A DNA stretch of 64,000 nucleotides from assembly GCF_002572525.1 (NCBI RefSeq), contig NZ_PDBS01000008.1, positions 186,001 to 250,000 on the forward strand, read 5' to 3'. The stretch is from Natrinema sp. CBA1119. GTDB taxonomy: Archaea > Halobacteriota > Halobacteria > Halobacteriales > Natrialbaceae. Positions 1 through 64,000 of this stretch are shown piece by piece. Position 1 is the first letter of the stretch, and every line of letters begins with the position of its first letter. The notes below the pieces were generated by a model. It saw only the letters and a list, made by a program, of their open reading frames with translations. It searched no databases and was not told where the DNA came from. The position numbers and the translations under genes are program-made.

Positions 1-1
1 G

Positions 2-1642
2 TCGTACCGAGCCTACGGACTCACGTTTCTGGCCGTAATCGTGGGCGTGATCCTCTACGGACTCTACGGGAACCTCGCACCGGGAATTCTGCGCCACGCG
101 GGATTCAGCGTCGAACGGATGATGAGCATCATGGTGCTCGACTTCCAGGGGGTCTACGGCTCTATCTCGAGAATTATCGCGACCTGGGTCGCCCTATTCT
201 TGCTATACGCAGGGCTGATGCGTGGCTTCGGCGCGTTCGACCTCATCATGCGAATCGGCCTCCGATCCGCTAACTACGTCCGATCGGGCGTCGCCCTCTC
301 CGCGGTGACCTCGAGCATCATCATCGGCTCGATTACCGGCAGTCAGGCTGCGAACACGGCGATCACCGGTTCGTTCACGATCCCGCTGATGAAGGAGACG
401 GGAATGAAAGGCGAGACCGCCGGAGGGATCGAATCCGTCGCCTCGACCGGCGGGCAGATCATGCCCCCGATCATGGGCGCGGCCGCGTTCGTGATGGCCT
501 CGCTACTCGGAATCACCTACCTCGACGTGATCATCGCCGGAATCGTTCCCGCGATGATCTTCTATGGTTCCGTCACCATCGCCGTCCACTACAAGGGGAT
601 CGGCCAGCTCCGCGGACAGACGACCAAGATCAACGTCGAGAGCCAGTTCGAGGAAGAGATGTCGCAAAAGGAGTTCATTATCCAGTGTCTCCGGTTTGGC
701 ATTCCGTTCGCCATCCTGGTGTACATCCTCGGCGTCCTTCAGTATACGGTGCTCACGGCCGCGCTGTACACGATCATCGCGATGTTCATCACCGGCTTCG
801 GGTTCCCGCTGGTCCAGACAGCGACGGAGGGTGGCGACCTCGGGGCCGAGTTCGTCAGTCTACTCGGCGACGCGGCGTTCGGCTTCAGAGAAGGGGCGAT
901 GATCCTCGCACCGATCGCGATCATTATCGCCGCCATCAACGGCGTCGTCGACGTCTTCACCGCATCAGGGATTCCGGGAATTCTCTCGCTGGCCCTGCTA
1001 GACCTTTCCGGCGGCGTCATGTTGACCGCGGTTATCCTCGCGATGGTCATTTCGATCGTTTTGGGGATGGGGATGCCGACGGTCGCCGCGTACGTCATCG
1101 TCGCGGCGCTGATCGCACCGGCGCTGGTCCAGCAGTTCTTCGTTCCGGACCTTGCAGCACACTTCTTCGTGCTGTACGCTGCGATTCTGTCGGGACTGAC
1201 GCCGCCGATCGCGATCGCGGTCGTCGTCGCGACGGGAATCGCGGAGAGTAACTTCTGGCGGACGGCCCACGAAGCCATGAAGATCTCCGCACCGATCTAC
1301 GTCCTTCCGTTCGCGTTCATCTACAACCCCGAACTCGTCGTCGGTGGGTTCGGTATCGACACGTTATTCTCGGGACTCATCGCACTGGCCGGTGCACTGG
1401 GAATTTCTCACGGCCTCAACTACTACGGGACGTTCTTCCACGAGAGTCCGTTCATCAAATTCCCCGTCAAAACCGTCTTCTTCGTCCTCGGCGTTCTCGC
1501 GATGGTCTACCCGGACGACATGGTGCGTCTCGGCTGCGTCGCCGTTATCTTCGGGATGATAGCGATTCAGCTCCGAAAACCGATCCTCGAGCGCGTCGGC
1601 GGACGATACGGAACCGACTCCATCGGAACCACCAGGGACTAG
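2..1642 (+). CDS. TRAP transporter large permease, 4TM/12TM fusion type (5' end outside window)
   Basis: Membrane permease of a tripartite (TAXI/DctM-type) TRAP system, which takes up organic acids by ion symport together with a periplasmic-type binding protein not seen here. The reading frame is open from the first bases of the window, so the start lies upstream; a GTG at 41 is internal. About 546 residues are visible and nearly all form hydrophobic segments. Motifs typical of the DctM domain include the glycine-rich stretches around ITGSQAANTAITGSF and IVLGMGMPTVAAYV and the SGLTPPIA loop. The C-terminus carries extra helices and a short basic tail. The family assignment is secure; the substrate is unknown. 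Confidence 0.9.
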   Translation, partial: SYRAYGLTFLAVIVGVILYGLYGNLAPGILRHAGFSVERMMSIMVLDFQGVYGSISRIIATWVALFLLYAGLMRGFGAFDLIMRIGLRSANYVRSGVALSAVTSSIIIGSITGSQAANTAITGSFTIPLMKETGMKGETAGGIESVASTGGQIMPPIMGAAAFVMASLLGITYLDVIIAGIVPAMIFYGSVTIAVHYKGIGQLRGQTTKINVESQFEEEMSQKEFIIQCLRFGIPFAILVYILGVLQYTVLTAALYTIIAMFITGFGFPLVQTATEGGDLGAEFVSLLGDAAFGFREGAMILAPIAIIIAAINGVVDVFTASGIPGILSLALLDLSGGVMLTAVILAMVISIVLGMGMPTVAAYVIVAALIAPALVQQFFVPDLAAHFFVLYAAILSGLTPPIAIAVVVATGIAESNFWRTAHEAMKISAPIYVLPFAFIYNPELVVGGFGIDTLFSGLIALAGALGISHGLNYYGTFFHESPFIKFPVKTVFFVLGVLAMVYPDDMVRLGCVAVIFGMIAIQLRKPILERVGGRYGTDSIGTTRD

Positions 1643-1777
1643 GGACCGAACACCGGTTCAGCGTAGATTTTTAGTTCGGCTCGGCGATAGAGACGCGCGA
1701 CCACCGTGAGCGAGACAACGGTTCGAACACTCCCAGCCGGTTCGATCACCGCGAGTCGCTCTCGAGCGGAGCGTCGA

Positions 1778-2018
1778 TCACTCCTCGAGGAGTCTCGCTT
1801 CGAAGAACGGATACTCCTCGAGCCACCCCCGGTCGTAGTCAGCGTCGTACTCGGTCGGCTCAATGCAGATTCGATCCCCAATCTCGAGTGCGTCGTCGGA
1901 CTCGTCGATCGGTGCGAGCAGCCGGGTCCCCTCGTCCAGTTCGACGACCGAACTGACTGCAGTGGGCGAACGGAACAGTCGTTTCAGCGGGCGTTCGACC
2001 GAAGAGGGCGACGGCGGA
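1778..2018 (-). pseudogene. Orphan C-terminal OB-fold of a DUF35 (acyl-CoA-associated) protein
   Basis: On the reverse strand a clean frame ends at a TGA (1778-1780). It encodes a segment with the DUF35 OB-fold pattern: SSVVELDEGTRLLAPIDE, then a LEIGDRICIEP segment and an acidic end LLEE. DUF35 proteins normally have an N-terminal rubredoxin-like zinc ribbon (two CxxC) and partner a thiolase. Here no zinc ribbon and no start codon can be found upstream in frame, so this looks like the 3' remnant of a gene. A complete homologue with its thiolase lies at 32834-34317. The pattern match is seen directly; the decay is inferred. Confidence 0.55.
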
Positions 2019-2158
2019 CGCGCATTTGATTGGAAAATATGTAGCCGAATAGTGGGTCAGCTAGACGTAAGACGATAGTCTATCCGATCGGCTGTCACAC
2101 GTTTCACAATCAATAAGTGACCCCGTGGCGTCCCGTTCGACAAGATAACCACGTACTC

Positions 2159-3433
2159 ATGGGACTCAACACAAACGATCGGTCGATCGCCGGCTTCACG
2201 ATGGCAGGCCATTCGCTGGTCCACTGGTTCGAGACGTCGATTCCGATCTTTCTCGTCGTCTGGCTCGCGGAGTTCGACGTTTCGGTTGCACTGGCCGGCG
2301 TCATCGTCGCGTTCGGATACGCCCTGTTCGGGTTGGGCGCACTTCCCGCCGGCGTCCTCGTCGACCGATACGGTCCGAAACGGTTGATCCTGCTCTGTCT
2401 CGTCGGTATGAGCGCCTCGTTTCTCGTGCTCGCTCTCTCGATGTCGATTTACGCAGTCGCGATCGGACTCATCTGCTGGGGCGTCACCGCGAGCGTGTAC
2501 CACCCCGCCGGACTCGCACTCATTAGCACCGGCGTCGAGGAGCGCGGGACCGTCTTCGCCTGGCACGGGATCGCCGGCAACGCCGGTATCGCCCTCGGCC
2601 CGTTCGCCGCGGCGACGCTGTTGTTCCTCGTCGATCAGTGGCAACTCGTCGCCGCAATCCTCGCTGTTCCGGGGTTCGTCGCGGCCGCGTACGGGCTCCA
2701 GGCCGACTTCGATTCGACCGCCGCCGAAAGCGAGGCGGACGCCGAGGCAAACGACGCCCTGTCGTTGGGCGAATTCCTGACGAACTCGCGAGTGTTGTTC
2801 ACGAGCGCGTTCGCCGTCGTCTTCGCCATCATCGCCGTCGAAGGGCTCTACTATCGCGGAATGCTCACTTACCTGCCGGAAATCCTTCACGGTCTTCCCG
2901 CGATCGGCGATATCACGCTTTCGACCAACCTCGAGGGAATCTCGCCCGGCGATTACATCTACGTCAGTCTGCTCGTCGTCGGAATGGCCGGTCAGTACGT
3001 CGGCGGTAAGCTCACCGACCGTATCCGATCGGAGCGCGGGCTGATAGCCATTTTCGCCGTCCTCTGCGTCCTCGCGCTCGCGTTTGTGCCGATCATGTCG
3101 ATGGGGCTAGTGCCCATCGTCCTCTACTGTATCCTACTCGGGTTCTTCCTCTTCGCCACCCAACCCCTCTACCAAGATGCAGTGGCGGTCCACACACCCG
3201 CACGTGCACGAGGCCTCTCGTACGGCTACACCTACGTCGGTAAGTTCGGTATCGGTCCGGTAAGTATTGCGATCGGTGGATTCATCCTCGGCGGGTTCTC
3301 GACGGCGCTGTTCTTCGGCGTGCTCGCGGCGTTCGCGTTCGGTGGGATGGCGCTGACAGCGGGACTGCTCGTGGCGCTCAATCGCACGAACTGGTGGCAA
3401 ACGACCACGGGCGCGACGAAATCGAGCGACTAA
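2159..3433 (+). CDS. Major facilitator superfamily transporter
   Basis: Twelve-helix MFS carrier of about 424 residues, substrate unknown. The loop between helices 2 and 3 has the MFS signature form (GVLVDRYGPKRLI), and a degenerate second copy follows in the C-half (GKLTDRIRSERGLI). An acidic cytoplasmic loop (around residues 180-200, rich in Glu/Asp/Ala) separates the two six-helix halves. An in-frame GTG at 2117 would add 14 residues. The ATG at 2159 is preferred because the hydrophobic fold starts soon after it and an AT-rich promoter-like stretch (CAATAAGTG, about 2110) lies 40-50 bases upstream. It follows the DUF35 fragment and stands as a single gene. Confidence 0.85.
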   Translation: MGLNTNDRSIAGFTMAGHSLVHWFETSIPIFLVVWLAEFDVSVALAGVIVAFGYALFGLGALPAGVLVDRYGPKRLILLCLVGMSASFLVLALSMSIYAVAIGLICWGVTASVYHPAGLALISTGVEERGTVFAWHGIAGNAGIALGPFAAATLLFLVDQWQLVAAILAVPGFVAAAYGLQADFDSTAAESEADAEANDALSLGEFLTNSRVLFTSAFAVVFAIIAVEGLYYRGMLTYLPEILHGLPAIGDITLSTNLEGISPGDYIYVSLLVVGMAGQYVGGKLTDRIRSERGLIAIFAVLCVLALAFVPIMSMGLVPIVLYCILLGFFLFATQPLYQDAVAVHTPARARGLSYGYTYVGKFGIGPVSIAIGGFILGGFSTALFFGVLAAFAFGGMALTAGLLVALNRTNWWQTTTGATKSSD

Positions 3434-3975
3434 CGGCGTACGACCATTGAATAGGGTGCAGCAGGACGGTCTCTATTCTGATCGACAGTACTCTAAAACG
3501 AGTAGAACCCCCCTCTCGTCTGCGACAACGTCACGGGTAATGTAGTCGGTGAGCGTTGGCTCGGCTCGAGAAGCCGACGTCGAGCAGTATGCAACAGTGC
3601 CAATAGTAGCATTGTGGCAACAGTGCCAATAGTATTGTATTAATCCGACTCGGTTCGAGTTTAGAACTGATTACCGAACTACCCCCCGAAGATGTGAAAC
3701 GGTAGCACGCTATTTCCTCCTTCAGATAGCATTTCCACTCACAAAAGCGGACCAAGTGAGTGTAGCGGCCTAATCAGCCGGAATCAGTGCAGTAGGGACT
3801 GACTCGACATGACGTTCGTTTCCGGGAGAACACACCGTGGTCCGAATTACGGGCCGGTCCCACTGTCTCATCCCCGAATCCGTTCCGATCGGTCTACAGC
3901 CGTTCGATTCACCGATGCGGCGCTATCGATCGTTCCTCGATAAAGAACGGAATCCCGCTGTCGCGTCGGGACGGG
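3434..3975. other. Intergenic region with an 18-bp direct repeat
   Basis: This stretch of 542 bases lies between convergent genes (MFS carrier and SDR). No frame has convincing haloarchaeal coding character. The only structure I see is an 18-bp direct repeat (3591-3608 and 3617-3634) in a locally AT-rich segment. Confidence 0.5.
3591..3634. repeat. 18-bp direct repeat, period 26
   Basis: GCAACAGTGCCAATAGTA occurs at 3591-3608 and again at 3617-3634 with no mismatches. The eight bases between the copies are AT-rich. It could be a binding site pair or slippage debris; nothing links it to a gene. Confidence 0.8.
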
Positions 3976-4725
3976 CTAGCCGGAAAACTTGTCGCGACGG
4001 TACAGGTCCAGTTCGCTCACCGTGTTGGGCGTCTTCTGACGCGCGGCGAACGCGATCGCGTCGGCGACGGCTCGAGGCCCGGTGACTTCGTCCTGTTCGT
4101 AGCGTTCCTTCGAGATCCGTTCTCGGAACTCCTTGCCGAACTCCGTCCGGACTTCCGACGGGTTGACGATGCTGACGGCGATGTCGTCCGTCCCGACCTG
4201 TCCCGCGAGGCTCTTCGCGAATCCACGGGTCCACCACTTCGTCGCCGCGTACAGCGGCGCGCCAGGACTGGGATTCTTGCCTGCGTAGCTCGCGACGAAA
4301 ATCGCCGTTCCGTTCGTCTCACGGAGGTGCGGAATCGCTGCCCGGGCCGCGTAGAACATCCCGTCGACGTTCACCCCCATGACGGTCCGATACTGGTCGG
4401 TCGGAAACTCCTCGACGGGCGTCTCGGAATCGGTCGCGATCCCCGCGTTGTTCACCAGCACGTCGAGACGGCCGAACTCTGAGACCGTCTTCTCGACGGC
4501 CGCCTCAACCTCGTCTTCGTTGCTCACATCTGCGGGACAGACGAGCGCTGACGCGTCGGTCTCGGATTCGATTTCGGCCGCGAGTTTCGTCAACCGATCC
4601 TCTCGACGGGCGACGAGTGCGACGTCGGCACCATCGGCTGCGAGTGCGCGAGCCGTTTCCCGTCCGATTCCCGCGCTCGCACCGGTAACGATCGCTCCGT
4701 TGTCTGCCAGTGGGTGGGTTGCCAT
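3976..4725 (-). CDS. Short-chain dehydrogenase/reductase
   Basis: Classical SDR of 249 residues, a cytosolic NAD(P)-dependent oxidoreductase. It has the glycine-rich cofactor motif TGASAGIG near residue 14-21, the NNAG motif near residue 90, and a catalytic Ser (FVASYAG) followed by the YAATK Tyr/Lys pair near residue 155-160. The C-terminus resembles the 3-oxoacyl-ACP reductase-like/serine dehydrogenase-like subgroup. The ATG at 4725 gives a normal SDR N-terminus with only eight residues before the first strand. It is convergent with the MFS gene and stands alone. The substrate cannot be inferred from context. Confidence 0.92.
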   Translation of the reverse strand: MATHPLADNGAIVTGASAGIGRETARALAADGADVALVARREDRLTKLAAEIESETDASALVCPADVSNEDEVEAAVEKTVSEFGRLDVLVNNAGIATDSETPVEEFPTDQYRTVMGVNVDGMFYAARAAIPHLRETNGTAIFVASYAGKNPSPGAPLYAATKWWTRGFAKSLAGQVGTDDIAVSIVNPSEVRTEFGKEFRERISKERYEQDEVTGPRAVADAIAFAARQKTPNTVSELDLYRRDKFSG

Positions 4726-5682
4726 CGGTGAGACATTGTCGCGGTGATGCTAAACTCTACGTGTTACTGCTGAGACCGTATACAGAGCCGCGTCGATTTC
4801 CTCGGCGATTGGAGAGAATCACGTCGGTGGATTCGCCGTGTTCGTGTCGCTTCACCGGGTCGATACCGGCTGCCTCGAGCGAGCGTCGAACACGGCTACG
4901 TGCGTGCAAGTTGGTCCTGTCCCCCATGGAGTTGAGTACGATGTCCCGCGTCGGAATGCAGCCTCCATGATCGACCATACAGTTCGTTCTCACGAGTTTT
5001 CCCGTACCAGTCCCGTGGGTCAAATATGCTTCTCAACGGTGCTTTCCGAATGGCCCCGTTTTCGATCCCGTTCTGTAGACAGGAACGTGAGCCCCTATTC
5101 GTTACATAGCCCTCTATCACACGATATTCCACGACAACTATCACACATCCAAAATATTGGTGAGAACTGAGGTATCGACCATCTGGAAGTGTATTGTCAT
5201 CAATCACCAAGGAAAGGCCGTTCAAGGGTATCGAACGCGATTATCAAGTACGAACGGAACGACACGAGCGATCACTGCCTCTGGCTCCTCGAGCCGTCAG
5301 TTATGACGGCGATACAGTGGCTGGAATCACGGTGCGGTCTCGTGGCCCGATCCGCGACGATAGTCCGTTCGACGCATTCGTCGGGTCGGAAAGCCGATTG
5401 GGAACGAAGCCACATACCGAGTGTCGACAGCGGTGGATAGATCGGTGAGTTCCGTCCCACTGTATGAACCGTCACGGAGCCGGCTACCGACAACGTAATT
5501 TACAACAGTACTACTGGAAAGCAGGTACTGTGTGAACGGGGCGTGAGTCGTCAGAAGGGAAACGATTTTCTTCGTGATATACGATGAACAACCTAAGATG
5601 ACACGTCAGGGTTCAGGCGGCCGCGGGAGGTATCTGGAGGCGAAGCCGGAATGAGTGATGCGGTCGAACCAGAGGTGGAACG
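4726..5682. other. Gene-poor stretch, 957 bases
   Basis: Several short open frames exist on both strands, up to about 110 codons. Their amino acid composition (many Ser/Arg/His, few Asp/Glu) is unlike haloarchaeal proteins, and none shows a recognisable domain. One reverse frame (4757-5023) has an oddly protein-like middle (CMVDHGGCIPTRDIVLN) but I cannot assign it. A promoter-like AT-rich box (GATATACG, about 5577) lies about 105 bases before rdfA. Confidence 0.5.
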
Positions 5683-6348
5683 ATGATGAGTGACGCGGTC
5701 GAGAACGAACACCAGTGCACGTGCAAAATCGGTCGCGCCATCGATCGGTACGATCTCGACGGACTGAACGGAGAACTCCAGCACCGACGCGATGTCGCGG
5801 ATGCGAGCCTTCGGACGCTCGCGGAGTATATCAACGAGCGGATCCTCGAGACGGCGCTCGCCGAGGTAGAGACCGATCTAACGGACGTCGCGTACGGGGC
5901 AGTTAGCGCCGACGACGCCCTCTCAGCGGTGTATGAAACGCTGACGAGCGACACAGTGCCGGCCGATCGCGAAGCGCGAGTCCGAAAACGCTTCGAACAG
6001 AACGGAATCGATATCGAAGAGATCGAGTCCGACTGGGTCACGCATCCCACCGTCCGTTCCCACCTCAACGATTGCCTACAGATCGACACGGCCCGGACGA
6101 CGAAAATCACGGCCGGATCAGCACGAAATACGATCGAATGGGCGCGAACGAGATGCGCTCGAGTCGTCGAACAGACAATCTCGCGGCTCGTCAGCGCAGG
6201 GATCGTCTCGATTCGTGATACCGAAGTCGCCGTCACGATTCAGATAACGTGTTCCGACTGTGGTTCGACGTACCGATTCGGAGAGTTACTCGAGTACGGA
6301 TCGTGTGCCTGCTCCGCCGACGAAACGACCCCATTGGATCACCGATAG
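5683..6348 (+). CDS. rdfA: Rod-determining factor RdfA-like protein
   Basis: Resembles RdfA, a haloarchaeal factor needed for rod-shaped cells in Haloferax volcanii. The gene there sits beside an SMC-like gene, as here. About 220 residues: an acidic, helical N-terminal part; a central helix-turn-helix-like stretch (HPTVRSHLNDCL, then DTARTTKITAGSAR); and a C-terminal zinc-ribbon-like end with CSDC and a later CAC pair. Two tandem ATGs (5683 and 5686) are possible starts; the first overlaps the stop of an 11-codon frame beginning at 5651 that repeats the gene's own first codons. The family assignment rests on the SMC-like neighbour and the overall pattern. It is probably regulatory rather than structural. 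Confidence 0.75.
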   Translation: MMSDAVENEHQCTCKIGRAIDRYDLDGLNGELQHRRDVADASLRTLAEYINERILETALAEVETDLTDVAYGAVSADDALSAVYETLTSDTVPADREARVRKRFEQNGIDIEEIESDWVTHPTVRSHLNDCLQIDTARTTKITAGSARNTIEWARTRCARVVEQTISRLVSAGIVSIRDTEVAVTIQITCSDCGSTYRFGELLEYGSCACSADETTPLDHR

Positions 6349-6593
6349 CTCTCCAGCGTTCCCCACCACGCTATCGTGACTTCCGTTTTCGGCACATGCG
6401 ACGGATTTGCGAGTGCGGACTGAGACTGCTCACCAGCTAGCCGTACCCGTCAGTTCGTGTTTACCGGTCGTTCGTGGGGGGAACAGCCGCTCACTGAGTT
6501 TACAGCTTGATTCCCACCCCACTCGGAACGGCGCCATCAAAGAAACCTGATTTCTGTTCAAAAATGTTTTCGTAACTACTTCTCACACGATGG

Positions 6594-6600
6594 ATATAAA
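6594..6600 (+). promoter_or_regulatory. TATA box for the SMC-like gene
   Basis: ATATAAA ends 26 bases before the ATG at 6626. This is the spacing expected for a leaderless haloarchaeal transcript and favours 6626 over the GTG at 6611 as the start. Confidence 0.6.
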
Positions 6601-6625
6601 TGAGTGAGCTGTGATACAACGAACA

Positions 6626-8569
6626 ATGGAACATTCGAATAGAACCGTACAGAACACGCATGCCGAGGTACCAGTCGAGTTAGCGGCCGAAAACATGGGT
6701 GGAATCGATTCGTCCGCTATCGAGTTCCAGAGCGGGGTCAATCTCCTCACCGGACGGAACGCGACCAATCGAACGAGTCTGCTTCGAGCGGTTACCGGCG
6801 TTCTCGGTGGAACGAGCGCCACCCTCAAGAGCGACGCGGACGAGGGCCACGTGACGCTCACTATTGGTGACCGGGAGTACTCACGCCGGTACAACCGCAC
6901 GGAAACCGGCGTTCAGGTGACGGGCGAACCGTACGAGGAAAACAGCGAACTCATCGATCTCTTCATCTCCCTTCTCGAGAACAATCCGGCCCGTCTGGCG
7001 GTCGAACGCGGTGACGACCTCCGCGAACTCATCATGCGACCGGTAGATACGACCGAGATCGAACAGCGGATCCAGCGCCTACAACGCGAGCGCGACGAGC
7101 TCACCGACACGGTCGATCGCGTCGAGCGGCGCTCGAAACAGCTACCTGCACTCGAGGAACAGCGCCAGACGCTGACGGCAGAACTCGAGTCGCTCGAGGT
7201 GGAGATCGAGTCACTTCGATCGGAGGTAACCCAGTACGAGGCCGACGCCGAAATGGCGGAGGAAGCCGAGGATTTGGTCGACAAACTCGACGAGCGGCGG
7301 AAAGAGCGAAGCGAACTCACGGACCAGATAGATCTGGTGACGGCCGAAATCGAGGCCCTCCGGGAGCGGCCCGAGGAACTCCGCACTGAGCGCGACGAAC
7401 TCCCCGAACACTCTCAGGCCGATCTGGAAACCGTTCAAGCGGAACTCCGATCGGTCAGAAATCGGAAACGAGACCTCGAAAATACGGCCGCGGACCTCTC
7501 CGCGATCGTCGAATTCAACGAGGACATTCTCTCCGACAGCATCTCGAATCTGCCCGAGGAATCGGCCAGCGACGATCCGGTCGCGGAACTCGCCCCCGAA
7601 TCGGACCAGGAAGTCACCTGCTGGACCTGCGGAAATCGGGCCGAACGCGGGGCGATAGCCGATCGGCTGGAGAACCTTCGGAACGTCGTTACGGAAAAGC
7701 GAACCGAATCCACCGAACTCGAGTCTCGGATCACCGAACTGGAGCACGAACAGGAAGCGATTCGAGCGGCGATCGAGGAACGAACCGAACTCGACCGGAA
7801 ACTCGACGACATCGAACGGAAACTCGAGGCGAAAGCGGAGCGAAAGGAGTCTCTCGAGGAAGAAGCCGAGGCGGTACGCGAAACGATCAGCGAACTCGAG
7901 ACCAACGTAGCGGACACCGAAGAGTTACGCGACAGTGATCTGTTGGAAACGTACGAGCGAATAAGCGACTTACAGTACGAGCAGGGTCAGACCCAACAGG
8001 AGCTAGCGTCCGTTGAAGACGAAATCGAGGAGATCGAATCGTTGTCGGACAAATCAACGCTGCAAGAGCAACTCAACGAGATCCGTCAGGAACTCAACTA
8101 CGAGCGCGGACGGGTGGCCGAACTCGAGTCCGAATCAGTCTCGAAGTTCAACGAGCATATGGATGAAGTGCTGGACATCCTCAACTACCGAAACATCTCC
8201 CGGGTCTGGATCGAGAGAAAAGAAGCGGAAAGCGGGAGTCACGGCTCGGATTCGACGTTCGACCTTCACCTGGTCCGAGAGTCGGACACGGGATCCGTAT
8301 ACGAGGATACGATCGCGAATCTGAGCGAAAGCGAACGCGAAGTCATCGGCCTCATAGTCGCACTTGCCGGCTATCTCGTCCACGAAGTGTATCAGCACGT
8401 CCCGTTCATGCTACTCGATTCCCTCGAGGCGATCGATTCGGACCGTATCGCCGACCTCATCGACTACTTTTCGGAATACGCACCGTACCTCATCGTCGCA
8501 CTGCTCCCCGAAGACGCATCCGGAATCACGGACAAGTATACGCAGATTACGGCTGCGGAACTGAACTGA
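6626..8569 (+). CDS. Archaea-specific SMC-related ATPase (Sph-like)
   Basis: SMC/Rad50-type protein of 647 residues. It has an N-terminal ATPase half, two long Glu/Arg-rich coiled-coil arms (about residues 130-320 and 340-520), a Rad50-like zinc-hook motif CWTCG at residues 332-336 between the arms, and a C-terminal half. That half holds a signature-like segment (LSESEREVIG) and a Walker B-like FMLLDSLEAID around Asp598. The Walker A is unusual: GRNATNRTS at residues 43-51 has Asn-Arg where Gly-Lys is expected. In Haloferax the equivalent gene (sph3) neighbours rdfA and affects cell shape. It follows rdfA after 277 bases and has its own TATA box. Confidence 0.85.
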   Translation: MEHSNRTVQNTHAEVPVELAAENMGGIDSSAIEFQSGVNLLTGRNATNRTSLLRAVTGVLGGTSATLKSDADEGHVTLTIGDREYSRRYNRTETGVQVTGEPYEENSELIDLFISLLENNPARLAVERGDDLRELIMRPVDTTEIEQRIQRLQRERDELTDTVDRVERRSKQLPALEEQRQTLTAELESLEVEIESLRSEVTQYEADAEMAEEAEDLVDKLDERRKERSELTDQIDLVTAEIEALRERPEELRTERDELPEHSQADLETVQAELRSVRNRKRDLENTAADLSAIVEFNEDILSDSISNLPEESASDDPVAELAPESDQEVTCWTCGNRAERGAIADRLENLRNVVTEKRTESTELESRITELEHEQEAIRAAIEERTELDRKLDDIERKLEAKAERKESLEEEAEAVRETISELETNVADTEELRDSDLLETYERISDLQYEQGQTQQELASVEDEIEEIESLSDKSTLQEQLNEIRQELNYERGRVAELESESVSKFNEHMDEVLDILNYRNISRVWIERKEAESGSHGSDSTFDLHLVRESDTGSVYEDTIANLSESEREVIGLIVALAGYLVHEVYQHVPFMLLDSLEAIDSDRIADLIDYFSEYAPYLIVALLPEDASGITDKYTQITAAELN

Positions 8570-8734
8570 ACCCGTTACGGAATTCGTTTCGGAAAAAAGC
8601 TACTGCTCCGACGGTGACGGTTCCCCGGACCGAGACGCAGTGTAGGCGAAACGCGCACCGGAACACCGTTTGACGCAGTACTCTCGATCCCGTCTATCCG
8701 CTGAGTGACTCGTAACGCTACGACGCGCCATCTA

Positions 8735-9778
8735 TAGTAGACGTTAGAAGTAATTGCTTACTCTTGAACTGAGAGTTGAGTAAGCGCGGTACAGTCGCTG
8801 TTAGTAACTCGCTGGGGATGTGAGAACCGATTCCTGAGAGGGGGTGCAGCCATCGTTACCACGCCCGACTGGATTCGATTCCGGCGAATACGCCGGAAAC
8901 GTGGCGAATGCAGAGTCGTCACGGTCCTCGAGGACAGTGACGACCGATGCCAGGACGGACGGCGCTCCCTCCGGAATGACGACCGAGCTATCTTCGTACC
9001 GTTGTATAATTCAAAACTGATATGTTTTGAGTAATCCGCAGTACCATACACCTCGGATCGAGAGAAAAAAGTGATCACCGTCCCCGGTGGTCGCGCCCGA
9101 GAGAGGCATCCAGCCGCGTTGCCCGAAAAATTCGACAGATGGCCGCGACCTGCACGGAAACGACGCGGTACGCGGCTCGACGTGGACGGATCTCTCGGTT
9201 TGATCGAGAGAGACTACTGTGGCGTCCATTTCCCGCCGCTTTTTTTTCGGGTTCCGCACGAAAGGTTCTCGCTCGTCAACATCAGATTCAGCGGTTTCCA
9301 GGCGAGATTTTTGATAGCTCAATCCCGCTTGGTTGAGCAGCCGCCGACAACTCGAAATCGAGTATTCGACGGCATAGCTGTCGTCGAGATATTGCTGGAC
9401 GAGCACCGGCGTCCACATCGTCGTATCGAAACCGACCTCCTCGGGTGATTCGTGGACAGCTTCCTCGAATCCAATTTGATTTTTCTGACATTTTTTGTTT
9501 TCTCTCAGATCAGTGAGTATCAGTTACTGCCTGCTCGAGCGACTCGTCGGTGTCGAGTCGTTTGAGCCAGCTGTAGATCGGCCGTCGTTGAACGTCGTAC
9601 CACTCGACTAGCGCGGTCTGCGTGAGGCCATTTTTGTACGCTATTGCCGCTACTAGCCGTTGTGTCGGTTTCTTCTCACGTTGTCGAGAGCATCTTGCAA
9701 TTTCTCGACAGAGATCTCGTCGAGATGATTCACTGTGTTCAGTACAAGTTTCTGAGTAGAACGTTCTAACGGCTACTA
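8735..9778 (-). mobile_element. Decayed IS630-family insertion sequence with intact ends
   Basis: About 1,040 bp. The left end has TAGTAGACGTTAGAA at 8735 and the right end ends TTCTAACGGCTACTA at 9778. These are inverted repeats of 15 bases with one mismatch. TA dinucleotides at both outer edges (8735-8736, 9777-9778) fit the TA target duplication of the IS630/Tc1-mariner group. The single transposase gene inside is frameshifted several times, so the element cannot move by itself. Confidence 0.8.
8744..9733 (-). pseudogene. IS630-family transposase, multiply frameshifted
   Basis: Pieces in different reverse frames reconstruct one transposase. A GTG start at 9733 gives NHLDEISVEKLQDALDNV. 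A shift near 9685 leads to the helix-turn-helix segment AAIAYKNGLTQTALVEWYDV, which meets a stop near 9510. A further shift leads to the segment TTMWTPVLVQQYLDDSY. Then comes the DDE domain start VVSLDQTERSVHVEPR, more shifts around 9070, and finally the ending RVSNYF with a TAA at 8744. At least three or four frameshifts are present. The family call rests on the familiar haloarchaeal IS630 pattern and the TA-flanked ends. Confidence 0.8.
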
Positions 9779-9928
9779 CGGACACACCCGTCGAAGTCTT
9801 TCGTCGGGTGGGTGCTCACCGATCTCACGCACGAAGACCTCAACGCTGAGTACCGGTCGTCACATCTCTGGGCCCCAGATGTACACGGTATGATCGAGCG
9901 AAAAATACCACCGGCGTCTGTGGTGCGT

Positions 9929-12676
9929 CTACAAGTCGTCCGAGTCGCTGGAACGAGCGGGTTCCGTTTCGGACTTCTCGATCCGCCCGCCGTCGCTGGC
10001 TGCGGGTGCGGTCGAATCGCTACTCGGCGCCTGGAAGGAGACATCGGGGCCGAGATATTTCGTCCAGACGACGAGCAGACTCGGGAGGACGAGCACGCTC
10101 GCGAGGAACGCGTAGATGATCGTCAGCCCGGTAATGATCCCGAACTGCTGTAGCGGTGGGAGGATGGCGAACGCGAGGACGCCGAAGCCGCCGACGGTCG
10201 TTGCGGCGCTGCCGAGCAGCGCACCGCCCGTGCCGGTGACCGTCCGGGACATCGCTTCCCAGACCGATCCCGTCCGCTTCAGTTCCAGGCTGTACCGTTC
10301 GCTCATATGGATGCTGTAGGCGACGCCGAGTCCGACAGTGAGGCTCGTGATCATCCCCGTCATGACGTTAAACGGGATCTCGAGCAGGTACATCGTCCCG
10401 AGAATCCACGAGACGCTGAACACGACCGGAAGTAGCGTCACCGCACCGAGAGTTGCACTCCCTTCTCTGATCCGGTAGCTGACCATCAGGAACGCGAAGA
10501 CGGCCACGAGCGTGATCAGCAGGCTCTGGATGACCGTGTCCATCAGCTGCTTTTGCACGATATCGAACAGGATCGTCTGTCCGGTCGCGGTCGCCTCGAG
10601 CCCGCTGCCGTCGATTCCGTCCGCGATGGATCGCATTTCGGTCGTGACGTCGCTCATGGCGGCCGTCCCGCTGGTCGAGATGACCATTCGAACGGCCTCG
10701 TAGTCACCACCGGTGGACGAGTCGTCCACCGTGGATCCCTCACCGTCATCAGTTCGATGAATGACGGCGGCCGCTTCGTCGGGGGCGACCTCGAACAGTT
10801 CGTCGTACACCTGCTCGAGGTTCCGATCGGGCACTCCGTCGCCGTCCGTATCGGCCGCGGTGAACGTCGCGTTGAACGATTCGTTCTCGGCGGCAACCCG
10901 TTGCATCGTCCGGAGCGGACTCTGGACGTCGGCCTCGCCACTCGAGAGGGTGACGGCAACGTCGCTGTCGGCGGTCTCGTTCTCGGCGTCCGAGACCCGC
11001 TGTAACGTCTCAGGATCAGTAACGTTGCCCTCGATGAGGATCTGCGCCTGGGAATCCTCCCGGACGAAGTTCTGGTTGACGAACTCGAGGTTCTCTTTCA
11101 TCGAGTAGTCGCCGGGCTTGAACGGCTCGGGGAGGTTCTTCGTCCATTCAGGCGGGTCCTCCGCGATGAAGTCCTCCTGATTGAAGCTGGTGTCGACTTG
11201 CGTCGCGCCGTACGCACCGCCCGCGCTCACAAGGGCTGCAATCAGGATGATGACGATCGGGATCCGTCGCGCTGCCGTCGAGCCGACCGAGAGCGCCTGA
11301 CTGAATCGGCCCCCGCCCGTCCCGAACGCGCGCTTTTTCCGATCGTAGCCACGGTTCTCGAGGAACTCGTCGAGTTCGGCCTTGAGCGCTGGAACCAGGG
11401 TGCCGAACACGAGCAGGGCGACCGTGATGCCGACCGCGCTCACGACGCCGAAGTCCTGAATCGGCGGGACCGGGCTCGTGAGGTTCGAGAGGAATCCGAT
11501 GGCCGTCGTCGCAGTCACCAGCACGAGCGCGATGCCGACGCCGGCCAGCGCCACTCGCATCGATCCTCGAGCGTCATCGTTGCCGTATGCACCACCGTGC
11601 TGGCGCTGCTCGCGGTGGCGCATGAATATGTGTATCGCGTAGTCGATAGAGAGCCCGATTAGCAAAACCGGGACCGCGATGAACATCTGGTTGAAGTCGA
11701 TCCCGGCCCACCCCATGAAGCCAAACGTCCAGACGAGGACGGCGGCGATTCCGAACAGGCCGAGCAGGATATCCAACACATCGCGGTACGCGACGATCAG
11801 GGCGACGACGACGAACAACAGCGCGAGCGGGCCGACGATCGCGAGGCTATCGACCATCGAGTTGTTGATCTCTTCGCCCATGATCCCGCCGCCGAAGACG
11901 ATGACCTCCGATCCGCTCGCCTCGACGTTGTCGTTCGCGATGGACTGCATCGCCAGCTGTGCGTCGACGAGCGCGTCGGATGCCGTTCCGCCCTGACCGC
12001 CGTCGCCCTCGGACTGGTGCGTGACCAGCAGCATCGTCGCGTTCGCGCTCGTCGAACCAGTCTCGTAGTTCGTCGGCATGAACGCCAGCCCGCTCATCTG
12101 GCCGTCGGAATCCTCACTCAGCACGGCACCGAGTGCGCGTTCGTACTCCGTAGCGTTCATCGACTCGAGCGCGTCGATCTGGTCCTGCAGCGTGGGCGAC
12201 GCGGGGGCCTCTTGGGCCGCCTGTTGTTGATTCGAGTCGTTCTCCTGGGTCGCTTGCTGTTGATTGGTGCCGTTCTCCTGGGCTGCCTGTTGCCCCCCGG
12301 AGAGCGACGCGAGCGCGACGAGGTTCGCCGCGCCGACCGTCGGCTGTTCGTCGACGAGCGTCCGATTGATCGTCTCGTTCTCTCGGAACGACTGTTGCAA
12401 TCGGAGTTGTTCGACCATCGACTCCTGGGAGAGGACGTTTTCACCCTTGACGATTACTTGGGCTGACGTCGTATTTTCCTGCCCGGTCGTGAAGTTCTCC
12501 TCGACGTAGCTCAGTTTCTGGGCTTCCGTCGAATCGCTCTGGAACTGGTCGAGCGACGAGGACTGCTCGATCATGCCGGCACCGGCGCCCATGAAGACTG
12601 TGAGAACGAGCATGATGGCGATCACGGCCCGACTGTGGGCCATGATCGTCTCGGAGAAGCGGTCGATCCAGCTCAT
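9929..12676 (-). CDS. RND superfamily exporter, MMPL type
   Basis: Large membrane transporter of 915 residues built of two similar halves. Each half has a first helix, a big extracellular domain, and then a cluster of five helices (about residues 275-430 and 720-870). The cluster pattern GLSIDYAIHIFMRHRE in the first half and GLGVAYSIHMSERYS in the second is the typical MMPL/RND repeat. Residues about 135-160 hold a Gln/Asn-rich tandem repeat (QQAxQEN/GTNQQQ) in the first extracellular domain. Proton-driven export of lipids or hydrophobic drugs is usual for the family; the cargo is unknown. It is divergent from a TetR gene with an 18-bp operator dyad between them, which suggests drug- or lipid-inducible control. 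Confidence 0.88.
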   Translation of the reverse strand: MSWIDRFSETIMAHSRAVIAIMLVLTVFMGAGAGMIEQSSSLDQFQSDSTEAQKLSYVEENFTTGQENTTSAQVIVKGENVLSQESMVEQLRLQQSFRENETINRTLVDEQPTVGAANLVALASLSGGQQAAQENGTNQQQATQENDSNQQQAAQEAPASPTLQDQIDALESMNATEYERALGAVLSEDSDGQMSGLAFMPTNYETGSTSANATMLLVTHQSEGDGGQGGTASDALVDAQLAMQSIANDNVEASGSEVIVFGGGIMGEEINNSMVDSLAIVGPLALLFVVVALIVAYRDVLDILLGLFGIAAVLVWTFGFMGWAGIDFNQMFIAVPVLLIGLSIDYAIHIFMRHREQRQHGGAYGNDDARGSMRVALAGVGIALVLVTATTAIGFLSNLTSPVPPIQDFGVVSAVGITVALLVFGTLVPALKAELDEFLENRGYDRKKRAFGTGGGRFSQALSVGSTAARRIPIVIILIAALVSAGGAYGATQVDTSFNQEDFIAEDPPEWTKNLPEPFKPGDYSMKENLEFVNQNFVREDSQAQILIEGNVTDPETLQRVSDAENETADSDVAVTLSSGEADVQSPLRTMQRVAAENESFNATFTAADTDGDGVPDRNLEQVYDELFEVAPDEAAAVIHRTDDGEGSTVDDSSTGGDYEAVRMVISTSGTAAMSDVTTEMRSIADGIDGSGLEATATGQTILFDIVQKQLMDTVIQSLLITLVAVFAFLMVSYRIREGSATLGAVTLLPVVFSVSWILGTMYLLEIPFNVMTGMITSLTVGLGVAYSIHMSERYSLELKRTGSVWEAMSRTVTGTGGALLGSAATTVGGFGVLAFAILPPLQQFGIITGLTIIYAFLASVLVLPSLLVVWTKYLGPDVSFQAPSSDSTAPAASDGGRIEKSETEPARSSDSDDL

Positions 12677-12834
12677 TCGTCGAGCCAGTCCCCGTGAGCC
12701 GCGTCTCCGACCGTGTTATTCGAACTGAATGCGAGTCGTTCGCGGAGTCGATGGGCCGATACCCCGATCGATCGCCGTCGGGTCTGCACCGGGCTCATCG
12801 CCACCCACTCCGTCTCGGTTCTTCGATCATCTTG

Positions 12835-12852
12835 TGACTGACTATTCAGTCA
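12835..12852. promoter_or_regulatory. TetR operator-like 18-bp palindrome
   Basis: TGACTGACTATTCAGTCA is a dyad with seven-base arms TGACTGA/TCAGTCA. Close relatives occur at 15531, 16752 and, weaker, 12931 and 16644, always next to TetR genes or their likely targets. It lies about 160 bases upstream of the RND exporter start. Confidence 0.65.
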
Positions 12853-12930
12853 GCCCTTATCAACCTTCTCACTGTCGGACGCTGCACAATGGCTGAAACG
12901 GGGGATGAGAGGGTCTCACAAGTCCGGAAC

Positions 12931-12953
12931 TGACCATTCAATCAATATTTATA
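12931..12953 (+). promoter_or_regulatory. Second operator-like site overlapping a TATA box
   Basis: TGACCATTCAATCA (12931-12944) matches the right half and centre of the 12835 dyad. It abuts TATTTATA (12946-12953). The arrangement would allow a repressor to block the promoter that reads toward the TetR gene. Confidence 0.5.
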
Positions 12954-13275
12954 GGTGGCGATAGTATACCGTTTCCAGAATGGGAACTGCTACAGAACCG
13001 AATCGGAGTCGGCGTCGCTCCGAAATCGCCATGTACGGTGCGATCGTGGGCATCCCCGTCGCCTCGCTGAAACGAATCGGGTGCACGCAACGCGGCGATA
13101 CCACATCAGTTCGGACAGACAACACGTTACGTCCGGCACGCGATCGACATCGCCGTGCTCACGAATTCGGCACCGCGCCACAGACCTCGGTTCCGTCAGA
13201 TTTGCGGGCCGGTGTCCGCGGGAATCCGGGATCCGTCCGGTGTCCAACGCTGGCAACCGCACGTTTCGGCGAGAG

Positions 13276-13911
13276 ATGGCTGACAGCGAGGAGGCTAGCA
13301 ATATGACGCACCCACCACCGTTCCTCGAGGAACCGGACGATACTCGGGACGCGATCATGAAAGCGACATATATCGCGCTCTGTAAACACGGATACAGCGA
13401 CCTCACGATCCAGCGGATCGGAGACGAGTTCTCGAAGAGCAAGTCGCTGTTGTACCACCACTACGACAGCAAGGACGACCTCCTCCTCGATTTCCTCGAG
13501 TTCATGCTGGACCAGCTCGAGGAACAGCTGCCGACGTACCGAGAGGGTGGAGCCGACGCCCACATCGAAGAAATAGTCGATAGCACGTTCTCGTTCGGCG
13601 ACGGCAGGCCGGACACCGATTTCACGCAAGCACTCGTCGAGCTCCGAATACAGGCCGCACACGACGAGGACTACCGCGAGTATTTCACCCGGAGCGATCA
13701 GTTCGTCAGAAAACACGTCGTCCACACGATCCGCTCGGGTATCGAACAGGGCGTTTTTCAGGAGGTGGATCCACAGGAAACGGCAGCGCTCTTCCAGATC
13801 GTGTTCTCCGGAACGATGACCCAGCGCGTAACCAGTAACGACGACGTCTTCGACGACGCCCGCGCCGAATTCGAGCGATACGTGCGAAACTGCCTCCTCG
13901 AAGCGGAGTGA
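13276..13911 (+). CDS. TetR/AcrR family transcriptional regulator (copy 1)
   Basis: About 211 residues. The N-terminal helix-turn-helix (ATYIALCKHGYSDLTIQRIG, then SKSLLYHHYDSKDDLL) is followed by an all-helical ligand/dimer domain. It is closely related to the two other TetR proteins at 15984 and 16788, so the three are probably recent paralogues. ATG 13276 is chosen; ATG 13303 is equally possible and gives 202 residues. It is likely the local repressor of the divergent RND exporter and of itself, given the dyads in the shared upstream region. Confidence 0.88.
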   Translation: MADSEEASNMTHPPPFLEEPDDTRDAIMKATYIALCKHGYSDLTIQRIGDEFSKSKSLLYHHYDSKDDLLLDFLEFMLDQLEEQLPTYREGGADAHIEEIVDSTFSFGDGRPDTDFTQALVELRIQAAHDEDYREYFTRSDQFVRKHVVHTIRSGIEQGVFQEVDPQETAALFQIVFSGTMTQRVTSNDDVFDDARAEFERYVRNCLLEAE

Positions 13912-13927
13912 GACGGCGAGCAAACGA

Positions 13928-14111
13928 CTATAGTACCAACTGCAACTAGTTACACACTGATCGCACAGTACGCGGTTCTCGCTCACTCCGTTCGCTCACG
14001 GCTCGCTTTGCTCGCCGTTCGCATTTCCGCGGTTCTCGCTCACTACGTTCGCTCCGAACCGCGCTACTGTCGTGCGAGCAGGTGTGCAGTGACTTGCAGT
14101 GGCTACTATAG
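13928..14111. mobile_element. MITE, about 184 bp, with long terminal inverted repeats
   Basis: The left arm starts CTATAGTACCAACTGCAACT at 13928. The right arm, read in reverse from 14111, starts CTATAGTAGCCACTGCAAGT. The arms stay similar for roughly 45-60 bases, through a GATCGCACAG/GCTCGCACGA segment to a GCGGTTC core. The middle has two copies of a TCTCGCTCACTxCGTTCGCTC unit. There is no open frame. It lies just after the TetR stop codon. Its outer bases CTATAGTA resemble those of the IS630 element at 8735. Confidence 0.75.
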
Positions 14112-14182
14112 ATTCTCTGCAAGATCCTCGAGACGTTCGCAACGTCATCTCTGACCCCGCGAGCCGAGATAGTAGTCGCCCG

Positions 14183-15220
14183 CTACGTTCCCTTGAGGAG
14201 ATGTGTCACGCCGACGGTTTCGGCGATGATCCACGTGACGAACAAGCCGTAGGCCAGGAGTAGCACGACGGATTCCCGCTTCGTGACCGAGAGATCGGTG
14301 CGCAAAAACGTGAACAAGAGAACGGTGGCCAGGGTGAGGACGCCGAGCATCGGGACGGCCACCGCGAAATCGACGGGCACGCTCCCGACGATGAGAACGC
14401 CGATCGGAATCGCGACCAGAAGGTCGAACGTGTTCGATCCGAGCACGTTCCCGAGACTCGTGATCCCCTTGTCCGCCTTGGCAGACCGGACGCTCACGAG
14501 CGTGTCCGGAAGGCTCGTCGCCGCCGCGATGATGGTGACACCGGCGAGGAACTCGGGGATACCGAACGTCTGGCTGAGCGATTCGACGCCACCGACCAGC
14601 TGTTCGACGGCCACGAGGATGACGAGTAAGCCGACAGCGAGTGTTCCCCACTCGTGGCCGACGGAAATCCCAGTCGGTGCGTCTTCGGCCTCGTGGTCGC
14701 TGACATCTTGCCACTGGATGAAGAGATACAACCCGTAGAGGAGGAGGGGGAGCAGCGCTAACGGACGCGTGAGCTGTCCGGTAAGTTCGGGTCCGTCGGG
14801 AACGGGAACGTAAATCACGGCGAGTGCGAAGGTGATGATCAGCGTGGCAACGGCGATCATGTAGAACTGTGCTTCCTTGTACACGATGGCCCGGTTCGTG
14901 TCTAGGTCGCCGTCCGTCGCGATCCCGGAGAGTGCGGGGATGACGAGAATGTTGAAAATAGCGGAACCGACGATCGCCCCGATACCCATGTTGAACGTTC
15001 CGGCAAGCGCCGTGAAGACGACGCTCGACAACTCTGGAAAGCTCGAGCCGATAGCGACGACGATCGATCCCTGGACGACCGCTGGCAATCCGTAGTATGC
15101 CGAGAGGCGTTCCGCTGAGTCCTCGAGCCAGTTACTGCCGACCCAGATGAGGCCAGATGCAACGACGATGACGAGCCCGTTGACAACGGGCACGTCCGGG
15201 AGTACACCACCGAGGGCCAT
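14183..15220 (-). CDS. Sodium/calcium exchanger family membrane protein (CaCA)
   Basis: 345 residues, ten or eleven predicted membrane helices in two inverted halves. Each half carries the alpha-repeat signature: GSSFPELSSVVFTAL with GSAIFNILVIP in the first, and AATSLPDTLVSVRSAK with GSNTFDLLVAIPIG in the second. These polar residues bind the cations. Exchange of Na+ or H+ for Ca2+ (or another cation) across the cell membrane is the family role. The ATG at 15220 starts directly before the first helix. The second repeat has Asp in place of the more usual Glu (SLPD versus SFPE), a natural variation of the family. Confidence 0.9.
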   Translation of the reverse strand: MALGGVLPDVPVVNGLVIVVASGLIWVGSNWLEDSAERLSAYYGLPAVVQGSIVVAIGSSFPELSSVVFTALAGTFNMGIGAIVGSAIFNILVIPALSGIATDGDLDTNRAIVYKEAQFYMIAVATLIITFALAVIYVPVPDGPELTGQLTRPLALLPLLLYGLYLFIQWQDVSDHEAEDAPTGISVGHEWGTLAVGLLVILVAVEQLVGGVESLSQTFGIPEFLAGVTIIAAATSLPDTLVSVRSAKADKGITSLGNVLGSNTFDLLVAIPIGVLIVGSVPVDFAVAVPMLGVLTLATVLLFTFLRTDLSVTKRESVVLLLAYGLFVTWIIAETVGVTHLLKGT

Positions 15221-15268
15221 TGCCCGTCGATACCGACTCGAGTCCTTTTAATTATTCTATGGATCGAT

Positions 15269-15320
15269 ACCGCGCTCTCGTCGTGCGGTCGGGTCTGCAG
15301 TGACTTTCAGTTGGGGCTAT
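15269..15320. repeat. Degenerate solitary MITE end
   Basis: This segment, from ACCGCGCT through GTCTGCAGTGACTTTCAG to GGCTAT, matches the right arm of the 13928-14111 MITE over about 50 bases with scattered mismatches. No second arm is visible nearby, so it is a remnant. Confidence 0.6.
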
Positions 15321-15530
15321 CGACCGGTCACGCGAGCGTCTCGGATCGAACTCCGGTCGGTGTTCGGCGACGAGAGACGACGTTTACGACTGCATCGAGA
15401 CCCCAATCGCCGTCCTCGCGTCTCGAGCGGTCAAGCGAATCGGTCCGCAGCGGTGCGACTCTACACCGGGTGTTGTCGAGAGGTGAGCGAAGCCGTTCGA
15501 GGGGGAGCCGAAAGGGAGAAGGCTTATTGC

Positions 15531-15548
15531 TGACTGACCGATTAGTCA
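15531..15548. promoter_or_regulatory. TetR operator-like dyad upstream of the zinc-ribbon membrane protein
   Basis: TGACTGACCGATTAGTCA is an imperfect 18-bp dyad with the same arms and spacing as the site at 12835. It ends only four bases before the ATG at 15553, in the position of the expected transcription start, so binding should repress. Confidence 0.6.
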
Positions 15549-15552
15549 ATAT

Positions 15553-15978
15553 ATGCCCCAGTCGCTACCACAGAAACGACCGTGGTTTGCAGCGCTTCTC
15601 GCAGCGTTGGCTACCGGTCTCGGCCACCTCTATCTCCGTCGGTGGGGTCGCGGGATCGGATGGCTCGTTGCCTCCTTCGGCGCGAGTGTACTGTTCGTCG
15701 ATCCGGCGGCGGTCGACGCGTTTCTGACCGGGAACTGGACTCCCGGAACGCTGCTGGCGGTCACACCGATGTTCATCGTCATCGGACTCAGCGTCGTTGA
15801 CGCGTATCGGATCGCGCAGCGACAGAACGCTGCCGCCAGTTCGTCCGATGACGCCGACGAAAGCGCGGTCGCCTGTCCCCACTGCGGACACGACCTCGAT
15901 CCGGAACTCGAGTTCTGTCACTGGTGTACGAATTCCGTCGAGGACGTCGACCGGATGCGTCAGATCAGCAGTGAGTAG
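15553..15978 (+). CDS. Small membrane protein with C-terminal zinc ribbon
   Basis: 141 residues. Two or three hydrophobic segments in the first 90 residues (start LLAALATGLGHLYLRRWGRG, typical of TM2-like/DUF-type small haloarchaeal proteins) are followed by a polar linker. The end is a zinc ribbon with CPHCG and CHWC pairs. Function unknown. The start is fixed by the operator and AT-rich promoter immediately upstream. It is convergent with the TetR gene at 15984 (five bases between stops). The dyad at its promoter suggests it belongs to the same regulon as the neighbouring exporters. Confidence 0.8.
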   Translation: MPQSLPQKRPWFAALLAALATGLGHLYLRRWGRGIGWLVASFGASVLFVDPAAVDAFLTGNWTPGTLLAVTPMFIVIGLSVVDAYRIAQRQNAAASSSDDADESAVACPHCGHDLDPELEFCHWCTNSVEDVDRMRQISSE

Positions 15979-15983
15979 GCCCG

Positions 15984-16622
15984 CTAGCCGCGCTGCGACC
16001 CGTCTCCTCGACGGTCGTTCACCAGCACGTTCGCCACGTACTCGTCGGCGATCCGCCTCGCCGTCGTCAACGCACGCTCCTCGTCTAGTACGACCGCTCG
16101 AGTGCGGGCGCCGTCGACGATCGTCATGAGCGCTCGCGCCTCGTGTTCGGCGTCGACAGCTGCGAACACGCCCTCGTCGATCCCGTGGTCGATCACCGTC
16201 TGAAGCATGTACCGGACGTACTCGTCGTTCTGCCGAAACCGTTCGCGAAACCGTTCCTTGTACGGTGCCTGACTACGCATTTCCAGTATTGCGACGAGCA
16301 GATCCAGGTGGTCCTCGGGGTCGACGAGCAGTTTGTCGAGTAGCAACTCGAGTCGCTGTTCGGGGTCTGTCGTTTCGACCTCGTGGACCGCATCCTTGAA
16401 CTGCTCGAGGATATAGTCCAGGAACGCCGCGAGTAGATCCTCTTTCGTATCGTAGTGATAGTGGATCGCAGCGGTCGACTTTCCGTATTCGTCGGCGATC
16501 CGTTGGATCGTGAGATCGGCGTATCCGTGCTCTCGAAGTGCACGGTACGTGGCCCGCATGATTGCCTCGTTTGGGTCAGAGACTGTCTCTGTCGGCGGAT
16601 CAGCCATCGTATCGATACTCAC
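15984..16622 (-). CDS. TetR/AcrR family transcriptional regulator (copy 2)
   Basis: 212 residues. The helix-turn-helix (ATYRALREHGYADLTIQRIA, then KSTAAIHYHYDTKEDLL) is very like those of copies 1 and 3. The C-terminal helical domain probably binds a hydrophobic ligand. The ATG at 16622 has a weak dyad (TGACCCACTCGTCA, 16644-16657) a few bases upstream, consistent with autoregulation. It is divergent from copy 3. Confidence 0.9.
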   Translation of the reverse strand: MSIDTMADPPTETVSDPNEAIMRATYRALREHGYADLTIQRIADEYGKSTAAIHYHYDTKEDLLAAFLDYILEQFKDAVHEVETTDPEQRLELLLDKLLVDPEDHLDLLVAILEMRSQAPYKERFRERFRQNDEYVRYMLQTVIDHGIDEGVFAAVDAEHEARALMTIVDGARTRAVVLDEERALTTARRIADEYVANVLVNDRRGDGSQRG

Positions 16623-16643
16623 GTAGGCGAGGGATAACAGTTT

Positions 16644-16657
16644 TGACCCACTCGTCA
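16644..16657. promoter_or_regulatory. Weak TetR-type dyad upstream of copy 2
   Basis: TGACCCACTCGTCA keeps the outer TGAC/GTCA bases of the operator family but not the inner arms. It sits 21 bases from the ATG at 16622. Confidence 0.35.
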
Positions 16658-16751
16658 GGATGAATCGTTTCGGTATCTCCTCGACCGCCGCCGACTGAAC
16701 GAACGCAAAACGAAGCGATGGTTTCGGACCGATCCCGTTTCCGAACGCTTT

Positions 16752-16769
16752 TGACTAACTAGTCAGTAA
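16752..16769. promoter_or_regulatory. TetR operator-like dyad upstream of the TetR-MATE operon
   Basis: TGACTAACTAGTCAGTAA has a perfect core centred on CTAG (ACT.ACTAGT.AGT) and matches the 12835 and 15531 sites. It lies 18 bases before the ATG of TetR copy 3 and would cover its transcription start. Confidence 0.65.
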
Positions 16770-16787
16770 GTAACCGTATCGACCGAC

Positions 16788-17387
16788 ATGAACGACGAAC
16801 CAACCAGTGAAATCCTGGATGCAACATATCATGCCCTCTGCAAGCACGGGTACGCTGCACTCACGTTGCAGCATATCGCCGATGAATCCCCGATGAGTAA
16901 AGCATCTATCCACTACTACTACGATAGCAAGAACGAACTGTTCGTTGCGTTTCTTGACTTTCTCTACGACCGGTATACGACCCAGATAGATTCGACTGCC
17001 AGGGACTCTCCCCGAGAACATCTCCGCTCACTACTCGAGGTGTTGCTCACTGATGAGGAGGACACGCCCGGGACGGAGTTCCGCACTGCAATGCTCGAAG
17101 TGACGGCACAGGCTCCGTACGACGACGAAATCCGGGACCGCCTCGTCGAATTTGGCGACTATCTCTTCGAACGGATACGACAGATAATCGCGGCCGGCAT
17201 CGACGCGGGTGAATTCGACGAGAGCGTCGCTCCGTCGCGTATCGCCGAGGTGTTCACGACGCTGATCGTGGGATCTCACACTCGTCAAGTCGCGGTCGAG
17301 TATTCGACGGATCGTCTCTCCGAGACCATTACGTCCCATATTGAGACGGATCTACTGATCAGGACACCGGTGGAGGGAGCGCAATGA
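16788..17387 (+). CDS. TetR/AcrR family transcriptional regulator (copy 3)
   Basis: 199 residues. The N-terminal helix-turn-helix (ATYHALCKHGYAALTLQHIA, then SKASIHYYYDSKNELF) is followed by a helical effector domain. Its stop overlaps the MATE start by four bases (ATGA), so the two are translated together. This makes it the probable repressor of the MATE exporter and of itself through the dyad at 16752. It is a paralogue of the TetR genes at 13276 and 15984. Confidence 0.9.
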   Translation: MNDEPTSEILDATYHALCKHGYAALTLQHIADESPMSKASIHYYYDSKNELFVAFLDFLYDRYTTQIDSTARDSPREHLRSLLEVLLTDEEDTPGTEFRTAMLEVTAQAPYDDEIRDRLVEFGDYLFERIRQIIAAGIDAGEFDESVAPSRIAEVFTTLIVGSHTRQVAVEYSTDRLSETITSHIETDLLIRTPVEGAQ

Positions 17388-18856
17388 CGGGCATTCGACG
17401 TCGCATCAGTTCGCTCTTCAAAGGGCGTGAGGAGTTCGACCTCACGTCGGGCGGCATCGGAAAACCGCTCTTCTTCCTGTCGATGCCGATCGTCGTCACG
17501 AACCTCTTTCAGACCGCGTACAATCTCGCGGATACGTTCTGGCTCGGTCAGTACAGCACGGACGCGCTCGCGGCGATCAGCTTCGCGTTCCCGATGGTGT
17601 TTCTACTGATCTCGCTCGGAATGGGCATCTCAGTCGCCGGAAGCGTTCTCGTCGCCCAGTATACGGGTGCTGGCGAGGAGACGGAAGCCGAATACGCCGC
17701 GTCACAGACGATGACATTCGCCGGCATCGCGTCGGTCATCCTCGGCGTCGTCGGCTATCTCTTCGTCGGAGACTTCCTCGGATTCATGGGCGCGTCTCCC
17801 GACGTGCTCCCGATGGCCTCGAGTTACATGGAAGTCATCTCGCTGGGTCTTCTGTTCATGTTCGGGTTCGCCGTGTTCGTCGCGCTCATGCGAGGCTACG
17901 GAGACACGATCACACCGATGCTGGTCATGTTCGGCTCGGTGGTTCTCAACATCATCATCGACCCGTTCCTGATCTTCGGGTGGACGGTCGTCGAGAACGC
18001 ACCGCTCGTGGGCACCATTGCCTTCCCCGAACTTGGAATCGAAGGCGCCGCGATCGCGACGGTGTTCTCTCGTGCGCTGGCGCTGGTCGTCGGCCTCGCG
18101 ATCATGTTTCGCGGGGAGCGTGGCGTCCAGATCAATCTCCGAGACATGGTGCCCGATTTCACCTATCTCCGCCGCCTCGCCCGAATCGGCGTCCCCGCCT
18201 CGATCGAGGGGACGGGACGAGCCGTGTCGATGAACCTGCTGTTGTTCATCGTCGCGTTCTTCCCCGATACAGTCGTCGCCGCGTACGGGATCGGCACGCG
18301 CGTCTTCTCGGTCGTCTTCCTGCCCGCGATCGCGGTCGCCCGCGGTGTCGAGACGATGACCGGACAGAACATCGGTGCGGACAAGCCAGATCGAGCCGAG
18401 CAGGCGACGGCGCTCGCAGCGAAGGCCCTCTTCGGTATCCTCACGGGTGCGGGAGTTCTCATCTGGTTCGGTGCGGCACCTATCGCCGACCTGTTCACGA
18501 CGGATCCCGAAGTGGTCGAAATCTCCACGGAGTTTCTGCGCTACGTCGCGCTGACGTTCGGGTTCATCGGAATTATGCGGGCGTACACGGGTAGTTTCCG
18601 CGGTGCCGGGAAGACGCTCACTGCAGCAGCGATCTCCGTGCTGATGCTCGGGTTCATCCGCTTCCCGATCGCGTGGGTTTTCGCCAGTTCGATCGGCGAA
18701 TCGGGCATCTGGCTCTCGTTTGCCGCCTCTAACGTCGCCGGTGCGGCCATCGCGTACGCGTGGTATCAGCGCGGGACCTGGCGAGCGGGAGATCTGACCG
18801 AATCGGACGTCGGCATCGATGAGACCAGTGTCGAGGTCCCGACAACGGACGACTAA
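17384..18856 (+). CDS. MATE family efflux transporter
   Basis: 490 residues, twelve membrane helices. MATE-like signatures are PIVVTNLFQTAYNLADTFWL in helix 1 and the repeat of this pattern in the second half (GVPASIEGTGRAVSMNLLLF). The family exports cationic drugs and metabolites in exchange for Na+ or H+. It is translationally coupled to the upstream TetR gene, and the prenyl-synthase-like gene follows after five bases. This three-gene unit is likely one transcript. The C-terminal 25 residues are acidic, as usual for haloarchaea. Confidence 0.93.
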   Translation: MTGIRRRISSLFKGREEFDLTSGGIGKPLFFLSMPIVVTNLFQTAYNLADTFWLGQYSTDALAAISFAFPMVFLLISLGMGISVAGSVLVAQYTGAGEETEAEYAASQTMTFAGIASVILGVVGYLFVGDFLGFMGASPDVLPMASSYMEVISLGLLFMFGFAVFVALMRGYGDTITPMLVMFGSVVLNIIIDPFLIFGWTVVENAPLVGTIAFPELGIEGAAIATVFSRALALVVGLAIMFRGERGVQINLRDMVPDFTYLRRLARIGVPASIEGTGRAVSMNLLLFIVAFFPDTVVAAYGIGTRVFSVVFLPAIAVARGVETMTGQNIGADKPDRAEQATALAAKALFGILTGAGVLIWFGAAPIADLFTTDPEVVEISTEFLRYVALTFGFIGIMRAYTGSFRGAGKTLTAAAISVLMLGFIRFPIAWVFASSIGESGIWLSFAASNVAGAAIAYAWYQRGTWRAGDLTESDVGIDETSVEVPTTDD

Positions 18857-18861
18857 CGACG

Positions 18862-19686
18862 ATGGCTCACAACCTCTCACTCACTGACCGACGGACCGAA
18901 ATCGACACCCGACTCGAGCGGGCGCTCGACGGGACAGAGAGCGGTCGGTTAGCTCCCGCCTCGACGGCAGTTCTGGAGCGTGATACTCGGTGGTACGGGC
19001 AACTGGTAGCCCTCTCTCACAACTCTCTGGCGACGACGGCGGATCGAGCGGTAGCGGTTCCCGCAGCGACAGCGATCGAACTGCTTCGCGGATACCTTCG
19101 GCTTCGCGAGGAACTGATACGCCAACTCGACAACGAGGCCATTGATTCGTTGCAGCGGGAGGTGACGCCCGCATTGCTGGCCTCGGACTACCTCTATACG
19201 TCGGCGTATTCCACGCTCGGAACCCTTCCCGCGGATTGCATCGCGGAGTGCGTCGAAGAACTCACGACCGTCTCGGAGTCGATCATCGAGGCGTTGGGAA
19301 GCGACTGTCTGCAGTCACCACCGTCGCCGGCCGAGTACTGCTCGGCTATCGATAACACTGCCGGCGCGCTCGGTCGAGGGGCTGCCGTCATCGGTGCAAC
19401 GCTGGCGGGTATCGACGGCCCAGACGGCGACCACTTTGCGACACTGGGGCGTGGATTCGGCACGGTCTGGAAGATACAGGATATCCTCGCTTCTGATGGT
19501 CTCTCTGTCCGGACGGGGACAACACTCACTGAACGCCGACTCCGCCAGCACGCGAACCGACGCCTCCGAGAAACGGACCGCGCGCTTCGACAGCTTTCGT
19601 CCGCTGTCGACGTCCCCTCCTTGCGAGCGTTCGGTGCGGAAACTGTGTCGGAGAGTATAGCAGGTCGCAGCAGCGACGAATCGTAG
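18862..19686 (+). CDS. Polyprenyl-synthetase-like protein lacking the catalytic Asp motifs
   Basis: 274 residues, all helical. Segments ALLASDYLYTSAYSTLG and GRGFGTVWKIQDILASD align with the LLAGDYL and G..FQ..DD parts of isoprenyl diphosphate synthases. The first aspartate-rich motif (DDxxD) is absent (the region reads SHNSLATTADRA), and the second is reduced to QDILASD. It is therefore probably not an active prenyltransferase and may bind isoprenoids or act as a partner protein. It starts five bases after the MATE stop, so it is the third gene of the TetR-MATE operon. The fold assignment is inferred from these motifs only. Confidence 0.6.
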   Translation: MAHNLSLTDRRTEIDTRLERALDGTESGRLAPASTAVLERDTRWYGQLVALSHNSLATTADRAVAVPAATAIELLRGYLRLREELIRQLDNEAIDSLQREVTPALLASDYLYTSAYSTLGTLPADCIAECVEELTTVSESIIEALGSDCLQSPPSPAEYCSAIDNTAGALGRGAAVIGATLAGIDGPDGDHFATLGRGFGTVWKIQDILASDGLSVRTGTTLTERRLRQHANRRLRETDRALRQLSSAVDVPSLRAFGAETVSESIAGRSSDES

Positions 19687-19958
19687 CAACAGCGACTGAT
19701 CACAGCGGCCAGTATGAGTGAGTGGTCGCAACGAAGCAGCGCCGCGTGATACGGTCTCCCTCGAGTCGGCACCAGCGAAATACGACGCCTCTCGTTTGTG
19801 CCTGGTCGTGCTTCTCACTCTCGAACGCCGCGTCTGGAACTCTCCGTCCGCTGCAAACTGGTGTGTTCACGGTGCGCAAAATTGAATCCACCTCGCTCCG
19901 ACGAACAGTCGTTATCGCCCGATACTCGTACTACCGCGAACAGCGACTACCGGGTCGG

Positions 19959-22103
19959 TTACTGCAGGCTCGGATTCGAGCCGGTGGTCGAACCGACGGT
20001 GCCCTGATCGAACGTCGTCCCGGTGATCGATTTCAGCCGGTCGACCAGCGAGTCCTTTTTCGGTTCGCCCATGAGGGCGACGTCGAGGACCTCACTGATG
20101 TTCGAACAGGGGATGATCTCGATCATCTCCTCGTACTCGTCCTCGATCATCACGTCCTGCTCGTTCGCTTCGGGGATGATGACCGTGGTGCAGCCGGCCT
20201 TCGCGGCGGCCTCGATTTTGTGGGTGACCCCGCCAACTGGCAGTACGTCGCCGCGCACGGAGAGCGAACCGGTCATCGCGATCGACTGGTCGACCGGGAT
20301 GTCCTCGAGTGCGCTAATGACGGCGGCCGCAACCGTAATCGAGGCGGAGTCGCCGTCGACACCGCCTTCGCCGGCCTGAACGAACTGGATGTGGACGTCC
20401 TTCTCCGAGAGATCGACGTCGGAGAACTTCTTGATGATCGCGGAGACGTTCTGGACCGACTCCTCGGCCATCTCTTGCAGTTTGCCGGTCGCGATCACCT
20501 GACCGCCGCCCTGTGCGGGCGCGATCTCGGCCATCACGGGGAGCATAATACCCGAATCCTCGCCCATGACGGCGAGGCCGTTGACGCGGCCCTCGACGCC
20601 GCCGTCGTTGACCTGTAGCTCGTAGTCCTTGCGGCGCTCGATGTAGTCGTCGGCGAGCTGTTGCTCGATCGAGCGCGATCGGTCTTTGGCCCGAAGAACG
20701 TCGTCTCGAGTGGTGTACTCACGATCCTCGGCGCGGGCGATGTCTCCCGCGACGCGGATCAGCCCACCGAGGGTACGGAAGTGCAACGTGAGGTGGTTTT
20801 TCCGACCCGAGCGCCGCTTGGCCTCGAGGAGGATCTCCTCGACGGCGTCGTCGGTGAAGTGGGGGAGGCGGCCGTCGCGTTCGACCTCCTGGGCGATGAA
20901 GCGGGCGTATTTGCGCCGCATTTCGGGGGTGTCCTCGATGGTGTCGTCCATGTAGACCTCGTAGCCGTACCCCTTGATCCGGTTGCGGAGCGCGGGGTGC
21001 ATGTTCTCCATGGCGTCGAGGTTCCCCGCGGCGACCATGATGAAGTCACAGGAGACGGGTTCGGTCTGGACCATCGCGCCCGAGGAGCGCTCGGACTGGC
21101 CCGTAATGGAGAACTCGCCTTCCTGAATCGCCGTCATCAGCTTCTGCTGGGTCCGGATGTCGAGCGTGTTAATCTCGTCGAGGAACAACACGCCCTTGTT
21201 GGACTTGTGGATCGAACCGGGTTCGACCCGTTCGTGACTCGGAGTTCCCATGCCGCCGGACTGGAACGGGTCATGGCGGACGTCGCCCAGCAGCGCGCCG
21301 GCGTGGGCACCGGTCGCGTCCTCGAAGGGGGCGACGCGCTGCTCGCCGTTGTTGACGAGCAGGTTCGGCACCATCGCATCCCCACCCTTGCCCATGGTCC
21401 GAAAGATCAGCCAGATGACCCCCGCTGCAAGAAAGCCGAGCAGGAGGGGACCGACGAAGATGGCGTAGCCGATGATGGCTGCGATGATGACCCACATCAG
21501 GATCGAGCGCCGCCGGTTGTGCTTGTTCGCCTCCTCCCTGTGAGCGTCGACGATCTGCTCCCCTTTTCCGGCAGGGACGGTCCGTACTTTCGGCTCGTTG
21601 TCGTCGTCCGGATTGGGATAGACTAAGACGTCCTGTAGGTCTTCCTGCGGAAGCAGTTGGCTCATCGCCTTCGCCAGCATCGATTTGCCGGTCCCCGGCG
21701 AGCCGATCATCATGACGTGGCGGCGCTGCTTCGCCGCTTTGATAATTATGTCTCGTGCTTCGTCCTGACCGATGACCTGATCGACGAGTCGGTCGGGGAC
21801 TTCGATATCCTCCGTCGAGTCGATCTTCAGACCGCCGAGAAGGTCGTCCTCGGCGATCTCCTCGTCGACCTCGACGCCGGGATCGACTTCGACCGTACTC
21901 CCCAGATCGTCGACGGTCTCGATATCGTCTCTCTCCTCCTCGTCGGACGACGACTCGAACTCGTCGCTCGGATCGTCGACGTCGGGACGACGGTCGCCGT
22001 CTTCCTCGAGCGGCGACTGATCTCCCTGCCGCTCGGACCGTTCCTCGTCGGCGGTGTCCGAAGCGTCTTCGGGAGAGTCATCAACGTCTGTATTGTTACT
22101 CAT
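19959..22103 (-). CDS. lonB: ATP-dependent protease LonB, membrane type
   Basis: Archaeal Lon of 714 residues, a hexameric AAA+ protease anchored in the membrane. Order of parts: a long acidic tail (1-100), Walker A GSPGTGKS (134-141), two membrane helices inserted after it (about 200-240), Walker B-like VLFLDEINTLD, sensor residues, then the protease domain. The catalytic dyad is Ser586 (in VDGDSASI) and Lys629 (in GGVTHKIEA), a spacing of 43 as in bacterial Lon. In Haloferax volcanii LonB is essential and controls membrane lipid and carotenoid levels. A TATA-like box (AGTATATCT, reverse strand, 22143-22151) sits about 40 bases before the ATG. Confidence 0.96.
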   Translation of the reverse strand: MSNNTDVDDSPEDASDTADEERSERQGDQSPLEEDGDRRPDVDDPSDEFESSSDEEERDDIETVDDLGSTVEVDPGVEVDEEIAEDDLLGGLKIDSTEDIEVPDRLVDQVIGQDEARDIIIKAAKQRRHVMMIGSPGTGKSMLAKAMSQLLPQEDLQDVLVYPNPDDDNEPKVRTVPAGKGEQIVDAHREEANKHNRRRSILMWVIIAAIIGYAIFVGPLLLGFLAAGVIWLIFRTMGKGGDAMVPNLLVNNGEQRVAPFEDATGAHAGALLGDVRHDPFQSGGMGTPSHERVEPGSIHKSNKGVLFLDEINTLDIRTQQKLMTAIQEGEFSITGQSERSSGAMVQTEPVSCDFIMVAAGNLDAMENMHPALRNRIKGYGYEVYMDDTIEDTPEMRRKYARFIAQEVERDGRLPHFTDDAVEEILLEAKRRSGRKNHLTLHFRTLGGLIRVAGDIARAEDREYTTRDDVLRAKDRSRSIEQQLADDYIERRKDYELQVNDGGVEGRVNGLAVMGEDSGIMLPVMAEIAPAQGGGQVIATGKLQEMAEESVQNVSAIIKKFSDVDLSEKDVHIQFVQAGEGGVDGDSASITVAAAVISALEDIPVDQSIAMTGSLSVRGDVLPVGGVTHKIEAAAKAGCTTVIIPEANEQDVMIEDEYEEMIEIIPCSNISEVLDVALMGEPKKDSLVDRLKSITGTTFDQGTVGSTTGSNPSLQ

Positions 22104-22309
22104 AGAACTCGATTCAGTATCGAAGACGAGGGGATTGCGACAGATATACTTTCTCCATAGGGGAGATAGTAGCAGTTGCGTACGTCGTGGAATACAACGG
22201 CTATAGCCGGAAAACGGGCGGCCGATGGGACTCCGCGTTCCGTCCGTGGGAAAGCGGAGGGATCATCAAATTACGCGAACGGGTGGAGCGTGTCATAGAA
22301 TCCATCTCA

Positions 22310-22733
22310 TAATATCTCACAGCCCGGATCGTTTCCTCGCTCGTAGTTGGTGATGGCAACGACGAGTCGTAGACAGAGCGCAACAAATACTTCTGTTCGT
22401 GCGTGAACCCGGCCTCGGGCGCGGACGTGCCCGAGGCCGCAGTCCTTGACCGCGTCGTTGGTTCGTTCGACGCCTGTCCGGTTGTTGTACGTCTCGTCCA
22501 AGATAGATTGCTTCAGCTGAACGTCCTCGCTATGTTCCTCAATGCGATCTTCGACCCTGTACCCGATGTCTTTCGGGTCGTCAGTGTTTCGTGGATTGTA
22601 CGGAGCGATTGGCACGACCCCTGGGCCAGCAGGTGGTCGTGCCAATCGAGGACGTGCGTCCCGACGCGTACGCTCCGGTCGCGGGCTGACAGCCAGCCCG
22701 CGACCTTGGGCCGGCGAGTCTTCAGTAACAGCA
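22310..22733 (-). pseudogene. Transposase C-terminal remnant, frameshifted (reverse copy)
   Basis: The reverse frame ends with APYNPRNTDDPKDIGYRVED, then ERTNDAVKDCGLGHVRARG and finally LRLVVAITNYERGNDPG, the well-known end of a haloarchaeal DDE transposase. Upstream, the sequence LDWHDHLLAQG continues in another frame because one G is missing in the G-run near 22620. The N-terminal half of the enzyme is missing. The remnant therefore is not functional. A second, shorter remnant of the same end lies on the other strand at 23781. Confidence 0.75.
22607..22648. repeat. Perfect 14-bp inverted repeat in the transposase remnant
   Basis: CGATTGGCACGACC (22607-22620) and GGTCGTGCCAATCG (22635-22648) are exact complements with a 14-base loop. 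A second stem, TCGCGGGCT/AGCCCGCGA (22679-22687 and 22695-22703), follows. Confidence 0.8.
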
Positions 22734-22831
22734 CTCGTCAGAAACCGCTTCAACTCCCTCCTTCACGCTGAGGTCAACACTCAGTTTTCAGCGCACCTAA
22801 ATACTTTATATGAACCACATCAAAATCAAAT

Positions 22832-23734
22832 ATGAAATATAATACCGAAAACTCGGTAGTTTCACCGGATGGATTGGGTCCTCGATTCGGCGTGCTCGTC
22901 GGCAGCTACGTAGCCGCGCTGATTGCGCCGACGCTTACTCTGTTCACTGTGGAGTATTTGGGCTTGCGCAGCAAAGTGCTTGCATTCGCCGTTCTAGGAA
23001 CGATCGGTATTACTATCGGTTCCGGGACGGCATTCCTAACAACCGACAACGGACAAATAGCCTCTTGGCTGAACTCAGGTTGGGTAGCCTGGCTCTTCCC
23101 GCTTCTCGGACTCGTTCCAATGATGGCTTACCATTTTAGTGTCCTCGAGGTGGTCGCTGTCTATCTCATTGACCCGGCTTCCATCCCCGTGTCAAGTCTC
23201 GTCGGTGCGACTGGGTTCCTACTCGGGATTGTCGCAGCTGTGGCAGGTGAGATTGCCATACTCACGGCTCGTAATCGGGTTGCGTCTTCCGCTATCGCAT
23301 CCGAGAACGTCCTGATAGAATGGACTTCCAGGTGGCCGCGGGCTCACAGAATAAAAGTGCAGATATTCACCATGGTCACTGGATTGGTCCTAGTTGGGCT
23401 ACTTTCATTTTGGCTTCCTCCACATCTGACTGTGTTAACTGCTCTCGTTGTCGTCGTCACAGTATCTAGTACAACAAACACAGTGCTGTCTGATAGAGCC
23501 TATAAGCTTACTCCGGCTGGGTTAGAGCTTCGTCGGAGTGGAGGTGGAAAACTTGTCACCTGGCGCCAATTTATACCAATGTCACAGATAAAATACGTTA
23601 CAGTATCGGAGTACCATGTAATATTACATCGATCCGGTCTTTTACCGAGTATTCGATTCGATCGAAACGATCTCCGGTTTGATGACGAAGAAATCATCAA
23701 TAATCTCGAAGAATACCTTGATAGACGAGAATAA
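22832..23734 (+). CDS. Membrane protein of unknown function, low GC
   Basis: 300 residues: about six hydrophobic segments (residues 20-45, 50-70, 85-110, 125-145, 185-205 and 208-225), then a soluble C-terminal part of about 75 residues. That part reads like a small PH-like domain (YKLTPAGLELRRSGGG, then PMSQIKYVTVSEYHVIL). I do not recognise the family. Base composition is clearly more AT-rich and codon choice more relaxed than in neighbouring genes. An AT-rich promoter (AAATACTTTATATG, about 22799-22812) precedes the ATG. It lies between two inverted transposase remnants, so transfer by a mobile element is likely. Confidence 0.7.
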   Translation: MKYNTENSVVSPDGLGPRFGVLVGSYVAALIAPTLTLFTVEYLGLRSKVLAFAVLGTIGITIGSGTAFLTTDNGQIASWLNSGWVAWLFPLLGLVPMMAYHFSVLEVVAVYLIDPASIPVSSLVGATGFLLGIVAAVAGEIAILTARNRVASSAIASENVLIEWTSRWPRAHRIKVQIFTMVTGLVLVGLLSFWLPPHLTVLTALVVVVTVSSTTNTVLSDRAYKLTPAGLELRRSGGGKLVTWRQFIPMSQIKYVTVSEYHVILHRSGLLPSIRFDRNDLRFDDEEIINNLEEYLDRRE

Positions 23735-23780
23735 GGTGACACAGATCCGTCCCATAGCGTGATAACCCTGCCTCACGGAG

Positions 23781-23870
23781 CGTCTTCTTGCCCTGTGCTT
23801 TCGCCTCGTCGTCGCTATCACAAACTACGAACGCGGAGACAATCCGGGAAGCACGATCATCACGATGTGA
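23781..23870 (+). pseudogene. Transposase C-terminal remnant, forward copy
   Basis: About 28 codons reading LALCFRLVVAITNYERGDNP and ending at TGA (23868-23870). This matches the end of the reverse-strand remnant at 22310-22400 and has no upstream portion. The two remnants point outward from the gene at 22832. Confidence 0.7.
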
Positions 23871-23955
23871 GAAGAGTTCTATGACACCCTCGAACGGGTG
23901 AGTAAAACGGTTCCACTAACCGAACCGTTATCCCTCGTAGTCACCGAGATCGGAT

Positions 23956-24984
23956 ATGGAACTCTCTGCCGTAGATCTCTCTCCGGTTCCCGACGACGGC
24001 ACCGCGACCGATGCCTACGCGAACACCGTCGAAGCCGCACAGCAGGCCGAACGACTCGGTTACTCGCGGTTCTGGGTCGCCGAACACCACGGAATGGCGA
24101 GCAGGATCGCGGGGACGACACCCGAAGTGTTGCTCGGGCACCTCGCCGCCGAAACCGATTCGATCCGCCTCGGCTCCGGGGCGGTGTTGCTCAACCACTA
24201 CAGCCCGTTCAAGGTCGCCGAACAGTTCGGCGCGCTGGACGCGCTCGCACCGGGTCGCATCGACGCGGGTCTCGGGCGGGCGAACGGGTCGCCGGCCGCC
24301 GACCGGGCCCTCGAGACGGACCGACGCGTGCAGAATCCCGACGACGACCACGCCGAGAAAATCGAGGCCGTCATCGATCACCTCTACGACGACTATCCAG
24401 AAGGGCACGCCTACAGCGACCTCGAGCTCCCGCGCTCCGGCGAGGCCGAACCGGTGCCGTGGGTGCTCGGCTCGAGTCCCTCCAGCGCGGCTATTGCGGG
24501 CGAACTCGGCTTGCGGTACTGTTTCGCGGCGTTCATTCGGCCGCAGTTGGCCGCGCGGTCGCTCGAGGAGTATCGCGAGCAGTTCCAGTCGTCACGGCTG
24601 GCCGACGGCATCGACGAGCCCCAGGGGATGATCGCGGTGAACGCGGTCTGTGCCGAGACCGACGAGGAAGCGGCGCGGATACGAGCGGTGGCCGAGGCGT
24701 CGTTCAAGCGGATGCAACGCGGAGAGGTTGGCACCACACCGTCCATCGAGGAGGCCATCGACGAACTCGGTGGCGTCCCGGAGCCAACGCCTGCAACGCT
24801 CGGTCCCGACGAGTGGCCACGCGCCATTTCCGGCGATCCGGACACGCTCGCGGGCCTGTTGGAGCAACTCGCTGATCGCGTCGGTGTCGACGAAGTGATG
24901 ATCCAACACGTCGTCGCCGACCACGACGATGCGCTCCGCTCTCACGAATTGCTTGCCGATGGCATCGGCCTCACGTCTCGCTGA
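23956..24984 (+). CDS. LLM class flavin-dependent oxidoreductase
   Basis: 342 residues with the bacterial-luciferase-like TIM barrel pattern. The N-terminus is MELSAVDLSPVPDDGTA, then the AERLGYSRFWVAEHHGM motif and the glycine-containing stretch PGRIDAGLGRANG. It belongs to the alkanal monooxygenase-like MsnO8 type. It uses reduced FMN or F420; the substrate is unknown. The ATG at 23956 gives the usual short N-terminus before the first beta strand. It stands alone, just downstream of the transposon debris. Confidence 0.9.
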   Translation: MELSAVDLSPVPDDGTATDAYANTVEAAQQAERLGYSRFWVAEHHGMASRIAGTTPEVLLGHLAAETDSIRLGSGAVLLNHYSPFKVAEQFGALDALAPGRIDAGLGRANGSPAADRALETDRRVQNPDDDHAEKIEAVIDHLYDDYPEGHAYSDLELPRSGEAEPVPWVLGSSPSSAAIAGELGLRYCFAAFIRPQLAARSLEEYREQFQSSRLADGIDEPQGMIAVNAVCAETDEEAARIRAVAEASFKRMQRGEVGTTPSIEEAIDELGGVPEPTPATLGPDEWPRAISGDPDTLAGLLEQLADRVGVDEVMIQHVVADHDDALRSHELLADGIGLTSR

Positions 24985-25516
24985 CGGGGGCTGCCAGCGT
25001 CGGAGACCGCTGTCGGAATTCGCGGCTTTCAGCGGAGCGTCTCCTCCTGGTGAACCGCTCCCCGGACGTTCCCTCCCAGCGATTGGCAGCCGCCAGTATC
25101 CCTTCCAAACGAGCGATCTGCCTTTTCTCGTCCCAGTCCCGGAATGGGAACGAACGATCGTTCACGAGTATCGAAGCCAACGACACGTCCGAATCGGAGA
25201 ACGGGCTCGCAGCAGTCGTCGGTCGACCCCCGAGCAACGTCGGCCGGAGGCCAACCATCCGATTTTCTCTCATCATCCGCTGAAGGGCTGTTCCATACCT
25301 CTCTCTGACTCCGTTTTCGGAGGAGTACGCGATCTACGGACGTCACAAGCGACCCGAAAGATCGGTTGCTCGCATCGATACCCACGAACGAACTCGAGTG
25401 ATGCGAGCAGAGTATCGCTGGAGCGGACTGCTCGATACGAAACCTATTATAGTTACTAATAGGCAATTATGATGCCAATATTAGTTATTTATGGGGGTAC
25501 TCTCCGAAAACGGAGT
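24985..25516. other. Intergenic region with promoter elements of the DUF2061 gene
   Basis: 532 bases. The first 450 show no convincing gene on either strand; frames present are rich in Ser/Arg and lack acidic bias. The last 75 bases are AT-rich and hold an inverted repeat, a TATA box and a small hairpin. Confidence 0.45.
25443..25515 (+). promoter_or_regulatory. Inverted repeat, TATA box and hairpin before the DUF2061 gene
   Basis: CCTATTA (25443-25449) and TAATAGG (25457-25463) are perfect complementary arms. GTTATTTAT (25484-25492) is a TATA-like box 25 bases before ATG 25517. CTCCG/CGGAG with an AAAA loop (25502-25515) lies between them. Confidence 0.5.
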
Positions 25517-25756
25517 ATGGGACGGAACGTGGTTTCCCGGTCAGCTATTCAGGCCCGGAAACGGGCTATCGTCAAAACGCTCTGCTATCGGCTGTTCATG
25601 ATGCTGATCACGATACTCGTCGCGTGGTTGATCGTCGGTGATATAAGCGCCGCGATAAATATCGGTCTTATAACTAATCTACTGAAGACGGGGACGTACT
25701 ACGTCTATGAGCGGACATGGGACCACATCACGTGGGGGGTACTGCCTGACTCGTGA
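25517..25756 (+). CDS. DUF2061 small membrane protein
   Basis: 79 residues with the DUF2061 pattern: a basic N-terminus (QARKRAIVKTLCYRLFMM), a membrane segment (LITILVAWLIVGDISAAINIG), a second one, and the ending YYVYERTWDHITWG. Function unknown; in bacteria the domain sits beside sulfate assimilation genes or is fused to adenylylsulfate kinase, but no such genes are near here. An earlier in-frame ATG at 25469 would add 16 residues. The TATA box at 25484 lies between the two candidates and favours 25517. Confidence 0.8.
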   Translation: MGRNVVSRSAIQARKRAIVKTLCYRLFMMLITILVAWLIVGDISAAINIGLITNLLKTGTYYVYERTWDHITWGVLPDS

Positions 25757-26830
25757 TCTCCGTCGGGTCCTCGTTCTTCATGCCACTCGGCGTCTGGGCC
25801 GATGAAAGTACTCGTTCCATTCTCAGATTCGGCCGATTCGGAACCGCGCGAATCGGTTCATCGGAGGCGGGGACGAGCGGCGCCTCTGTCGCCGAGCAAT
25901 GGCACTGTTCGGAGTAGATTCTTTCAGTAGATGCATCGCTCTGCAACCACCGTTCGGCGGTTATCGAATCCCGTCCCTATAGTGCTGCTAGAACAGACAC
26001 TTCCTCCATTCAGTAATTTAAACTATGTGTTTGTCAGTGTGTCGGTTTTCATGCATGTCGTCTCGAAATCGGAGTTCGTGACAATGGAGTGTAGCGTTGA
26101 ACCGGGATGTGGACCCGACGGGAACGCGGCGACTGAGATATCATGTTTCCGTTTGAACGCAGTGAGCCGAGAGATGGTAGTGGTGTCTCTCGAGACGGGA
26201 AACGTCGAATTCGGCGGAGTGCGCTGGCCTTGAATCGATGGGAGCATACAGCCGGTCGCGCTGAGTGTCGAGTCGGATCGCAGTTTCATCGGCCGAAACG
26301 CGATTCAGTTGCTTCCGTCGACCGGCCGTCGGTCAGCGTTCTGTCCCCGATTTTGGCTCGTCGACTCCGCCCGATCGATACCGAACACCTCTGAAACAGC
26401 GATAGTATTAGAATGCGGTACTATGGGCAGGTGAAGCGGGATGCTCGATCGAACGAGTTCGCGCGGTGTCGCTTCGCACGCCACGGAGTGCGATCACTCG
26501 CGGAAACGGGAGTCGACAGAGCGATGACGGGCCGACGTGTGACCGAATGGGAGTCGAGACTGATCTCGTGAGGGATATTCGCGAATATTTTGGCGTCGAT
26601 AGAACTCGTTTCCGAGTCCGACAGTGACTCCGCGGTCTCTCTGACAGCCAGTATTGATGCCGTCGTCGCGCTACACAATCGGACCGGCTATTTTAACGCC
26701 GTGGACGAACAGTAGACTTTACTCGAGAACGCGTCCCGTTTCCACAAAGAGTACCAGATTTAGTTGTAGGTGTGGCAAATATGGCCGCCATCAGGATATT
26801 AACTGCCGTAATCGGCTATGGAGAACGTGT
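25757..26830. other. Gene-poor stretch, 1,074 bases, upstream of the urease region
   Basis: No frame with haloarchaeal coding character extends for more than about 40 codons. A short frame from ATG 25803 begins MKVLVPFSDSADSEPRES, faintly like the start of a universal-stress protein, but soon turns into Arg/Ser-rich sequence. Composition is somewhat lower in GC than the urease genes. Confidence 0.45.
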
Positions 26831-26989
26831 ATGCTTGACGCTCCGTTACACACTGGTGCACAGCACCCCGACCTCCTCTGGATACTCGTCCCGAGTTTCC
26901 TCTCGTTCGTGGCGGGCCTCGGACTCGGTTCGGTCTCGGACCGGTTGCGCAATTGGCTCCGTCCACAGCAGGACGCCGCGAACAACTGA
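26831..26989 (+). CDS. Small single-helix membrane protein upstream of urease
   Basis: 52 residues: a polar start (MLDAPLHTGAQHPDLLW), one membrane helix (ILVPSFLSFVAGLGLGSVSD) and a short charged tail rich in Arg, Gln, Asp and Asn. The frame extends upstream to 26654, but the extra residues lack protein character, so ATG 26831 is chosen. It lies 64 bases before ureB in the same direction. The helix-plus-charged-tail shape suggests a genuine small protein. No function is proposed. Confidence 0.55.
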   Translation: MLDAPLHTGAQHPDLLWILVPSFLSFVAGLGLGSVSDRLRNWLRPQQDAANN

Positions 26990-27053
26990 CCGCTACCATG
27001 ACGAGTACACATGATATTGCGGTCTCCGGTACCGCGTCCGGAGTGATCGAGGA

Positions 27054-27440
27054 ATGAGCGAGTTCGTTCCGGGAGCGTTGCTCCCGGCCGACGAGCCGGT
27101 GACGATAAACGAGGGACGGTCGACGACGACGGTCACGGTCGAGAACACCGGCGATCGGCCCGCACAGGTCGGCTCACACTTTCACTTCTTCGAGGCGAAC
27201 CCGGGACTCGAGTTCGACCGCGAGTCGGCGTACGGGATGCGGCTGGATATTCCGGCGGGCACGGCCGTTCGATTCGAGCCCGGCTGCGAACGCGAGGTCG
27301 ATCTCGTCGATATCGGCGGCGACCGAATCGTTCACGGGATGGGCGGCCTGGTCGGCGGCGAACTCGACGACCAGGACGTGAAGGCTCGAGCGCTCGAGCG
27401 TGCTCGAGAGCGGGGCTATATCGCGGAGGCGGACGAATGA
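27054..27440 (+). CDS. ureB: Urease subunit beta
   Basis: 128 residues, the beta subunit of urease, a nickel enzyme that splits urea into ammonia and carbamate. It shows the standard beta-subunit sequence: [17 protein letters not shown], then [20 protein letters not shown] and [18 protein letters not shown]. The C-terminal 20 residues form a charged helix. It is the first gene of the operon, and its stop overlaps the ureC start by four bases (ATGA). Gene order B-C-A differs from the bacterial A-B-C order and matches other haloarchaea. Confidence 0.97.
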
Positions 27441-29143
27441 GCCGGGACCTCCCGCGCAGGGAGTATACGGAACTGTTCGGCGCGACCGAGGGCGACCGGC
27501 TTCGGCTGGGCGATACGAACCTGTTCGCGAAGATCGAGACCGACTACGGCGTCCCTGGCGAGGAGGCGGTCTTCGGCGGCGGGAAGACGATGCGCGACGG
27601 GATGGGAATGCAATCCGGCACGACGCAGGCCGAAGGGACCCTCGATTGGGTCTTTACGAACGTCGTGATCATCGATCCCGTGCTGGGCGTCTGCAAAGGC
27701 GACATCGGCGTCCGCAACGGGAAGATCGTCGGCGTCGGAAAGGCGGGCAACCCGGACACGATGGACGGCGTCGACATGGTGATCGGGCAGAGTACCGACA
27801 CCGTCCCCGCCGACGGGCTGATCGCGACGCCCGGCGCGCTGGACATCCACGTTCACTTCAACAGCCCGCAGCTGGTCGACCACGCGCTCGCCTCGGGCGT
27901 GACGACGATGCTCGGCGGCGGCTTCGGGGGCGGTGCGACCACCTGTACGCCCGGTCCGCGGAACATCCAGCGGTTCCTGCAGGCCGCCGAGGACTGGCCC
28001 GTCAACGTCGGCTTCTATGCGAAGGGCAACAGCAGCCGGCCGGAATCGCTCCACGAGCAGGTCGAGGCCGGCGCGTGCGGGATGAAACTCCACGAGGACT
28101 GGGGCTCCACGCCCGCGGCTATCGATACCTGCCTCGAGGTGGCCGACGAGGAGGACGTTCAGGTCTGTATCCACACGGACACGCTGAACGAGTCGGGGTT
28201 CGTCGAGGACACATTCGACGCCATCGACGGCCGCGCGATCCACACGTTCCACATCGAGGGCGCCGGCGGCGGCCACGCGCCCGACGTGCTCGAACTGATC
28301 GGCCACGAGCACATGCTGCCGTCGTCGACGAACCCGTCGATGCCCTACACGGAGAACACGTTCGACGAACACCTCGATATGGTGATGGTCTGTCATCACC
28401 TCAACCCGGACGTCCCCGAGGACGTCGCCTTCGCCGAGTCGCGCATCCGCGCGGAGACGCTCGGCGCGGAGGACGTCCTCCACGACACCGGCGCTATCTC
28501 GATGATGACCACCGATTCGCAGGCGATGGGCCGAATGGCCGAGATGGTGAGCCGAACGTGGCAGACCGCCCACAAGATGAAAGCCCAGCGCGGCCCGCTC
28601 GAGGCCGACGAGGGAACCGACGCGGACAACGCCCGGATCGAGCGCTACGTCGCCAAGTACACGATCAACCCGGCGATCACGGCGGGAATCGACGACTACG
28701 TCGGCTCGCTCGAGCCCGGAAACCTCGCGGACATCGCGCTGTGGGATCCGGCCTTCTTCGGGATCAAGCCGGAAGTCGTTATCAAGGGCGGCTTCCCGGT
28801 CTGGTCCCAGATGGGTGAGGCCAACGGCTCGCTGATGACCTGCGAGCCCGTGATCGGTCGCGAACGCGCCGGCGCACAGGGGCGAGCGAAACACGGCCTC
28901 TCGGTGACGTTCGTCAGCGAGGCCGCCTCCGAGAACGAGGTCGGCGACGCCTACGACCTCAAGACGCCCGTCCGGCCCGTCAGCGGCACGCGATCGGTCC
29001 GAAAATCGGATATGCTGCACAACGATCACTGCCCGGACGACATCGAAATCGACGCGCAGACGTTCGAGGTCCAGGTCGATGGCGAACACGTCACCTGTGA
29101 CCCGGCCGACGACGTCCCGCTGGCACAGCGATACCTGCTCTGA
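27437..29143 (+). CDS. ureC: Urease subunit alpha (catalytic)
   Basis: 568 residues, the usual length of the catalytic subunit. It binds two Ni2+ ions. His138 and His140 are in [10 protein letters not shown], the carbamylated Lys217 in [11 protein letters not shown], further His ligands in [10 protein letters not shown] and [15 protein letters not shown], and the mobile-flap Cys/His in [15 protein letters not shown]. All key residues are intact, so the enzyme should be active. It is cytosolic and assembles with UreA and UreB. It is coupled to ureB; 137 bases separate it from ureA. Confidence 0.98.
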
Positions 29144-29280
29144 ATCATGATCTCCCACACAGCTATCCCACCGATCGCGACGGAATCGAGGAGACGAACA
29201 GTTCGCTCGAGGTCGACCGCCTCGAGGACGCCGCGCTCGAGTCACTCGAACCGACGCCCCGTCCGAACGGAGGTGGACCG
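29144..29280 (+). other. ureC-ureA gap with a coding-like, start-less frame
   Basis: In the ureA frame the gap is fully open, and from about 29161 it reads as typical acidic haloarchaeal protein ([20 protein letters not shown], then further Asp/Glu-rich residues to PNGGGP just before the ureA ATG). No ATG, GTG or TTG occurs in that frame after the ureC stop. An ATG at 29147 in another frame runs 44 codons into the ureA start with an ATGA overlap. Confidence 0.45.
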
Positions 29281-29721
29281 ATGAACCTCTCGCCCAAGGA
29301 GATGGAGCGGCTGACGGTGTTCATGGCCGCCGAACTCGCCCGCCGGCGAAAGGACCGCGGTGTGAAGCTCAACCACCCTGAGACGGTCGCGTACATCTCC
29401 GACTGGGCCTGCGAGGCCGCCCGCGAGGGCAAGTCCGTCGCGCAGATCCGCTCGGAGGCGACCCAGTTACTCACTCGCGAGGACGTCATGGACGGCGTCC
29501 CGGCGATGGTCGACATGATCCAGGTCGAGCCCGTCTTCCCCGACGGAACCAAGCTGGTGACCGTCCACGATCCGATCCGCGCGGACGGCCCAGACCAACT
29601 CGAGACAGTCGATCCGGACCCCGGCGAGGACGTCGTGACCGATCCCGACGCGCTGGGAAGCGACGACTCGAGCGAAGCGCATACCACGGGCGGCGGCCCC
29701 GAACCCACGGAGGGCGACTGA
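29281..29721 (+). CDS. ureA: Urease subunit gamma
   Basis: 146 residues. The first 100 match the gamma subunit ([20 protein letters not shown], then [20 protein letters not shown] and [23 protein letters not shown]-like end). About 45 extra residues follow, very acidic and ending in [10 protein letters not shown]. This tail is a haloarchaeal embellishment not present in bacterial UreA. The sole plausible start is ATG 29281. Its stop shares a base with the ureG start (TGATG). Confidence 0.96.
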
Positions 29722-30341
29722 TGGGGTACCGCGACGTCGCAAAAGTCGGTCTCGGCGGCCCCGTCGGCTCCGGGAAGACGGCGATGGTCCAGCGGATCGT
29801 CCCCGAACTCGTCGACCGGGGCTACGAGGTCGGCGTCATCGCCAACGACATCATGACGCAGGAGGACGCCGACGTCTTTCGGGAGTCGTTCGCCGACCTG
29901 CTACCCGCAGACCTCGTCGAGGGGGTCGAAACGGGGGCCTGCCCACACACGGGCATCCGCGAGGATCCCTCCATGAACCTTGCGGCGATCGACGAGTTCA
30001 CCGAACGTCATCCCGATCTGGATGTGGTCCTCGTCGAGAGCGGCGGCGACAACCTCGCCGCGACCTTCAACCCCGAACTGGCCGACTACTTCCTGTTCGT
30101 CATCAGCGTCGCGGAGGGCGAGGATATTCCCCGCAAGCGCGGCCCTGGCGTCATGCAGGCCGACCTGCTAGTCGTCAACAAAACGGACCTCGCACCGCAC
30201 GTCGACGCCGACCTGCAGGTGATCGAGGACGATACGAACGCGGTGCGGGGCGACGACCCGTTCGTCTTCACTAACTGCAAGGACGGCGAGGGGATCGACG
30301 CGGTCCTCGAGCACGTCGAGCGGGAGGTGCTGTTCGCGTGA
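29721..30341 (+). CDS. ureG: Urease accessory GTPase UreG
   Basis: 206 residues, a SIMIBI-class GTPase that drives nickel delivery to the urease active site with UreD, UreE and UreF. P-loop GGPVGSGKT lies at residues 10-18. The nickel-binding Cys-Pro-His is in [12 protein letters not shown] (around residue 73-78), and the guanine-specificity motif is NKTD (153-156). Start and stop overlap the neighbouring genes, as expected for an operon. Length and motifs are standard. Confidence 0.97.
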
Positions 30342-31309
30342 GTGGGGCGCGCTCGGGGACGACCGCAGACGACGGGCTCCCCCTTCCGCCGTCCTTCGAG
30401 GCCTACGCCGACGAATCGCTCGCGCAGGCGCCCGCTGGCGGCCCCGGGAAGAACGGCCTGCTCGAGGCGACGTTCGCCCGGCGAGACGATGGCCCGACCC
30501 GGTTGATCCGCGACCACGTGACGGTCCCCTACCACCTGACGGGAACGCTCGACACCGATCCGGTGCCCGGGCTGACGACGCTGGTCGCACAGGAGCCGAC
30601 CGGCGGCGTCGCCCAGGGCGACCGCCACCGGATGCGGATCGACGCTCGAGCGGGGGCGCGAGCGCACGTGACGACCCAGAGCGCGACGAAGGTCCACAGC
30701 ATGACCGCGAATTACGCCCACCTGGATACCGCGCTCCGGGCGGCCGAGGGGAGCTACCTCGAGTACGTTCCGGGGCCGACGATCGTCAACGAAGACGCGC
30801 GCTGCCTCCAAACGATCGATGTCGAACTGGCGGACGACGCGGTCGTCGTGGTGGCCGATGTCCTCGTTCCGGACGGGCTGAGCGACCACGAGCCGTTCGG
30901 CTTCGATCACTACCAGTCGCGCGTCGAGGCCGAACACGAGGGGCGATTGGTCTGTGCCGACGCGGTCGATCTGCGGCCGAACGAGCGCGATCCGCGCGAT
31001 CCGGCCAGCGTCGGCGAGTACGGCGTCGTCGGCTCGCTGTACGTCTTCGCACCGAGCGGTGACGATCATGACGACGCGCCCGCGCCCGGCGAGAGCGACC
31101 TCGAGGCGCTGATCGACGGGATCCACGACGAGATCGCGGACCGCGACGGCGTCGAGGCCGGGGTCTCGCGGCTTCCCCACGACGTCGGCGCAGTCGTCCG
31201 TCTCCTCGGCCACCGGGAGGCGGACGTGACCGAGACGCTGCGCGCCGCGTGGGACGCGACGAGACGACAGCTAGTGGGGGTCGGCGTACCCGCCGACCGG
31301 CGATACTGA
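30338..31309 (+). CDS. ureD: Urease accessory protein UreD
   Basis: 323 residues, the scaffold protein that binds apo-urease and, with UreF and UreG, channels nickel to it. Recognisable UreD parts are the early [20 protein letters not shown] region, the [18 protein letters not shown] segment and [11 protein letters not shown]. The GTG start at 30338 overlaps the ureG stop by four bases (GTGA). The C-terminal 70 residues are more divergent and acidic. It ends with a one-base overlap onto ureE. Confidence 0.93.
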
Positions 31310-31962
31310 TGGAACGAATCGACGGTATTGTCGGCAACGTCCACGCCGACGACGACCTCGCGGCGCTGTACGCCGGCCACGAGTCGGCGGGCACGCTCGA
31401 GCGCGTCGTCATCGACGCGGACGACCGCCGGCGGTCGCGGTTCCGGGCGACGACGGACGCGGGCACCGATGTCGGCGTCGTCGTGGACAAGGCCGCGGTC
31501 TCGGCGGGCGACGTGTTGCTGGTCGAGGACGACCGGCTGATCGTCGTCGCGTTCGAACCCCGCGACGCGCTGGTCGTCTCGCTGCCCGACGCGACGGCCG
31601 AGCGGCTCGAGGCGGCGGTCGAACTCGGCCACCGAATCGGCAACCAGCACTGGGATCTCGCGATCGACGACGGGGACGTTTACGTCCCGCTCGAGGCCGA
31701 CCGCCACATCGTCGAGCGGGTCGTCGCCGACGTCGTTCCCGGCTCGGACGTCCGCGAGACGACCGTCGAGGCCGACCTGTTCGTGACCGACCTCGAGGAC
31801 GCGGATCCCGGCGGCGCACGCGGCGTCGATCACGGTTCAGAGCAGGGACACGAGCACGGGCCTGAACACGGTCACGGCCACGGGACCGAGCACGAACACG
31901 GTCACTCCCACGATCACGACCACACACACGACAACCCGCACGAATCCCACCATGACCACTGA
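31309..31962 (+). CDS. ureE: Urease accessory protein UreE with His-rich tail
   Basis: 217 residues, the nickel metallochaperone. The N-terminal half is a beta-rich domain, followed by the ferredoxin-like nickel-binding domain (LGHRIGNQHWDLAIDDGDVY). The last 45 residues contain 17 histidines alternating with Gly, Glu and Asp, a nickel-storage tail. ATG 31309 overlaps the ureD stop by one base; an earlier in-frame GTG at 31249 is rejected because it lies inside ureD. The ureF ATG overlaps its last codons. Confidence 0.95.
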   Translation: MERIDGIVGNVHADDDLAALYAGHESAGTLERVVIDADDRRRSRFRATTDAGTDVGVVVDKAAVSAGDVLLVEDDRLIVVAFEPRDALVVSLPDATAERLEAAVELGHRIGNQHWDLAIDDGDVYVPLEADRHIVERVVADVVPGSDVRETTVEADLFVTDLEDADPGGARGVDHGSEQGHEHGPEHGHGHGTEHEHGHSHDHDHTHDNPHESHHDH

Positions 31963-32725
31963 CCCGAGTCCGTTCCTGACGGCGCTCCGGCTCTCGGATT
32001 CGTTTCTCCCCGTCGGGGGGTACACAGCCTCTTACGGTCTCGAGCAGTACATCAACGAGGATCGGGTCGAGACCGGCGACGATCTGCGGGACCTGCTCGC
32101 GGCCTACCTCCGTCGCGTGGTCGGTCCCTGCGAGACGGTCGCGCTAGCGAACGCTCACGCCGCGTGCGCAGAATCGGATCTCGAGCGGCTGCTGGCCGTC
32201 GACGAGCGACTCCATGCGGTCACCCTGCCCCGAGAGTTCCGCGAGAGTTCGACCAAGGCGGGCGCGAAGCTCTCCGAACTGTTCGGACCGAACGGGGCGG
32301 CGGGCTCGAACGCAGGCGAAGGGCACGGCGACCGGGCCGGAGCCTCCTCCGACGCGACCGAAACGGCGACCGACGGTGGCGATTTCGCAGCGACCGTCGC
32401 CGACGCCATCGATACCGGTTCGACGCCGGGCCACTACCCGGTCGTCTTCGGGGTCGTCACCGCGTCGCGCGGCCTCTCGCGACTCGAGGCCTGTCTCGCA
32501 CACGCGTACTCGTTCGTGTCGGGGCTGCTCGGGGCGGCCCAGCGGCTCGGTCGGTTCGGGCACACCGAGATCCAGTCCGTGCTCGAGCGACTCGAGCCGA
32601 CGATAACGGAGGTCTGCGAGCGCCACGTCGACGACGAGCCGACGGCGATGGCGTCCTTTGCCCCGCTGGCCGAAATAATGGGGATGAACCACGAACGCGC
32701 CGGAAGACGGCTGTTCATGAGCTGA
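31952..32725 (+). CDS. ureF: Urease accessory protein UreF
   Basis: 257 residues, all helical, the partner of UreD and UreG in nickel insertion. The N-terminus (LTALRLSDSFLPVGGYTASYGLEQ) is the UreF signature. A low-complexity Gly/Ala/Asp/Thr insertion (about residues 115-150) interrupts the helical fold and is probably a surface loop. The C-terminus (MASFAPLAEIMGMNHERAGR) is conserved in position. It overlaps the ureE end by 11 bases and closes the operon. Confidence 0.93.
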   Translation: MTTDPSPFLTALRLSDSFLPVGGYTASYGLEQYINEDRVETGDDLRDLLAAYLRRVVGPCETVALANAHAACAESDLERLLAVDERLHAVTLPREFRESSTKAGAKLSELFGPNGAAGSNAGEGHGDRAGASSDATETATDGGDFAATVADAIDTGSTPGHYPVVFGVVTASRGLSRLEACLAHAYSFVSGLLGAAQRLGRFGHTEIQSVLERLEPTITEVCERHVDDEPTAMASFAPLAEIMGMNHERAGRRLFMS

Positions 32726-32833
32726 CGCCGCGGTCGTTCTTCGATCTGTCGCGGCGCGAGAAGCAGTCACGCTCGCTCGAAACTGCCGAGTCGGGTTAGC
32801 AACTTCCTCGAGTGTACCGAGCCGGGAACGGAC

Positions 32834-33175
32834 TCACTCGACTCCGATGAGCCGGGGCCCGGAGGCGGATCGATCGCCCGCTCGAAGGACCGAGGCGTCT
32901 CCGAACCGCACGGTATCGCCGGCGGAGCTATCGTCTCCGAGTTGGGCGACGATCGTCACGTCGCCGTCGAACCGCACCATCCCGAGCCGGTTCGGCGAGC
33001 GAACGCCGGGCGGCGTCGCGTGGACAGTCGTCGCGGTGACGACGGTTCCCTCACCGAGCCGGTAGGAGTCGGCCGCCGTCGACCGACACTCCGGGCACCG
33101 GTCGCGCGTGTAATACCAGCGGCTTCCACACGATTCACAGACGAACGCGTGGTCGGTCGGAACGTCTCGAGTCAT
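32834..33175 (-). CDS. DUF35 zinc-ribbon/OB-fold protein
   Basis: 113 residues. The rubredoxin-like zinc ribbon has CESCG and CPECR pairs (residues 13-31). An OB-fold follows, reading TVVTATTVHATPPGVRSPNRL, MVRFDGDVTIVAQL and a short acidic end. Such proteins bind thiolases and carry acyl-CoA intermediates. Its ATG overlaps the stop of the thiolase gene (33172) by four bases, so they form a unit. In known archaeal complexes this type of protein channels acetoacetyl-CoA between thiolase and HMG-CoA synthase, but no HMG-CoA synthase is seen here. Confidence 0.85.
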   Translation of the reverse strand: MTRDVPTDHAFVCESCGSRWYYTRDRCPECRSTAADSYRLGEGTVVTATTVHATPPGVRSPNRLGMVRFDGDVTIVAQLGDDSSAGDTVRFGDASVLRAGDRSASGPRLIGVE

Positions 33176-34317
33176 GGTACTTGCAGGATCGTACAGACCG
33201 CGTTGTTTCCGAATCCGGCGACGTTGAGCGCGAGCCCCGTCCGCGGACTCTCGACGCGTCGCTCCTCGGGGGCGTCGCCGCGCAACTGCCAGGTGAGTTC
33301 GATTATCTGGGCGACGCCGGTCGCGCCGAGGGGATGCCCGCGGGCCTTGAGCCCGCCACCGGGGTTGACCGGCAGCCGTCCGTCGATGGCCGTTTCGCCG
33401 TCCGCCGTCGCCCGCCAGGCGTCGCCGGGGTCGTAGAACCCCAGCTCCTCGAGTTCGAGCAACTCGAGGATCGTGAACGCGTCGTGAATACAGGCGACGT
33501 CGACGTCGTCCTGCATGACGTTCGCGTCGGCTAACGCCTGCTGACCGGCCCGCTCGACGCTCTCGATCTCGAGCGGATTCGGTCGTTCGGCGACCGCGTG
33601 GGTGCCGGTCGCGCCGGTGACGCTCGCGACTCGGATCCCGTCCGTTTCCGGGGTCGTCTCGAGGACGATCGCGGCCGCGCCGTCGCTCGTCGGACAGCAG
33701 TCGTACAGCCGAAGGGGTTCCGCGACGGGCGGCGAGGTTCGCGCCTCCTCGAGCGTGATCGGCTCCTGAAACTGCGCGTACGGATTCGCCGCGGCGTTGC
33801 GGTGGTTCTTGACGGCCACGTGCGCGATCGCCGATGGCTCGATGTCGTACGTCCGCAGGTAGTGCTCGGCCGCGAGTCCCGCAAACGACGGGAGGGTGAC
33901 GCCCTGGGCGTACTCCCGGTCGTGGACGAGACGGCTGATGAGCTCCGTCGCCGCGTCCGTCTCGGCGGCCGTCATCGTCTCGACACCGACGACGAGGGCG
34001 CGCGACGACGCGCCCGCCTCGAGCGCGTGGACGGCGCGAAGGACGGCGCTCGCCCCGCTCGCGCTGGTGTTCTCGATTCGATCCGCGATTGCCCCCTCGA
34101 CGCCGAGCGCACCACAGAGGGCGTTCTCGAGCCCCGTTCGCCCCTCGAACGCCTCGGCCGCCATGTTTCCGACGTGGACGGACGTCACGTCCGCCGGCTC
34201 GACAGCAGCGTCGGAGAGGGCTCGCCACGCTGCTCGCTCGGCTAACTCGAGCGCAGATCCGGCACTCTCGGATTCGAATCGCGTCATTCCGACACCGGTA
34301 ACGAACGCGTCGGTCAT
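33172..34317 (-). CDS. Thiolase-family protein with Ser in place of the nucleophilic Cys
   Basis: 381 residues of the SCP-x/acetyl-CoA acetyltransferase branch. The active-site stretch reads RIENTSASGASAV, so residue 85 is Ser where thiolases have the acyl-accepting Cys. The His motif GHPLGATG is present. The final glycine-rich loop reads LNVAGFGNNAV, and the second catalytic Cys or His is not visible there. It starts at ATG 34317, only 16 bases from the CoA-transferase stop. It may be a lyase- or ligase-like derivative or a non-catalytic scaffold. The family is clear; catalysis is doubtful. Confidence 0.85.
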   Translation of the reverse strand: MTDAFVTGVGMTRFESESAGSALELAERAAWRALSDAAVEPADVTSVHVGNMAAEAFEGRTGLENALCGALGVEGAIADRIENTSASGASAVLRAVHALEAGASSRALVVGVETMTAAETDAATELISRLVHDREYAQGVTLPSFAGLAAEHYLRTYDIEPSAIAHVAVKNHRNAAANPYAQFQEPITLEEARTSPPVAEPLRLYDCCPTSDGAAAIVLETTPETDGIRVASVTGATGTHAVAERPNPLEIESVERAGQQALADANVMQDDVDVACIHDAFTILELLELEELGFYDPGDAWRATADGETAIDGRLPVNPGGGLKARGHPLGATGVAQIIELTWQLRGDAPEERRVESPRTGLALNVAGFGNNAVCTILQVP

Positions 34318-34333
34318 CTCGATGGGCCTCCCA

Positions 34334-35539
34334 TCACTCCGATCCGAACGCGCCGCGCTCGGTGAGGTCGTCCAGTTCCGCTTCGTCGTAGCCGAGGTCC
34401 CGGAAGACGCTCCGGGTGTCCTCGCCCAGTTTCGGCGGCGGCGACTCGAAGCCGCTGCTCGAGCGATCGTACTTCAGCGGGTGCTCGATCACGGGAATCT
34501 CGCCGTGTTCTGGGTGCTCCATCGACGTGACCGATTCGCGGGCCTCCGTCTGCTCGTTGTACAGCGCGTCCTCGACGTCGTGTACCGGACCCGCCGGAAG
34601 CCCCGCCTCGTCGACGAGCAGGGTCATCCATTCGTCGGTCGTCAGCTCGCGAAACGTCCGTTCGAGTTCGGTCTCGAGTTCGGCCATGTGCTCGACGCGG
34701 TCGGCGTTCGTCTCGAAGCGGTCGTCGTCGGCCAGTTCGGGGCGATCGATCGCCTCGCACAGCCCATTCCAGAGCTTCTGATTGAGACAGGCGACGTTGA
34801 GGTAGCCGTCGGCGGTCTCGAACGTCTGGTAGGGGGCGAGCACCGGATCTTTCGTTCCCATACGCGAGGGGGACTCGCCCGCGAACACCTTGCCGGCCTG
34901 TTTCGTCAGCCACGGAAGCGCGGCGTCGAGCATGCCGAGATCGATGGTCTCGCCCTCGCCCGTCCGTTCGCGCCGGTAGAGCGCGTTCGAGATGCCGAAT
35001 GCGGCCCACATCCCGGTGATGAGATCGGTCGTCGGGAGGCCGACTTTCACCGGCCGGCCGTCGGGCTCTCCGGTGACGCTCATCATGCCGCTCATCCCCT
35101 GAATCAGCAGATCGTAGCCGGGCCGTTCGCGCCAGGGCCCCGTCTGTCCGAACGCCGAAATCGCACAGTAAATGATGTCGTCATTGTGCGACCGGATCGT
35201 CTCTTCGTCGACGTCAAGGCGCTCGGCCGTCCCCGGGCGGTAGTTCTGGAGGAAGACGTCGGCCTCGCTCGCGAGGTCGTACAGCGCCTCCCGTCCGGCG
35301 TCGCTCTTGAGGTCGAGTTCGACGCTCTTCTTGCCGTAGTTGACCGTCCAGAAGTACGGCGACTCGCCGTCGATGAACGGCGGTCCCGAGTGGCGATTGT
35401 CGTCGCCGACGCCGGGCCGCTCGACTTTGATTACCTCAGCGCCTTGATTGGCGAGCATCAGCGAGCAGAAGCCGCCGGTAACGAACGTGGTCAGATCGAC
35501 GACTCTCACGCCGTCGAGAATGCGATCACCGGTAGTCAT
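34334..35539 (-). CDS. Family III CoA-transferase (CaiB/BaiF type)
   Basis: 401 residues. It transfers CoA between acyl thioesters and carboxylates. Family signatures are LDGVRVVDLTTFVTGGFC near the start, VNYGKKSVELDLKS, AFGQTGPWRERPGYDLLIQG and the following GMMSVTGEPDGRP. It is in the same direction as, and 16 bases upstream of, the thiolase-like gene, so these may act on the same CoA ester. ATG 35539 is chosen for a typical N-terminus; an in-frame ATG at 35611 would add 24 atypical residues. Confidence 0.92.
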   Translation of the reverse strand: MTTGDRILDGVRVVDLTTFVTGGFCSLMLANQGAEVIKVERPGVGDDNRHSGPPFIDGESPYFWTVNYGKKSVELDLKSDAGREALYDLASEADVFLQNYRPGTAERLDVDEETIRSHNDDIIYCAISAFGQTGPWRERPGYDLLIQGMSGMMSVTGEPDGRPVKVGLPTTDLITGMWAAFGISNALYRRERTGEGETIDLGMLDAALPWLTKQAGKVFAGESPSRMGTKDPVLAPYQTFETADGYLNVACLNQKLWNGLCEAIDRPELADDDRFETNADRVEHMAELETELERTFRELTTDEWMTLLVDEAGLPAGPVHDVEDALYNEQTEARESVTSMEHPEHGEIPVIEHPLKYDRSSSGFESPPPKLGEDTRSVFRDLGYDEAELDDLTERGAFGSE

Positions 35540-35602
35540 GTGATACCATGACCAATTCGCACAGTCGGCAAAAAACTTTGCTATCGGCAGTCTCGGCTCC
35601 GA

Positions 35603-35667
35603 CTCACTCAAGGCTGTCCGTCGAGATCACACGGCCTCGTCTCACTCGAGGCTGTCCGTCGGAATCA
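35603..35667. repeat. Imperfect 27-bp direct repeat at the moeA 3' end
   Basis: TCACTCAAGGCTGTCCGTCG (from 35603) is repeated as TCACTCGAGGCTGTCCGTCG (from 35641), each followed by rGATCAC-like bases. The second copy encodes the last residues and stop of MoeA (IPTDSLE). The first would encode ISTDSLE and a stop in another frame, so it looks like a duplicated gene end. Confidence 0.75.
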
Positions 35668-36850
35668 CGTCCGCCCGCGCTCCGGCGTCGAGGGGGTCGG
35701 TCGTGAGCACGAAGCCGTCGGCGGTCGCCGCGCGCGTGCTCGAGGAGAGCACGCTGGGATCGAACGTCTCCTCGTACACCGCGAGCGGGGAGTCGACGTG
35801 CCCGAGCGGCGTGGCATCGTCGCCCTCGAGGGTGACCGGAATCGCGTACTCGAAGCCCTCGGGGCCGAGTCCGACATCGTGAGTGATCGTTCGCTCGAGC
35901 GTCGGCGTCGTTCGATCGCCCGTGAACAGCGGGCGAGCCACGAGGGCAGCGCTCACGTACGCCCCGATCGGCTTCCCGGGAATAGCGACGGCCAGGGCGT
36001 CGTGGTCGGGCAACCGAGCGACGGCAATCGGCTTGCCCGGTCGGATCCGAACCCTGTGGAAGACGACGTCGCCGAGGGACTCGAGCGCGTCGATCACGTA
36101 GTCCTTCTTGCCGACGCTCGTCCCGCCGGTGGTCACGACCACGTCGGCCTCGCTCGCGAGCTCGGCGATTCGCCGTTCGACCCGGTCGCCCTCGTCGGGG
36201 ACCGATCCCCGATACGAGGGGGAGTGCCCCCACGACCGCACCAGGTTACAGAGCATCGGCGAATCGAGGTCCGTGTGCCGGCCCTCGTGGATCTCGGTCC
36301 CCGTGGCGAGCACGGCGACCGACAGCGGCGCGGTGACGACGACCGACTCCCGGCCGAGGTCCCGAAGCAAGACGGCGTCGAGCGCGGTGAGCCGATCACC
36401 GGCTATGTAGAGTTGCTCGCCGGCCTCGACGTTCGAGCCGCGCTCGTAGACGTACGTTCCGGTCGCGAGGTCGGGCGTCTGCAGGCGGCCACCGTCGACG
36501 ACCGCGTCCTCGCGCTTGACGACGGTATCGGCCCGGTCGGGAAGCGGTGCCCCCGTGGCGATCTCGATCGCCTGTCCGGCCTCGAGCGCGGGCGGTTTCG
36601 TCTCCGGGAACACCGCGTTCTCGACGATCTCGAGCGGCCCGTCGTCGTCGGCGAACGCGTAGCCGTCCATGGTGGCGCGATCGATCGTCGGCTGGGCCGT
36701 CTCGGCGACTATCGGCTCGGCGAGGCGTTGGCCGGCGATTTCAGCGACTGGAACGGTCGATGTCGCACGATCCTCGAGGAACTCCTCTCGAGCGGCGAGA
36801 ACGTGGTCGACGGCCTCGTGCTGCCAGCACATCTCGTCGTAGTCGTCCAT
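35642..36850 (-). CDS. moeA: Molybdopterin molybdenumtransferase MoeA
   Basis: 402 residues. It inserts molybdate (or tungstate) into molybdopterin to complete the cofactor. Visible parts: TIDRATMDGYAFADDDGP near residue 55, the ATGAPLPDRADTVVKRED loop, the MoCF-type core TGGTSVGKKDYV and the loop AIPGKPIGAYVSA, and a C-terminal beta-barrel. The C-terminal PGKPIGA replaces the usual PGNPVA. The single gene is convergent with no urease partner but lies between two regions that need the cofactor: the Mo hydroxylase (56664-61353) and the AOR-family enzyme (44243). Confidence 0.9.
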   Translation of the reverse strand: MDDYDEMCWQHEAVDHVLAAREEFLEDRATSTVPVAEIAGQRLAEPIVAETAQPTIDRATMDGYAFADDDGPLEIVENAVFPETKPPALEAGQAIEIATGAPLPDRADTVVKREDAVVDGGRLQTPDLATGTYVYERGSNVEAGEQLYIAGDRLTALDAVLLRDLGRESVVVTAPLSVAVLATGTEIHEGRHTDLDSPMLCNLVRSWGHSPSYRGSVPDEGDRVERRIAELASEADVVVTTGGTSVGKKDYVIDALESLGDVVFHRVRIRPGKPIAVARLPDHDALAVAIPGKPIGAYVSAALVARPLFTGDRTTPTLERTITHDVGLGPEGFEYAIPVTLEGDDATPLGHVDSPLAVYEETFDPSVLSSSTRAATADGFVLTTDPLDAGARADVIPTDSLE

Positions 36851-37035
36851 GCCACAGAATCGTCAGTGACCGGAAAAAAGGTTCGGTTGGGGTGATCGCG
36901 ACGGCCCACCGCGAGCCGAGTCATTCGTTGCGATCGAGAGAGACGGTCAACGGATCGGCTTCATCGTGGAACGTGACCCGCTCCTCGTCGTCTTCCTCGA
37001 CCGGCCGAGGACGCTCGACGCTCGACGATTGGCGA

Positions 37036-38634
37036 TCAGTCCGCGCGATCGACAGGTTTCGATCCGCCGTCCGAGCTGAGCCGATCGAAGATGCTAACGA
37101 AGTCGTCTTCGTCCTCCGAGAGCTCGTCCCATGCGTCGAGCCCGCGCTCTTCGGTCGTCCCCTCGATGGTGTTATCGAGGACGAACGCGATGATGCCTCC
37201 GATGGCCATCCCCGTTCCGAGGATGACGAACAGCGTCTGCGAGACGAGTTCGGTTCCCAACACTGGGCCGAGGACGGCAACGCCCTCGAGTCCGGCCTGG
37301 AAGTCAGTCACGGCCCCGACGTTGCCGATGTAGTTCGGAATCGCGAGCCCCGAGAACAGCGCGATACCGACGATGAACACGTTCCGGTTCGTGTCGAGGT
37401 CAACGTACTTCAGGTTCGAGAGACCGACCGCGGTGATCTGTCCGAACATCGCGAGGAACAGCGCCCCGACGATCGGATTGGGGATGGTCGCGACCAGCTG
37501 CCCGAAGTAGCCGACGTAGCCGACGACCAACATGACGAGCGCACCGATCTGGACGACGTATCGGGACGCCACGCCGGTGATCCCGATGGCGCCGACGTTC
37601 TCCGAGTAGGAGGTCGATCCGTTCCCGGTCCCCATGATGCCGGCGAACAGGTTCCCGAGTCCCTCCATGCCGATGCCGTGGTTGATGCGTTTCTTGCTGG
37701 GTGCGGCCATTCCCGAGAGCCGGGCGACGGCGAAGTAGTCGCCGTAGCTCTCTATCATGGACGCGACGACGCCAGCGAACATTCCGATGATGAACGACGT
37801 CGTGAACGTCGGCATACCCCACTGGAACGGCGAGACGGGCTGGATCGCGGATGCCGAGGTAACGGCTCCGAAGTCCACGTATCCAGCTGCGCCGGTGCCG
37901 TAGACGCCGCCCACCGAGAGCAGGGCGGCGATAATCCACGCGAGGCCGACGCCGAGGAGGATCGGGAACAGTCGGAACACGGTGTGGTACTTGTCGAGGT
38001 ACTGCGAGAACGCGATGATGAGCACCAGTGTGAGGCCGAACAGCCACCAGTCTTGGGTCGCGCTCGTGATCTGTCCCGTATTGAAGAGAGCGAGACCGAT
38101 CAGCGCGATGGTCGGTGCGATAACGACCGGCGAAAGGAACCGTTTCAGTGCACCCATTACGCCGGTGTAGCCGATCACTACTTCGACTAGCGCTGCGACG
38201 ATGATCGCGCCCTGTAGCTCCCGCAACATGAGTTCGTACCCGACGCCTTGGGCGCCGAGAGCCCCGATTATCGCGATTGCGGGGGCGATCATCGAGAACG
38301 TCCCGCCTTGAACGATCGGGTACCGGTTACCGATCGTCGTCTGTGCGAGGGTTGCGACGCCCGAAACGACGAAGAAGGTCCCGATCAGTTGCGCCTGGGC
38401 CGACGCGGGCATGGACCCGCCCGCACCCTGTATCGCCCCGATGAGTACCAGCGGGATAGCGATGGTCGAACCGATCATCGTGAGGTAGTGCTGGAACCCC
38501 AACAGTATCGACTCGAGGAGTGGCGGTTTGTCTTCGATGCTGTATTCGACGAAATCCGACTCCTGTGTGGCCGGAATGTTCCCCTCTGCAGCGGCTATAC
38601 CATCGCCGTCGTTCGGTGGATCGTTGTCTGTCAT
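37036..38634 (-). CDS. NCS2 nucleobase permease (first copy)
   Basis: 532 residues, about 14 membrane helices. It belongs to the NAT/NCS2 family, which imports uracil, xanthine or uric acid with H+ or Na+. The signature reads SENVGAIGITGVASR, with Glu at the first position, and a TIGNRYPIVQGGTFSM segment is present. The N-terminal 30 residues are acidic. It is divergent from the hydantoinase gene at 38839 with 204 bases between, so it likely supplies that enzyme's pathway. ATG 38634 gives the family's usual N-terminus. Confidence 0.92.
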   Translation of the reverse strand: MTDNDPPNDGDGIAAAEGNIPATQESDFVEYSIEDKPPLLESILLGFQHYLTMIGSTIAIPLVLIGAIQGAGGSMPASAQAQLIGTFFVVSGVATLAQTTIGNRYPIVQGGTFSMIAPAIAIIGALGAQGVGYELMLRELQGAIIVAALVEVVIGYTGVMGALKRFLSPVVIAPTIALIGLALFNTGQITSATQDWWLFGLTLVLIIAFSQYLDKYHTVFRLFPILLGVGLAWIIAALLSVGGVYGTGAAGYVDFGAVTSASAIQPVSPFQWGMPTFTTSFIIGMFAGVVASMIESYGDYFAVARLSGMAAPSKKRINHGIGMEGLGNLFAGIMGTGNGSTSYSENVGAIGITGVASRYVVQIGALVMLVVGYVGYFGQLVATIPNPIVGALFLAMFGQITAVGLSNLKYVDLDTNRNVFIVGIALFSGLAIPNYIGNVGAVTDFQAGLEGVAVLGPVLGTELVSQTLFVILGTGMAIGGIIAFVLDNTIEGTTEERGLDAWDELSEDEDDFVSIFDRLSSDGGSKPVDRAD

Positions 38635-38804
38635 ATCGTGACTCCGATTGTGTGAAGAGCTGTCATCCCCACATCCCTCATAATTCAAAGACAATTACTT
38701 AAGTCTGTTGCTAGCTCTTGACAAAGCATGTTCAAAAATATTCGTATTTATTGCATAGAGTCGGGTGGAATGCGGAATAACCGCTCCTATATTTGATCGA
38801 AATC

Positions 38805-38812
38805 TATATTTG
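38805..38812 (+). promoter_or_regulatory. TATA box for the hydantoinase gene
   Basis: CTATATTTG centred 30 bases before ATG 38839, in an AT-rich region unlike the rest of the locus. The spacing predicts a leaderless transcript. Confidence 0.55.
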
Positions 38813-38838
38813 ATTGTTCTATGTAAATACGAGCGCAC

Positions 38839-40221
38839 ATGGTAGACATACTCATACGAGGGGGGACTGTCGTCACGGCCGCGGACACGTTCGAGGCCGA
38901 TGTCGGAATCACCGGCGAACGCATCGTTGCCGTCGGGGACGGCGACGAGATGAGCGATGCCGAGACGGTCGTCGACGCCACTGACAGACTGGTGCTGCCC
39001 GGCGTGGTCGATCCCCACGTCCACATCGACGACATGTTCTCGTTCGACACCTACGAGAGCGCCTCGAAGGCGGCGGCCCTCGGCGGAACGACCACGTTCA
39101 TCGACTTCGCCTGGCAGGCCTGGGTCGGCGAGACGAGCCTGTGGGACGAGGAGGGGACGCTCCTGGAGGGAATCGAGCGCAAACGCGACAAAGCGGAGAA
39201 CCCGGTCGTCGACTACGGACTCCACGCGGCGATCACTCGAGAAGACGAGGCGGTCTTCGAGGAGTTCGAGGCCGTCGTCGAGGCCGGCGTCCCCACGTTC
39301 AAACTGTTCACCGCCTACGAGTTCGGGTTGACGAACGGGTTCATGGACCGGACGTTCGGTGAACTGGCCGACCACGACGCGGTCGCCGTCTTGCACTCCG
39401 AAGACGCCGCCCTCTGTGATTATCTGGCCGAGCGCTTCCAGGCGGAAGGGAAGGGAGACCCCGAGTGGTATCCACAGTCGCGGCCGGATTACGCGGAAGC
39501 GATGGCCGCCGAGGACGCCGTCCGGATGGCGATGGAGGCTGGCTGTCGGTACTACGGGATCCACACGTCCTGTCGGAAGTCCGCCGAGGTGCTCGCGCAG
39601 TTCCGGGAGGAGTTCGGCGAGGAGATGGTTCGGGCGGAGACGTGTACCCACTACACGACGCTGGACGATTCCATCTTCGCGGAACTGGGGCACCTTCCGA
39701 TGATCGCCCCGCCGATTCGGAAGCCCGACGACAACGAGGCGATGTTCGAGCACCTCGAGCGCGGGACGCTCGACGTCGTCTCGACGGATCACTGCGGGTA
39801 CACGGAAGAGAGCAAACAGGTCGAGAACTGGTGGGACAGCAAGTTCGGCGCGAACGCCCTCCAGACGAGCCTGCCGGTGTTCCACGATGAAGCGGTCAAC
39901 GAGCGCGGCTACTCGTACCCGTTCCTCGTTCGCGCGATGTGTACGAACCCTGCTCGAGTGTTCGGGCTCTCCTCGAAGGGAACGCTCGAACCGGGGACTG
40001 ACGCCGACGTCCTCGTGTTCGATCCCGACGCGTCCGACACCATCGACGCCGCGGACAACGCGAGCGTCGCCGATTTCTCCATCTACGAGGGTCGAGAGGT
40101 GACCGGTCGCGTCGAGAAGACCTTCGTCCGGGGCGAACTCGTGGCCGACGACGGCGAAATCGTCGGGGAGCCCGGGCACGGCCAGTTCGTCGAACGGGAC
40201 CTCCCCGACTGGGAGTTCTGA
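38839..40221 (+). CDS. Dihydropyrimidinase/hydantoinase-type cyclic amidohydrolase
   Basis: 460 residues of the amidohydrolase superfamily, a binuclear zinc barrel that opens cyclic amide or ureide rings. Metal ligands: His60 and His62 (DPHVHIDD), carbamylated Lys155 (TFKLFTAYE), His in VLHSED and GIHTSCR, and Asp317 in STDHCGYT. The motif pattern is nearer dihydropyrimidinase/hydantoinase than allantoinase. It lies next to an NCS2 permease (divergent) and an M20 amidase (convergent) that would act on the N-carbamoyl product. Substrate is not certain: dihydrouracil or a 5-substituted hydantoin are candidates. Confidence 0.85.
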   Translation: MVDILIRGGTVVTAADTFEADVGITGERIVAVGDGDEMSDAETVVDATDRLVLPGVVDPHVHIDDMFSFDTYESASKAAALGGTTTFIDFAWQAWVGETSLWDEEGTLLEGIERKRDKAENPVVDYGLHAAITREDEAVFEEFEAVVEAGVPTFKLFTAYEFGLTNGFMDRTFGELADHDAVAVLHSEDAALCDYLAERFQAEGKGDPEWYPQSRPDYAEAMAAEDAVRMAMEAGCRYYGIHTSCRKSAEVLAQFREEFGEEMVRAETCTHYTTLDDSIFAELGHLPMIAPPIRKPDDNEAMFEHLERGTLDVVSTDHCGYTEESKQVENWWDSKFGANALQTSLPVFHDEAVNERGYSYPFLVRAMCTNPARVFGLSSKGTLEPGTDADVLVFDPDASDTIDAADNASVADFSIYEGREVTGRVEKTFVRGELVADDGEIVGEPGHGQFVERDLPDWEF

Positions 40222-40296
40222 TATCCGCCGGGACCCAAGCCGGTATCGGCCAGCGGCCGTCCGGTATCCGCCCGCGTACCTGGCTATTTTTGTCGA

Positions 40297-41532
40297 CTAC
40301 TCGCCGTTTGCGAGTCGGAACGCCGCGTTGGCGATCGTGTTCGCCGACGAGTAGCAGTCGTCCCAGCTCGTGTACTCCGCTTCGCTGTGGCTCTTGCCGT
40401 CCTCGCTGACCGCGAACACCATGCTGGTATCGCAGACGTCGGTGAGGTGGACGGCGTCGTGGCCGGCGCCGCTGAAGATGCGCATGCTGTCGTAGCCGAG
40501 CTCGTCGGCCGACGCCTGCACGGCGTCGACGCACGTGTCGGCGAAGCGCACGCTGTCCGACTGGTGGCGTTTCTCCCACTCCCACTCGAGCCCCTCTCGC
40601 TCCGCTGCTGCCTCCGCTTCGGCGAGCACCCGATGTTTCGCCTCCTCGACGATATCGTCGGACGGGTCCCGGAACCCGAACGTGAACGTCACCTCCTCGG
40701 GGATGATGTTGATGGAGTTTGGCTGCGCGTCGACGTAGCCGACCGTTCCGACGGTTCGATCGCCCAGCGTGCTCGGGATGCGTCGGACCTGCGTGATTAC
40801 GTCGGCGGCCCCGACGAGCGCGTCATTGCGGAAGTGCATCGGGGTCGGACCCGAGTGGTCCGCCTCGCCGTAGTACGTGATCGCACCCCAGTAGAATCCG
40901 ACGACGCCCGTGACGACGCCGACCTCCTTGCCCTCCAGTTCGAGGTACGGCCCTTGCTCGATATGGAGTTCGAGGTACGCCTCGTACTCCTCCTGGGGTT
41001 CGGCCGGGACGTCGCCACGGTACCCGATCCGTTCGAGTTCGTCGACCAGCAGATCGCCGTTCTCGTCGGTCCGCTCGTACTCCGTCTCGATGTCGTGGGC
41101 TCCGACCCAGACGCCGCTGCCCTGCATCGCCGGCTGAAAGCGCGACCCCTCCTCGTTCGTCCAGTTGACGATCTCTATCGGGTGTTCGGTCTCGATTCCC
41201 TCCTCCTCGAGCGTGCGAAGCAATTCGAGGGGAGCGATCACGCCGAGCGCCCCGTCGTAGATCCCCCCGTACGGCTGGGAGTCGAGGTGCGACCCGATCA
41301 GCACCGGCGCGGCGTCGGGATCCGTGCCCTCGCGACGCCCGAACATATTTCCGAATTCGTCGATTCTGACGTCGAGCCCGAGTTCCTCGAGCTGATCGCG
41401 GAACCAGTCCCGGATCTCCCTGTCCTCGTCGGACAGCGCGAGCCGGTGGAGGCCGCCGTCTTCTGTACCGCCGATCGCCGCCTGTTCTTTCATCGTCTCG
41501 ACGAACCGCTCCCTGTCAATCCCTATCGACAT
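40297..41532 (-). CDS. M20-family N-carbamoyl amidohydrolase (hydantoinase/carbamoylase type)
   Basis: 411 residues. It matches Zn-dependent hydrolases that cleave N-carbamoyl amino acids, beta-ureidopropionate, allantoate or ureidoglycolate. Metal-site motifs are IGSHLDSQPYGGIYDG, NWTNEEGSRFQPAM, ELHIEQGPYLE and a GAGHDAVHLTDV segment near the end. These hold the expected His, Asp and Glu residues. The downstream side of the hydantoinase gene is the natural place for such a partner; the two are convergent. ATG 41532 is preferred over an upstream in-frame ATG at 41625, which would add a non-homologous start. Confidence 0.9.
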   Translation of the reverse strand: MSIGIDRERFVETMKEQAAIGGTEDGGLHRLALSDEDREIRDWFRDQLEELGLDVRIDEFGNMFGRREGTDPDAAPVLIGSHLDSQPYGGIYDGALGVIAPLELLRTLEEEGIETEHPIEIVNWTNEEGSRFQPAMQGSGVWVGAHDIETEYERTDENGDLLVDELERIGYRGDVPAEPQEEYEAYLELHIEQGPYLELEGKEVGVVTGVVGFYWGAITYYGEADHSGPTPMHFRNDALVGAADVITQVRRIPSTLGDRTVGTVGYVDAQPNSINIIPEEVTFTFGFRDPSDDIVEEAKHRVLAEAEAAAEREGLEWEWEKRHQSDSVRFADTCVDAVQASADELGYDSMRIFSGAGHDAVHLTDVCDTSMVFAVSEDGKSHSEAEYTSWDDCYSSANTIANAAFRLANGE

Positions 41533-41695
41533 ACGTTCACGACTATCACGACGCGTATTAGCTCTTGTCCCAATTGCGGTAAAATACTCGAATACTACTC
41601 CCGATTCTTCACGATAATCGGACACATCGATACAATACGTCGGTTTCGTAGCGGTGGAACCAAGCTATATGTAGACGGCGGCTCGTTCGTGGTGT

Positions 41696-42070
41696 ATGCA
41701 CGCCACACATACTGCCGTCACGGTGAGCGACCTCGAGGCGACGACCGATTTCTACGAAGGGGTGCTCGGGCTGGAGTACCAGCGAGAGTTCACGGGAGAT
41801 GACGGCGTCGTCAACTATTACGTCGGAACCGACGACGGCGCTTCTCTCCAGTTCAAGTTCGACCCGACCGCCGACGGGGCCGTCGACCCGTCGGGTATCG
41901 ACCACCTCGCGTTCTCGGTCGAGGACGTCGACGCGACCTTCGAGCGGGTCCTCGAGGAGAGCGGGTGCGATGTCCACCTCGAACCGACGACGTTCGACGC
42001 GGCGAACAGGCGAGCAGCGTTCGTCTACGATCCGGACGGCTACGTCGTCGAGTTCGTTCAGCCGGTCTAA
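41696..42070 (+). CDS. VOC family (glyoxalase-like) protein
   Basis: 124 residues with two beta-alpha-beta-beta-beta modules. The first begins HTAVTVSDLEATTDFYEGVLGL and the second SGIDHLAFSVEDVDATF. The metal ligand positions His and Glu (HTAV, IDHLAF, YVVEFVQP) are conserved. The superfamily includes glyoxalases, dioxygenases and antibiotic-binding proteins. It is divergent from the M20 gene. The chemistry is not predictable from sequence. Confidence 0.88.
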   Translation: MHATHTAVTVSDLEATTDFYEGVLGLEYQREFTGDDGVVNYYVGTDDGASLQFKFDPTADGAVDPSGIDHLAFSVEDVDATFERVLEESGCDVHLEPTTFDAANRRAAFVYDPDGYVVEFVQPV

Positions 42071-42071
42071 G

Positions 42072-42257
42072 TCACGCGGATTCCTCCTCGCTGTCACACA
42101 GCGTCTCTACCTCGCCGTCACACAGTATCTCCACCTCCTTGCCCCGCAGGGAGTCGGTATCCGCGTGCGCCCTCACGATCCGGTCCGCCCGCTCGAGGGT
42201 CCGATTGGGAGTGCGATCCTCGACCCGACCATAACAGTAACGACAGTGACCGCTCAT
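42072..42257 (-). CDS. Candidate small Cys-containing protein
   Basis: 61 codons from ATG 42257. The peptide starts MSGHCRYCYGRVEDRTPNRT, continues charged and acidic, and ends in a tandem VEILCDGEVETLCDSEEE. The CxxC at the start and two Cys near the end could bind a metal. Acidic composition fits haloarchaea. It overlaps a low-complexity repeated DNA segment and starts only nine bases from the divergent PH-like gene. The support is compositional only. Confidence 0.35.
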   Translation of the reverse strand: MSGHCRYCYGRVEDRTPNRTLERADRIVRAHADTDSLRGKEVEILCDGEVETLCDSEEESA

Positions 42258-42266
42258 GCTGTACTC

Positions 42267-42677
42267 GTGACCACTGACAACACGCTCGACGACATCGACG
42301 CCGCTGCCGCGGAGACGTTCGCACTTCGTCGCGGCGACGCGTTCGCGCTCACAGCGGACCACATCTACGTCGCTCGCGGCGATGGAGAACCGATACGTAT
42401 CACCTTCGAGGATGTCGTAGAGGTCGAGTACAACGCCTTCGATTGGTTTCTCGCCGTGCTCAGCGTCGGACTCATCGTGTTCGGCGGGTACTCGACGACG
42501 GAACACGTGCTCGGCGGCGTCGCGTTCGCCGTCATCGGCGTCGTGAGCCTCTTCCTGACGTACCGGAAGCGCGGCAAACTCTCGTTCAAAGTCACCGGTC
42601 GTACGAAGCCACTCACAGTGTTTCCCGAGCGTCCGGACGCCGCCTACGAGGCGCTCCGTCCACATCTGTCGGAGTGA
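42267..42677 (+). CDS. PH-like-domain membrane protein, unknown function
   Basis: 136 residues from GTG 42267 (a GTG at 42246 would add seven). An N-terminal part (GDAFALTADHIYVARGDGEPIR) and DVVEVEYNAFDW have the strand pattern of a small PH-like domain. Two membrane helices follow (FLAVLSVGLIVFGGY and VLGGVAFAVIGVVSLFL). The C-terminal part again forms strands ending LRPHLSE. I do not know the function. Longer in-frame upstream sequence overlaps the VOC gene and is not protein-like, which supports the late start. Confidence 0.65.
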   Translation: MTTDNTLDDIDAAAAETFALRRGDAFALTADHIYVARGDGEPIRITFEDVVEVEYNAFDWFLAVLSVGLIVFGGYSTTEHVLGGVAFAVIGVVSLFLTYRKRGKLSFKVTGRTKPLTVFPERPDAAYEALRPHLSE

Positions 42678-42909
42678 CCCCCATCGCGGGACAGATTCGA
42701 TTCGGACTCGTCTGTCGTCGCGTTTCCGTCGGCGAATCCGGACTCGTCCCGGTGTCCGTTTCCAGTGATCATCGCTCGTCGTCCCCGCTCGATTCGTCGG
42801 CTCGACGCCACTATATAACTGTTCGATAGATATCGAGTATATTGGATACAGATCAATTTAGGGCGATATTATGCCAACAGTTTTCAACTTTTGTTTCGTA
42901 CGTAGTCTC

Positions 42910-44238
42910 ATGGGAGACGAGCTATCATCCCTCAACGACATCGAACAGACCGACAAGCGACACGTCTTCGGCACGTGGTCGTTCCAGAGCGAAGTCAGCC
43001 CGACGCAGGTCGTCGGCGGTGACGGAGCGCGATTTACGACGGCCGACGGCGAGGAGTACATCGACTTCTCCGGACAGCTCATGTGTTCCAATCTCGGCCA
43101 TTCCGCGGACGGCGTCGCGGATGCGATCGCCGAGCAGGCCCGAGAGGGTGCGTACTTCGCGCCCGGCTTCACGACGGAGGCACGCGCCCGACTCGGCGAG
43201 AAACTGGCCGACGTCACACCGGGAGACCTCACCAAAACGTTCTTCTCGACCAGCGGCACCGAGGCAGTGGAGGCCGCGATCAAAATCGCGCGCTTCTACA
43301 CGGGCAAGCAGAAGATCATCTCGCGGTACCGCTCCTACCACGGCGCGACCGCCGGTTCGATCAGCGTCACCGGCGATCCGCGGCGGCTGCCGGCCGAACC
43401 CAGCGTTCCCGGCGCGATCAAAGCGCCCGACCCGTACGCGTACGGCTCGACGCTCGAGCCGATGGAGAGCCTCGAGTACATCGACGAAATGCTCGAACTC
43501 GAGGGCGATACGGTCGCGGCGGTGCTCGTCGAGCCGATCGTCGGCTCGAACGGCATTCTCGTTCCGCCGGACGAGTACCTCCCCGAACTGAAGCGAATCG
43601 CCCACGATCACGGCGCGTTACTCATCTGTGACGAAGTGATGTCCGGATTCGGCCGCACCGGCGAGTGGTTCGGCAGCGACGTCTTCGACGTCACTCCCGA
43701 CATCATGACGATGGCGAAGGGCCTCACCGGCGCGTACGCGCCCCTCGGCGCGACGATCGTCACGCCGGAAATCGCCGACTACTTCGAGGACGAGATGTTC
43801 TGTCACGGCCACACCTACGCGGGTCATCCCGTCGCCTGTGCGGCCGGACTCGCCGCCGTCGAGACCTACGAGGAGGAGAACCTCATCGAGCGCGCGAGCG
43901 AGGTCGGCGACGTCCTCGGCGAGCGACTCGCGGAACTCGCCGCGGATCATCCGAGCGTCGGCGAGGCGCGCGGCGTCGGGCTCTTCCGCGGTCTCGAACT
44001 CACCCGGTCGGCCGACGAGCGCGTCCCGTTCGGGGAGCGATCGGACAAGATCTCGACGGGGACGACGGTCGTGGACGAAGTGGCGGCCCGCGCCCGCGAT
44101 CACGGCGTCTACGTCGCGAACATGATCAACACGCTCATCATCGCGCCGCCGCTGGTACTGACGGAAGCGGACCTCGACCGAGGTATCGAAGCGTTAGACG
44201 CCGCGCTCGAGTACTCGGACGCCCAGATGGAGGGTTGA
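42910..44238 (+). CDS. Class III PLP-dependent aminotransferase
   Basis: 442 residues of the omega-amino acid:pyruvate / acetylornithine group. PLP features: TFFSTSGTEAVEAAIKIAR, SRYRSYHGATAGS, the ALLICDEVMSGFGRTGEWF segment with the PLP-pairing Asp, and the lysine that forms the Schiff base in MTMAKGLTGAYAPLG. Likely partners are beta-alanine, taurine or similar amines. ATG 42910 follows an AT-rich promoter region; an upstream ATG at 42871 would add 13 hydrophobic residues atypical of the family. The tungstoenzyme gene follows four bases after its stop, so an aldehyde product may be passed to it. Confidence 0.92.
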   Translation: MGDELSSLNDIEQTDKRHVFGTWSFQSEVSPTQVVGGDGARFTTADGEEYIDFSGQLMCSNLGHSADGVADAIAEQAREGAYFAPGFTTEARARLGEKLADVTPGDLTKTFFSTSGTEAVEAAIKIARFYTGKQKIISRYRSYHGATAGSISVTGDPRRLPAEPSVPGAIKAPDPYAYGSTLEPMESLEYIDEMLELEGDTVAAVLVEPIVGSNGILVPPDEYLPELKRIAHDHGALLICDEVMSGFGRTGEWFGSDVFDVTPDIMTMAKGLTGAYAPLGATIVTPEIADYFEDEMFCHGHTYAGHPVACAAGLAAVETYEEENLIERASEVGDVLGERLAELAADHPSVGEARGVGLFRGLELTRSADERVPFGERSDKISTGTTVVDEVAARARDHGVYVANMINTLIIAPPLVLTEADLDRGIEALDAALEYSDAQMEG

Positions 44239-44242
44239 ACGG

Positions 44243-46093
44243 ATGAGCGACCTCCCGCCGGCGTACGGCGGTGAAATCCTCCACGTCGACCTCGAGAGCG
44301 GTGAGAGCGAGCGCGAGGAACTCGCGCCCGAGGACGCGCGCCTGTTCCTCGGCGGGAACGGCCTCGCCGTCAAGCTCGTCGCCGAACACGTCCCCGCGTC
44401 TGCCGACGCGTTCGATTCGGAGAACGTCGTCGTCTTCGCGGTCGGACCGATGAACGCCACGCCGTTCCAGAGCACGAGCCGCGGCGTCGTCGGGTTCGTC
44501 AGCCCGATGACCGACGGGTTCTTCGACAGCACGTTCGGCGGGACGTTCCCGCGGGCCCAGAAGACGACGGGATTCGACGCGATCGCGTTACACGGCGCGG
44601 CCGACGACCTCTCGTACGTCACCATTACGGCGGACGGCGCGACCGTCGAACCCGCCGCCGATATGGCCGGCCTGGACACGTACGAGACCTGCGAGCGGGT
44701 ACGCGAACGCGAGGACGTCGGCTACGACACGCACGTCATCGCCGCCGGCCCGGCCGGTGAGAACCGAGTGCGCTACGCCTGCCTGTTGCACGAGTCGAAA
44801 CGGCGCGAAGGCGTCGCCGGTCGGGGCGGCAGCGGGGCGGTTCTCGGCTCGAAGAACGTGAAAGCCGTCGCCGTCCGGGAGGGCGACTTCGAGCCCGAAC
44901 TCGCTGCACCCGATCAGCTCCGGACGCTCGCCACCCAGCGGATGAAACCGCTGATGGAGGGGACCGAGATGCTGCAGGACTACGGGACCAGCGGCCTCGT
45001 CAACCCGGTCAACGAGACGGGAAAGCTCGGCCAGCGCAACAACCAAACCGAGCGGACGTCCCGGGAGAACGCGGAGGCGATCAGCGGCGAACGGCTCCAC
45101 GAAGAGTTCGTCACCGAGGACACCACGTGCGCCAACTGCGCGGTCGCCTGCGGGAAACACGTCGCGGTCCAGTCGGAGGGGATCACCGAGGCGAAGATTC
45201 CGGAGTTCGAGAGCCTGTTCGGGACCGCGACGATGCAGGAGGTGTACGACATCAAGCGCGTGATGAAAGCGAACGACCTCTGTGACCGGCTGGGGATGGA
45301 CACCATCAGCTGGGGCGTGACCGTCGCGTTCGCGCGGGAGTGCTACGAGGAGGGGCTGCTGTCCGCGGACGCCTCACCGCACCTCGAGTTCGGCGACGCC
45401 GACGGTCTCGTGGAACTCGCCGAGGAGACCGCGCGACGCGACGGAATCGGGGATCGGCTCGCGGCGGGTTCGTTCCGATTCGCCGACTCGCTGGACGACG
45501 CGGCGGAACGGTACCTGCACGGGGCGAAGGGGCTGGAGTTCGCAGCCCACTCGCCGCGGGGTCTCAAGGGGATGTCGATCGGATACGCGACCGCGACTCG
45601 AGGCGGGTCACACCACGACACGCGTCCGACGCTCCAGTATCAGGGAGAACACGACGAAACGACGGACGGGACCGCCGAGTTCGCCGCTCGCTCGCAGCAC
45701 TTCACCGCCGTCGGCGACTCGCTGACCCAGTGTCGGTTCGTCAGCGAGGGCGGGTGGGGCGAACGACTGAACGAGCGCTACAGCGATGCGGTGAACGCCG
45801 CGACCGGCTGGGACCTCGACCCGGCCGAACTCGAACGGATCGGCGAGCGCATCTACAACCTGGAGCGACTCGTCAACGTCCAGCGCGGAATCGCCAGCCG
45901 TGCGGACGACACGCTCCCCTACCGCGTCATGCACGAGGCGATCCCAGACGGACCGTCGGCCGGAATGTTCTGTCCGCCGTCGGAACTCGAGGCGATGCTG
46001 GACGAGTACTACGCGTTCCGCGGCTGGGACGACGACGGCGTTCCGACCGACGAGACGCTCGAGCGACTCGAGCTCACCCCGTTCGCGAACTGA
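44243..46093 (+). CDS. Aldehyde:ferredoxin oxidoreductase-family tungstoenzyme
   Basis: 616 residues. It should bind a bis-pterin tungsten cofactor and one [4Fe-4S] cluster. Cluster ligands are Cys296, Cys299 and Cys303 (TTCANCAVACGKH) and Cys497 (LTQCRF). The pterin-binding motifs GRGGSGAVLGSKNVKA and LCDRLGMDTISWG are present. Family members oxidise aldehydes to acids with ferredoxin. The gene begins four bases after an aminotransferase stop, so the two are probably co-translated. A plausible reaction is oxidation of a semialdehyde from the aminotransferase. Confidence 0.92.
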   Translation: MSDLPPAYGGEILHVDLESGESEREELAPEDARLFLGGNGLAVKLVAEHVPASADAFDSENVVVFAVGPMNATPFQSTSRGVVGFVSPMTDGFFDSTFGGTFPRAQKTTGFDAIALHGAADDLSYVTITADGATVEPAADMAGLDTYETCERVREREDVGYDTHVIAAGPAGENRVRYACLLHESKRREGVAGRGGSGAVLGSKNVKAVAVREGDFEPELAAPDQLRTLATQRMKPLMEGTEMLQDYGTSGLVNPVNETGKLGQRNNQTERTSRENAEAISGERLHEEFVTEDTTCANCAVACGKHVAVQSEGITEAKIPEFESLFGTATMQEVYDIKRVMKANDLCDRLGMDTISWGVTVAFARECYEEGLLSADASPHLEFGDADGLVELAEETARRDGIGDRLAAGSFRFADSLDDAAERYLHGAKGLEFAAHSPRGLKGMSIGYATATRGGSHHDTRPTLQYQGEHDETTDGTAEFAARSQHFTAVGDSLTQCRFVSEGGWGERLNERYSDAVNAATGWDLDPAELERIGERIYNLERLVNVQRGIASRADDTLPYRVMHEAIPDGPSAGMFCPPSELEAMLDEYYAFRGWDDDGVPTDETLERLELTPFAN

Positions 46094-46252
46094 GCGGACG
46101 GACGAGTGCACCGTCCCCTTTTCGTCGACCGCTCACCGATCGGACGGTCGATCCCGGATCCTGCCGACGTAGCCTCCGAGTCGATCGAATAGCGTCACGG
46201 CTCGAGATCGGAGGGAATGAACTATTACAGTTCGACCGTATCGGTAGACGTG

Positions 46253-48142
46253 ATGGCATCTGATCCGGAGTACGCAGTCACTGCTGAACTAGATGTGATG
46301 GTCGAGATGCGTGACGGTGTCGAACTGGCGACCGACATCTACCGCCCGGCTGACCCCGACACGGGAGAACCGATCGACGATCCCAAGCCCGCGCTTCTCG
46401 ATCGGACTCCCTACGGCAAGCGAGGACGCATGGAACGACACGGCGAGTGGTTCGCCGAGCGCGGCTACGTCGTCGCGATTCAGGACTGTCGGGGTCGATT
46501 CAACAGCGGCGGCGAGTACTACATCTTCGTCAACGAACCCGAGGACGGCTACGACACCGTCGAATGGCTCGCCGACCAGCCCTACTGTGACGAGCAGGTC
46601 GGGACGATAGGGACCTCCTACGGTGCGTGGGTGCAAAACGCGCTCGCCACGCAGGATCCGCCCCACCTCGAGGCCATGTTCATCAACCAGGGAGCCGCCA
46701 ACGGACGGAAGGCGACCTTCCGTCACAACGGTGCCTTCGAGCTCCGGTGGCTCTGCTGGGCGTACACCCTCGGCGGCGGGTTCGCCAAGCGGGCGCTGGA
46801 GGACTCGGACGTCCAGCACCGACTCGCGAACGTCGACGTGCGGGACGTACTCGAGAACGGGCCGATCCAGCCGGGGCAGTCGCCGCTGCGACACATCCCC
46901 GACTACGAGGAGTGGGCGTTCGACATCATGACGCAGGGGGCCGCGAGCGACGAACTCTGGCAGGAACCCGGGCTCAACTTCGAGGCGTACTACGACGAGT
47001 CGGCGGACGTTCCGACCGTCTATTCGGGCGCGTGGTACGACTCCTACACGAAGGCGACCTGCGACAACTTCGAGGCGCTCGCCGAGCGCAAGGACAGCGA
47101 CCACTACCTCCTGATGGGGCCGTGGACCCACGGCTGGAACACCTATCCCCTGCCCTCGTGGAACAAGTCCTACTCCGGCGAACTCGAGTTCGGCGAGCGG
47201 GCCCTGCGCGACTACCAGGAGACGCGGCTGCGCTTTTTCGATCACTACCTCAAGGGCGAGGACACCTGGGGCGACCAGCCGACGGTCCAGTACTTCCAGA
47301 TGGGGACCGGCGACGGCTCACAGACGCGCGACGGCCGGCTCCGCCACAGCGGCGAGTGGCGCTCCGGCGAGGAGTGGCCCCTGCCGGACACCGAGTTCAC
47401 GACCTATTACATCCACGAGGACGGGCGGCTGTCGACGGACGAACCGACCGTTCAAAACGCCGCGACGAGCTACGAGTTCGATCCGAGCGATCCCGTCCCG
47501 ACCCTCGGGGGCAACTGCTCGTCGTACATCACCTACGAACCGCGAGAGGAGAACCTCATCGAGTACCCGCTCGCCAATCGAAACCTGCACGACATCACCG
47601 GCCGCGGCGGCTTCGACCAGCGCACCCGCCCCGATACCCTCGGCGCCGACTCGCCGTACGGCCCCCTCGAGGAGCGCAACGACGTCCTCGTCTACCGGAC
47701 GGAGCCCCTCGAGGAGGACCTCGAGATCACGGGCCCGATCAGCGTGAGCGTCTTCGGCTCGACCGACGCGCCGGACACCGACTTCACGGCGAAACTCATC
47801 GACGAGTACCCGCCCAGCGAGGAGTTCCCGAACGGCTTCGCGGTGAACCTCGCCGACTCCATCTGCCGCGGGCGCTACCGGGGCTACCGGGACGAGCCCG
47901 ACCTGCTCGAGCCCGGCGAAGTCTACGAGTTCGAGATGGAGCCGTACCCGACGGCGAACGTCTTCAAGGAAGGTCATCGCATCCGACTGGACATCTCCTC
48001 GTCGAACTACCCGCGCTTCGACGTGAACCACAACACCGGCGGGCCGCTGTACGGCGACCGCGAGTCCCAGACCGCCACCAACACGGTCCACCACGACGCC
48101 GAGTACGCGACGCATATCGAACTGCCGGTTCAGCCGCGGTAA
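46253..48142 (+). CDS. CocE/NonD family (S15-like) hydrolase
   Basis: About 629 residues: an alpha/beta-hydrolase domain then a C-terminal beta-jelly-roll. The nucleophile is the Ser in GTIGTSYGAWVQNAL. An acidic residue and His are expected near VYSGAWYDSY and MGPWTHGW. Members cleave esters, cocaine or X-Pro peptides. ATG 46253 is chosen; ATG 46217 would add 12 residues. No neighbour tells the substrate. It lies downstream of the AOR-family gene in the same direction, 159 bases away. Confidence 0.88.
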   Translation: MASDPEYAVTAELDVMVEMRDGVELATDIYRPADPDTGEPIDDPKPALLDRTPYGKRGRMERHGEWFAERGYVVAIQDCRGRFNSGGEYYIFVNEPEDGYDTVEWLADQPYCDEQVGTIGTSYGAWVQNALATQDPPHLEAMFINQGAANGRKATFRHNGAFELRWLCWAYTLGGGFAKRALEDSDVQHRLANVDVRDVLENGPIQPGQSPLRHIPDYEEWAFDIMTQGAASDELWQEPGLNFEAYYDESADVPTVYSGAWYDSYTKATCDNFEALAERKDSDHYLLMGPWTHGWNTYPLPSWNKSYSGELEFGERALRDYQETRLRFFDHYLKGEDTWGDQPTVQYFQMGTGDGSQTRDGRLRHSGEWRSGEEWPLPDTEFTTYYIHEDGRLSTDEPTVQNAATSYEFDPSDPVPTLGGNCSSYITYEPREENLIEYPLANRNLHDITGRGGFDQRTRPDTLGADSPYGPLEERNDVLVYRTEPLEEDLEITGPISVSVFGSTDAPDTDFTAKLIDEYPPSEEFPNGFAVNLADSICRGRYRGYRDEPDLLEPGEVYEFEMEPYPTANVFKEGHRIRLDISSSNYPRFDVNHNTGGPLYGDRESQTATNTVHHDAEYATHIELPVQPR

Positions 48143-48289
48143 CGCGTTCGCGGTCGCGGTCGTTCCGCCGATCGACGTGACCGCCGGCGGACGTGGGACC
48201 ACGCGCTCACTCGAGCCGCATTCGCTCTCTTCTCGTCATCGGGGACTCCTCGTCGGCGGAGAATCTCATCTCGAAGCATCGACTTCGGT

Positions 48290-49441
48290 TCACCGACCGA
48301 TCGTCGCTATCCAGAGAAGCCAGACCGCCGCGACGGTCAGTCCCATCGCCCCGAATCCCGCGGCATAGCTCTCCGTCGCGGTCAACAGCCGGCCCACGAG
48401 CCACGGGTACGCCAGCGCGCCGCCGTTACCCACGAGCAACATTCCCGACAGCGTCACGCCGGGGTCGTCAGCCAGTTCGGAGAACGCGAGACTGAACAGC
48501 GGCCCGAACGGGATCCCGAAGCCGAACCCGGTCAATACGAGTCCGATTCCGATCCCTGCTTCGGAGCCGGTCGCGATCGCTGCCGCTAACCCGACGAGGA
48601 CGAGCGCCAGTCCCAGTAGCGTACCCGCGACGGTCGCTCGCTCCCCGTAGCCTCGAGAGAGCCAGCCGCCGAGCCCCCGACCGAGCACCGTCGCCAGGGC
48701 GAATCCGACGAGCACGGCGATCGCGGGGAGCGCGACCCCTGAAAGGAGTTCCGCGTACCAGGTCGAGGCCACCATGAGAAATCCGAACGTCGCCATGTTC
48801 CCGAGCCCGAGTGCGAGGCCGCTCGCGGACGTGAACGGGTCGAGATACGCTCGAAGAGGCGTCTTCGCGTTCGCGCTGACGGCCGGCAATCGACTCGCCA
48901 ACGCGCCTCCCGAGAGGGCCACGATAGCCGCGACGACGGCGGGGAGCGTCGGTCCGAGCGCGGAGACGGCGACGGGACCGACTGCCAGTCCACAGGCCAG
49001 CCCGAGCGTGAACAGCGCGCCGAGCATCCCCTGGGCGGTCGCGGTGTCCGCGCCGGTCGTCCGCAGTCCGACGTACTTCATTCCGCCGACGAACGCCGTC
49101 CCCTGACCGAGCCCCAGGAGGAGCCGCGAGACGTACGTGGCCTCGAGGCTCATCGCGCCGCCGAGGGCGATTCCGACGCCGGCGACGGCGAACCCGAGCG
49201 CCGCGACGCGTTCGACGGGCACCGTCCGCGTCAGTCGATCTGCCGGAACGACGACGAGAAGCTGTCCGAGGAGAAAGAGCGACATGCCGAATCCGGCCGC
49301 ATCGGGCGAGACGCCGCGGGCGATGAGCGCGGAGACGTACGCGCCGTAGCCGCCGACGGCGAGTCCGAGACCGAACAGCCCCAGACCGATCCCGCCGATG
49401 GCTGTCCAGGGGACGGTCTGCGACTCGTCACTGAACGACAT
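48290..49441 (-). CDS. Major facilitator superfamily transporter
   Basis: 383 residues, 12 membrane helices, of the compact MFS type (YbfB/CynX-like). The signature segment GQLLVVVPADRLTRTVPVERV lies after helix 2. ATG 49441 starts directly before the first helix. Cyanate or other small anions are transported by some relatives, but this cannot be claimed. It is divergent from the second NCS2 permease and convergent with the CocE-type gene. Confidence 0.82.
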   Translation of the reverse strand: MSFSDESQTVPWTAIGGIGLGLFGLGLAVGGYGAYVSALIARGVSPDAAGFGMSLFLLGQLLVVVPADRLTRTVPVERVAALGFAVAGVGIALGGAMSLEATYVSRLLLGLGQGTAFVGGMKYVGLRTTGADTATAQGMLGALFTLGLACGLAVGPVAVSALGPTLPAVVAAIVALSGGALASRLPAVSANAKTPLRAYLDPFTSASGLALGLGNMATFGFLMVASTWYAELLSGVALPAIAVLVGFALATVLGRGLGGWLSRGYGERATVAGTLLGLALVLVGLAAAIATGSEAGIGIGLVLTGFGFGIPFGPLFSLAFSELADDPGVTLSGMLLVGNGGALAYPWLVGRLLTATESYAAGFGAMGLTVAAVWLLWIATIGR

Positions 49442-49585
49442 TTGCCGTAACACGTGGCCGGCTAACCATCGGATCCACAAAAAGCGTTGTATCACGGCAG
49501 CGGCGACGGCTTCGTCGCGGCAACCGTCAGTTGGGTGCCATTTCCAGCCGAATCGAACTGCATCGCGCTGGAAAATCTCCCAAAG

Positions 49586-49595
49586 ATATATATTT
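49586..49595 (+). promoter_or_regulatory. TATA box for the second NCS2 permease
   Basis: ATATATATTT ends 27 bases before ATG 49622. The spacing fits a leaderless transcript and supports 49622 rather than an in-frame ATG at 49487. Confidence 0.6.
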
Positions 49596-49621
49596 CCCGT
49601 ATTTGTGGTGGTATCCGTGCA

Positions 49622-50989
49622 ATGACGGACGCAAACGTGGACGATCAGTCTTTAGAATCGAGTACTGACGACGGTATCGTTCGATACGGAATCGACGACG
49701 AACCGCCCCTTTCGGAAGCCATTCCGCTCGGGATCCAGCACTTGCTCGCGATGTTTCTCTCGACGGTCGCGCTCCCGCTCGTCATCGCCGGAGCGATCGG
49801 GCTCGGGCAGAGCGAGACCACCTTCATCGTGCAGATGGCGTTGCTCGTCGCCGGGGTCGCCACGATCGTACAGGTGTATTCGGTCGGACCGGTCGGCTCC
49901 CGTCTCCCCATCGTCATGGGAACGAGCGCGATCTTCGTCACGCCCCTGATCGACATCGGGAACTCGTTCGGGATCGCCGCGATCTTCGGTGCCGTCATCG
50001 TTGCTGCCCCGGTTGAGATCGTCATCGGCTACTTCTACGACGACCTCCGGTCGCTGTTTCCCCCGCTCGTGACGGGCGTGGTCGTCATGCTCGTCGGGCT
50101 GACGCTCGTTCCGACGGCGATCCAGTACTCCGCCGGTGGGCCGGGCGCTGAAACCTACGGCGATCTCGCGAACCTCGGCGTGGCCGGAGTCGTGTTCCTG
50201 ATCGCGGTCCTGTTCAACCAGTACTTCGATAACTTCCTCTCGGTCGCGAGCGTGCTCATCGCAGTCGTCGTCGGCTACCTGATGGCCGCGCCGCTCGGAC
50301 TGCTCGATCTCTCCGGCGTCGCCGATGCCGGGTGGGTGGCCGTCCCGATGCCCCTCGAGTTCGGCGTCGAGTTCCACCCGAGCGCGATCGTCATCGCCGC
50401 GTTCGCGTACGTCGTCACCTCCATGGAGACGATCGGCGACGTGGAGGGAACGACCGGAACGGTTGACCGACGTGCGACTTCGGAGGAAATGCGGGGCGGC
50501 CTGCTGGCCGATGGCGTGATGAGCATGATCGCGGGCGTCTTCAACGCCTTCCCGAACACGTCGTTCTCCCAGAACGTCGGCCTGATCGGGTTCACCGGCG
50601 TCGCGAGCAAGTTCGTCGTCGCGATCTGTGGGGGCTTCCTCGTCGTGCTCGGCCTGATTCCGAAAGTCGCCGCGATCGTCTCGGCGATGCCCGAACCCGT
50701 CCTCGGCGGTGCGGCGATCGTCCTCTTCGGGATGATCTTCTCGATCGGACTCAGACTCGTCGCCCAGAACGTGGAACTGACGCAGCGAAACCTGACGATC
50801 ATCGCCTCCTCGATCGTTCTCGGCCTTGGCGTCGAGGTGCAGTCGGACGCGCTCGCACAGTTCCCCGACGATCTCCAGGTGCTGCTCGGCTCTGGGCTGC
50901 TCGTCGGCGGCGTCACCGCGCTCGTGTTGAACGCGATTATCCCCGGCGACGGCGGCCTCACGTCGGCCGACGCCGGCGCTGACGCTTGA
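49622..50989 (+). CDS. NCS2 nucleobase permease (second copy)
   Basis: 455 residues, about 14 membrane helices. The NAT signature reads FSQNVGLIGFTGVASK, with Gln at the first position as in xanthine and uric acid permeases. Its N-terminus (SDDGI-type acidic start, then RYGIDDEPPLSEAIPLG) is typical of haloarchaeal uracil-xanthine permeases. It differs from the first copy in the signature and so probably has a different specificity. It is a single gene, convergent with the alcohol dehydrogenase gene. Confidence 0.93.
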   Translation: MTDANVDDQSLESSTDDGIVRYGIDDEPPLSEAIPLGIQHLLAMFLSTVALPLVIAGAIGLGQSETTFIVQMALLVAGVATIVQVYSVGPVGSRLPIVMGTSAIFVTPLIDIGNSFGIAAIFGAVIVAAPVEIVIGYFYDDLRSLFPPLVTGVVVMLVGLTLVPTAIQYSAGGPGAETYGDLANLGVAGVVFLIAVLFNQYFDNFLSVASVLIAVVVGYLMAAPLGLLDLSGVADAGWVAVPMPLEFGVEFHPSAIVIAAFAYVVTSMETIGDVEGTTGTVDRRATSEEMRGGLLADGVMSMIAGVFNAFPNTSFSQNVGLIGFTGVASKFVVAICGGFLVVLGLIPKVAAIVSAMPEPVLGGAAIVLFGMIFSIGLRLVAQNVELTQRNLTIIASSIVLGLGVEVQSDALAQFPDDLQVLLGSGLLVGGVTALVLNAIIPGDGGLTSADAGADA

Positions 50990-51046
50990 ATCGGCGACGG
51001 TCCTTCATCGTGGGGACTCCGCGCTTCACCCCGCTTCTACCCGCCG

Positions 51047-52084
51047 CTACGGCTCGAGGACGATCATCCCGTGACTCTCGCCCGTCCGAATCCGTTCGTG
51101 AACGGCGGGGACGTCCTCGAGGCCGACCCGTTCGGTAACGACGGGGTCGATCCGGCCGTCGGCCAGCAATCGCGCGGCCCGGACGACCTCGTCTTTCGTC
51201 GCGTACCGCGACCCGCTGATGGCGGCTTCCTTCACGACGAACTCCGTTAGCGGCGGTGCGAACGATCGGTCGTGGTGGGTCGTCAGCGAGATCAGTTGCC
51301 CGCCCATCGCGAGCGCGTCCCAGGCGTCCGCGAGCGTGTCCGTGTTCCCGACCGTGTCGACGACGACCGTCGGTCCGTCGCCGCCGGGGGTCGCCTCGCG
51401 GAGCCGCGCCGCGACGTCGTCGCCGCGGACGTCGATCGGCTCTACCGCCGGGCCGGTGACCGAATCGACGTGCGCGAGCCGGTCGTCCGCGACGTCGGCC
51501 GCCAGCACGCGAGCGCCCCTGAGCGCGGCCAGCTGCGAGAGGTGGATTCCGACGCGACCGGCCGCGCCGACGACGAGCACCGTATCGGCGTCGTCGACCT
51601 CGGCCCGGCGACAGATGTGTAGCGGCGTCGCGAGCCCGTCTGCGGCGATCGCGCCGTCGACGAAGCTCGCCCCGTCCGGAAGCGGGAGCGCGTTCGAGGC
51701 GGGGATAACTGCTCGCTCGGCGTACGCGCCGTCTCGAGTGGCCCCGTACCAGCCGCCGAAATTCGCACACTGGTTCGTCGCGCCGCGCCGACACGCGTCG
51801 CAGTCGCCACAGGTGAGATAGAAGTACGCCAGCACGCGATCGCCCGGTACGATTCCCGACACGTCGTCGCCGACGTCGTCGACGATGCCCGCGAACTCGT
51901 GACCCGGCACCCGCGGCGTGAGTGCCGGATCGTCCTCGAGGCCCCCCTGAATCGAGTTCTCGATCGTCCGCGTGACGCCGCAGGCGCGGACGTCGATACA
52001 CACTTCGTCCGGTTCGGGCTCCGGATCGGGAACCGTGTCGACCGTTAGCGATCCGCCCCACTCGTCGAGGACACATGCCTTCAT
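51047..52084 (-). CDS. Zinc-binding alcohol dehydrogenase (MDR family)
   Basis: 345 residues. Structural zinc ligands are in YLTCGDCDACRRGATNQC, and catalytic residues include the Cys-Gly-Val-Thr (RACGVT) and GHEFAG His-Glu pair. The Rossmann motif is VVGAAGRVGIHLSQLA. The family oxidises alcohols or reduces aldehydes with NAD(P). ATG 52084 gives the usual MKACVLDEWGG start. It is divergent from the stress protein gene. Confidence 0.92.
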   Translation of the reverse strand: MKACVLDEWGGSLTVDTVPDPEPEPDEVCIDVRACGVTRTIENSIQGGLEDDPALTPRVPGHEFAGIVDDVGDDVSGIVPGDRVLAYFYLTCGDCDACRRGATNQCANFGGWYGATRDGAYAERAVIPASNALPLPDGASFVDGAIAADGLATPLHICRRAEVDDADTVLVVGAAGRVGIHLSQLAALRGARVLAADVADDRLAHVDSVTGPAVEPIDVRGDDVAARLREATPGGDGPTVVVDTVGNTDTLADAWDALAMGGQLISLTTHHDRSFAPPLTEFVVKEAAISGSRYATKDEVVRAARLLADGRIDPVVTERVGLEDVPAVHERIRTGESHGMIVLEP

Positions 52085-52192
52085 ACCTGCTAGAGAGTCC
52101 CACAACAGTAATAGCGTTCCTCTCGCGGCAGACGTTCCCGATTCGCTGTAGTTCGGGGAAGAAATACGTCGCTTGGCACCCAACTACGGACT

Positions 52193-52618
52193 ATGCCCGA
52201 ACGGATCCTCGTCCCCGTCGATGGCTCGAACAGATCGGAAGACGCACTCGAGTACGCGATCGAAACGTTCCCGGACGCCTCGATCACGGCTGTCCACGTG
52301 GTCGAGGCGGGGCACGGCGACATCGGGGCGTTTTCCGGAATGACTGGTGATATTCCTGACGACAGTCCAGAACACGAGCGATCCGAAGAGATCCTCGAGT
52401 CCGCTCATCAGTTCGCGGCGGAACGCGGAACCGAGATCGAGACCGAACGCGGTCGGGGCCGACCGGATCGGCTGATCGTCAAGCGCGCCGAGGACGGCGA
52501 CTACGAGATGATCGTCATCGGCAGTCACGGTCGGAACCGCGTCGCACGCGTCCTCCTCGGGAGCGTCGCGGAGAAAGTCGTGCGGCGGTCGTCCGTCCCC
52601 GTCCTCGTCGTTCGATAG
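52193..52618 (+). CDS. Universal stress protein (UspA family)
   Basis: 141 residues of the nucleotide-binding alpha/beta UspA fold: RILVPVDGSNRSEDALEYA at the start and the ATP-binding MIVIGSHGRNRVARVLLGSV motif (GxxGRxxxxxxxGS type) near the end. Cytosolic, ATP-binding, role in stress adaptation unknown in detail. It is divergent from the alcohol dehydrogenase gene and has no obvious link to nucleobase metabolism. Confidence 0.93.
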   Translation: MPERILVPVDGSNRSEDALEYAIETFPDASITAVHVVEAGHGDIGAFSGMTGDIPDDSPEHERSEEILESAHQFAAERGTEIETERGRGRPDRLIVKRAEDGDYEMIVIGSHGRNRVARVLLGSVAEKVVRRSSVPVLVVR

Positions 52619-52663
52619 ATCGACTGCGGAGACGACACCGGTATCGCCCTGCTTTTCATACGG

Positions 52664-54052
52664 TCAGACTCGATTTGCGTCCTCGGGAACCCGGTGAGAC
52701 GGGAGGAGACCGGTCTCCTCGAGGGCGTAGTAGCCGACAATGTGCACGACTGCGGCCGCGAGCATCCCGTTGAGGGCCGCCATGCCCGGAATTAGCGCCG
52801 GTGCAGTGACGCCCGGTAGCACCGATCCGGCGGTCAGGACCGCGACGAGACACCCGACGACGTACGCCAGCACGCCCGTCCACCGGACGCTCGTGAACTG
52901 AACGTCGTCCATCCGCGGGATCCCGCCGCGCCAGCAGAGCAGGAAATCGGCGATGATGATCGCGCCGAGCGGCGGGATGTACTGTCCGAGGAGTTCGAGC
53001 CACGGCAGGAGGAGCCCGTCGGCGCCGGCCAGCGCGAGGAGGATCCCGATCGCACAGCCGACGATGACGAACGGCCGCTTGCGATCGAAGTCGAACGCCT
53101 CGGCTCCGGCGACGCTGAACGCGTAGGCGGCGTTGTCGTTCGTGGTCCAGATGTTCAGGATCAACGCGATCAGGCCGACGCTCGCGAGCCCCTGTGCGAC
53201 CAGCACTTCGTAGAGGTCGCCCGCGGGCGTCACGTCGTAGACGGCACCGCCGACCGCACCGCTGAGAAAGAGGAAGCTGTTTCCGACGAGGAACGCGATC
53301 AATCCGGCCCAGAAGGCGACCCGAGAGTTGACGGCGAAGCGCGCCCAGTTCGGAGCCTGCGTGCCCGCGCTGATGAACGTCCCGACGACGATCGTCACCG
53401 CGAGACCGAACGTCATCTCGCCCCCGCCGGTCTGCGACAGGAGGCCGTCGATCCCGCCCGCGTCGCCGACGGCGAGCCCGATCGAGAGCAACCCGACGAT
53501 CACGAGGAACGGGACCGCGACGTACGAGAGCTTCTCCATCCCGTCGTACCCGAAGTACGCGGTCGACATGTGTAACAGCCCCCAGATGAGAACCAGTGCG
53601 CTGACCATCGCCGCGCTCTCGAGGCCGAAATACGTCGCCGTTGGGACGGCGACCATCGGAATGGTCACGCCGAACCAGCCGACCTGCGTGCCGCCCAACA
53701 GCAGGTCTGCCCATTTAGCACCGATCCGACCGAACGAGTATCGAGCGAGCAGGACGGTTGTGAGACCCGCATTCGCGGAGATTCCACAGAGGAGTGCGAC
53801 GTACCCGCCCAGGATGATGTGGCCCACGACCATCGCGGTGAGCATCTCTTGGAATCCCATCGCCGCGCTGACTTCCGCGCCCGCCCACATCGTCCCCGCG
53901 AAGAAAACGAGGCCGAGCAGGACCGCCGAGAGGCTGACCAATCCCTTCCGTTCGTTCTTCGGGACGTGATCGAGCGGATAGTCGGGATCCGGGAGGGTCT
54001 CGTCACCGAAGACGATGCGGCGCCAGTCGAATCCACCGTCGGATGTTGCCAT
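52664..54052 (-). CDS. codB: NCS1 purine-cytosine permease
   Basis: 462 residues, about 12 membrane helices of the LeuT-like fold. CodB-type landmarks are the early LPDPDYPLDHVPKNERKGL region, the following helix with GAEVSAAMGFQEML, and ARYSFGRIGAKWADLLLGGTQVGWFG. The family imports cytosine and related bases with H+ or Na+. It is divergent from the cytosine deaminase gene (54198), which indicates cytosine as the main substrate; the two are transcribed from a shared 145-base region. The symbol is by analogy. Confidence 0.85.
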   Translation of the reverse strand: MATSDGGFDWRRIVFGDETLPDPDYPLDHVPKNERKGLVSLSAVLLGLVFFAGTMWAGAEVSAAMGFQEMLTAMVVGHIILGGYVALLCGISANAGLTTVLLARYSFGRIGAKWADLLLGGTQVGWFGVTIPMVAVPTATYFGLESAAMVSALVLIWGLLHMSTAYFGYDGMEKLSYVAVPFLVIVGLLSIGLAVGDAGGIDGLLSQTGGGEMTFGLAVTIVVGTFISAGTQAPNWARFAVNSRVAFWAGLIAFLVGNSFLFLSGAVGGAVYDVTPAGDLYEVLVAQGLASVGLIALILNIWTTNDNAAYAFSVAGAEAFDFDRKRPFVIVGCAIGILLALAGADGLLLPWLELLGQYIPPLGAIIIADFLLCWRGGIPRMDDVQFTSVRWTGVLAYVVGCLVAVLTAGSVLPGVTAPALIPGMAALNGMLAAAVVHIVGYYALEETGLLPSHRVPEDANRV

Positions 54053-54170
54053 ATAACATGGTTCTCGATTCCGTGATAATCAATCTTTCTAACAGTGAGG
54101 GGAGAGTATCGACGACTCCTGCCTAATCGTCCATCGATTGGGTGAGACAGTACCAGTTCACAACCCGCGG

Positions 54171-54180
54171 TACTATTATT
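54171..54180 (+). promoter_or_regulatory. TATA box for the cytosine deaminase gene
   Basis: TACTATTATT lies 18-27 bases before ATG 54198 (or 24-33 before ATG 54204). Either start then gives a leaderless transcript. Confidence 0.5.
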
Positions 54181-54197
54181 AGCGTGGACTGGAATCG

Positions 54198-55487
54198 ATG
54201 CGTATGCCCTCGTGGATCATCACCGACGCCACCACTGTCGACGGGTCGTCGATCGACATCGCGATCGAAGACGGTCGTATCTCGCGCCTCGAGGCGGCCG
54301 GATCGATCGATCCGACGGCCGTTTCGGAGTCCCAGCACTACGACGCTGAGGGACGGCTCGTGACGCCGTCGCTGACCGAACCGCACATCCACCTGGACGC
54401 GACGCTCACCGCCGGCCAGCCCGAGTGGAACGATTCGGGGACGCTCGCGGAGGGGATCCGCATCTGGGGCGACCGGAAGGAGACCCTCGATGCTGACGAC
54501 GTGAAAGCGCGGGCCGAGCGGGCGGTCGAGTGGCTCGCAGCCCACGGCGTCACCCGCGTCCGGACCCACGCCGACACGACGGAGGAGTCGCTGACCGGCG
54601 TCAGGGCCCTGCTCGAGCTCCGGGAGGAGGTCGCGGACCTCGTCGATCTGCAGGTCGTCGCGTTTCCGCAGGACGGGATCTTCACCGATCCGACTCACGA
54701 GGACCTGCTCCGGGAGGCGCTCGAGCTGGGCGCGGACGTCGTCGGTGGGATTCCGCACAACGAACACACCCGCGAGGACGGCGTCGCCTCGGTCGAACTC
54801 GCGATGGACCTCGCGGAGTCGACCGACCGACCCGCGGACCTCCACATCGACGAGACGGACGATCCGGGATCGCGGTTCACCGAGGTGCTCGCCAGCGAGG
54901 CGATCAAACGCGATATCGGCGAGCGGGTAACGGCGAGCCACACGACGGCGATGCACTCCTATCCGAACAGTTACGCGGCGAAGGTGACCGCCTTGCTCGC
55001 CGAAAGCGGCATCGACGTGGTCACCAACCCACCGGATAACGCGGTACTACAGGGGCGATACGACGACTACCCGCGACGTCGGGGCCACACCAGAATCGAC
55101 GAACTGCGCGAGGCGGGCGTCACCGTCGGGCTCGGGCACGACTCCGTGATGGATCCGTGGTATCACTACGGCCGCGGCGATCCCCTCGACGCCGCCTTCA
55201 TCCTCGTCCACTACGCGCACATGAACGGCCGCGGCGACGTGGAGCCGATCTGGGACATGCTCACGACGGCGAACGCGAGCGTCTTCGGGGTCGACGACTA
55301 CGGGCTCTCCGTCGGAGCCGACGGATCGCTCGTCGTCTACGACGCGCCGGACCCGTTCAATGCGCTTCGAACGCGAGCGCCTCGGACGCTGGTGCTCAAG
55401 GAGGGCCGCGAAATCGCCCGAACGGAACCCGCGAGCACGCACGTCGTCCGCGACGAGGGGGATCGATCGGTCGACTTCCAGCGATAA
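54198..55487 (+). CDS. codA: Cytosine deaminase-type amidohydrolase
   Basis: 429 residues, a mononuclear metal amidohydrolase. The metal and catalytic residues match cytosine deaminase: EPHIHLDATLTAG, LHIDETDDPGS, ASHTTAMHSYPN and GLGHDSVMDPWYHYGRGD. The enzyme would convert cytosine to uracil and ammonia in the cytosol. It is paired with the NCS1 permease (divergent). Creatinine or isoguanine deaminases share the same motifs, so an alternative substrate is possible. ATG 54204 is an equally good start by two codons. Confidence 0.87.
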   Translation: MRMPSWIITDATTVDGSSIDIAIEDGRISRLEAAGSIDPTAVSESQHYDAEGRLVTPSLTEPHIHLDATLTAGQPEWNDSGTLAEGIRIWGDRKETLDADDVKARAERAVEWLAAHGVTRVRTHADTTEESLTGVRALLELREEVADLVDLQVVAFPQDGIFTDPTHEDLLREALELGADVVGGIPHNEHTREDGVASVELAMDLAESTDRPADLHIDETDDPGSRFTEVLASEAIKRDIGERVTASHTTAMHSYPNSYAAKVTALLAESGIDVVTNPPDNAVLQGRYDDYPRRRGHTRIDELREAGVTVGLGHDSVMDPWYHYGRGDPLDAAFILVHYAHMNGRGDVEPIWDMLTTANASVFGVDDYGLSVGADGSLVVYDAPDPFNALRTRAPRTLVLKEGREIARTEPASTHVVRDEGDRSVDFQR

Positions 55488-55620
55488 CCGCGAGTCGGTT
55501 CCACTCCGTTTTCAGCATCGTTTTCGGCAGCTTCCGTTCTTTTTCTCTGACACGCCGGACCGACGGGCGCCTCGCTATCAGACTCGAGAAACGGCCGAAA
55601 AACGAACCGCTGCGACCGGA

Positions 55621-56379
55621 TTACTTGAACGCGACGACGCGGGAGACGCTGGATTCTCCGCCGCGGAAGCGCCACGGGAAGGTCCCGATCTGAACGCGCT
55701 CGTTGAGCAGTTCCTCGGGAACCTGGGCGTTCTCCACGTGGATGATCCCCTCGGGGAAGAGCTCGTTGTGCATGAGCTGGTAGCCCTCGGGCGGGAAGAC
55801 CTCGTCGAGGTCGTCGACGCCGAAGTGGTCGGCCGCTTCCTCGGCGAGTTCGGGTCGGATCTCCTGGATGACCGTGTTCATCGGGTGATCGGCGCTCCCG
55901 CAGTCCAGGATGAGGTAGTTGAGGTTCATCTCCTTGCACCAGTCGGCGAACTCCGCGTTCGGACCGGGGTGCTTACAGAAGTACCGGTGGGGGTCCGCCT
56001 CGTCGGTGTGCCAGGCGTAGTCCTGGTAGCCCGTGTGGATGAACAGGATGTCGCCTTCTTGGACGTCACAGACGTCCTCGATCATCTCGCTGGTGTAGAC
56101 ATCGTAGTCGTCGACCTTGTCGGAGATGTCGGCGACGACCGCGTCACCGACGAGCTCGTCGAGACCGACTTCTTCGATGTCCCGACCGTGAGCGACGAAG
56201 TGTTTCTCGCCGTCGAGGTGCGTCCCGGTGTGGTTCATGAACTCGATTTTCTGCCCGTTCACCTTCTCCGTGTCCAGGCTCTTTTCGTACCAGACCTTGG
56301 GGTTGTCATACGTCGGCCACGCTGGCGTGTCAACTGACCACGGCTGCGTCAAATCGTACATCTCGTAGCCATCGAGCAT
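55621..56379 (-). CDS. Cyclase-family hydrolase (kynurenine formamidase-like)
   Basis: 252 residues of the cyclase superfamily, Mn2+/Zn2+-dependent amide hydrolases that include arylformamidase and isatin hydrolase. The metal motif HTGTHLDGEKHF (HxGTHxDxxxH) is intact, and the end has the typical IHTGYQDYAW and LNYLILDCGSADHP segments. It is convergent with the cytosine deaminase gene and divergent from the Mo-hydroxylase genes. Hydrolysis of a ring-opened or cyclic amide intermediate is plausible but unproven. Confidence 0.88.
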   Translation of the reverse strand: MLDGYEMYDLTQPWSVDTPAWPTYDNPKVWYEKSLDTEKVNGQKIEFMNHTGTHLDGEKHFVAHGRDIEEVGLDELVGDAVVADISDKVDDYDVYTSEMIEDVCDVQEGDILFIHTGYQDYAWHTDEADPHRYFCKHPGPNAEFADWCKEMNLNYLILDCGSADHPMNTVIQEIRPELAEEAADHFGVDDLDEVFPPEGYQLMHNELFPEGIIHVENAQVPEELLNERVQIGTFPWRFRGGESSVSRVVAFK

Positions 56380-56505
56380 AGACGCTACTTTCCGGGCATT
56401 TCACTTAAACCTACGTAAACCGGGTTGTCGGATACTACCGCGGGTAGTCGTCTGCCATCGAACGGATCGTTCGGATCCCCGATACGGATCCAGTCAGCCG
56501 GTTTC

Positions 56506-56521
56506 TCACAACGAATTGTGA
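56506..56521. promoter_or_regulatory. Palindromic operator candidate upstream of the Mo-hydroxylase genes
   Basis: TCACAACGAATTGTGA has perfect six-base arms (TCACAA/TTGTGA) around CGAA. A TATA-like ATTTATTAG follows four bases later (56526-56533), so a regulator here could block or assist transcription of the Mo-hydroxylase unit starting at 56664. Confidence 0.5.
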
Positions 56522-56663
56522 CAACATTTATTAGTGCAGTTGATCAAATCGTTTGGTATCCGTGTGACAGACCCATGATTACCCATACCACCCACACGCA
56601 TCGGTTCAGTTTCGACTGCCAACAGGCCGCTATCGGCTCCGCGATCACGCGCCCCGAGGGAGT

Positions 56664-57560
56664 ATGAAGCCAGCACCGTTCACCCACCACCGACCGGAGA
56701 CGGTCGACGAAACCCTCGAGCGCCTCGCAGAACTCGAGGACGCCGAACTCCTCGCGGGGAACCAGTCGCTCGGCATCGTGATGGCGAACCGACTGGCGAC
56801 GCCCGACCACCTCGTCGATCTCAACGGCGTCGACGAGCTCGCGTTCATCGACGTGGACGACGACGCGGTCCGGATCGGGGCGATGACGCGTCACCGGACG
56901 ATCGAGCGCTCCGACCGGCTCGCCGAGTGCATGCCGATGCTCCCCGAGGCCGCCGGACAGATCGCCGGCCCGTCAGTTCGCAATCAGGGGACGCTGGGCG
57001 GAAGCATCGGCGAGGCCGACCCCGCCGGGAACTATCCCGCAGCGCTGGCGGCGCTCGAGGGGACGATTCACCTCCGCTCGCTCGACGGGACCCGCGACGT
57101 TCCCGTCGACGAGTACTTCATCGCCTACATGTTCACGGACCTCCGCGAGGAGGAGCTCATCGAGTCCGTCTCGATCCCGACGGAGCCGTTCCCGCCCGAG
57201 CGAACCGGGATGACGTTCCTCGAGCTCAAACGGGCGGCCCAGACGTTTCCGACCGTCAGCGCGGCGACCTCGATCCGGGTCGACGATCCGACCGCGGACG
57301 AACCGGTCGTCGAGGACGCCCGGATCGCCATGGCGAACGCCGCAGATATCCCGCTCCGTGTCGAGGACGCGGAGGCCCACGTCGAAGGTGGTTCACTCTC
57401 GGCGGAGGCTCTCGAGGCGGTCGTCGAGACCGTCGCGTCAGCGGTCACCCCCGAATCGGAGATGCACGCCGATCGGGACTACAAGGAGGAAGTGGCCGGC
57501 GAGTACGCCAAACGCTCGCTCGAAACATCGTACGAACGCGCAGTAGCAACCGAGACATAA
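56664..57560 (+). CDS. Mo hydroxylase FAD-binding subunit (CoxM/XdhB type)
   Basis: 298 residues: medium subunit of a xanthine dehydrogenase/CO dehydrogenase-family enzyme. FAD-binding segments are LLAGNQSLGIVMANR (usual AGGxxL-type) and RNQGTLGGSIGEADPAGNYP. The C-terminal domain follows CO dehydrogenase flavoproteins. It passes electrons from the iron-sulfur subunit to NAD+, a quinone or other acceptor. It starts at ATG 56664, and its stop TAA shares a base with the next ATG (SRPBCC protein). The other two subunits are on the opposite strand at 58337-61353. Confidence 0.9.
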   Translation: MKPAPFTHHRPETVDETLERLAELEDAELLAGNQSLGIVMANRLATPDHLVDLNGVDELAFIDVDDDAVRIGAMTRHRTIERSDRLAECMPMLPEAAGQIAGPSVRNQGTLGGSIGEADPAGNYPAALAALEGTIHLRSLDGTRDVPVDEYFIAYMFTDLREEELIESVSIPTEPFPPERTGMTFLELKRAAQTFPTVSAATSIRVDDPTADEPVVEDARIAMANAADIPLRVEDAEAHVEGGSLSAEALEAVVETVASAVTPESEMHADRDYKEEVAGEYAKRSLETSYERAVATET

Positions 57561-58069
57561 TGTTAGAATTCACCGGCGAAAACGAGATGGAACAGTCGAA
57601 AGATGAGCTCTGGCCGTACTTTACGGACACCGATATCCTCACGGAGTGTGCGCCCGGCTGCAAGGAGATGACCCTCATTTCCCCACACGAGATCGAGGCG
57701 GTCATGGCCGTCGGCGTCGGGAGCGTCAAGCCCGAATTCGACGTCGATGTCGTCGTCACTCGCGCCGATCGTCCGGACGTCCTCGAGATGAAAGCGGTCG
57801 GCCACGCGCCGCGAAACGAGTTCGAGACGGTCGCGGAGATGGAACTCAAGGAGAACGCCAGCGGCGGCACGACCGTCGTCTGGTCGGCGACCGCCGACGT
57901 CTCCGGAACGATCGCGAGCCTCGGCGGCCGCGCGCTCAAGAGCGTCACCAAACGGCTGGTCAAGAAATTCTTCTCGAAGATGCAGGCGAAAGCCGACGAG
58001 GGCGTCGAGGCCGAGTCCGAACTTGAGGCCGCGCCAGAGCAAGACGCCACGCTCGAGACGGACGACTAG
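57560..58069 (+). CDS. SRPBCC/CoxG-like protein
   Basis: 169 residues with the CoxG fold: MLEFTGENEMEQSKDELWPY, then a CAPGCKEMTL turn and strands to TTVVWSATADVSGTIAS. The last 35 residues are charged and helical. CoxG proteins assist CO-dehydrogenase-type enzymes, possibly anchoring them at the membrane. It overlaps the FAD subunit stop by one base (TAATG). The short frame begins at ATG 57560. Confidence 0.88.
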   Translation: MLEFTGENEMEQSKDELWPYFTDTDILTECAPGCKEMTLISPHEIEAVMAVGVGSVKPEFDVDVVVTRADRPDVLEMKAVGHAPRNEFETVAEMELKENASGGTTVVWSATADVSGTIASLGGRALKSVTKRLVKKFFSKMQAKADEGVEAESELEAAPEQDATLETDD

Positions 58070-58105
58070 TCGCGTAATTTTCGGCCGACCGCGGCCCCGG
58101 TTTCG

Positions 58106-58142
58106 TTTCGGCCCGTTCGATGGTTTTTCGGCCCGTTCGATG
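58106..58142. repeat. 17-bp tandem-like direct repeat
   Basis: TTTCGGCCCGTTCGATG occurs at 58106-58122 and 58126-58142 (period 20). It lies in the 267-base gap between the SRPBCC gene and the convergent large subunit, and probably reflects slippage. Confidence 0.7.
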
Positions 58143-58336
58143 TGTTCTCGCTCGAGTGTCGAGTGGCGACTGTCGGTCCACCAGCGTGTTCTCGAGCCGT
58201 CCGTTCTAGGCTGTGGAGAAAACGTCCACTCGCCACTCGGGGCAGCACTGCCGTTCCGTGCGGATAGTGCGAGAGTGATCCGTGCGGAGAGTTCGAACCG
58301 AACAGCGAACGAACGGGAACGGAGACGCCGAGTCGG

Positions 58337-60838
58337 CTACTGCTCGGACTCGCGGAGCTTCTTCCGGAGGTGGTCCGGGGCGACCGGGATCTGACTCGCG
58401 GGTTCCTCGACCGAGAGCGGATCGAGGGCCGCGTTGATCGAGGTCGCGATGCTCGCGGGCGCGTCGATCATCCCGCCCTCGCCGACGCCTTTCGCGCCCG
58501 TTTCGGTGAACGGGGACGGCGTCTCGGTGTGTTCCATCTCGATCTCCGGCACGTTCTCGATCGACGGCAGCAGGTAATCGAACAGCGTGATCGCCTGGGG
58601 CTGGCCGTCCTCCTCGTAGCCGAACTCCTCGAGCAGGGCGGCACCGATCCCCTGCGCGATGCCGCCGTGGGCCTGGCCCTCGACGATCATCGGGTTGAGC
58701 ATCGTTCCGCAGTCGCGGACGGTGTGGAACGTAAGGATCTCCACCGAGCCGGTGTTGACGTCGACCTCGACGATGGGCGCGTTCGCGCCGAACGCGGCCG
58801 TCGGATACACCGGGAACTTCTGCGTCAGCGCCTCGTCGAACTCCTCGAGATCCGTCGCGGGATGGTCGTAGTTGTAGCTCACGCGCGTCCGCCGCTCGCC
58901 GGCGGCGTTCGTCTCCGCGTCGAGTTCGGCGATTTCGGCCAGCGAGAGCGAGCCGTCGCCGCCGAGGCGATCGACGGTCCCGTCGTGGTAGGTGACGTCG
59001 TCGGTCGAGACGTCCCAGTGGTCGGCCGCGAGTTCCTCGACGTTGGCGAGGAGTCGCTCGGCGACGCCGACCGTCGCGCCCGAGAGCATGACGGCCATCC
59101 GGGACGCCGCGCTCCCGTACTCGGTCGGCGCGTCGACGCTGTCGAGGTAGCCGACCTCGATGTCGCTCGGCAGGACCTCGAGTTCGTCCGCGAGCAGCTG
59201 GGAGACCAGCGTCTGGTGGCCCTGTCCGGACGAGTCGGTCGCGAGGAACGCGTGGATGGACCCGTCCTCGCGGATCTCGGCGCGGAGGTGCTCGGGCAAC
59301 TCCTCTACCTCGTCGCGCGAGCGGTCCGCGAGGTCTTCCTTGTCGGTTCGCTGGCGATCGGTCCAGTCGGAGCCGCTGGCGCCGGGTTCGATGATGACGC
59401 TCGGCTGGACGCCGCGGTACTTCCCCTCCTCGCGTTTCGCGGCGACGACGTCGGGATCCAGCAGGCCGCCGTCGCGCTCGTCCGCGATGATCTCCTCGAT
59501 CCGGTCGAGCGTCGCGGGATAGTCGCCCGAGTCGTAGAGGTTCTTGGAGGGGAGCGTGTACGGCATCTGCTCGGGCCGGATCAGGTTCCGGCGGCGGAAC
59601 TCCGTCGGATCCATGTCGAGCGTTCGAGCCGCCTCGTCGACGATCATCTCGAGGGCGTAGATGTGGGGATCGACGCCGAACCCGCGGTAGGCGGTCTGGG
59701 ACGTCTTGTTGGTCAGTACGAGGTCGTACTCGTAGGTGACGTCGTCGATCTCGTAGGAGTTCGTCAGCACCGACAGCGGCTTGAGCACCTGGTTGATCGG
59801 ATAGCGGGGGTACGCGCCAAAGTCGTCGACGAACCAGACGTCGAGTCCCCGCATCGTGCCGTCATCGTCGACGGCCATCCGCATCTGATACTCCCGGTCC
59901 GAGGAGTGCATGTCCCCGCCCTGGAGGTTCTCGAGCCGGTCTTCCTCGAACTTCACGGGGCGCTCGAGTTGCTGGCTCGCCATCGACGTCAGACAGCAGT
60001 AGCGATGGATGCCGATCTTCGTCCCGTAGCTGCCGCCGACGTCGGCGGGAACGTTCACCCGCACGTCGTCGGCCTCGTAGCCCAGCGTCTCGTAGATCAT
60101 GTTGTCGACGAGGGTGTGCAACTGGATGTTACAGTCGATGTCGAAGGAGTCGGACTCCTCGTCGTAGGTAGCGACGGCACCGGCCGTCTCGAGCGGGACG
60201 CCCGAGATGCGTCCCCACGTGTACTCTCCCTCGACGACGTGATCGGCGTCCTCGAACGCCGCGTCGGGGTCGCCGAACTCGAGGCGTTCGTTGTCGACGA
60301 CGTTCGAGCCAACGGATTCGTGGAGCACGACCTCGTCTTCGCGGGCGGCCATCCCGTCGGCGACCGCGTCCATGGCCTCGTACTCGACGTCCACCAGATC
60401 GGCGATGTCCTCCGCGGCGTATCTGTCGGACGCGACGACGGCGACGACCGGTTCCCCGACGAACCGGACCTTCTCGTCGGCCAGCGCCCACTCGGGGAGT
60501 GCGGCCGGTTCGCCGTCTTCACCCGTCGCGATGCGGCCGACACCGGTCGGCATCGGGTTGTACTCACTCTTGATGTCCTCGGCGGTGAGGACGAGTTCGC
60601 AGTCCGGGTGGGCCTCGGCCTCCTCGGTGTCGATGGAGACGATGTCGGCGTGGGCGTGCATGCTGCGCACCAGCGCCATGTGCAGGCAGTTCTCCGGCGT
60701 GATGTCGTGGATGTACTCGGCTTCGCCCGTCAGAATGCGGTGGTCCTCGACTCGAGGGAGCCCTTGCCCCGTGAACGACTCGCGGCTCGAGTCCGATTCG
60801 GCGTCGGCGTCGGTTTCGGCCGGGTGTGACGTAGACAT
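58337..60838 (-). CDS. Mo hydroxylase large (molybdopterin) subunit, XDH/CoxL type
   Basis: 833 residues. It carries the Mo-pterin and the substrate site. Features: GLPRVEDHRILTGEAEYIHD at the start, the active-site loop TAYRGFGVDPHIYALE (not the AYRCSFR of form I CO dehydrogenases), a GSDWTD-like segment, QGHQTLVSQLLAD, and the general base Glu in GVGEGGMIDAP near the end. The loop and Glu point to xanthine dehydrogenase-type hydroxylation of a nitrogen heterocycle or aldehyde, not CO oxidation. It follows the iron-sulfur subunit by two bases. Confidence 0.93.
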   Translation of the reverse strand: MSTSHPAETDADAESDSSRESFTGQGLPRVEDHRILTGEAEYIHDITPENCLHMALVRSMHAHADIVSIDTEEAEAHPDCELVLTAEDIKSEYNPMPTGVGRIATGEDGEPAALPEWALADEKVRFVGEPVVAVVASDRYAAEDIADLVDVEYEAMDAVADGMAAREDEVVLHESVGSNVVDNERLEFGDPDAAFEDADHVVEGEYTWGRISGVPLETAGAVATYDEESDSFDIDCNIQLHTLVDNMIYETLGYEADDVRVNVPADVGGSYGTKIGIHRYCCLTSMASQQLERPVKFEEDRLENLQGGDMHSSDREYQMRMAVDDDGTMRGLDVWFVDDFGAYPRYPINQVLKPLSVLTNSYEIDDVTYEYDLVLTNKTSQTAYRGFGVDPHIYALEMIVDEAARTLDMDPTEFRRRNLIRPEQMPYTLPSKNLYDSGDYPATLDRIEEIIADERDGGLLDPDVVAAKREEGKYRGVQPSVIIEPGASGSDWTDRQRTDKEDLADRSRDEVEELPEHLRAEIREDGSIHAFLATDSSGQGHQTLVSQLLADELEVLPSDIEVGYLDSVDAPTEYGSAASRMAVMLSGATVGVAERLLANVEELAADHWDVSTDDVTYHDGTVDRLGGDGSLSLAEIAELDAETNAAGERRTRVSYNYDHPATDLEEFDEALTQKFPVYPTAAFGANAPIVEVDVNTGSVEILTFHTVRDCGTMLNPMIVEGQAHGGIAQGIGAALLEEFGYEEDGQPQAITLFDYLLPSIENVPEIEMEHTETPSPFTETGAKGVGEGGMIDAPASIATSINAALDPLSVEEPASQIPVAPDHLRKKLRESEQ

Positions 60839-60840
60839 GG

Positions 60841-61353
60841 TCAGTCCTCCATCGCGTCGGCGGCCCGTTCGACCGCCTCGTAGATGTTCTGGTAGCCGGT
60901 ACAGCGGCAGATGTTGTCCGCCAGCCCCTCCTCGATCTCCTCGCGTGTCGGATCCGGATTCTCCTCGAGGAGCTCCTTGGTCGCCATCACGAAGCCGCTG
61001 GTGCAAAAGCCACACTGGAGCGCGTGGGTCTCGTGGAACGCTTCCTGAATGGGATGCAGCGAGTCCGTCTCCTCCTCGGCGAGTCCCTCGACGGTCTCGA
61101 TCTCGGCACCGTCGGCCTGAACGGCGTAGGAGAGACAGCTCTTCGTGCTCCGCCCGTCCTGCTGGACGGTACACGCGCCGCAGACGCCGTGTTCACACCC
61201 AACGCGGACGCCGTGCAGGTCGCACTCGTACCGGAGGAAATCCGAGAGTTTGAGTCGCGGTTCGACTTCCGCAGTAACCGGTTCACCGTTGACGATCACG
61301 GTGATCTCTTCGGTCGGTCGCTCGGCAGCACCGTCTGTGCTATCTGTACTCAT
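60841..61353 (-). CDS. Mo hydroxylase [2Fe-2S] subunit (CoxS/XdhC type)
   Basis: 170 residues with two [2Fe-2S] clusters. The plant-type cluster ligands are in GCEHGVCGACTVQQDG and a later Cys, and the second cluster in QCGFCTSGFVMAT and NICRCTGYQNI. It moves electrons from the Mo site to the FAD subunit. ATG 61353; the stop is two bases before the large-subunit ATG. Its promoter region is shared with the divergent hydantoinase gene (109 bases). Confidence 0.95.
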   Translation of the reverse strand: MSTDSTDGAAERPTEEITVIVNGEPVTAEVEPRLKLSDFLRYECDLHGVRVGCEHGVCGACTVQQDGRSTKSCLSYAVQADGAEIETVEGLAEEETDSLHPIQEAFHETHALQCGFCTSGFVMATKELLEENPDPTREEIEEGLADNICRCTGYQNIYEAVERAADAMED

Positions 61354-61462
61354 GGAATATGGTACCTCTACCTTCGAACAGCCCATAAACGTTGTGTTGC
61401 GATTCGGGTGCCCGCGCGTTCGAACGATTACACTCAAGTAGGGTGGGAAGAGTACACATCGT

Positions 61463-62893
61463 ATGGTCGAATCGACTGTAGACCTTCGAGTGGTCAACGC
61501 ACGAGTGGTCACTCCTGATGGCACTATCAACGGCAGCGTAGCGGCGAACGACGGCATCATCGTCGGTGTCGGCACCGAATCGAACCTCCCCGAGGCCGAT
61601 CGAGAGATCGACGCCGAGGGCAACTATCTGATCCCCGGCTTCATCGACCCGCACGTTCACTGGGGGCTCTCCCGGTACGAGTTCGACTACCACGAGGGCC
61701 TCGAGCACGACTTCGAAACCGAAACGCGCGGTGCGATCCACGGCGGCGTGACGACGGTCGTCAACTTCCTCCTGCAAAAGGAGCCGTACCTGCCCGACAT
61801 GGACTTCTTCAAGCGGGCGGGCGAGGAAAACTCCTACATCGACTTCGCCTACCACGCGATCGTCCACCAGGACCACCACGTCGAGGAGATCGAGGGACTC
61901 GCCGACGAGGGGATCCGCTCCTATAAGATCTTCTTCAACTGGTACAAGAACGCCTCCCCCGAACTCGGGATCGACCACTCCGACGCGGGCGGAGTCTACA
62001 AGGTGCTCGATAGGGTGTCCGATATCCCCGGCGGCGTCGTCATGTTCCACGCCGAGAACGAGGACCTCGCAATCCAGCGCCGAAAGGAACTGCAGGCGGA
62101 GGGGCGCAACGACCTCGAGGCCTGGTCCGAGTCGGCACCGAACATCTGCGAGGCGATGCAGATCGAGCAGATCGGTCGACTCACGGAGTACACCGACTCT
62201 CGGGCGTACATCGTCCACATGAGCACGGCGGAGGGCGTCGACATCTGTAAGCGCTACCAGGAGCAGGGCGTCAACCTCCACGCGGAGACGCTGCCGGCGT
62301 TCCTCTCCCACACCTACGAGCAGGACGATCTCGGCGTCTGGGGGAAGATTTCGCCCCCGCTTCGCGGCGAGGAGAGCAAGACGCGCCTCTGGGAAGGGAT
62401 TCGAAACGGCGTTATCGACTACGTTGGCACCGATCACTGTCCACACAAGCTCGAGTTCAAGGAGAAGGACACGGGGAAACACGGCGACATCTGGGACGCG
62501 ATTCCCGGCGACAACAACGGCATCGAGTACTTCCTGCCCGTGATGATGAGCGAGGGCGTCAACAAGAACCGCGTCAGCATGGAGCGCCTCGTCGAGGTCT
62601 GTTCGACGAACAACGCCAAGCGCTGGGGCCTGTACCCGCGCAAAGGCGCGCTCGCAGAGGGCTCCGACGCCGACATGGTCATCGTCGACCTCGAGAAGAG
62701 CACCGTCGTCGATGACGACTTCTACCACACGATGGAACCGGGCTACTCCACGTTCCACGGCGACGAGCTGACCGGGCTCCCGACGCACACGATCGTCGGC
62801 GGCGAGGTCGTCGTCGAGGACGACGAACTGCTCGCCGAACCCGGCGACCGGAACTACCTGCCCCGCGGCACCGAAGGGGTCTCGCTCGAGTGA
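61463..62893 (+). CDS. Dihydroorotase/hydantoinase-type cyclic amidohydrolase (second copy)
   Basis: 476 residues, binuclear metal barrel. His64 and His66 (DPHVHWG), carbamylated Lys155 (SYKIFFNWYK), His in MFHAENEDL and IVHMSTAEG, and Asp in VGTDHCPHKL are present. It opens cyclic ureides such as dihydropyrimidine, hydantoin or allantoin-type rings. Different in sequence from the copy at 38839, so a different substrate is expected. It lies head to head with the Mo hydroxylase and just before MocA- and XdhC-like genes, which makes the product of the Mo enzyme its likely substrate. Confidence 0.87.
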   Translation: MVESTVDLRVVNARVVTPDGTINGSVAANDGIIVGVGTESNLPEADREIDAEGNYLIPGFIDPHVHWGLSRYEFDYHEGLEHDFETETRGAIHGGVTTVVNFLLQKEPYLPDMDFFKRAGEENSYIDFAYHAIVHQDHHVEEIEGLADEGIRSYKIFFNWYKNASPELGIDHSDAGGVYKVLDRVSDIPGGVVMFHAENEDLAIQRRKELQAEGRNDLEAWSESAPNICEAMQIEQIGRLTEYTDSRAYIVHMSTAEGVDICKRYQEQGVNLHAETLPAFLSHTYEQDDLGVWGKISPPLRGEESKTRLWEGIRNGVIDYVGTDHCPHKLEFKEKDTGKHGDIWDAIPGDNNGIEYFLPVMMSEGVNKNRVSMERLVEVCSTNNAKRWGLYPRKGALAEGSDADMVIVDLEKSTVVDDDFYHTMEPGYSTFHGDELTGLPTHTIVGGEVVVEDDELLAEPGDRNYLPRGTEGVSLE

Positions 62894-62896
62894 GCC

Positions 62897-63493
62897 ATGA
62901 GTGACGTCGTGGGCGTGTTACTCGCTGCCGGCACCGGGTCGCGGTTCGAGGACGGCAACAAGCTGCTGGCTCGACTCGAGGACGAACCGATCGTCAGCCA
63001 CGCAGCGCGCACGCTCGCGACGTCACCGCTCGAGCACACGATCGCCATCGTCGGCCACGACGCCGATCGCGTCCGTCCCGCCGTGGCGGCGTTCGTCGAC
63101 GACACGATCGAAAACGACGACTACGACCGCGGACAGAGCAGATCGGTTCGTCTCGGCGCTCGCGCCGCGCGCGACGCCGATGCGGACGCCGTCCTCTTTC
63201 TTCCCGGCGACATGCCCTGCGTCGATCCGGCGACCGTTCGAGCGGTCGTCGACGGCTACCGCGACGGCAGCGAGGGGATCGTCGCGCCGACCGACGGCGA
63301 TCGGCGCGGAAATCCGGTGCTTTTCGATGCGCGCCACTTCGACTCCCTGACGGACGTTTCGGGCGACATCGGCGGGCGAGCGCTGTTCGAGTCGGCTGAG
63401 GTCAGTCTCGTTCCCGTGGATGATTCAGGAATTGCGATCGACGTCGATACGGTGGCTGATCTCCGACGCCTGCGTCACTCCGGCTGCGACTGA
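62897..63493 (+). CDS. MocA-like nucleotidyltransferase (molybdenum cofactor cytidylyltransferase type)
   Basis: 198 residues of the MobA/MocA glycosyltransferase-A fold. The N-terminal nucleotide-binding motif is VLLAAGTGSRFEDGNKLLA, and the metal-binding aspartate is in LFLPGDMPCVDP. The enzyme adds CMP (or GMP) to molybdopterin; the CMP form is used by CO-dehydrogenase/XDH-type enzymes. It starts three bases after the hydantoinase stop and overlaps by 19 bases the convergent XdhC-like gene. Confidence 0.9.
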   Translation: MSDVVGVLLAAGTGSRFEDGNKLLARLEDEPIVSHAARTLATSPLEHTIAIVGHDADRVRPAVAAFVDDTIENDDYDRGQSRSVRLGARAARDADADAVLFLPGDMPCVDPATVRAVVDGYRDGSEGIVAPTDGDRRGNPVLFDARHFDSLTDVSGDIGGRALFESAEVSLVPVDDSGIAIDVDTVADLRRLRHSGCD

Positions 63494-64000
63494 ACCCGGT
63501 CGTGGATCGGCCCCTCTCGATCGCGAAGTCGTCCGCCGTCGCGACCATTACTCGCTGCAACGACTTCTCCGACGATGCTCAGCGCGATTTCGACGGTCTC
63601 TCCGCCCCCGAGATCGAGACCGACCGGCGTGGCGATGCGGTCCCGATCGGCCGCCGATAGCGTCACTCCGTCGTCCTCGAGGCCCTCGCGGATCCGCTGA
63701 AATCGCTCGCGCGGTCCCATCAGTCCGATGAACGGCGCAGCGGTCTCAAGCAGCCCCTCGAGAGCGAGGCGGTCGTCGAGAAGGTTATGAGACATGAGCA
63801 CGACCGATGTCCGGTCGTCGACTAACTCCTCGAGGTCGGTCGGATGCGTCGCGACAACGCGATCCGCGTTCGGAAACCGGTCCGGGTCGGCTTGGCCGCC
63901 TCGCGCGGTCGCGACGGTCACGTGGAAGCCAACCGAACGCGCGAGCCGCGAGACCGGGCGGGTATCGGGCTGGCCGCCGAAGATCAGTAGCCGGTCGATC
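63475..64000 (-). CDS. XdhC/CoxI-family maturation protein (5' end outside window)
   Basis: The visible 175 residues run from the window's right edge, where the frame stays open. The Rossmann-type part begins LLIFGGQPDTRPVSRLARSV, then FPNADRVVATHP. It ends with the GLMGPRERFQRIREGLE and ATPVGLDLGG(G)ETVEIALSI stretches, typical of XdhC/CoxI. Such proteins bind the Mo cofactor, add the sulfido ligand and insert it into the hydroxylase. The position beside the Mo enzyme and MocA-like gene is consistent. The start lies beyond 64000. Confidence 0.88.
   Translation of the reverse strand, partial: IDRLLIFGGQPDTRPVSRLARSVGFHVTVATARGGQADPDRFPNADRVVATHPTDLEELVDDRTSVVLMSHNLLDDRLALEGLLETAAPFIGLMGPRERFQRIREGLEDDGVTLSAADRDRIATPVGLDLGGGETVEIALSIVGEVVAASNGRDGGRLRDREGPIHDRVQSQPE

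Follow-up and report, generated by a model that had tools for sequence, protein, structure and literature searches.

We found that a 64,000-nucleotide stretch of the Natrinema sp. CBA1119 genome (hereafter, the window) encodes a thiolase-fold protein whose clade has strong support and is distinct from that of the BktB/PhaA-type ketothiolases. In this protein both canonical cysteines of SCP2-type and archaeal acetoacetyl-CoA thiolases (the nucleophile and the Cys of the HDCF motif) are replaced, by Ser85 and Ala280. It is probably (we put the chance at roughly 0.6) the active, catalytic alpha subunit of a haloarchaeal-type thiolase that has two subunits and a Ser-His-His site; a DUF35 protein would be the obligatory beta subunit and a family III CoA-transferase would supply the CoA ester. 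What is new is that the protein has a clade of its own and an operon that includes a CoA-transferase; the Ser trait itself was already known from haloarchaeal ketothiolases.

The thiolase gene (33172..34317, minus strand) is an ORF that is intact along its whole length and encodes 381 amino acids with matches to Thiolase_N (6e-42) and Thiolase_C_1 (5.4e-42); the orthologue in N. zhouii is 93% identical. AlphaFold2 predicted a confident thiolase fold (mean pLDDT 91.9, pTM 0.93). The Cys-to-Ser exchange on which the original prediction rested was confirmed: Ser85, encoded by AGC (34063..34065, minus strand) within the motif ENTSASGAS, aligns in a phmmer alignment with the catalytic Cys of the Methanothermococcus thermolithotrophicus thiolase (PDB: 6ESQ), which is Cys85 (PMC6392133, excerpt). 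In SCP2-type thiolases the second Cys sits in an HDCF motif (PMC12329534, excerpt), and the alignment rows show HDAF at this site of the window protein (His278-Asp279-Ala280, 33478..33486, minus strand), so that the second Cys is lost too. Both histidines are kept, His278 of HDxF and His328 of the GHP motif in ARGHPLG (33334..33336, minus strand). The same rows place a GFGNN loop at residues 368-372 (33202..33216, minus strand), where the BktB/PhaA-type clade has GFGNC; an N with a Gly-rich stretch after it is also usual in Cys-bearing relatives, but the GFGN spelling is restricted to Cys-less proteins. The original prediction had read the absence of a second Cys or His from this C-terminal loop (LNVAGFGNNAV). 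It was right that both cysteines are lost, but the place was wrong, as this subfamily keeps that Cys in HDCF, and both histidines are present; the C-terminal loop was therefore rejected as the site of the second Cys.

Three tightly spaced genes on the minus strand follow each other in the order CoA-transferase, thiolase, and DUF35. The DUF35/OB-fold gene (32834..33175) overlaps the stop of the thiolase gene by 4 bp, which bears out the predicted pairing, and encodes a 113-aa protein with zinc-ribbon cysteines (CxxC...CxxC) that matches PF01796 (1.2e-9) and 6esq_E (E 0.0012). It is a free protein, with PF01796 and a zinc-finger match below the cut-off as its only matches. The family III CoA-transferase (34334..35539, 401 aa from the likely ATG; PF02515 at 7.2e-127 on the longer ORF) lies upstream on the same strand and ends 16 bp before the thiolase gene, closer than had been claimed. 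Profile-close relatives of the CoA-transferase act on dicarboxylates, namely succinate/glutarate, oxalate, and mesaconate. The titles and abstract openings that our literature search returned hold no description of a trio of CoA-transferase, Ser-thiolase, and DUF35 protein.

Conservation was assessed in 201 non-redundant homologues, every one found by similarity to the query; for per-protein counts, sequences identical over the aligned columns or with <320 aligned residues were taken out. The original prediction had proposed an alignment of haloarchaeal thiolases at the Ser position. In our alignment Ser85 is invariant: the clade of the window protein has it in 46/46 members, far more than chance would give and always with an AGY codon, and the haloarchaeal sister clade (BktB/PhaA-type) has it in 34/34. 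The sister clade uses both codon families (17 TCN and 17 AGY), which argues that selection keeps the serine itself. His278 and His328 are likewise present in all 46 and all 34 proteins, as are GFGN, His132, and His240, and HDAF is found in all 46 members of the window clade. The GHP histidine is also present in 77 of the 81 proteins of the Cys group, and in that group Phe369, His132, and His240 are each outside the four commonest residues of their columns. The two cysteines disappear together: HDCF occurs in 73 of 80 Cys-bearing proteins and in 0 of 89 Ser-bearing ones, which read HDA or HDM instead.

Pro occupies the nucleophile column in 27 of the 201 homologues, all with HDAF, and wherever their origin could be told these come from Asgard loci or searches, except one (L179) from the window's own phylum. 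Asgard homologues with up to 47% identity (L022-L033 and L213-L231, mostly Asgard loci) read NGPASGG or TGPSSG and keep HDAF, GHP, and GFGN, with neither Cys nor Ser. The remaining homologues have Thr (1), Ala (1), Gly (2), or a gap (1) in this column. Three further thiolase-fold ORFs of the genome that holds the window, L008 (G000:C1:3584965-3585990), L009 (1200946-1201653), and L010 (3606625-3607710), have YDSF or YDCF in place of HDCF, and the two that span the nucleophile column (L008 and L010) have Gly there, as has been described for aldolase-like proteins of the Sal/TbSLP group. A divergent thiolase-like protein of Natrinema gelatinilyticum (L013, minus strand, ORF from position 2534 of that strand) reads RVEACAAAGAL, with a Cys one residue early, and HDAF.

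In a tree of 89 of the 201 homologues, built with the active-site columns blanked, the window clade is supported at 100/99 and the sister haloarchaeal clade at 100/100, while the proximity of these two Ser clades is supported at only 92/85. A branch with 98/95 support sets all 30 Cys-bearing proteins and one long-branched Ser protein (L085) apart from the rest; the placement of L008, L010, L013, and L085 is unreliable owing to their long branches. Some match with an E value up to 1e-75 exists in 272 of 292 genomes of the class Halobacteria, and the window clade (matches of at least 55% identity) in 42 of them; the sampled loci of the 45-51% identity class all belong to the sister clade by motif.

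Gene order, as counted from profile searches, separates the two haloarchaeal clades. The DUF35 gene lies directly downstream in 46/46 members of the window clade and 33/34 of the sister clade; the corresponding values for the Cys group (11/79) and the Asgard group (5/26) are lower bounds, given that the DUF35 queries were haloarchaeal. A family III CoA-transferase lies directly upstream in 29/46 members of the window clade versus 0/34 of the sister clade, and within 6 kb at 29/33 versus 0/19 loci, which suggests that the window clade works with its own CoA-transferase. Nine Ser- or Thr-bearing homologues from the crenarchaeal and Asgard searches had no CoA-transferase upstream. For the locus-level counts (the 6-kb search and the neighbourhood contents below) nothing was taken out, and the loci are not independent, as some belong to closely related species and some pairs represent one and the same stretch of a genome (e.g., L012/L091 and L034/L097).

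The wider neighbourhood varies by lineage. Across 34 loci of the window clade it includes IclR regulators (14), FAH hydrolases (10), NCS2 permeases (9), MoeA (8), PRK08204-type amidohydrolases (6), and TPP enzymes (6), and we found no conserved beta-oxidation set beside the operon at the loci examined. In the window, the MoeA cluster is represented by a moeA-like gene upstream of the trio (35642..36850, minus strand; named after the products in the records of N. zhouii and Halostagnicola larsenii). Beyond it lies a block (38839..46093) encoding a dihydropyrimidinase-like protein (38839-40221, plus strand), an M20 carbamoylase (40297-41529, minus strand), a class III aminotransferase (42871-44238, plus strand), and a member of the aldehyde ferredoxin oxidoreductase family (44243-46093, plus strand); the same kinds of genes lie beside the trio in H. 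larsenii. The first three occur together at 3/34 loci, which are the window, L121, and H. larsenii (L123/L233). The region 36921-63921 is a nucleobase island, with two NCS2/xanthine permeases, a permease and a deaminase for cytosine, two dihydropyrimidinase-like proteins, the carbamoylase, the aldehyde ferredoxin oxidoreductase, and molybdenum hydroxylase subunits. On the other side, a complete-looking urease gene set (27054-32725, plus strand; names from the N. zhouii record) is convergent with the thiolase operon. Co-occurrence of the carbamoylase family TIGR01879 was dropped as a functional hint, since it is too common in haloarchaea (hand-counted in 32/42 genomes with the window clade and 163/250 without).

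Excerpts of two reviews (PMC7137286 and PMC9049629) describe BktB and PhaA of Haloferax mediterranei as PHBV beta-ketothiolases composed of an alpha and a beta subunit, with Ser-His-His as the catalytic residues of alpha and an OB domain in beta whose deletion abolishes PHA synthesis; they disagree on which of the two enzymes makes which product. BktB corresponds to HFX_6004/6003 and PhaA to HFX_1023/1022, and CRISPRi of both lowered PHBV from 2.32 to 0.58 g/L (PMC8387396, excerpt). A clade of active thiolases with Ser, which the original prediction had named as a finding that would speak against it, is thus already in print for the sister clade (PMC7137286 and PMC9049629, excerpts), and by our analysis Ser at the nucleophile position is a family trait already described for haloarchaeal ketothiolases. 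The best match to the query on pHME505 (L180, 97865-99375) is 47.5% identical, agrees with it in the Ser and in HDxF, GHP, and GFGN, and was placed in the sister clade by its motifs, outside the tree. A DUF35/OB-fold gene (PF01796 just under the cut-off) overlaps it by 4 bp downstream, followed by SagB and orc1. Judging by the gene numbers, this pair is likely HFX_6004/6003 (BktB alpha and beta), as the thiolase gene is the fourth counted from orc1. The pair is annotated just as "3-ketoacyl-CoA thiolase" and "hypothetical protein". Some sister-clade loci have PHA genes, seen as a five-member protein cluster whose representative matches PhaC_N. The window genome also has a PhaC_N match, and PHA synthesis in it is possible, with a BktB/PhaA-type paralogue (G000:C1:74552-75688) as a nearer candidate for this role than the window thiolase.

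The window protein has the features of a Ser-His-His ketothiolase, namely the Ser, two His (which we take to be those of HDxF and GHP), and a downstream OB-fold gene, and by homology its clade would share both the Ser-His-His catalysis and the need for an OB-fold subunit. In the proposed reaction, the family III CoA-transferase would make the CoA ester used by the thiolase, Ser85 would accept the acyl group instead of Cys, His328 and His278 would serve as the base and the oxyanion/acid groups, and the complex would cleave or form a 3-oxoacyl-CoA. The substrate would be an organic acid, possibly a 3-oxo acid or a dicarboxylate, that the CoA-transferase has activated. The invariant Ser85, His278, and His328, the reported Ser-His-His catalysis of BktB and PhaA, the adjacency of the DUF35 and CoA-transferase genes, and a structural similarity to 6ESQ that exceeds that to the aldolases Ltp2 and Sal support this reading. 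Three observations count against it. In 27 homologues, almost all of them from Asgard archaea, Pro stands in the nucleophile column while HDAF and GHP are kept, which implies that a nucleophile at position 85 is dispensable somewhere in the Cys-less group. The Cys of HDCF, which usually acts as acid/base in the second half-reaction, is also absent, and the loci examined have no conserved beta-oxidation set beside the operon. The first two would allow a chemistry that proceeds without an acyl-enzyme.

Such chemistry is at the centre of two other readings. We consider it rather unlikely that the protein decarboxylates CoA esters, either simply or in a decarboxylative condensation, as a final step of pyrimidine/beta-alanine breakdown. 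In this reading the CoA-transferase would make malonyl-CoA or methylmalonyl-CoA, which the Cys-less His-His fold would then decarboxylate. The genes beside the trio in the window and in H. larsenii fit this idea, as such a set could yield beta-alanine, malonate semialdehyde, and malonate, and so do the dicarboxylate-using relatives of the CoA-transferase and the two retained histidines. The thiolase-like TbSLP, whose complex with malonyl-CoA has been solved, is reported to decarboxylate malonyl-CoA, though with a kcat of 0.005 per s, but the aldolase Sal does not (PMC12329534, excerpt). However, the three defining neighbours occur together at only three loci, with other members of the clade beside FAH hydrolases, IclR regulators, and TPP enzymes, and the carbamoylase counts are uninformative. 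A search for malonyl-CoA decarboxylase (PF05292) gave 0/59, but the search control likewise had no match, so that the zero does not establish absence. A retro-aldolase that splits 3-hydroxyacyl-CoA, the lyase alternative of the original prediction, is improbable. Ltp2 and Sal are indeed Cys-modified thiolase folds with a DUF35 partner, and the Asgard Pro would suit acyl-enzyme-free chemistry, but their base is the Tyr of YDxF where all members of the window clade have the His of HDAF, the 113-aa DUF35 protein is free of any MaoC hydratase fusion, and both aldolases are more distant by fold than the thiolases.

The loss of both thiolase cysteines could also point to a catalytically dead protein that serves the DUF35 protein or the CoA-transferase as a scaffold. 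This is very unlikely: Ser85, His278, His328, and GFGN are invariant across the window clade, and the sister enzymes are reported to be active with Ser-His-His, and the BktB-like alpha subunit has the same Ser, His, and DUF35 partner, which makes an active two-subunit thiolase the default. The original prediction was therefore right about the lost Cys and the pairing with DUF35 and the CoA-transferase, and its suggestion that the loss implies a scaffold or a lyase is weakened. AGC is one base away from TGC (Cys), but a sequencing error or a pseudogene can be dismissed for practical purposes, given Ser in all members of the clade from many independent genomes, an open frame, and the closely similar N. 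zhouii orthologue.

An active Ser-His-His thiolase would mean that a "lost-cysteine thiolase" is here no sign of a dead enzyme. The Cys-to-Ser exchange is coupled to the loss of the HDCF Cys across a broad archaeal group, and this Cys-less group is a clean system for learning how catalysis on a thiolase fold proceeds when cysteine is absent. With its three genes the operon is a tractable module, which the annotations "3-ketoacyl-CoA thiolase" or "acetyl-CoA acetyltransferase" conceal. More speculatively, and with the odds well against it, the Cys-less GFGN thiolases (with Ser in the haloarchaeal and some crenarchaeal members and Pro in those of Asgard archaea) might form a large archaeal group that performs C-C chemistry on CoA esters without an acyl-cysteine, and the CoA-transferase and Ser enzyme might here be a malonate/methylmalonate-activating, decarboxylating module that ends pyrimidine catabolism in haloarchaea.

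Among known systems, the nearest solved fold is the archaeal acetoacetyl-CoA thiolase 6ESQ (Z 61.2, rmsd 1.4, 379 aligned residues), followed by 7YVY (57.5), SCP2 thiolases (57), and ST0096 (4YZO, 55.3), with Ltp2 (48.6) and Sal (48.0) further away. The thiolase of the thiolase/HMGS/DUF35 complex (6ESQ/6ET9) shares its fold and DUF35 partner with the window protein, but uses Cys85 and is complexed with HMG-CoA synthase. The thiolase-like ST0096 of Sulfolobus tokodaii, the best phmmer match in the PDB, has the same Cys-to-Ser exchange (NTSGSG) and an AGYGN loop similar to AGFGN, but has HDMA instead of HDAF and belongs to another group. The aldolases Ltp2-ChsH2(DUF35) and Sal-Shy(DUF35) also combine a thiolase fold that does not use the thiolase-type nucleophilic Cys with a DUF35 partner; they differ in the YDxF Tyr, reported as the aldolase base (PMC12329534, excerpt), in the hydratase-fused DUF35, and, for Sal, in a Gly at the Cys column, and these aldolase marks (YDxF and a DUF35 fused to a MaoC-type hydratase) are absent from the window system. 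PhlABC-type acyltransferases use Cys88 as the nucleophile, and their thiolase and DUF35 genes are accompanied by one for a PhlA-type third subunit (PMC6392133, excerpt); this type was ruled out by the Ser at the Cys column and by the CoA-transferase and DUF35 neighbours.

BbsB and BbsA profiles match the window proteins at low scores, far under the cut-off. Benzoylsuccinyl-CoA thiolase BbsAB combines a thiolase with a DUF35 subunit and belongs to a pathway that also includes a family III CoA-transferase and a full beta-oxidation set. The closest parallel is with BktB/PhaA, for which the abstract of Hou et al. 2013 reportedly contrasts Ser-His-His with Cys-His-Cys. Judged on the pHME505 protein and its clade, the two systems share a thiolase-fold alpha subunit with Ser, the HDxF His, and the GHP His, in which both SCP2-type cysteines are gone, and an OB-fold/DUF35 beta gene that overlaps downstream. 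They differ in that the window protein belongs to a separate clade (about 47% identity), has Asn83, Ala280, and Asn372 where the BktB/PhaA type has Gln, Met, and Cys, and comes from a clade with a family III CoA-transferase upstream, the examined loci of which do not lie beside PHA genes.
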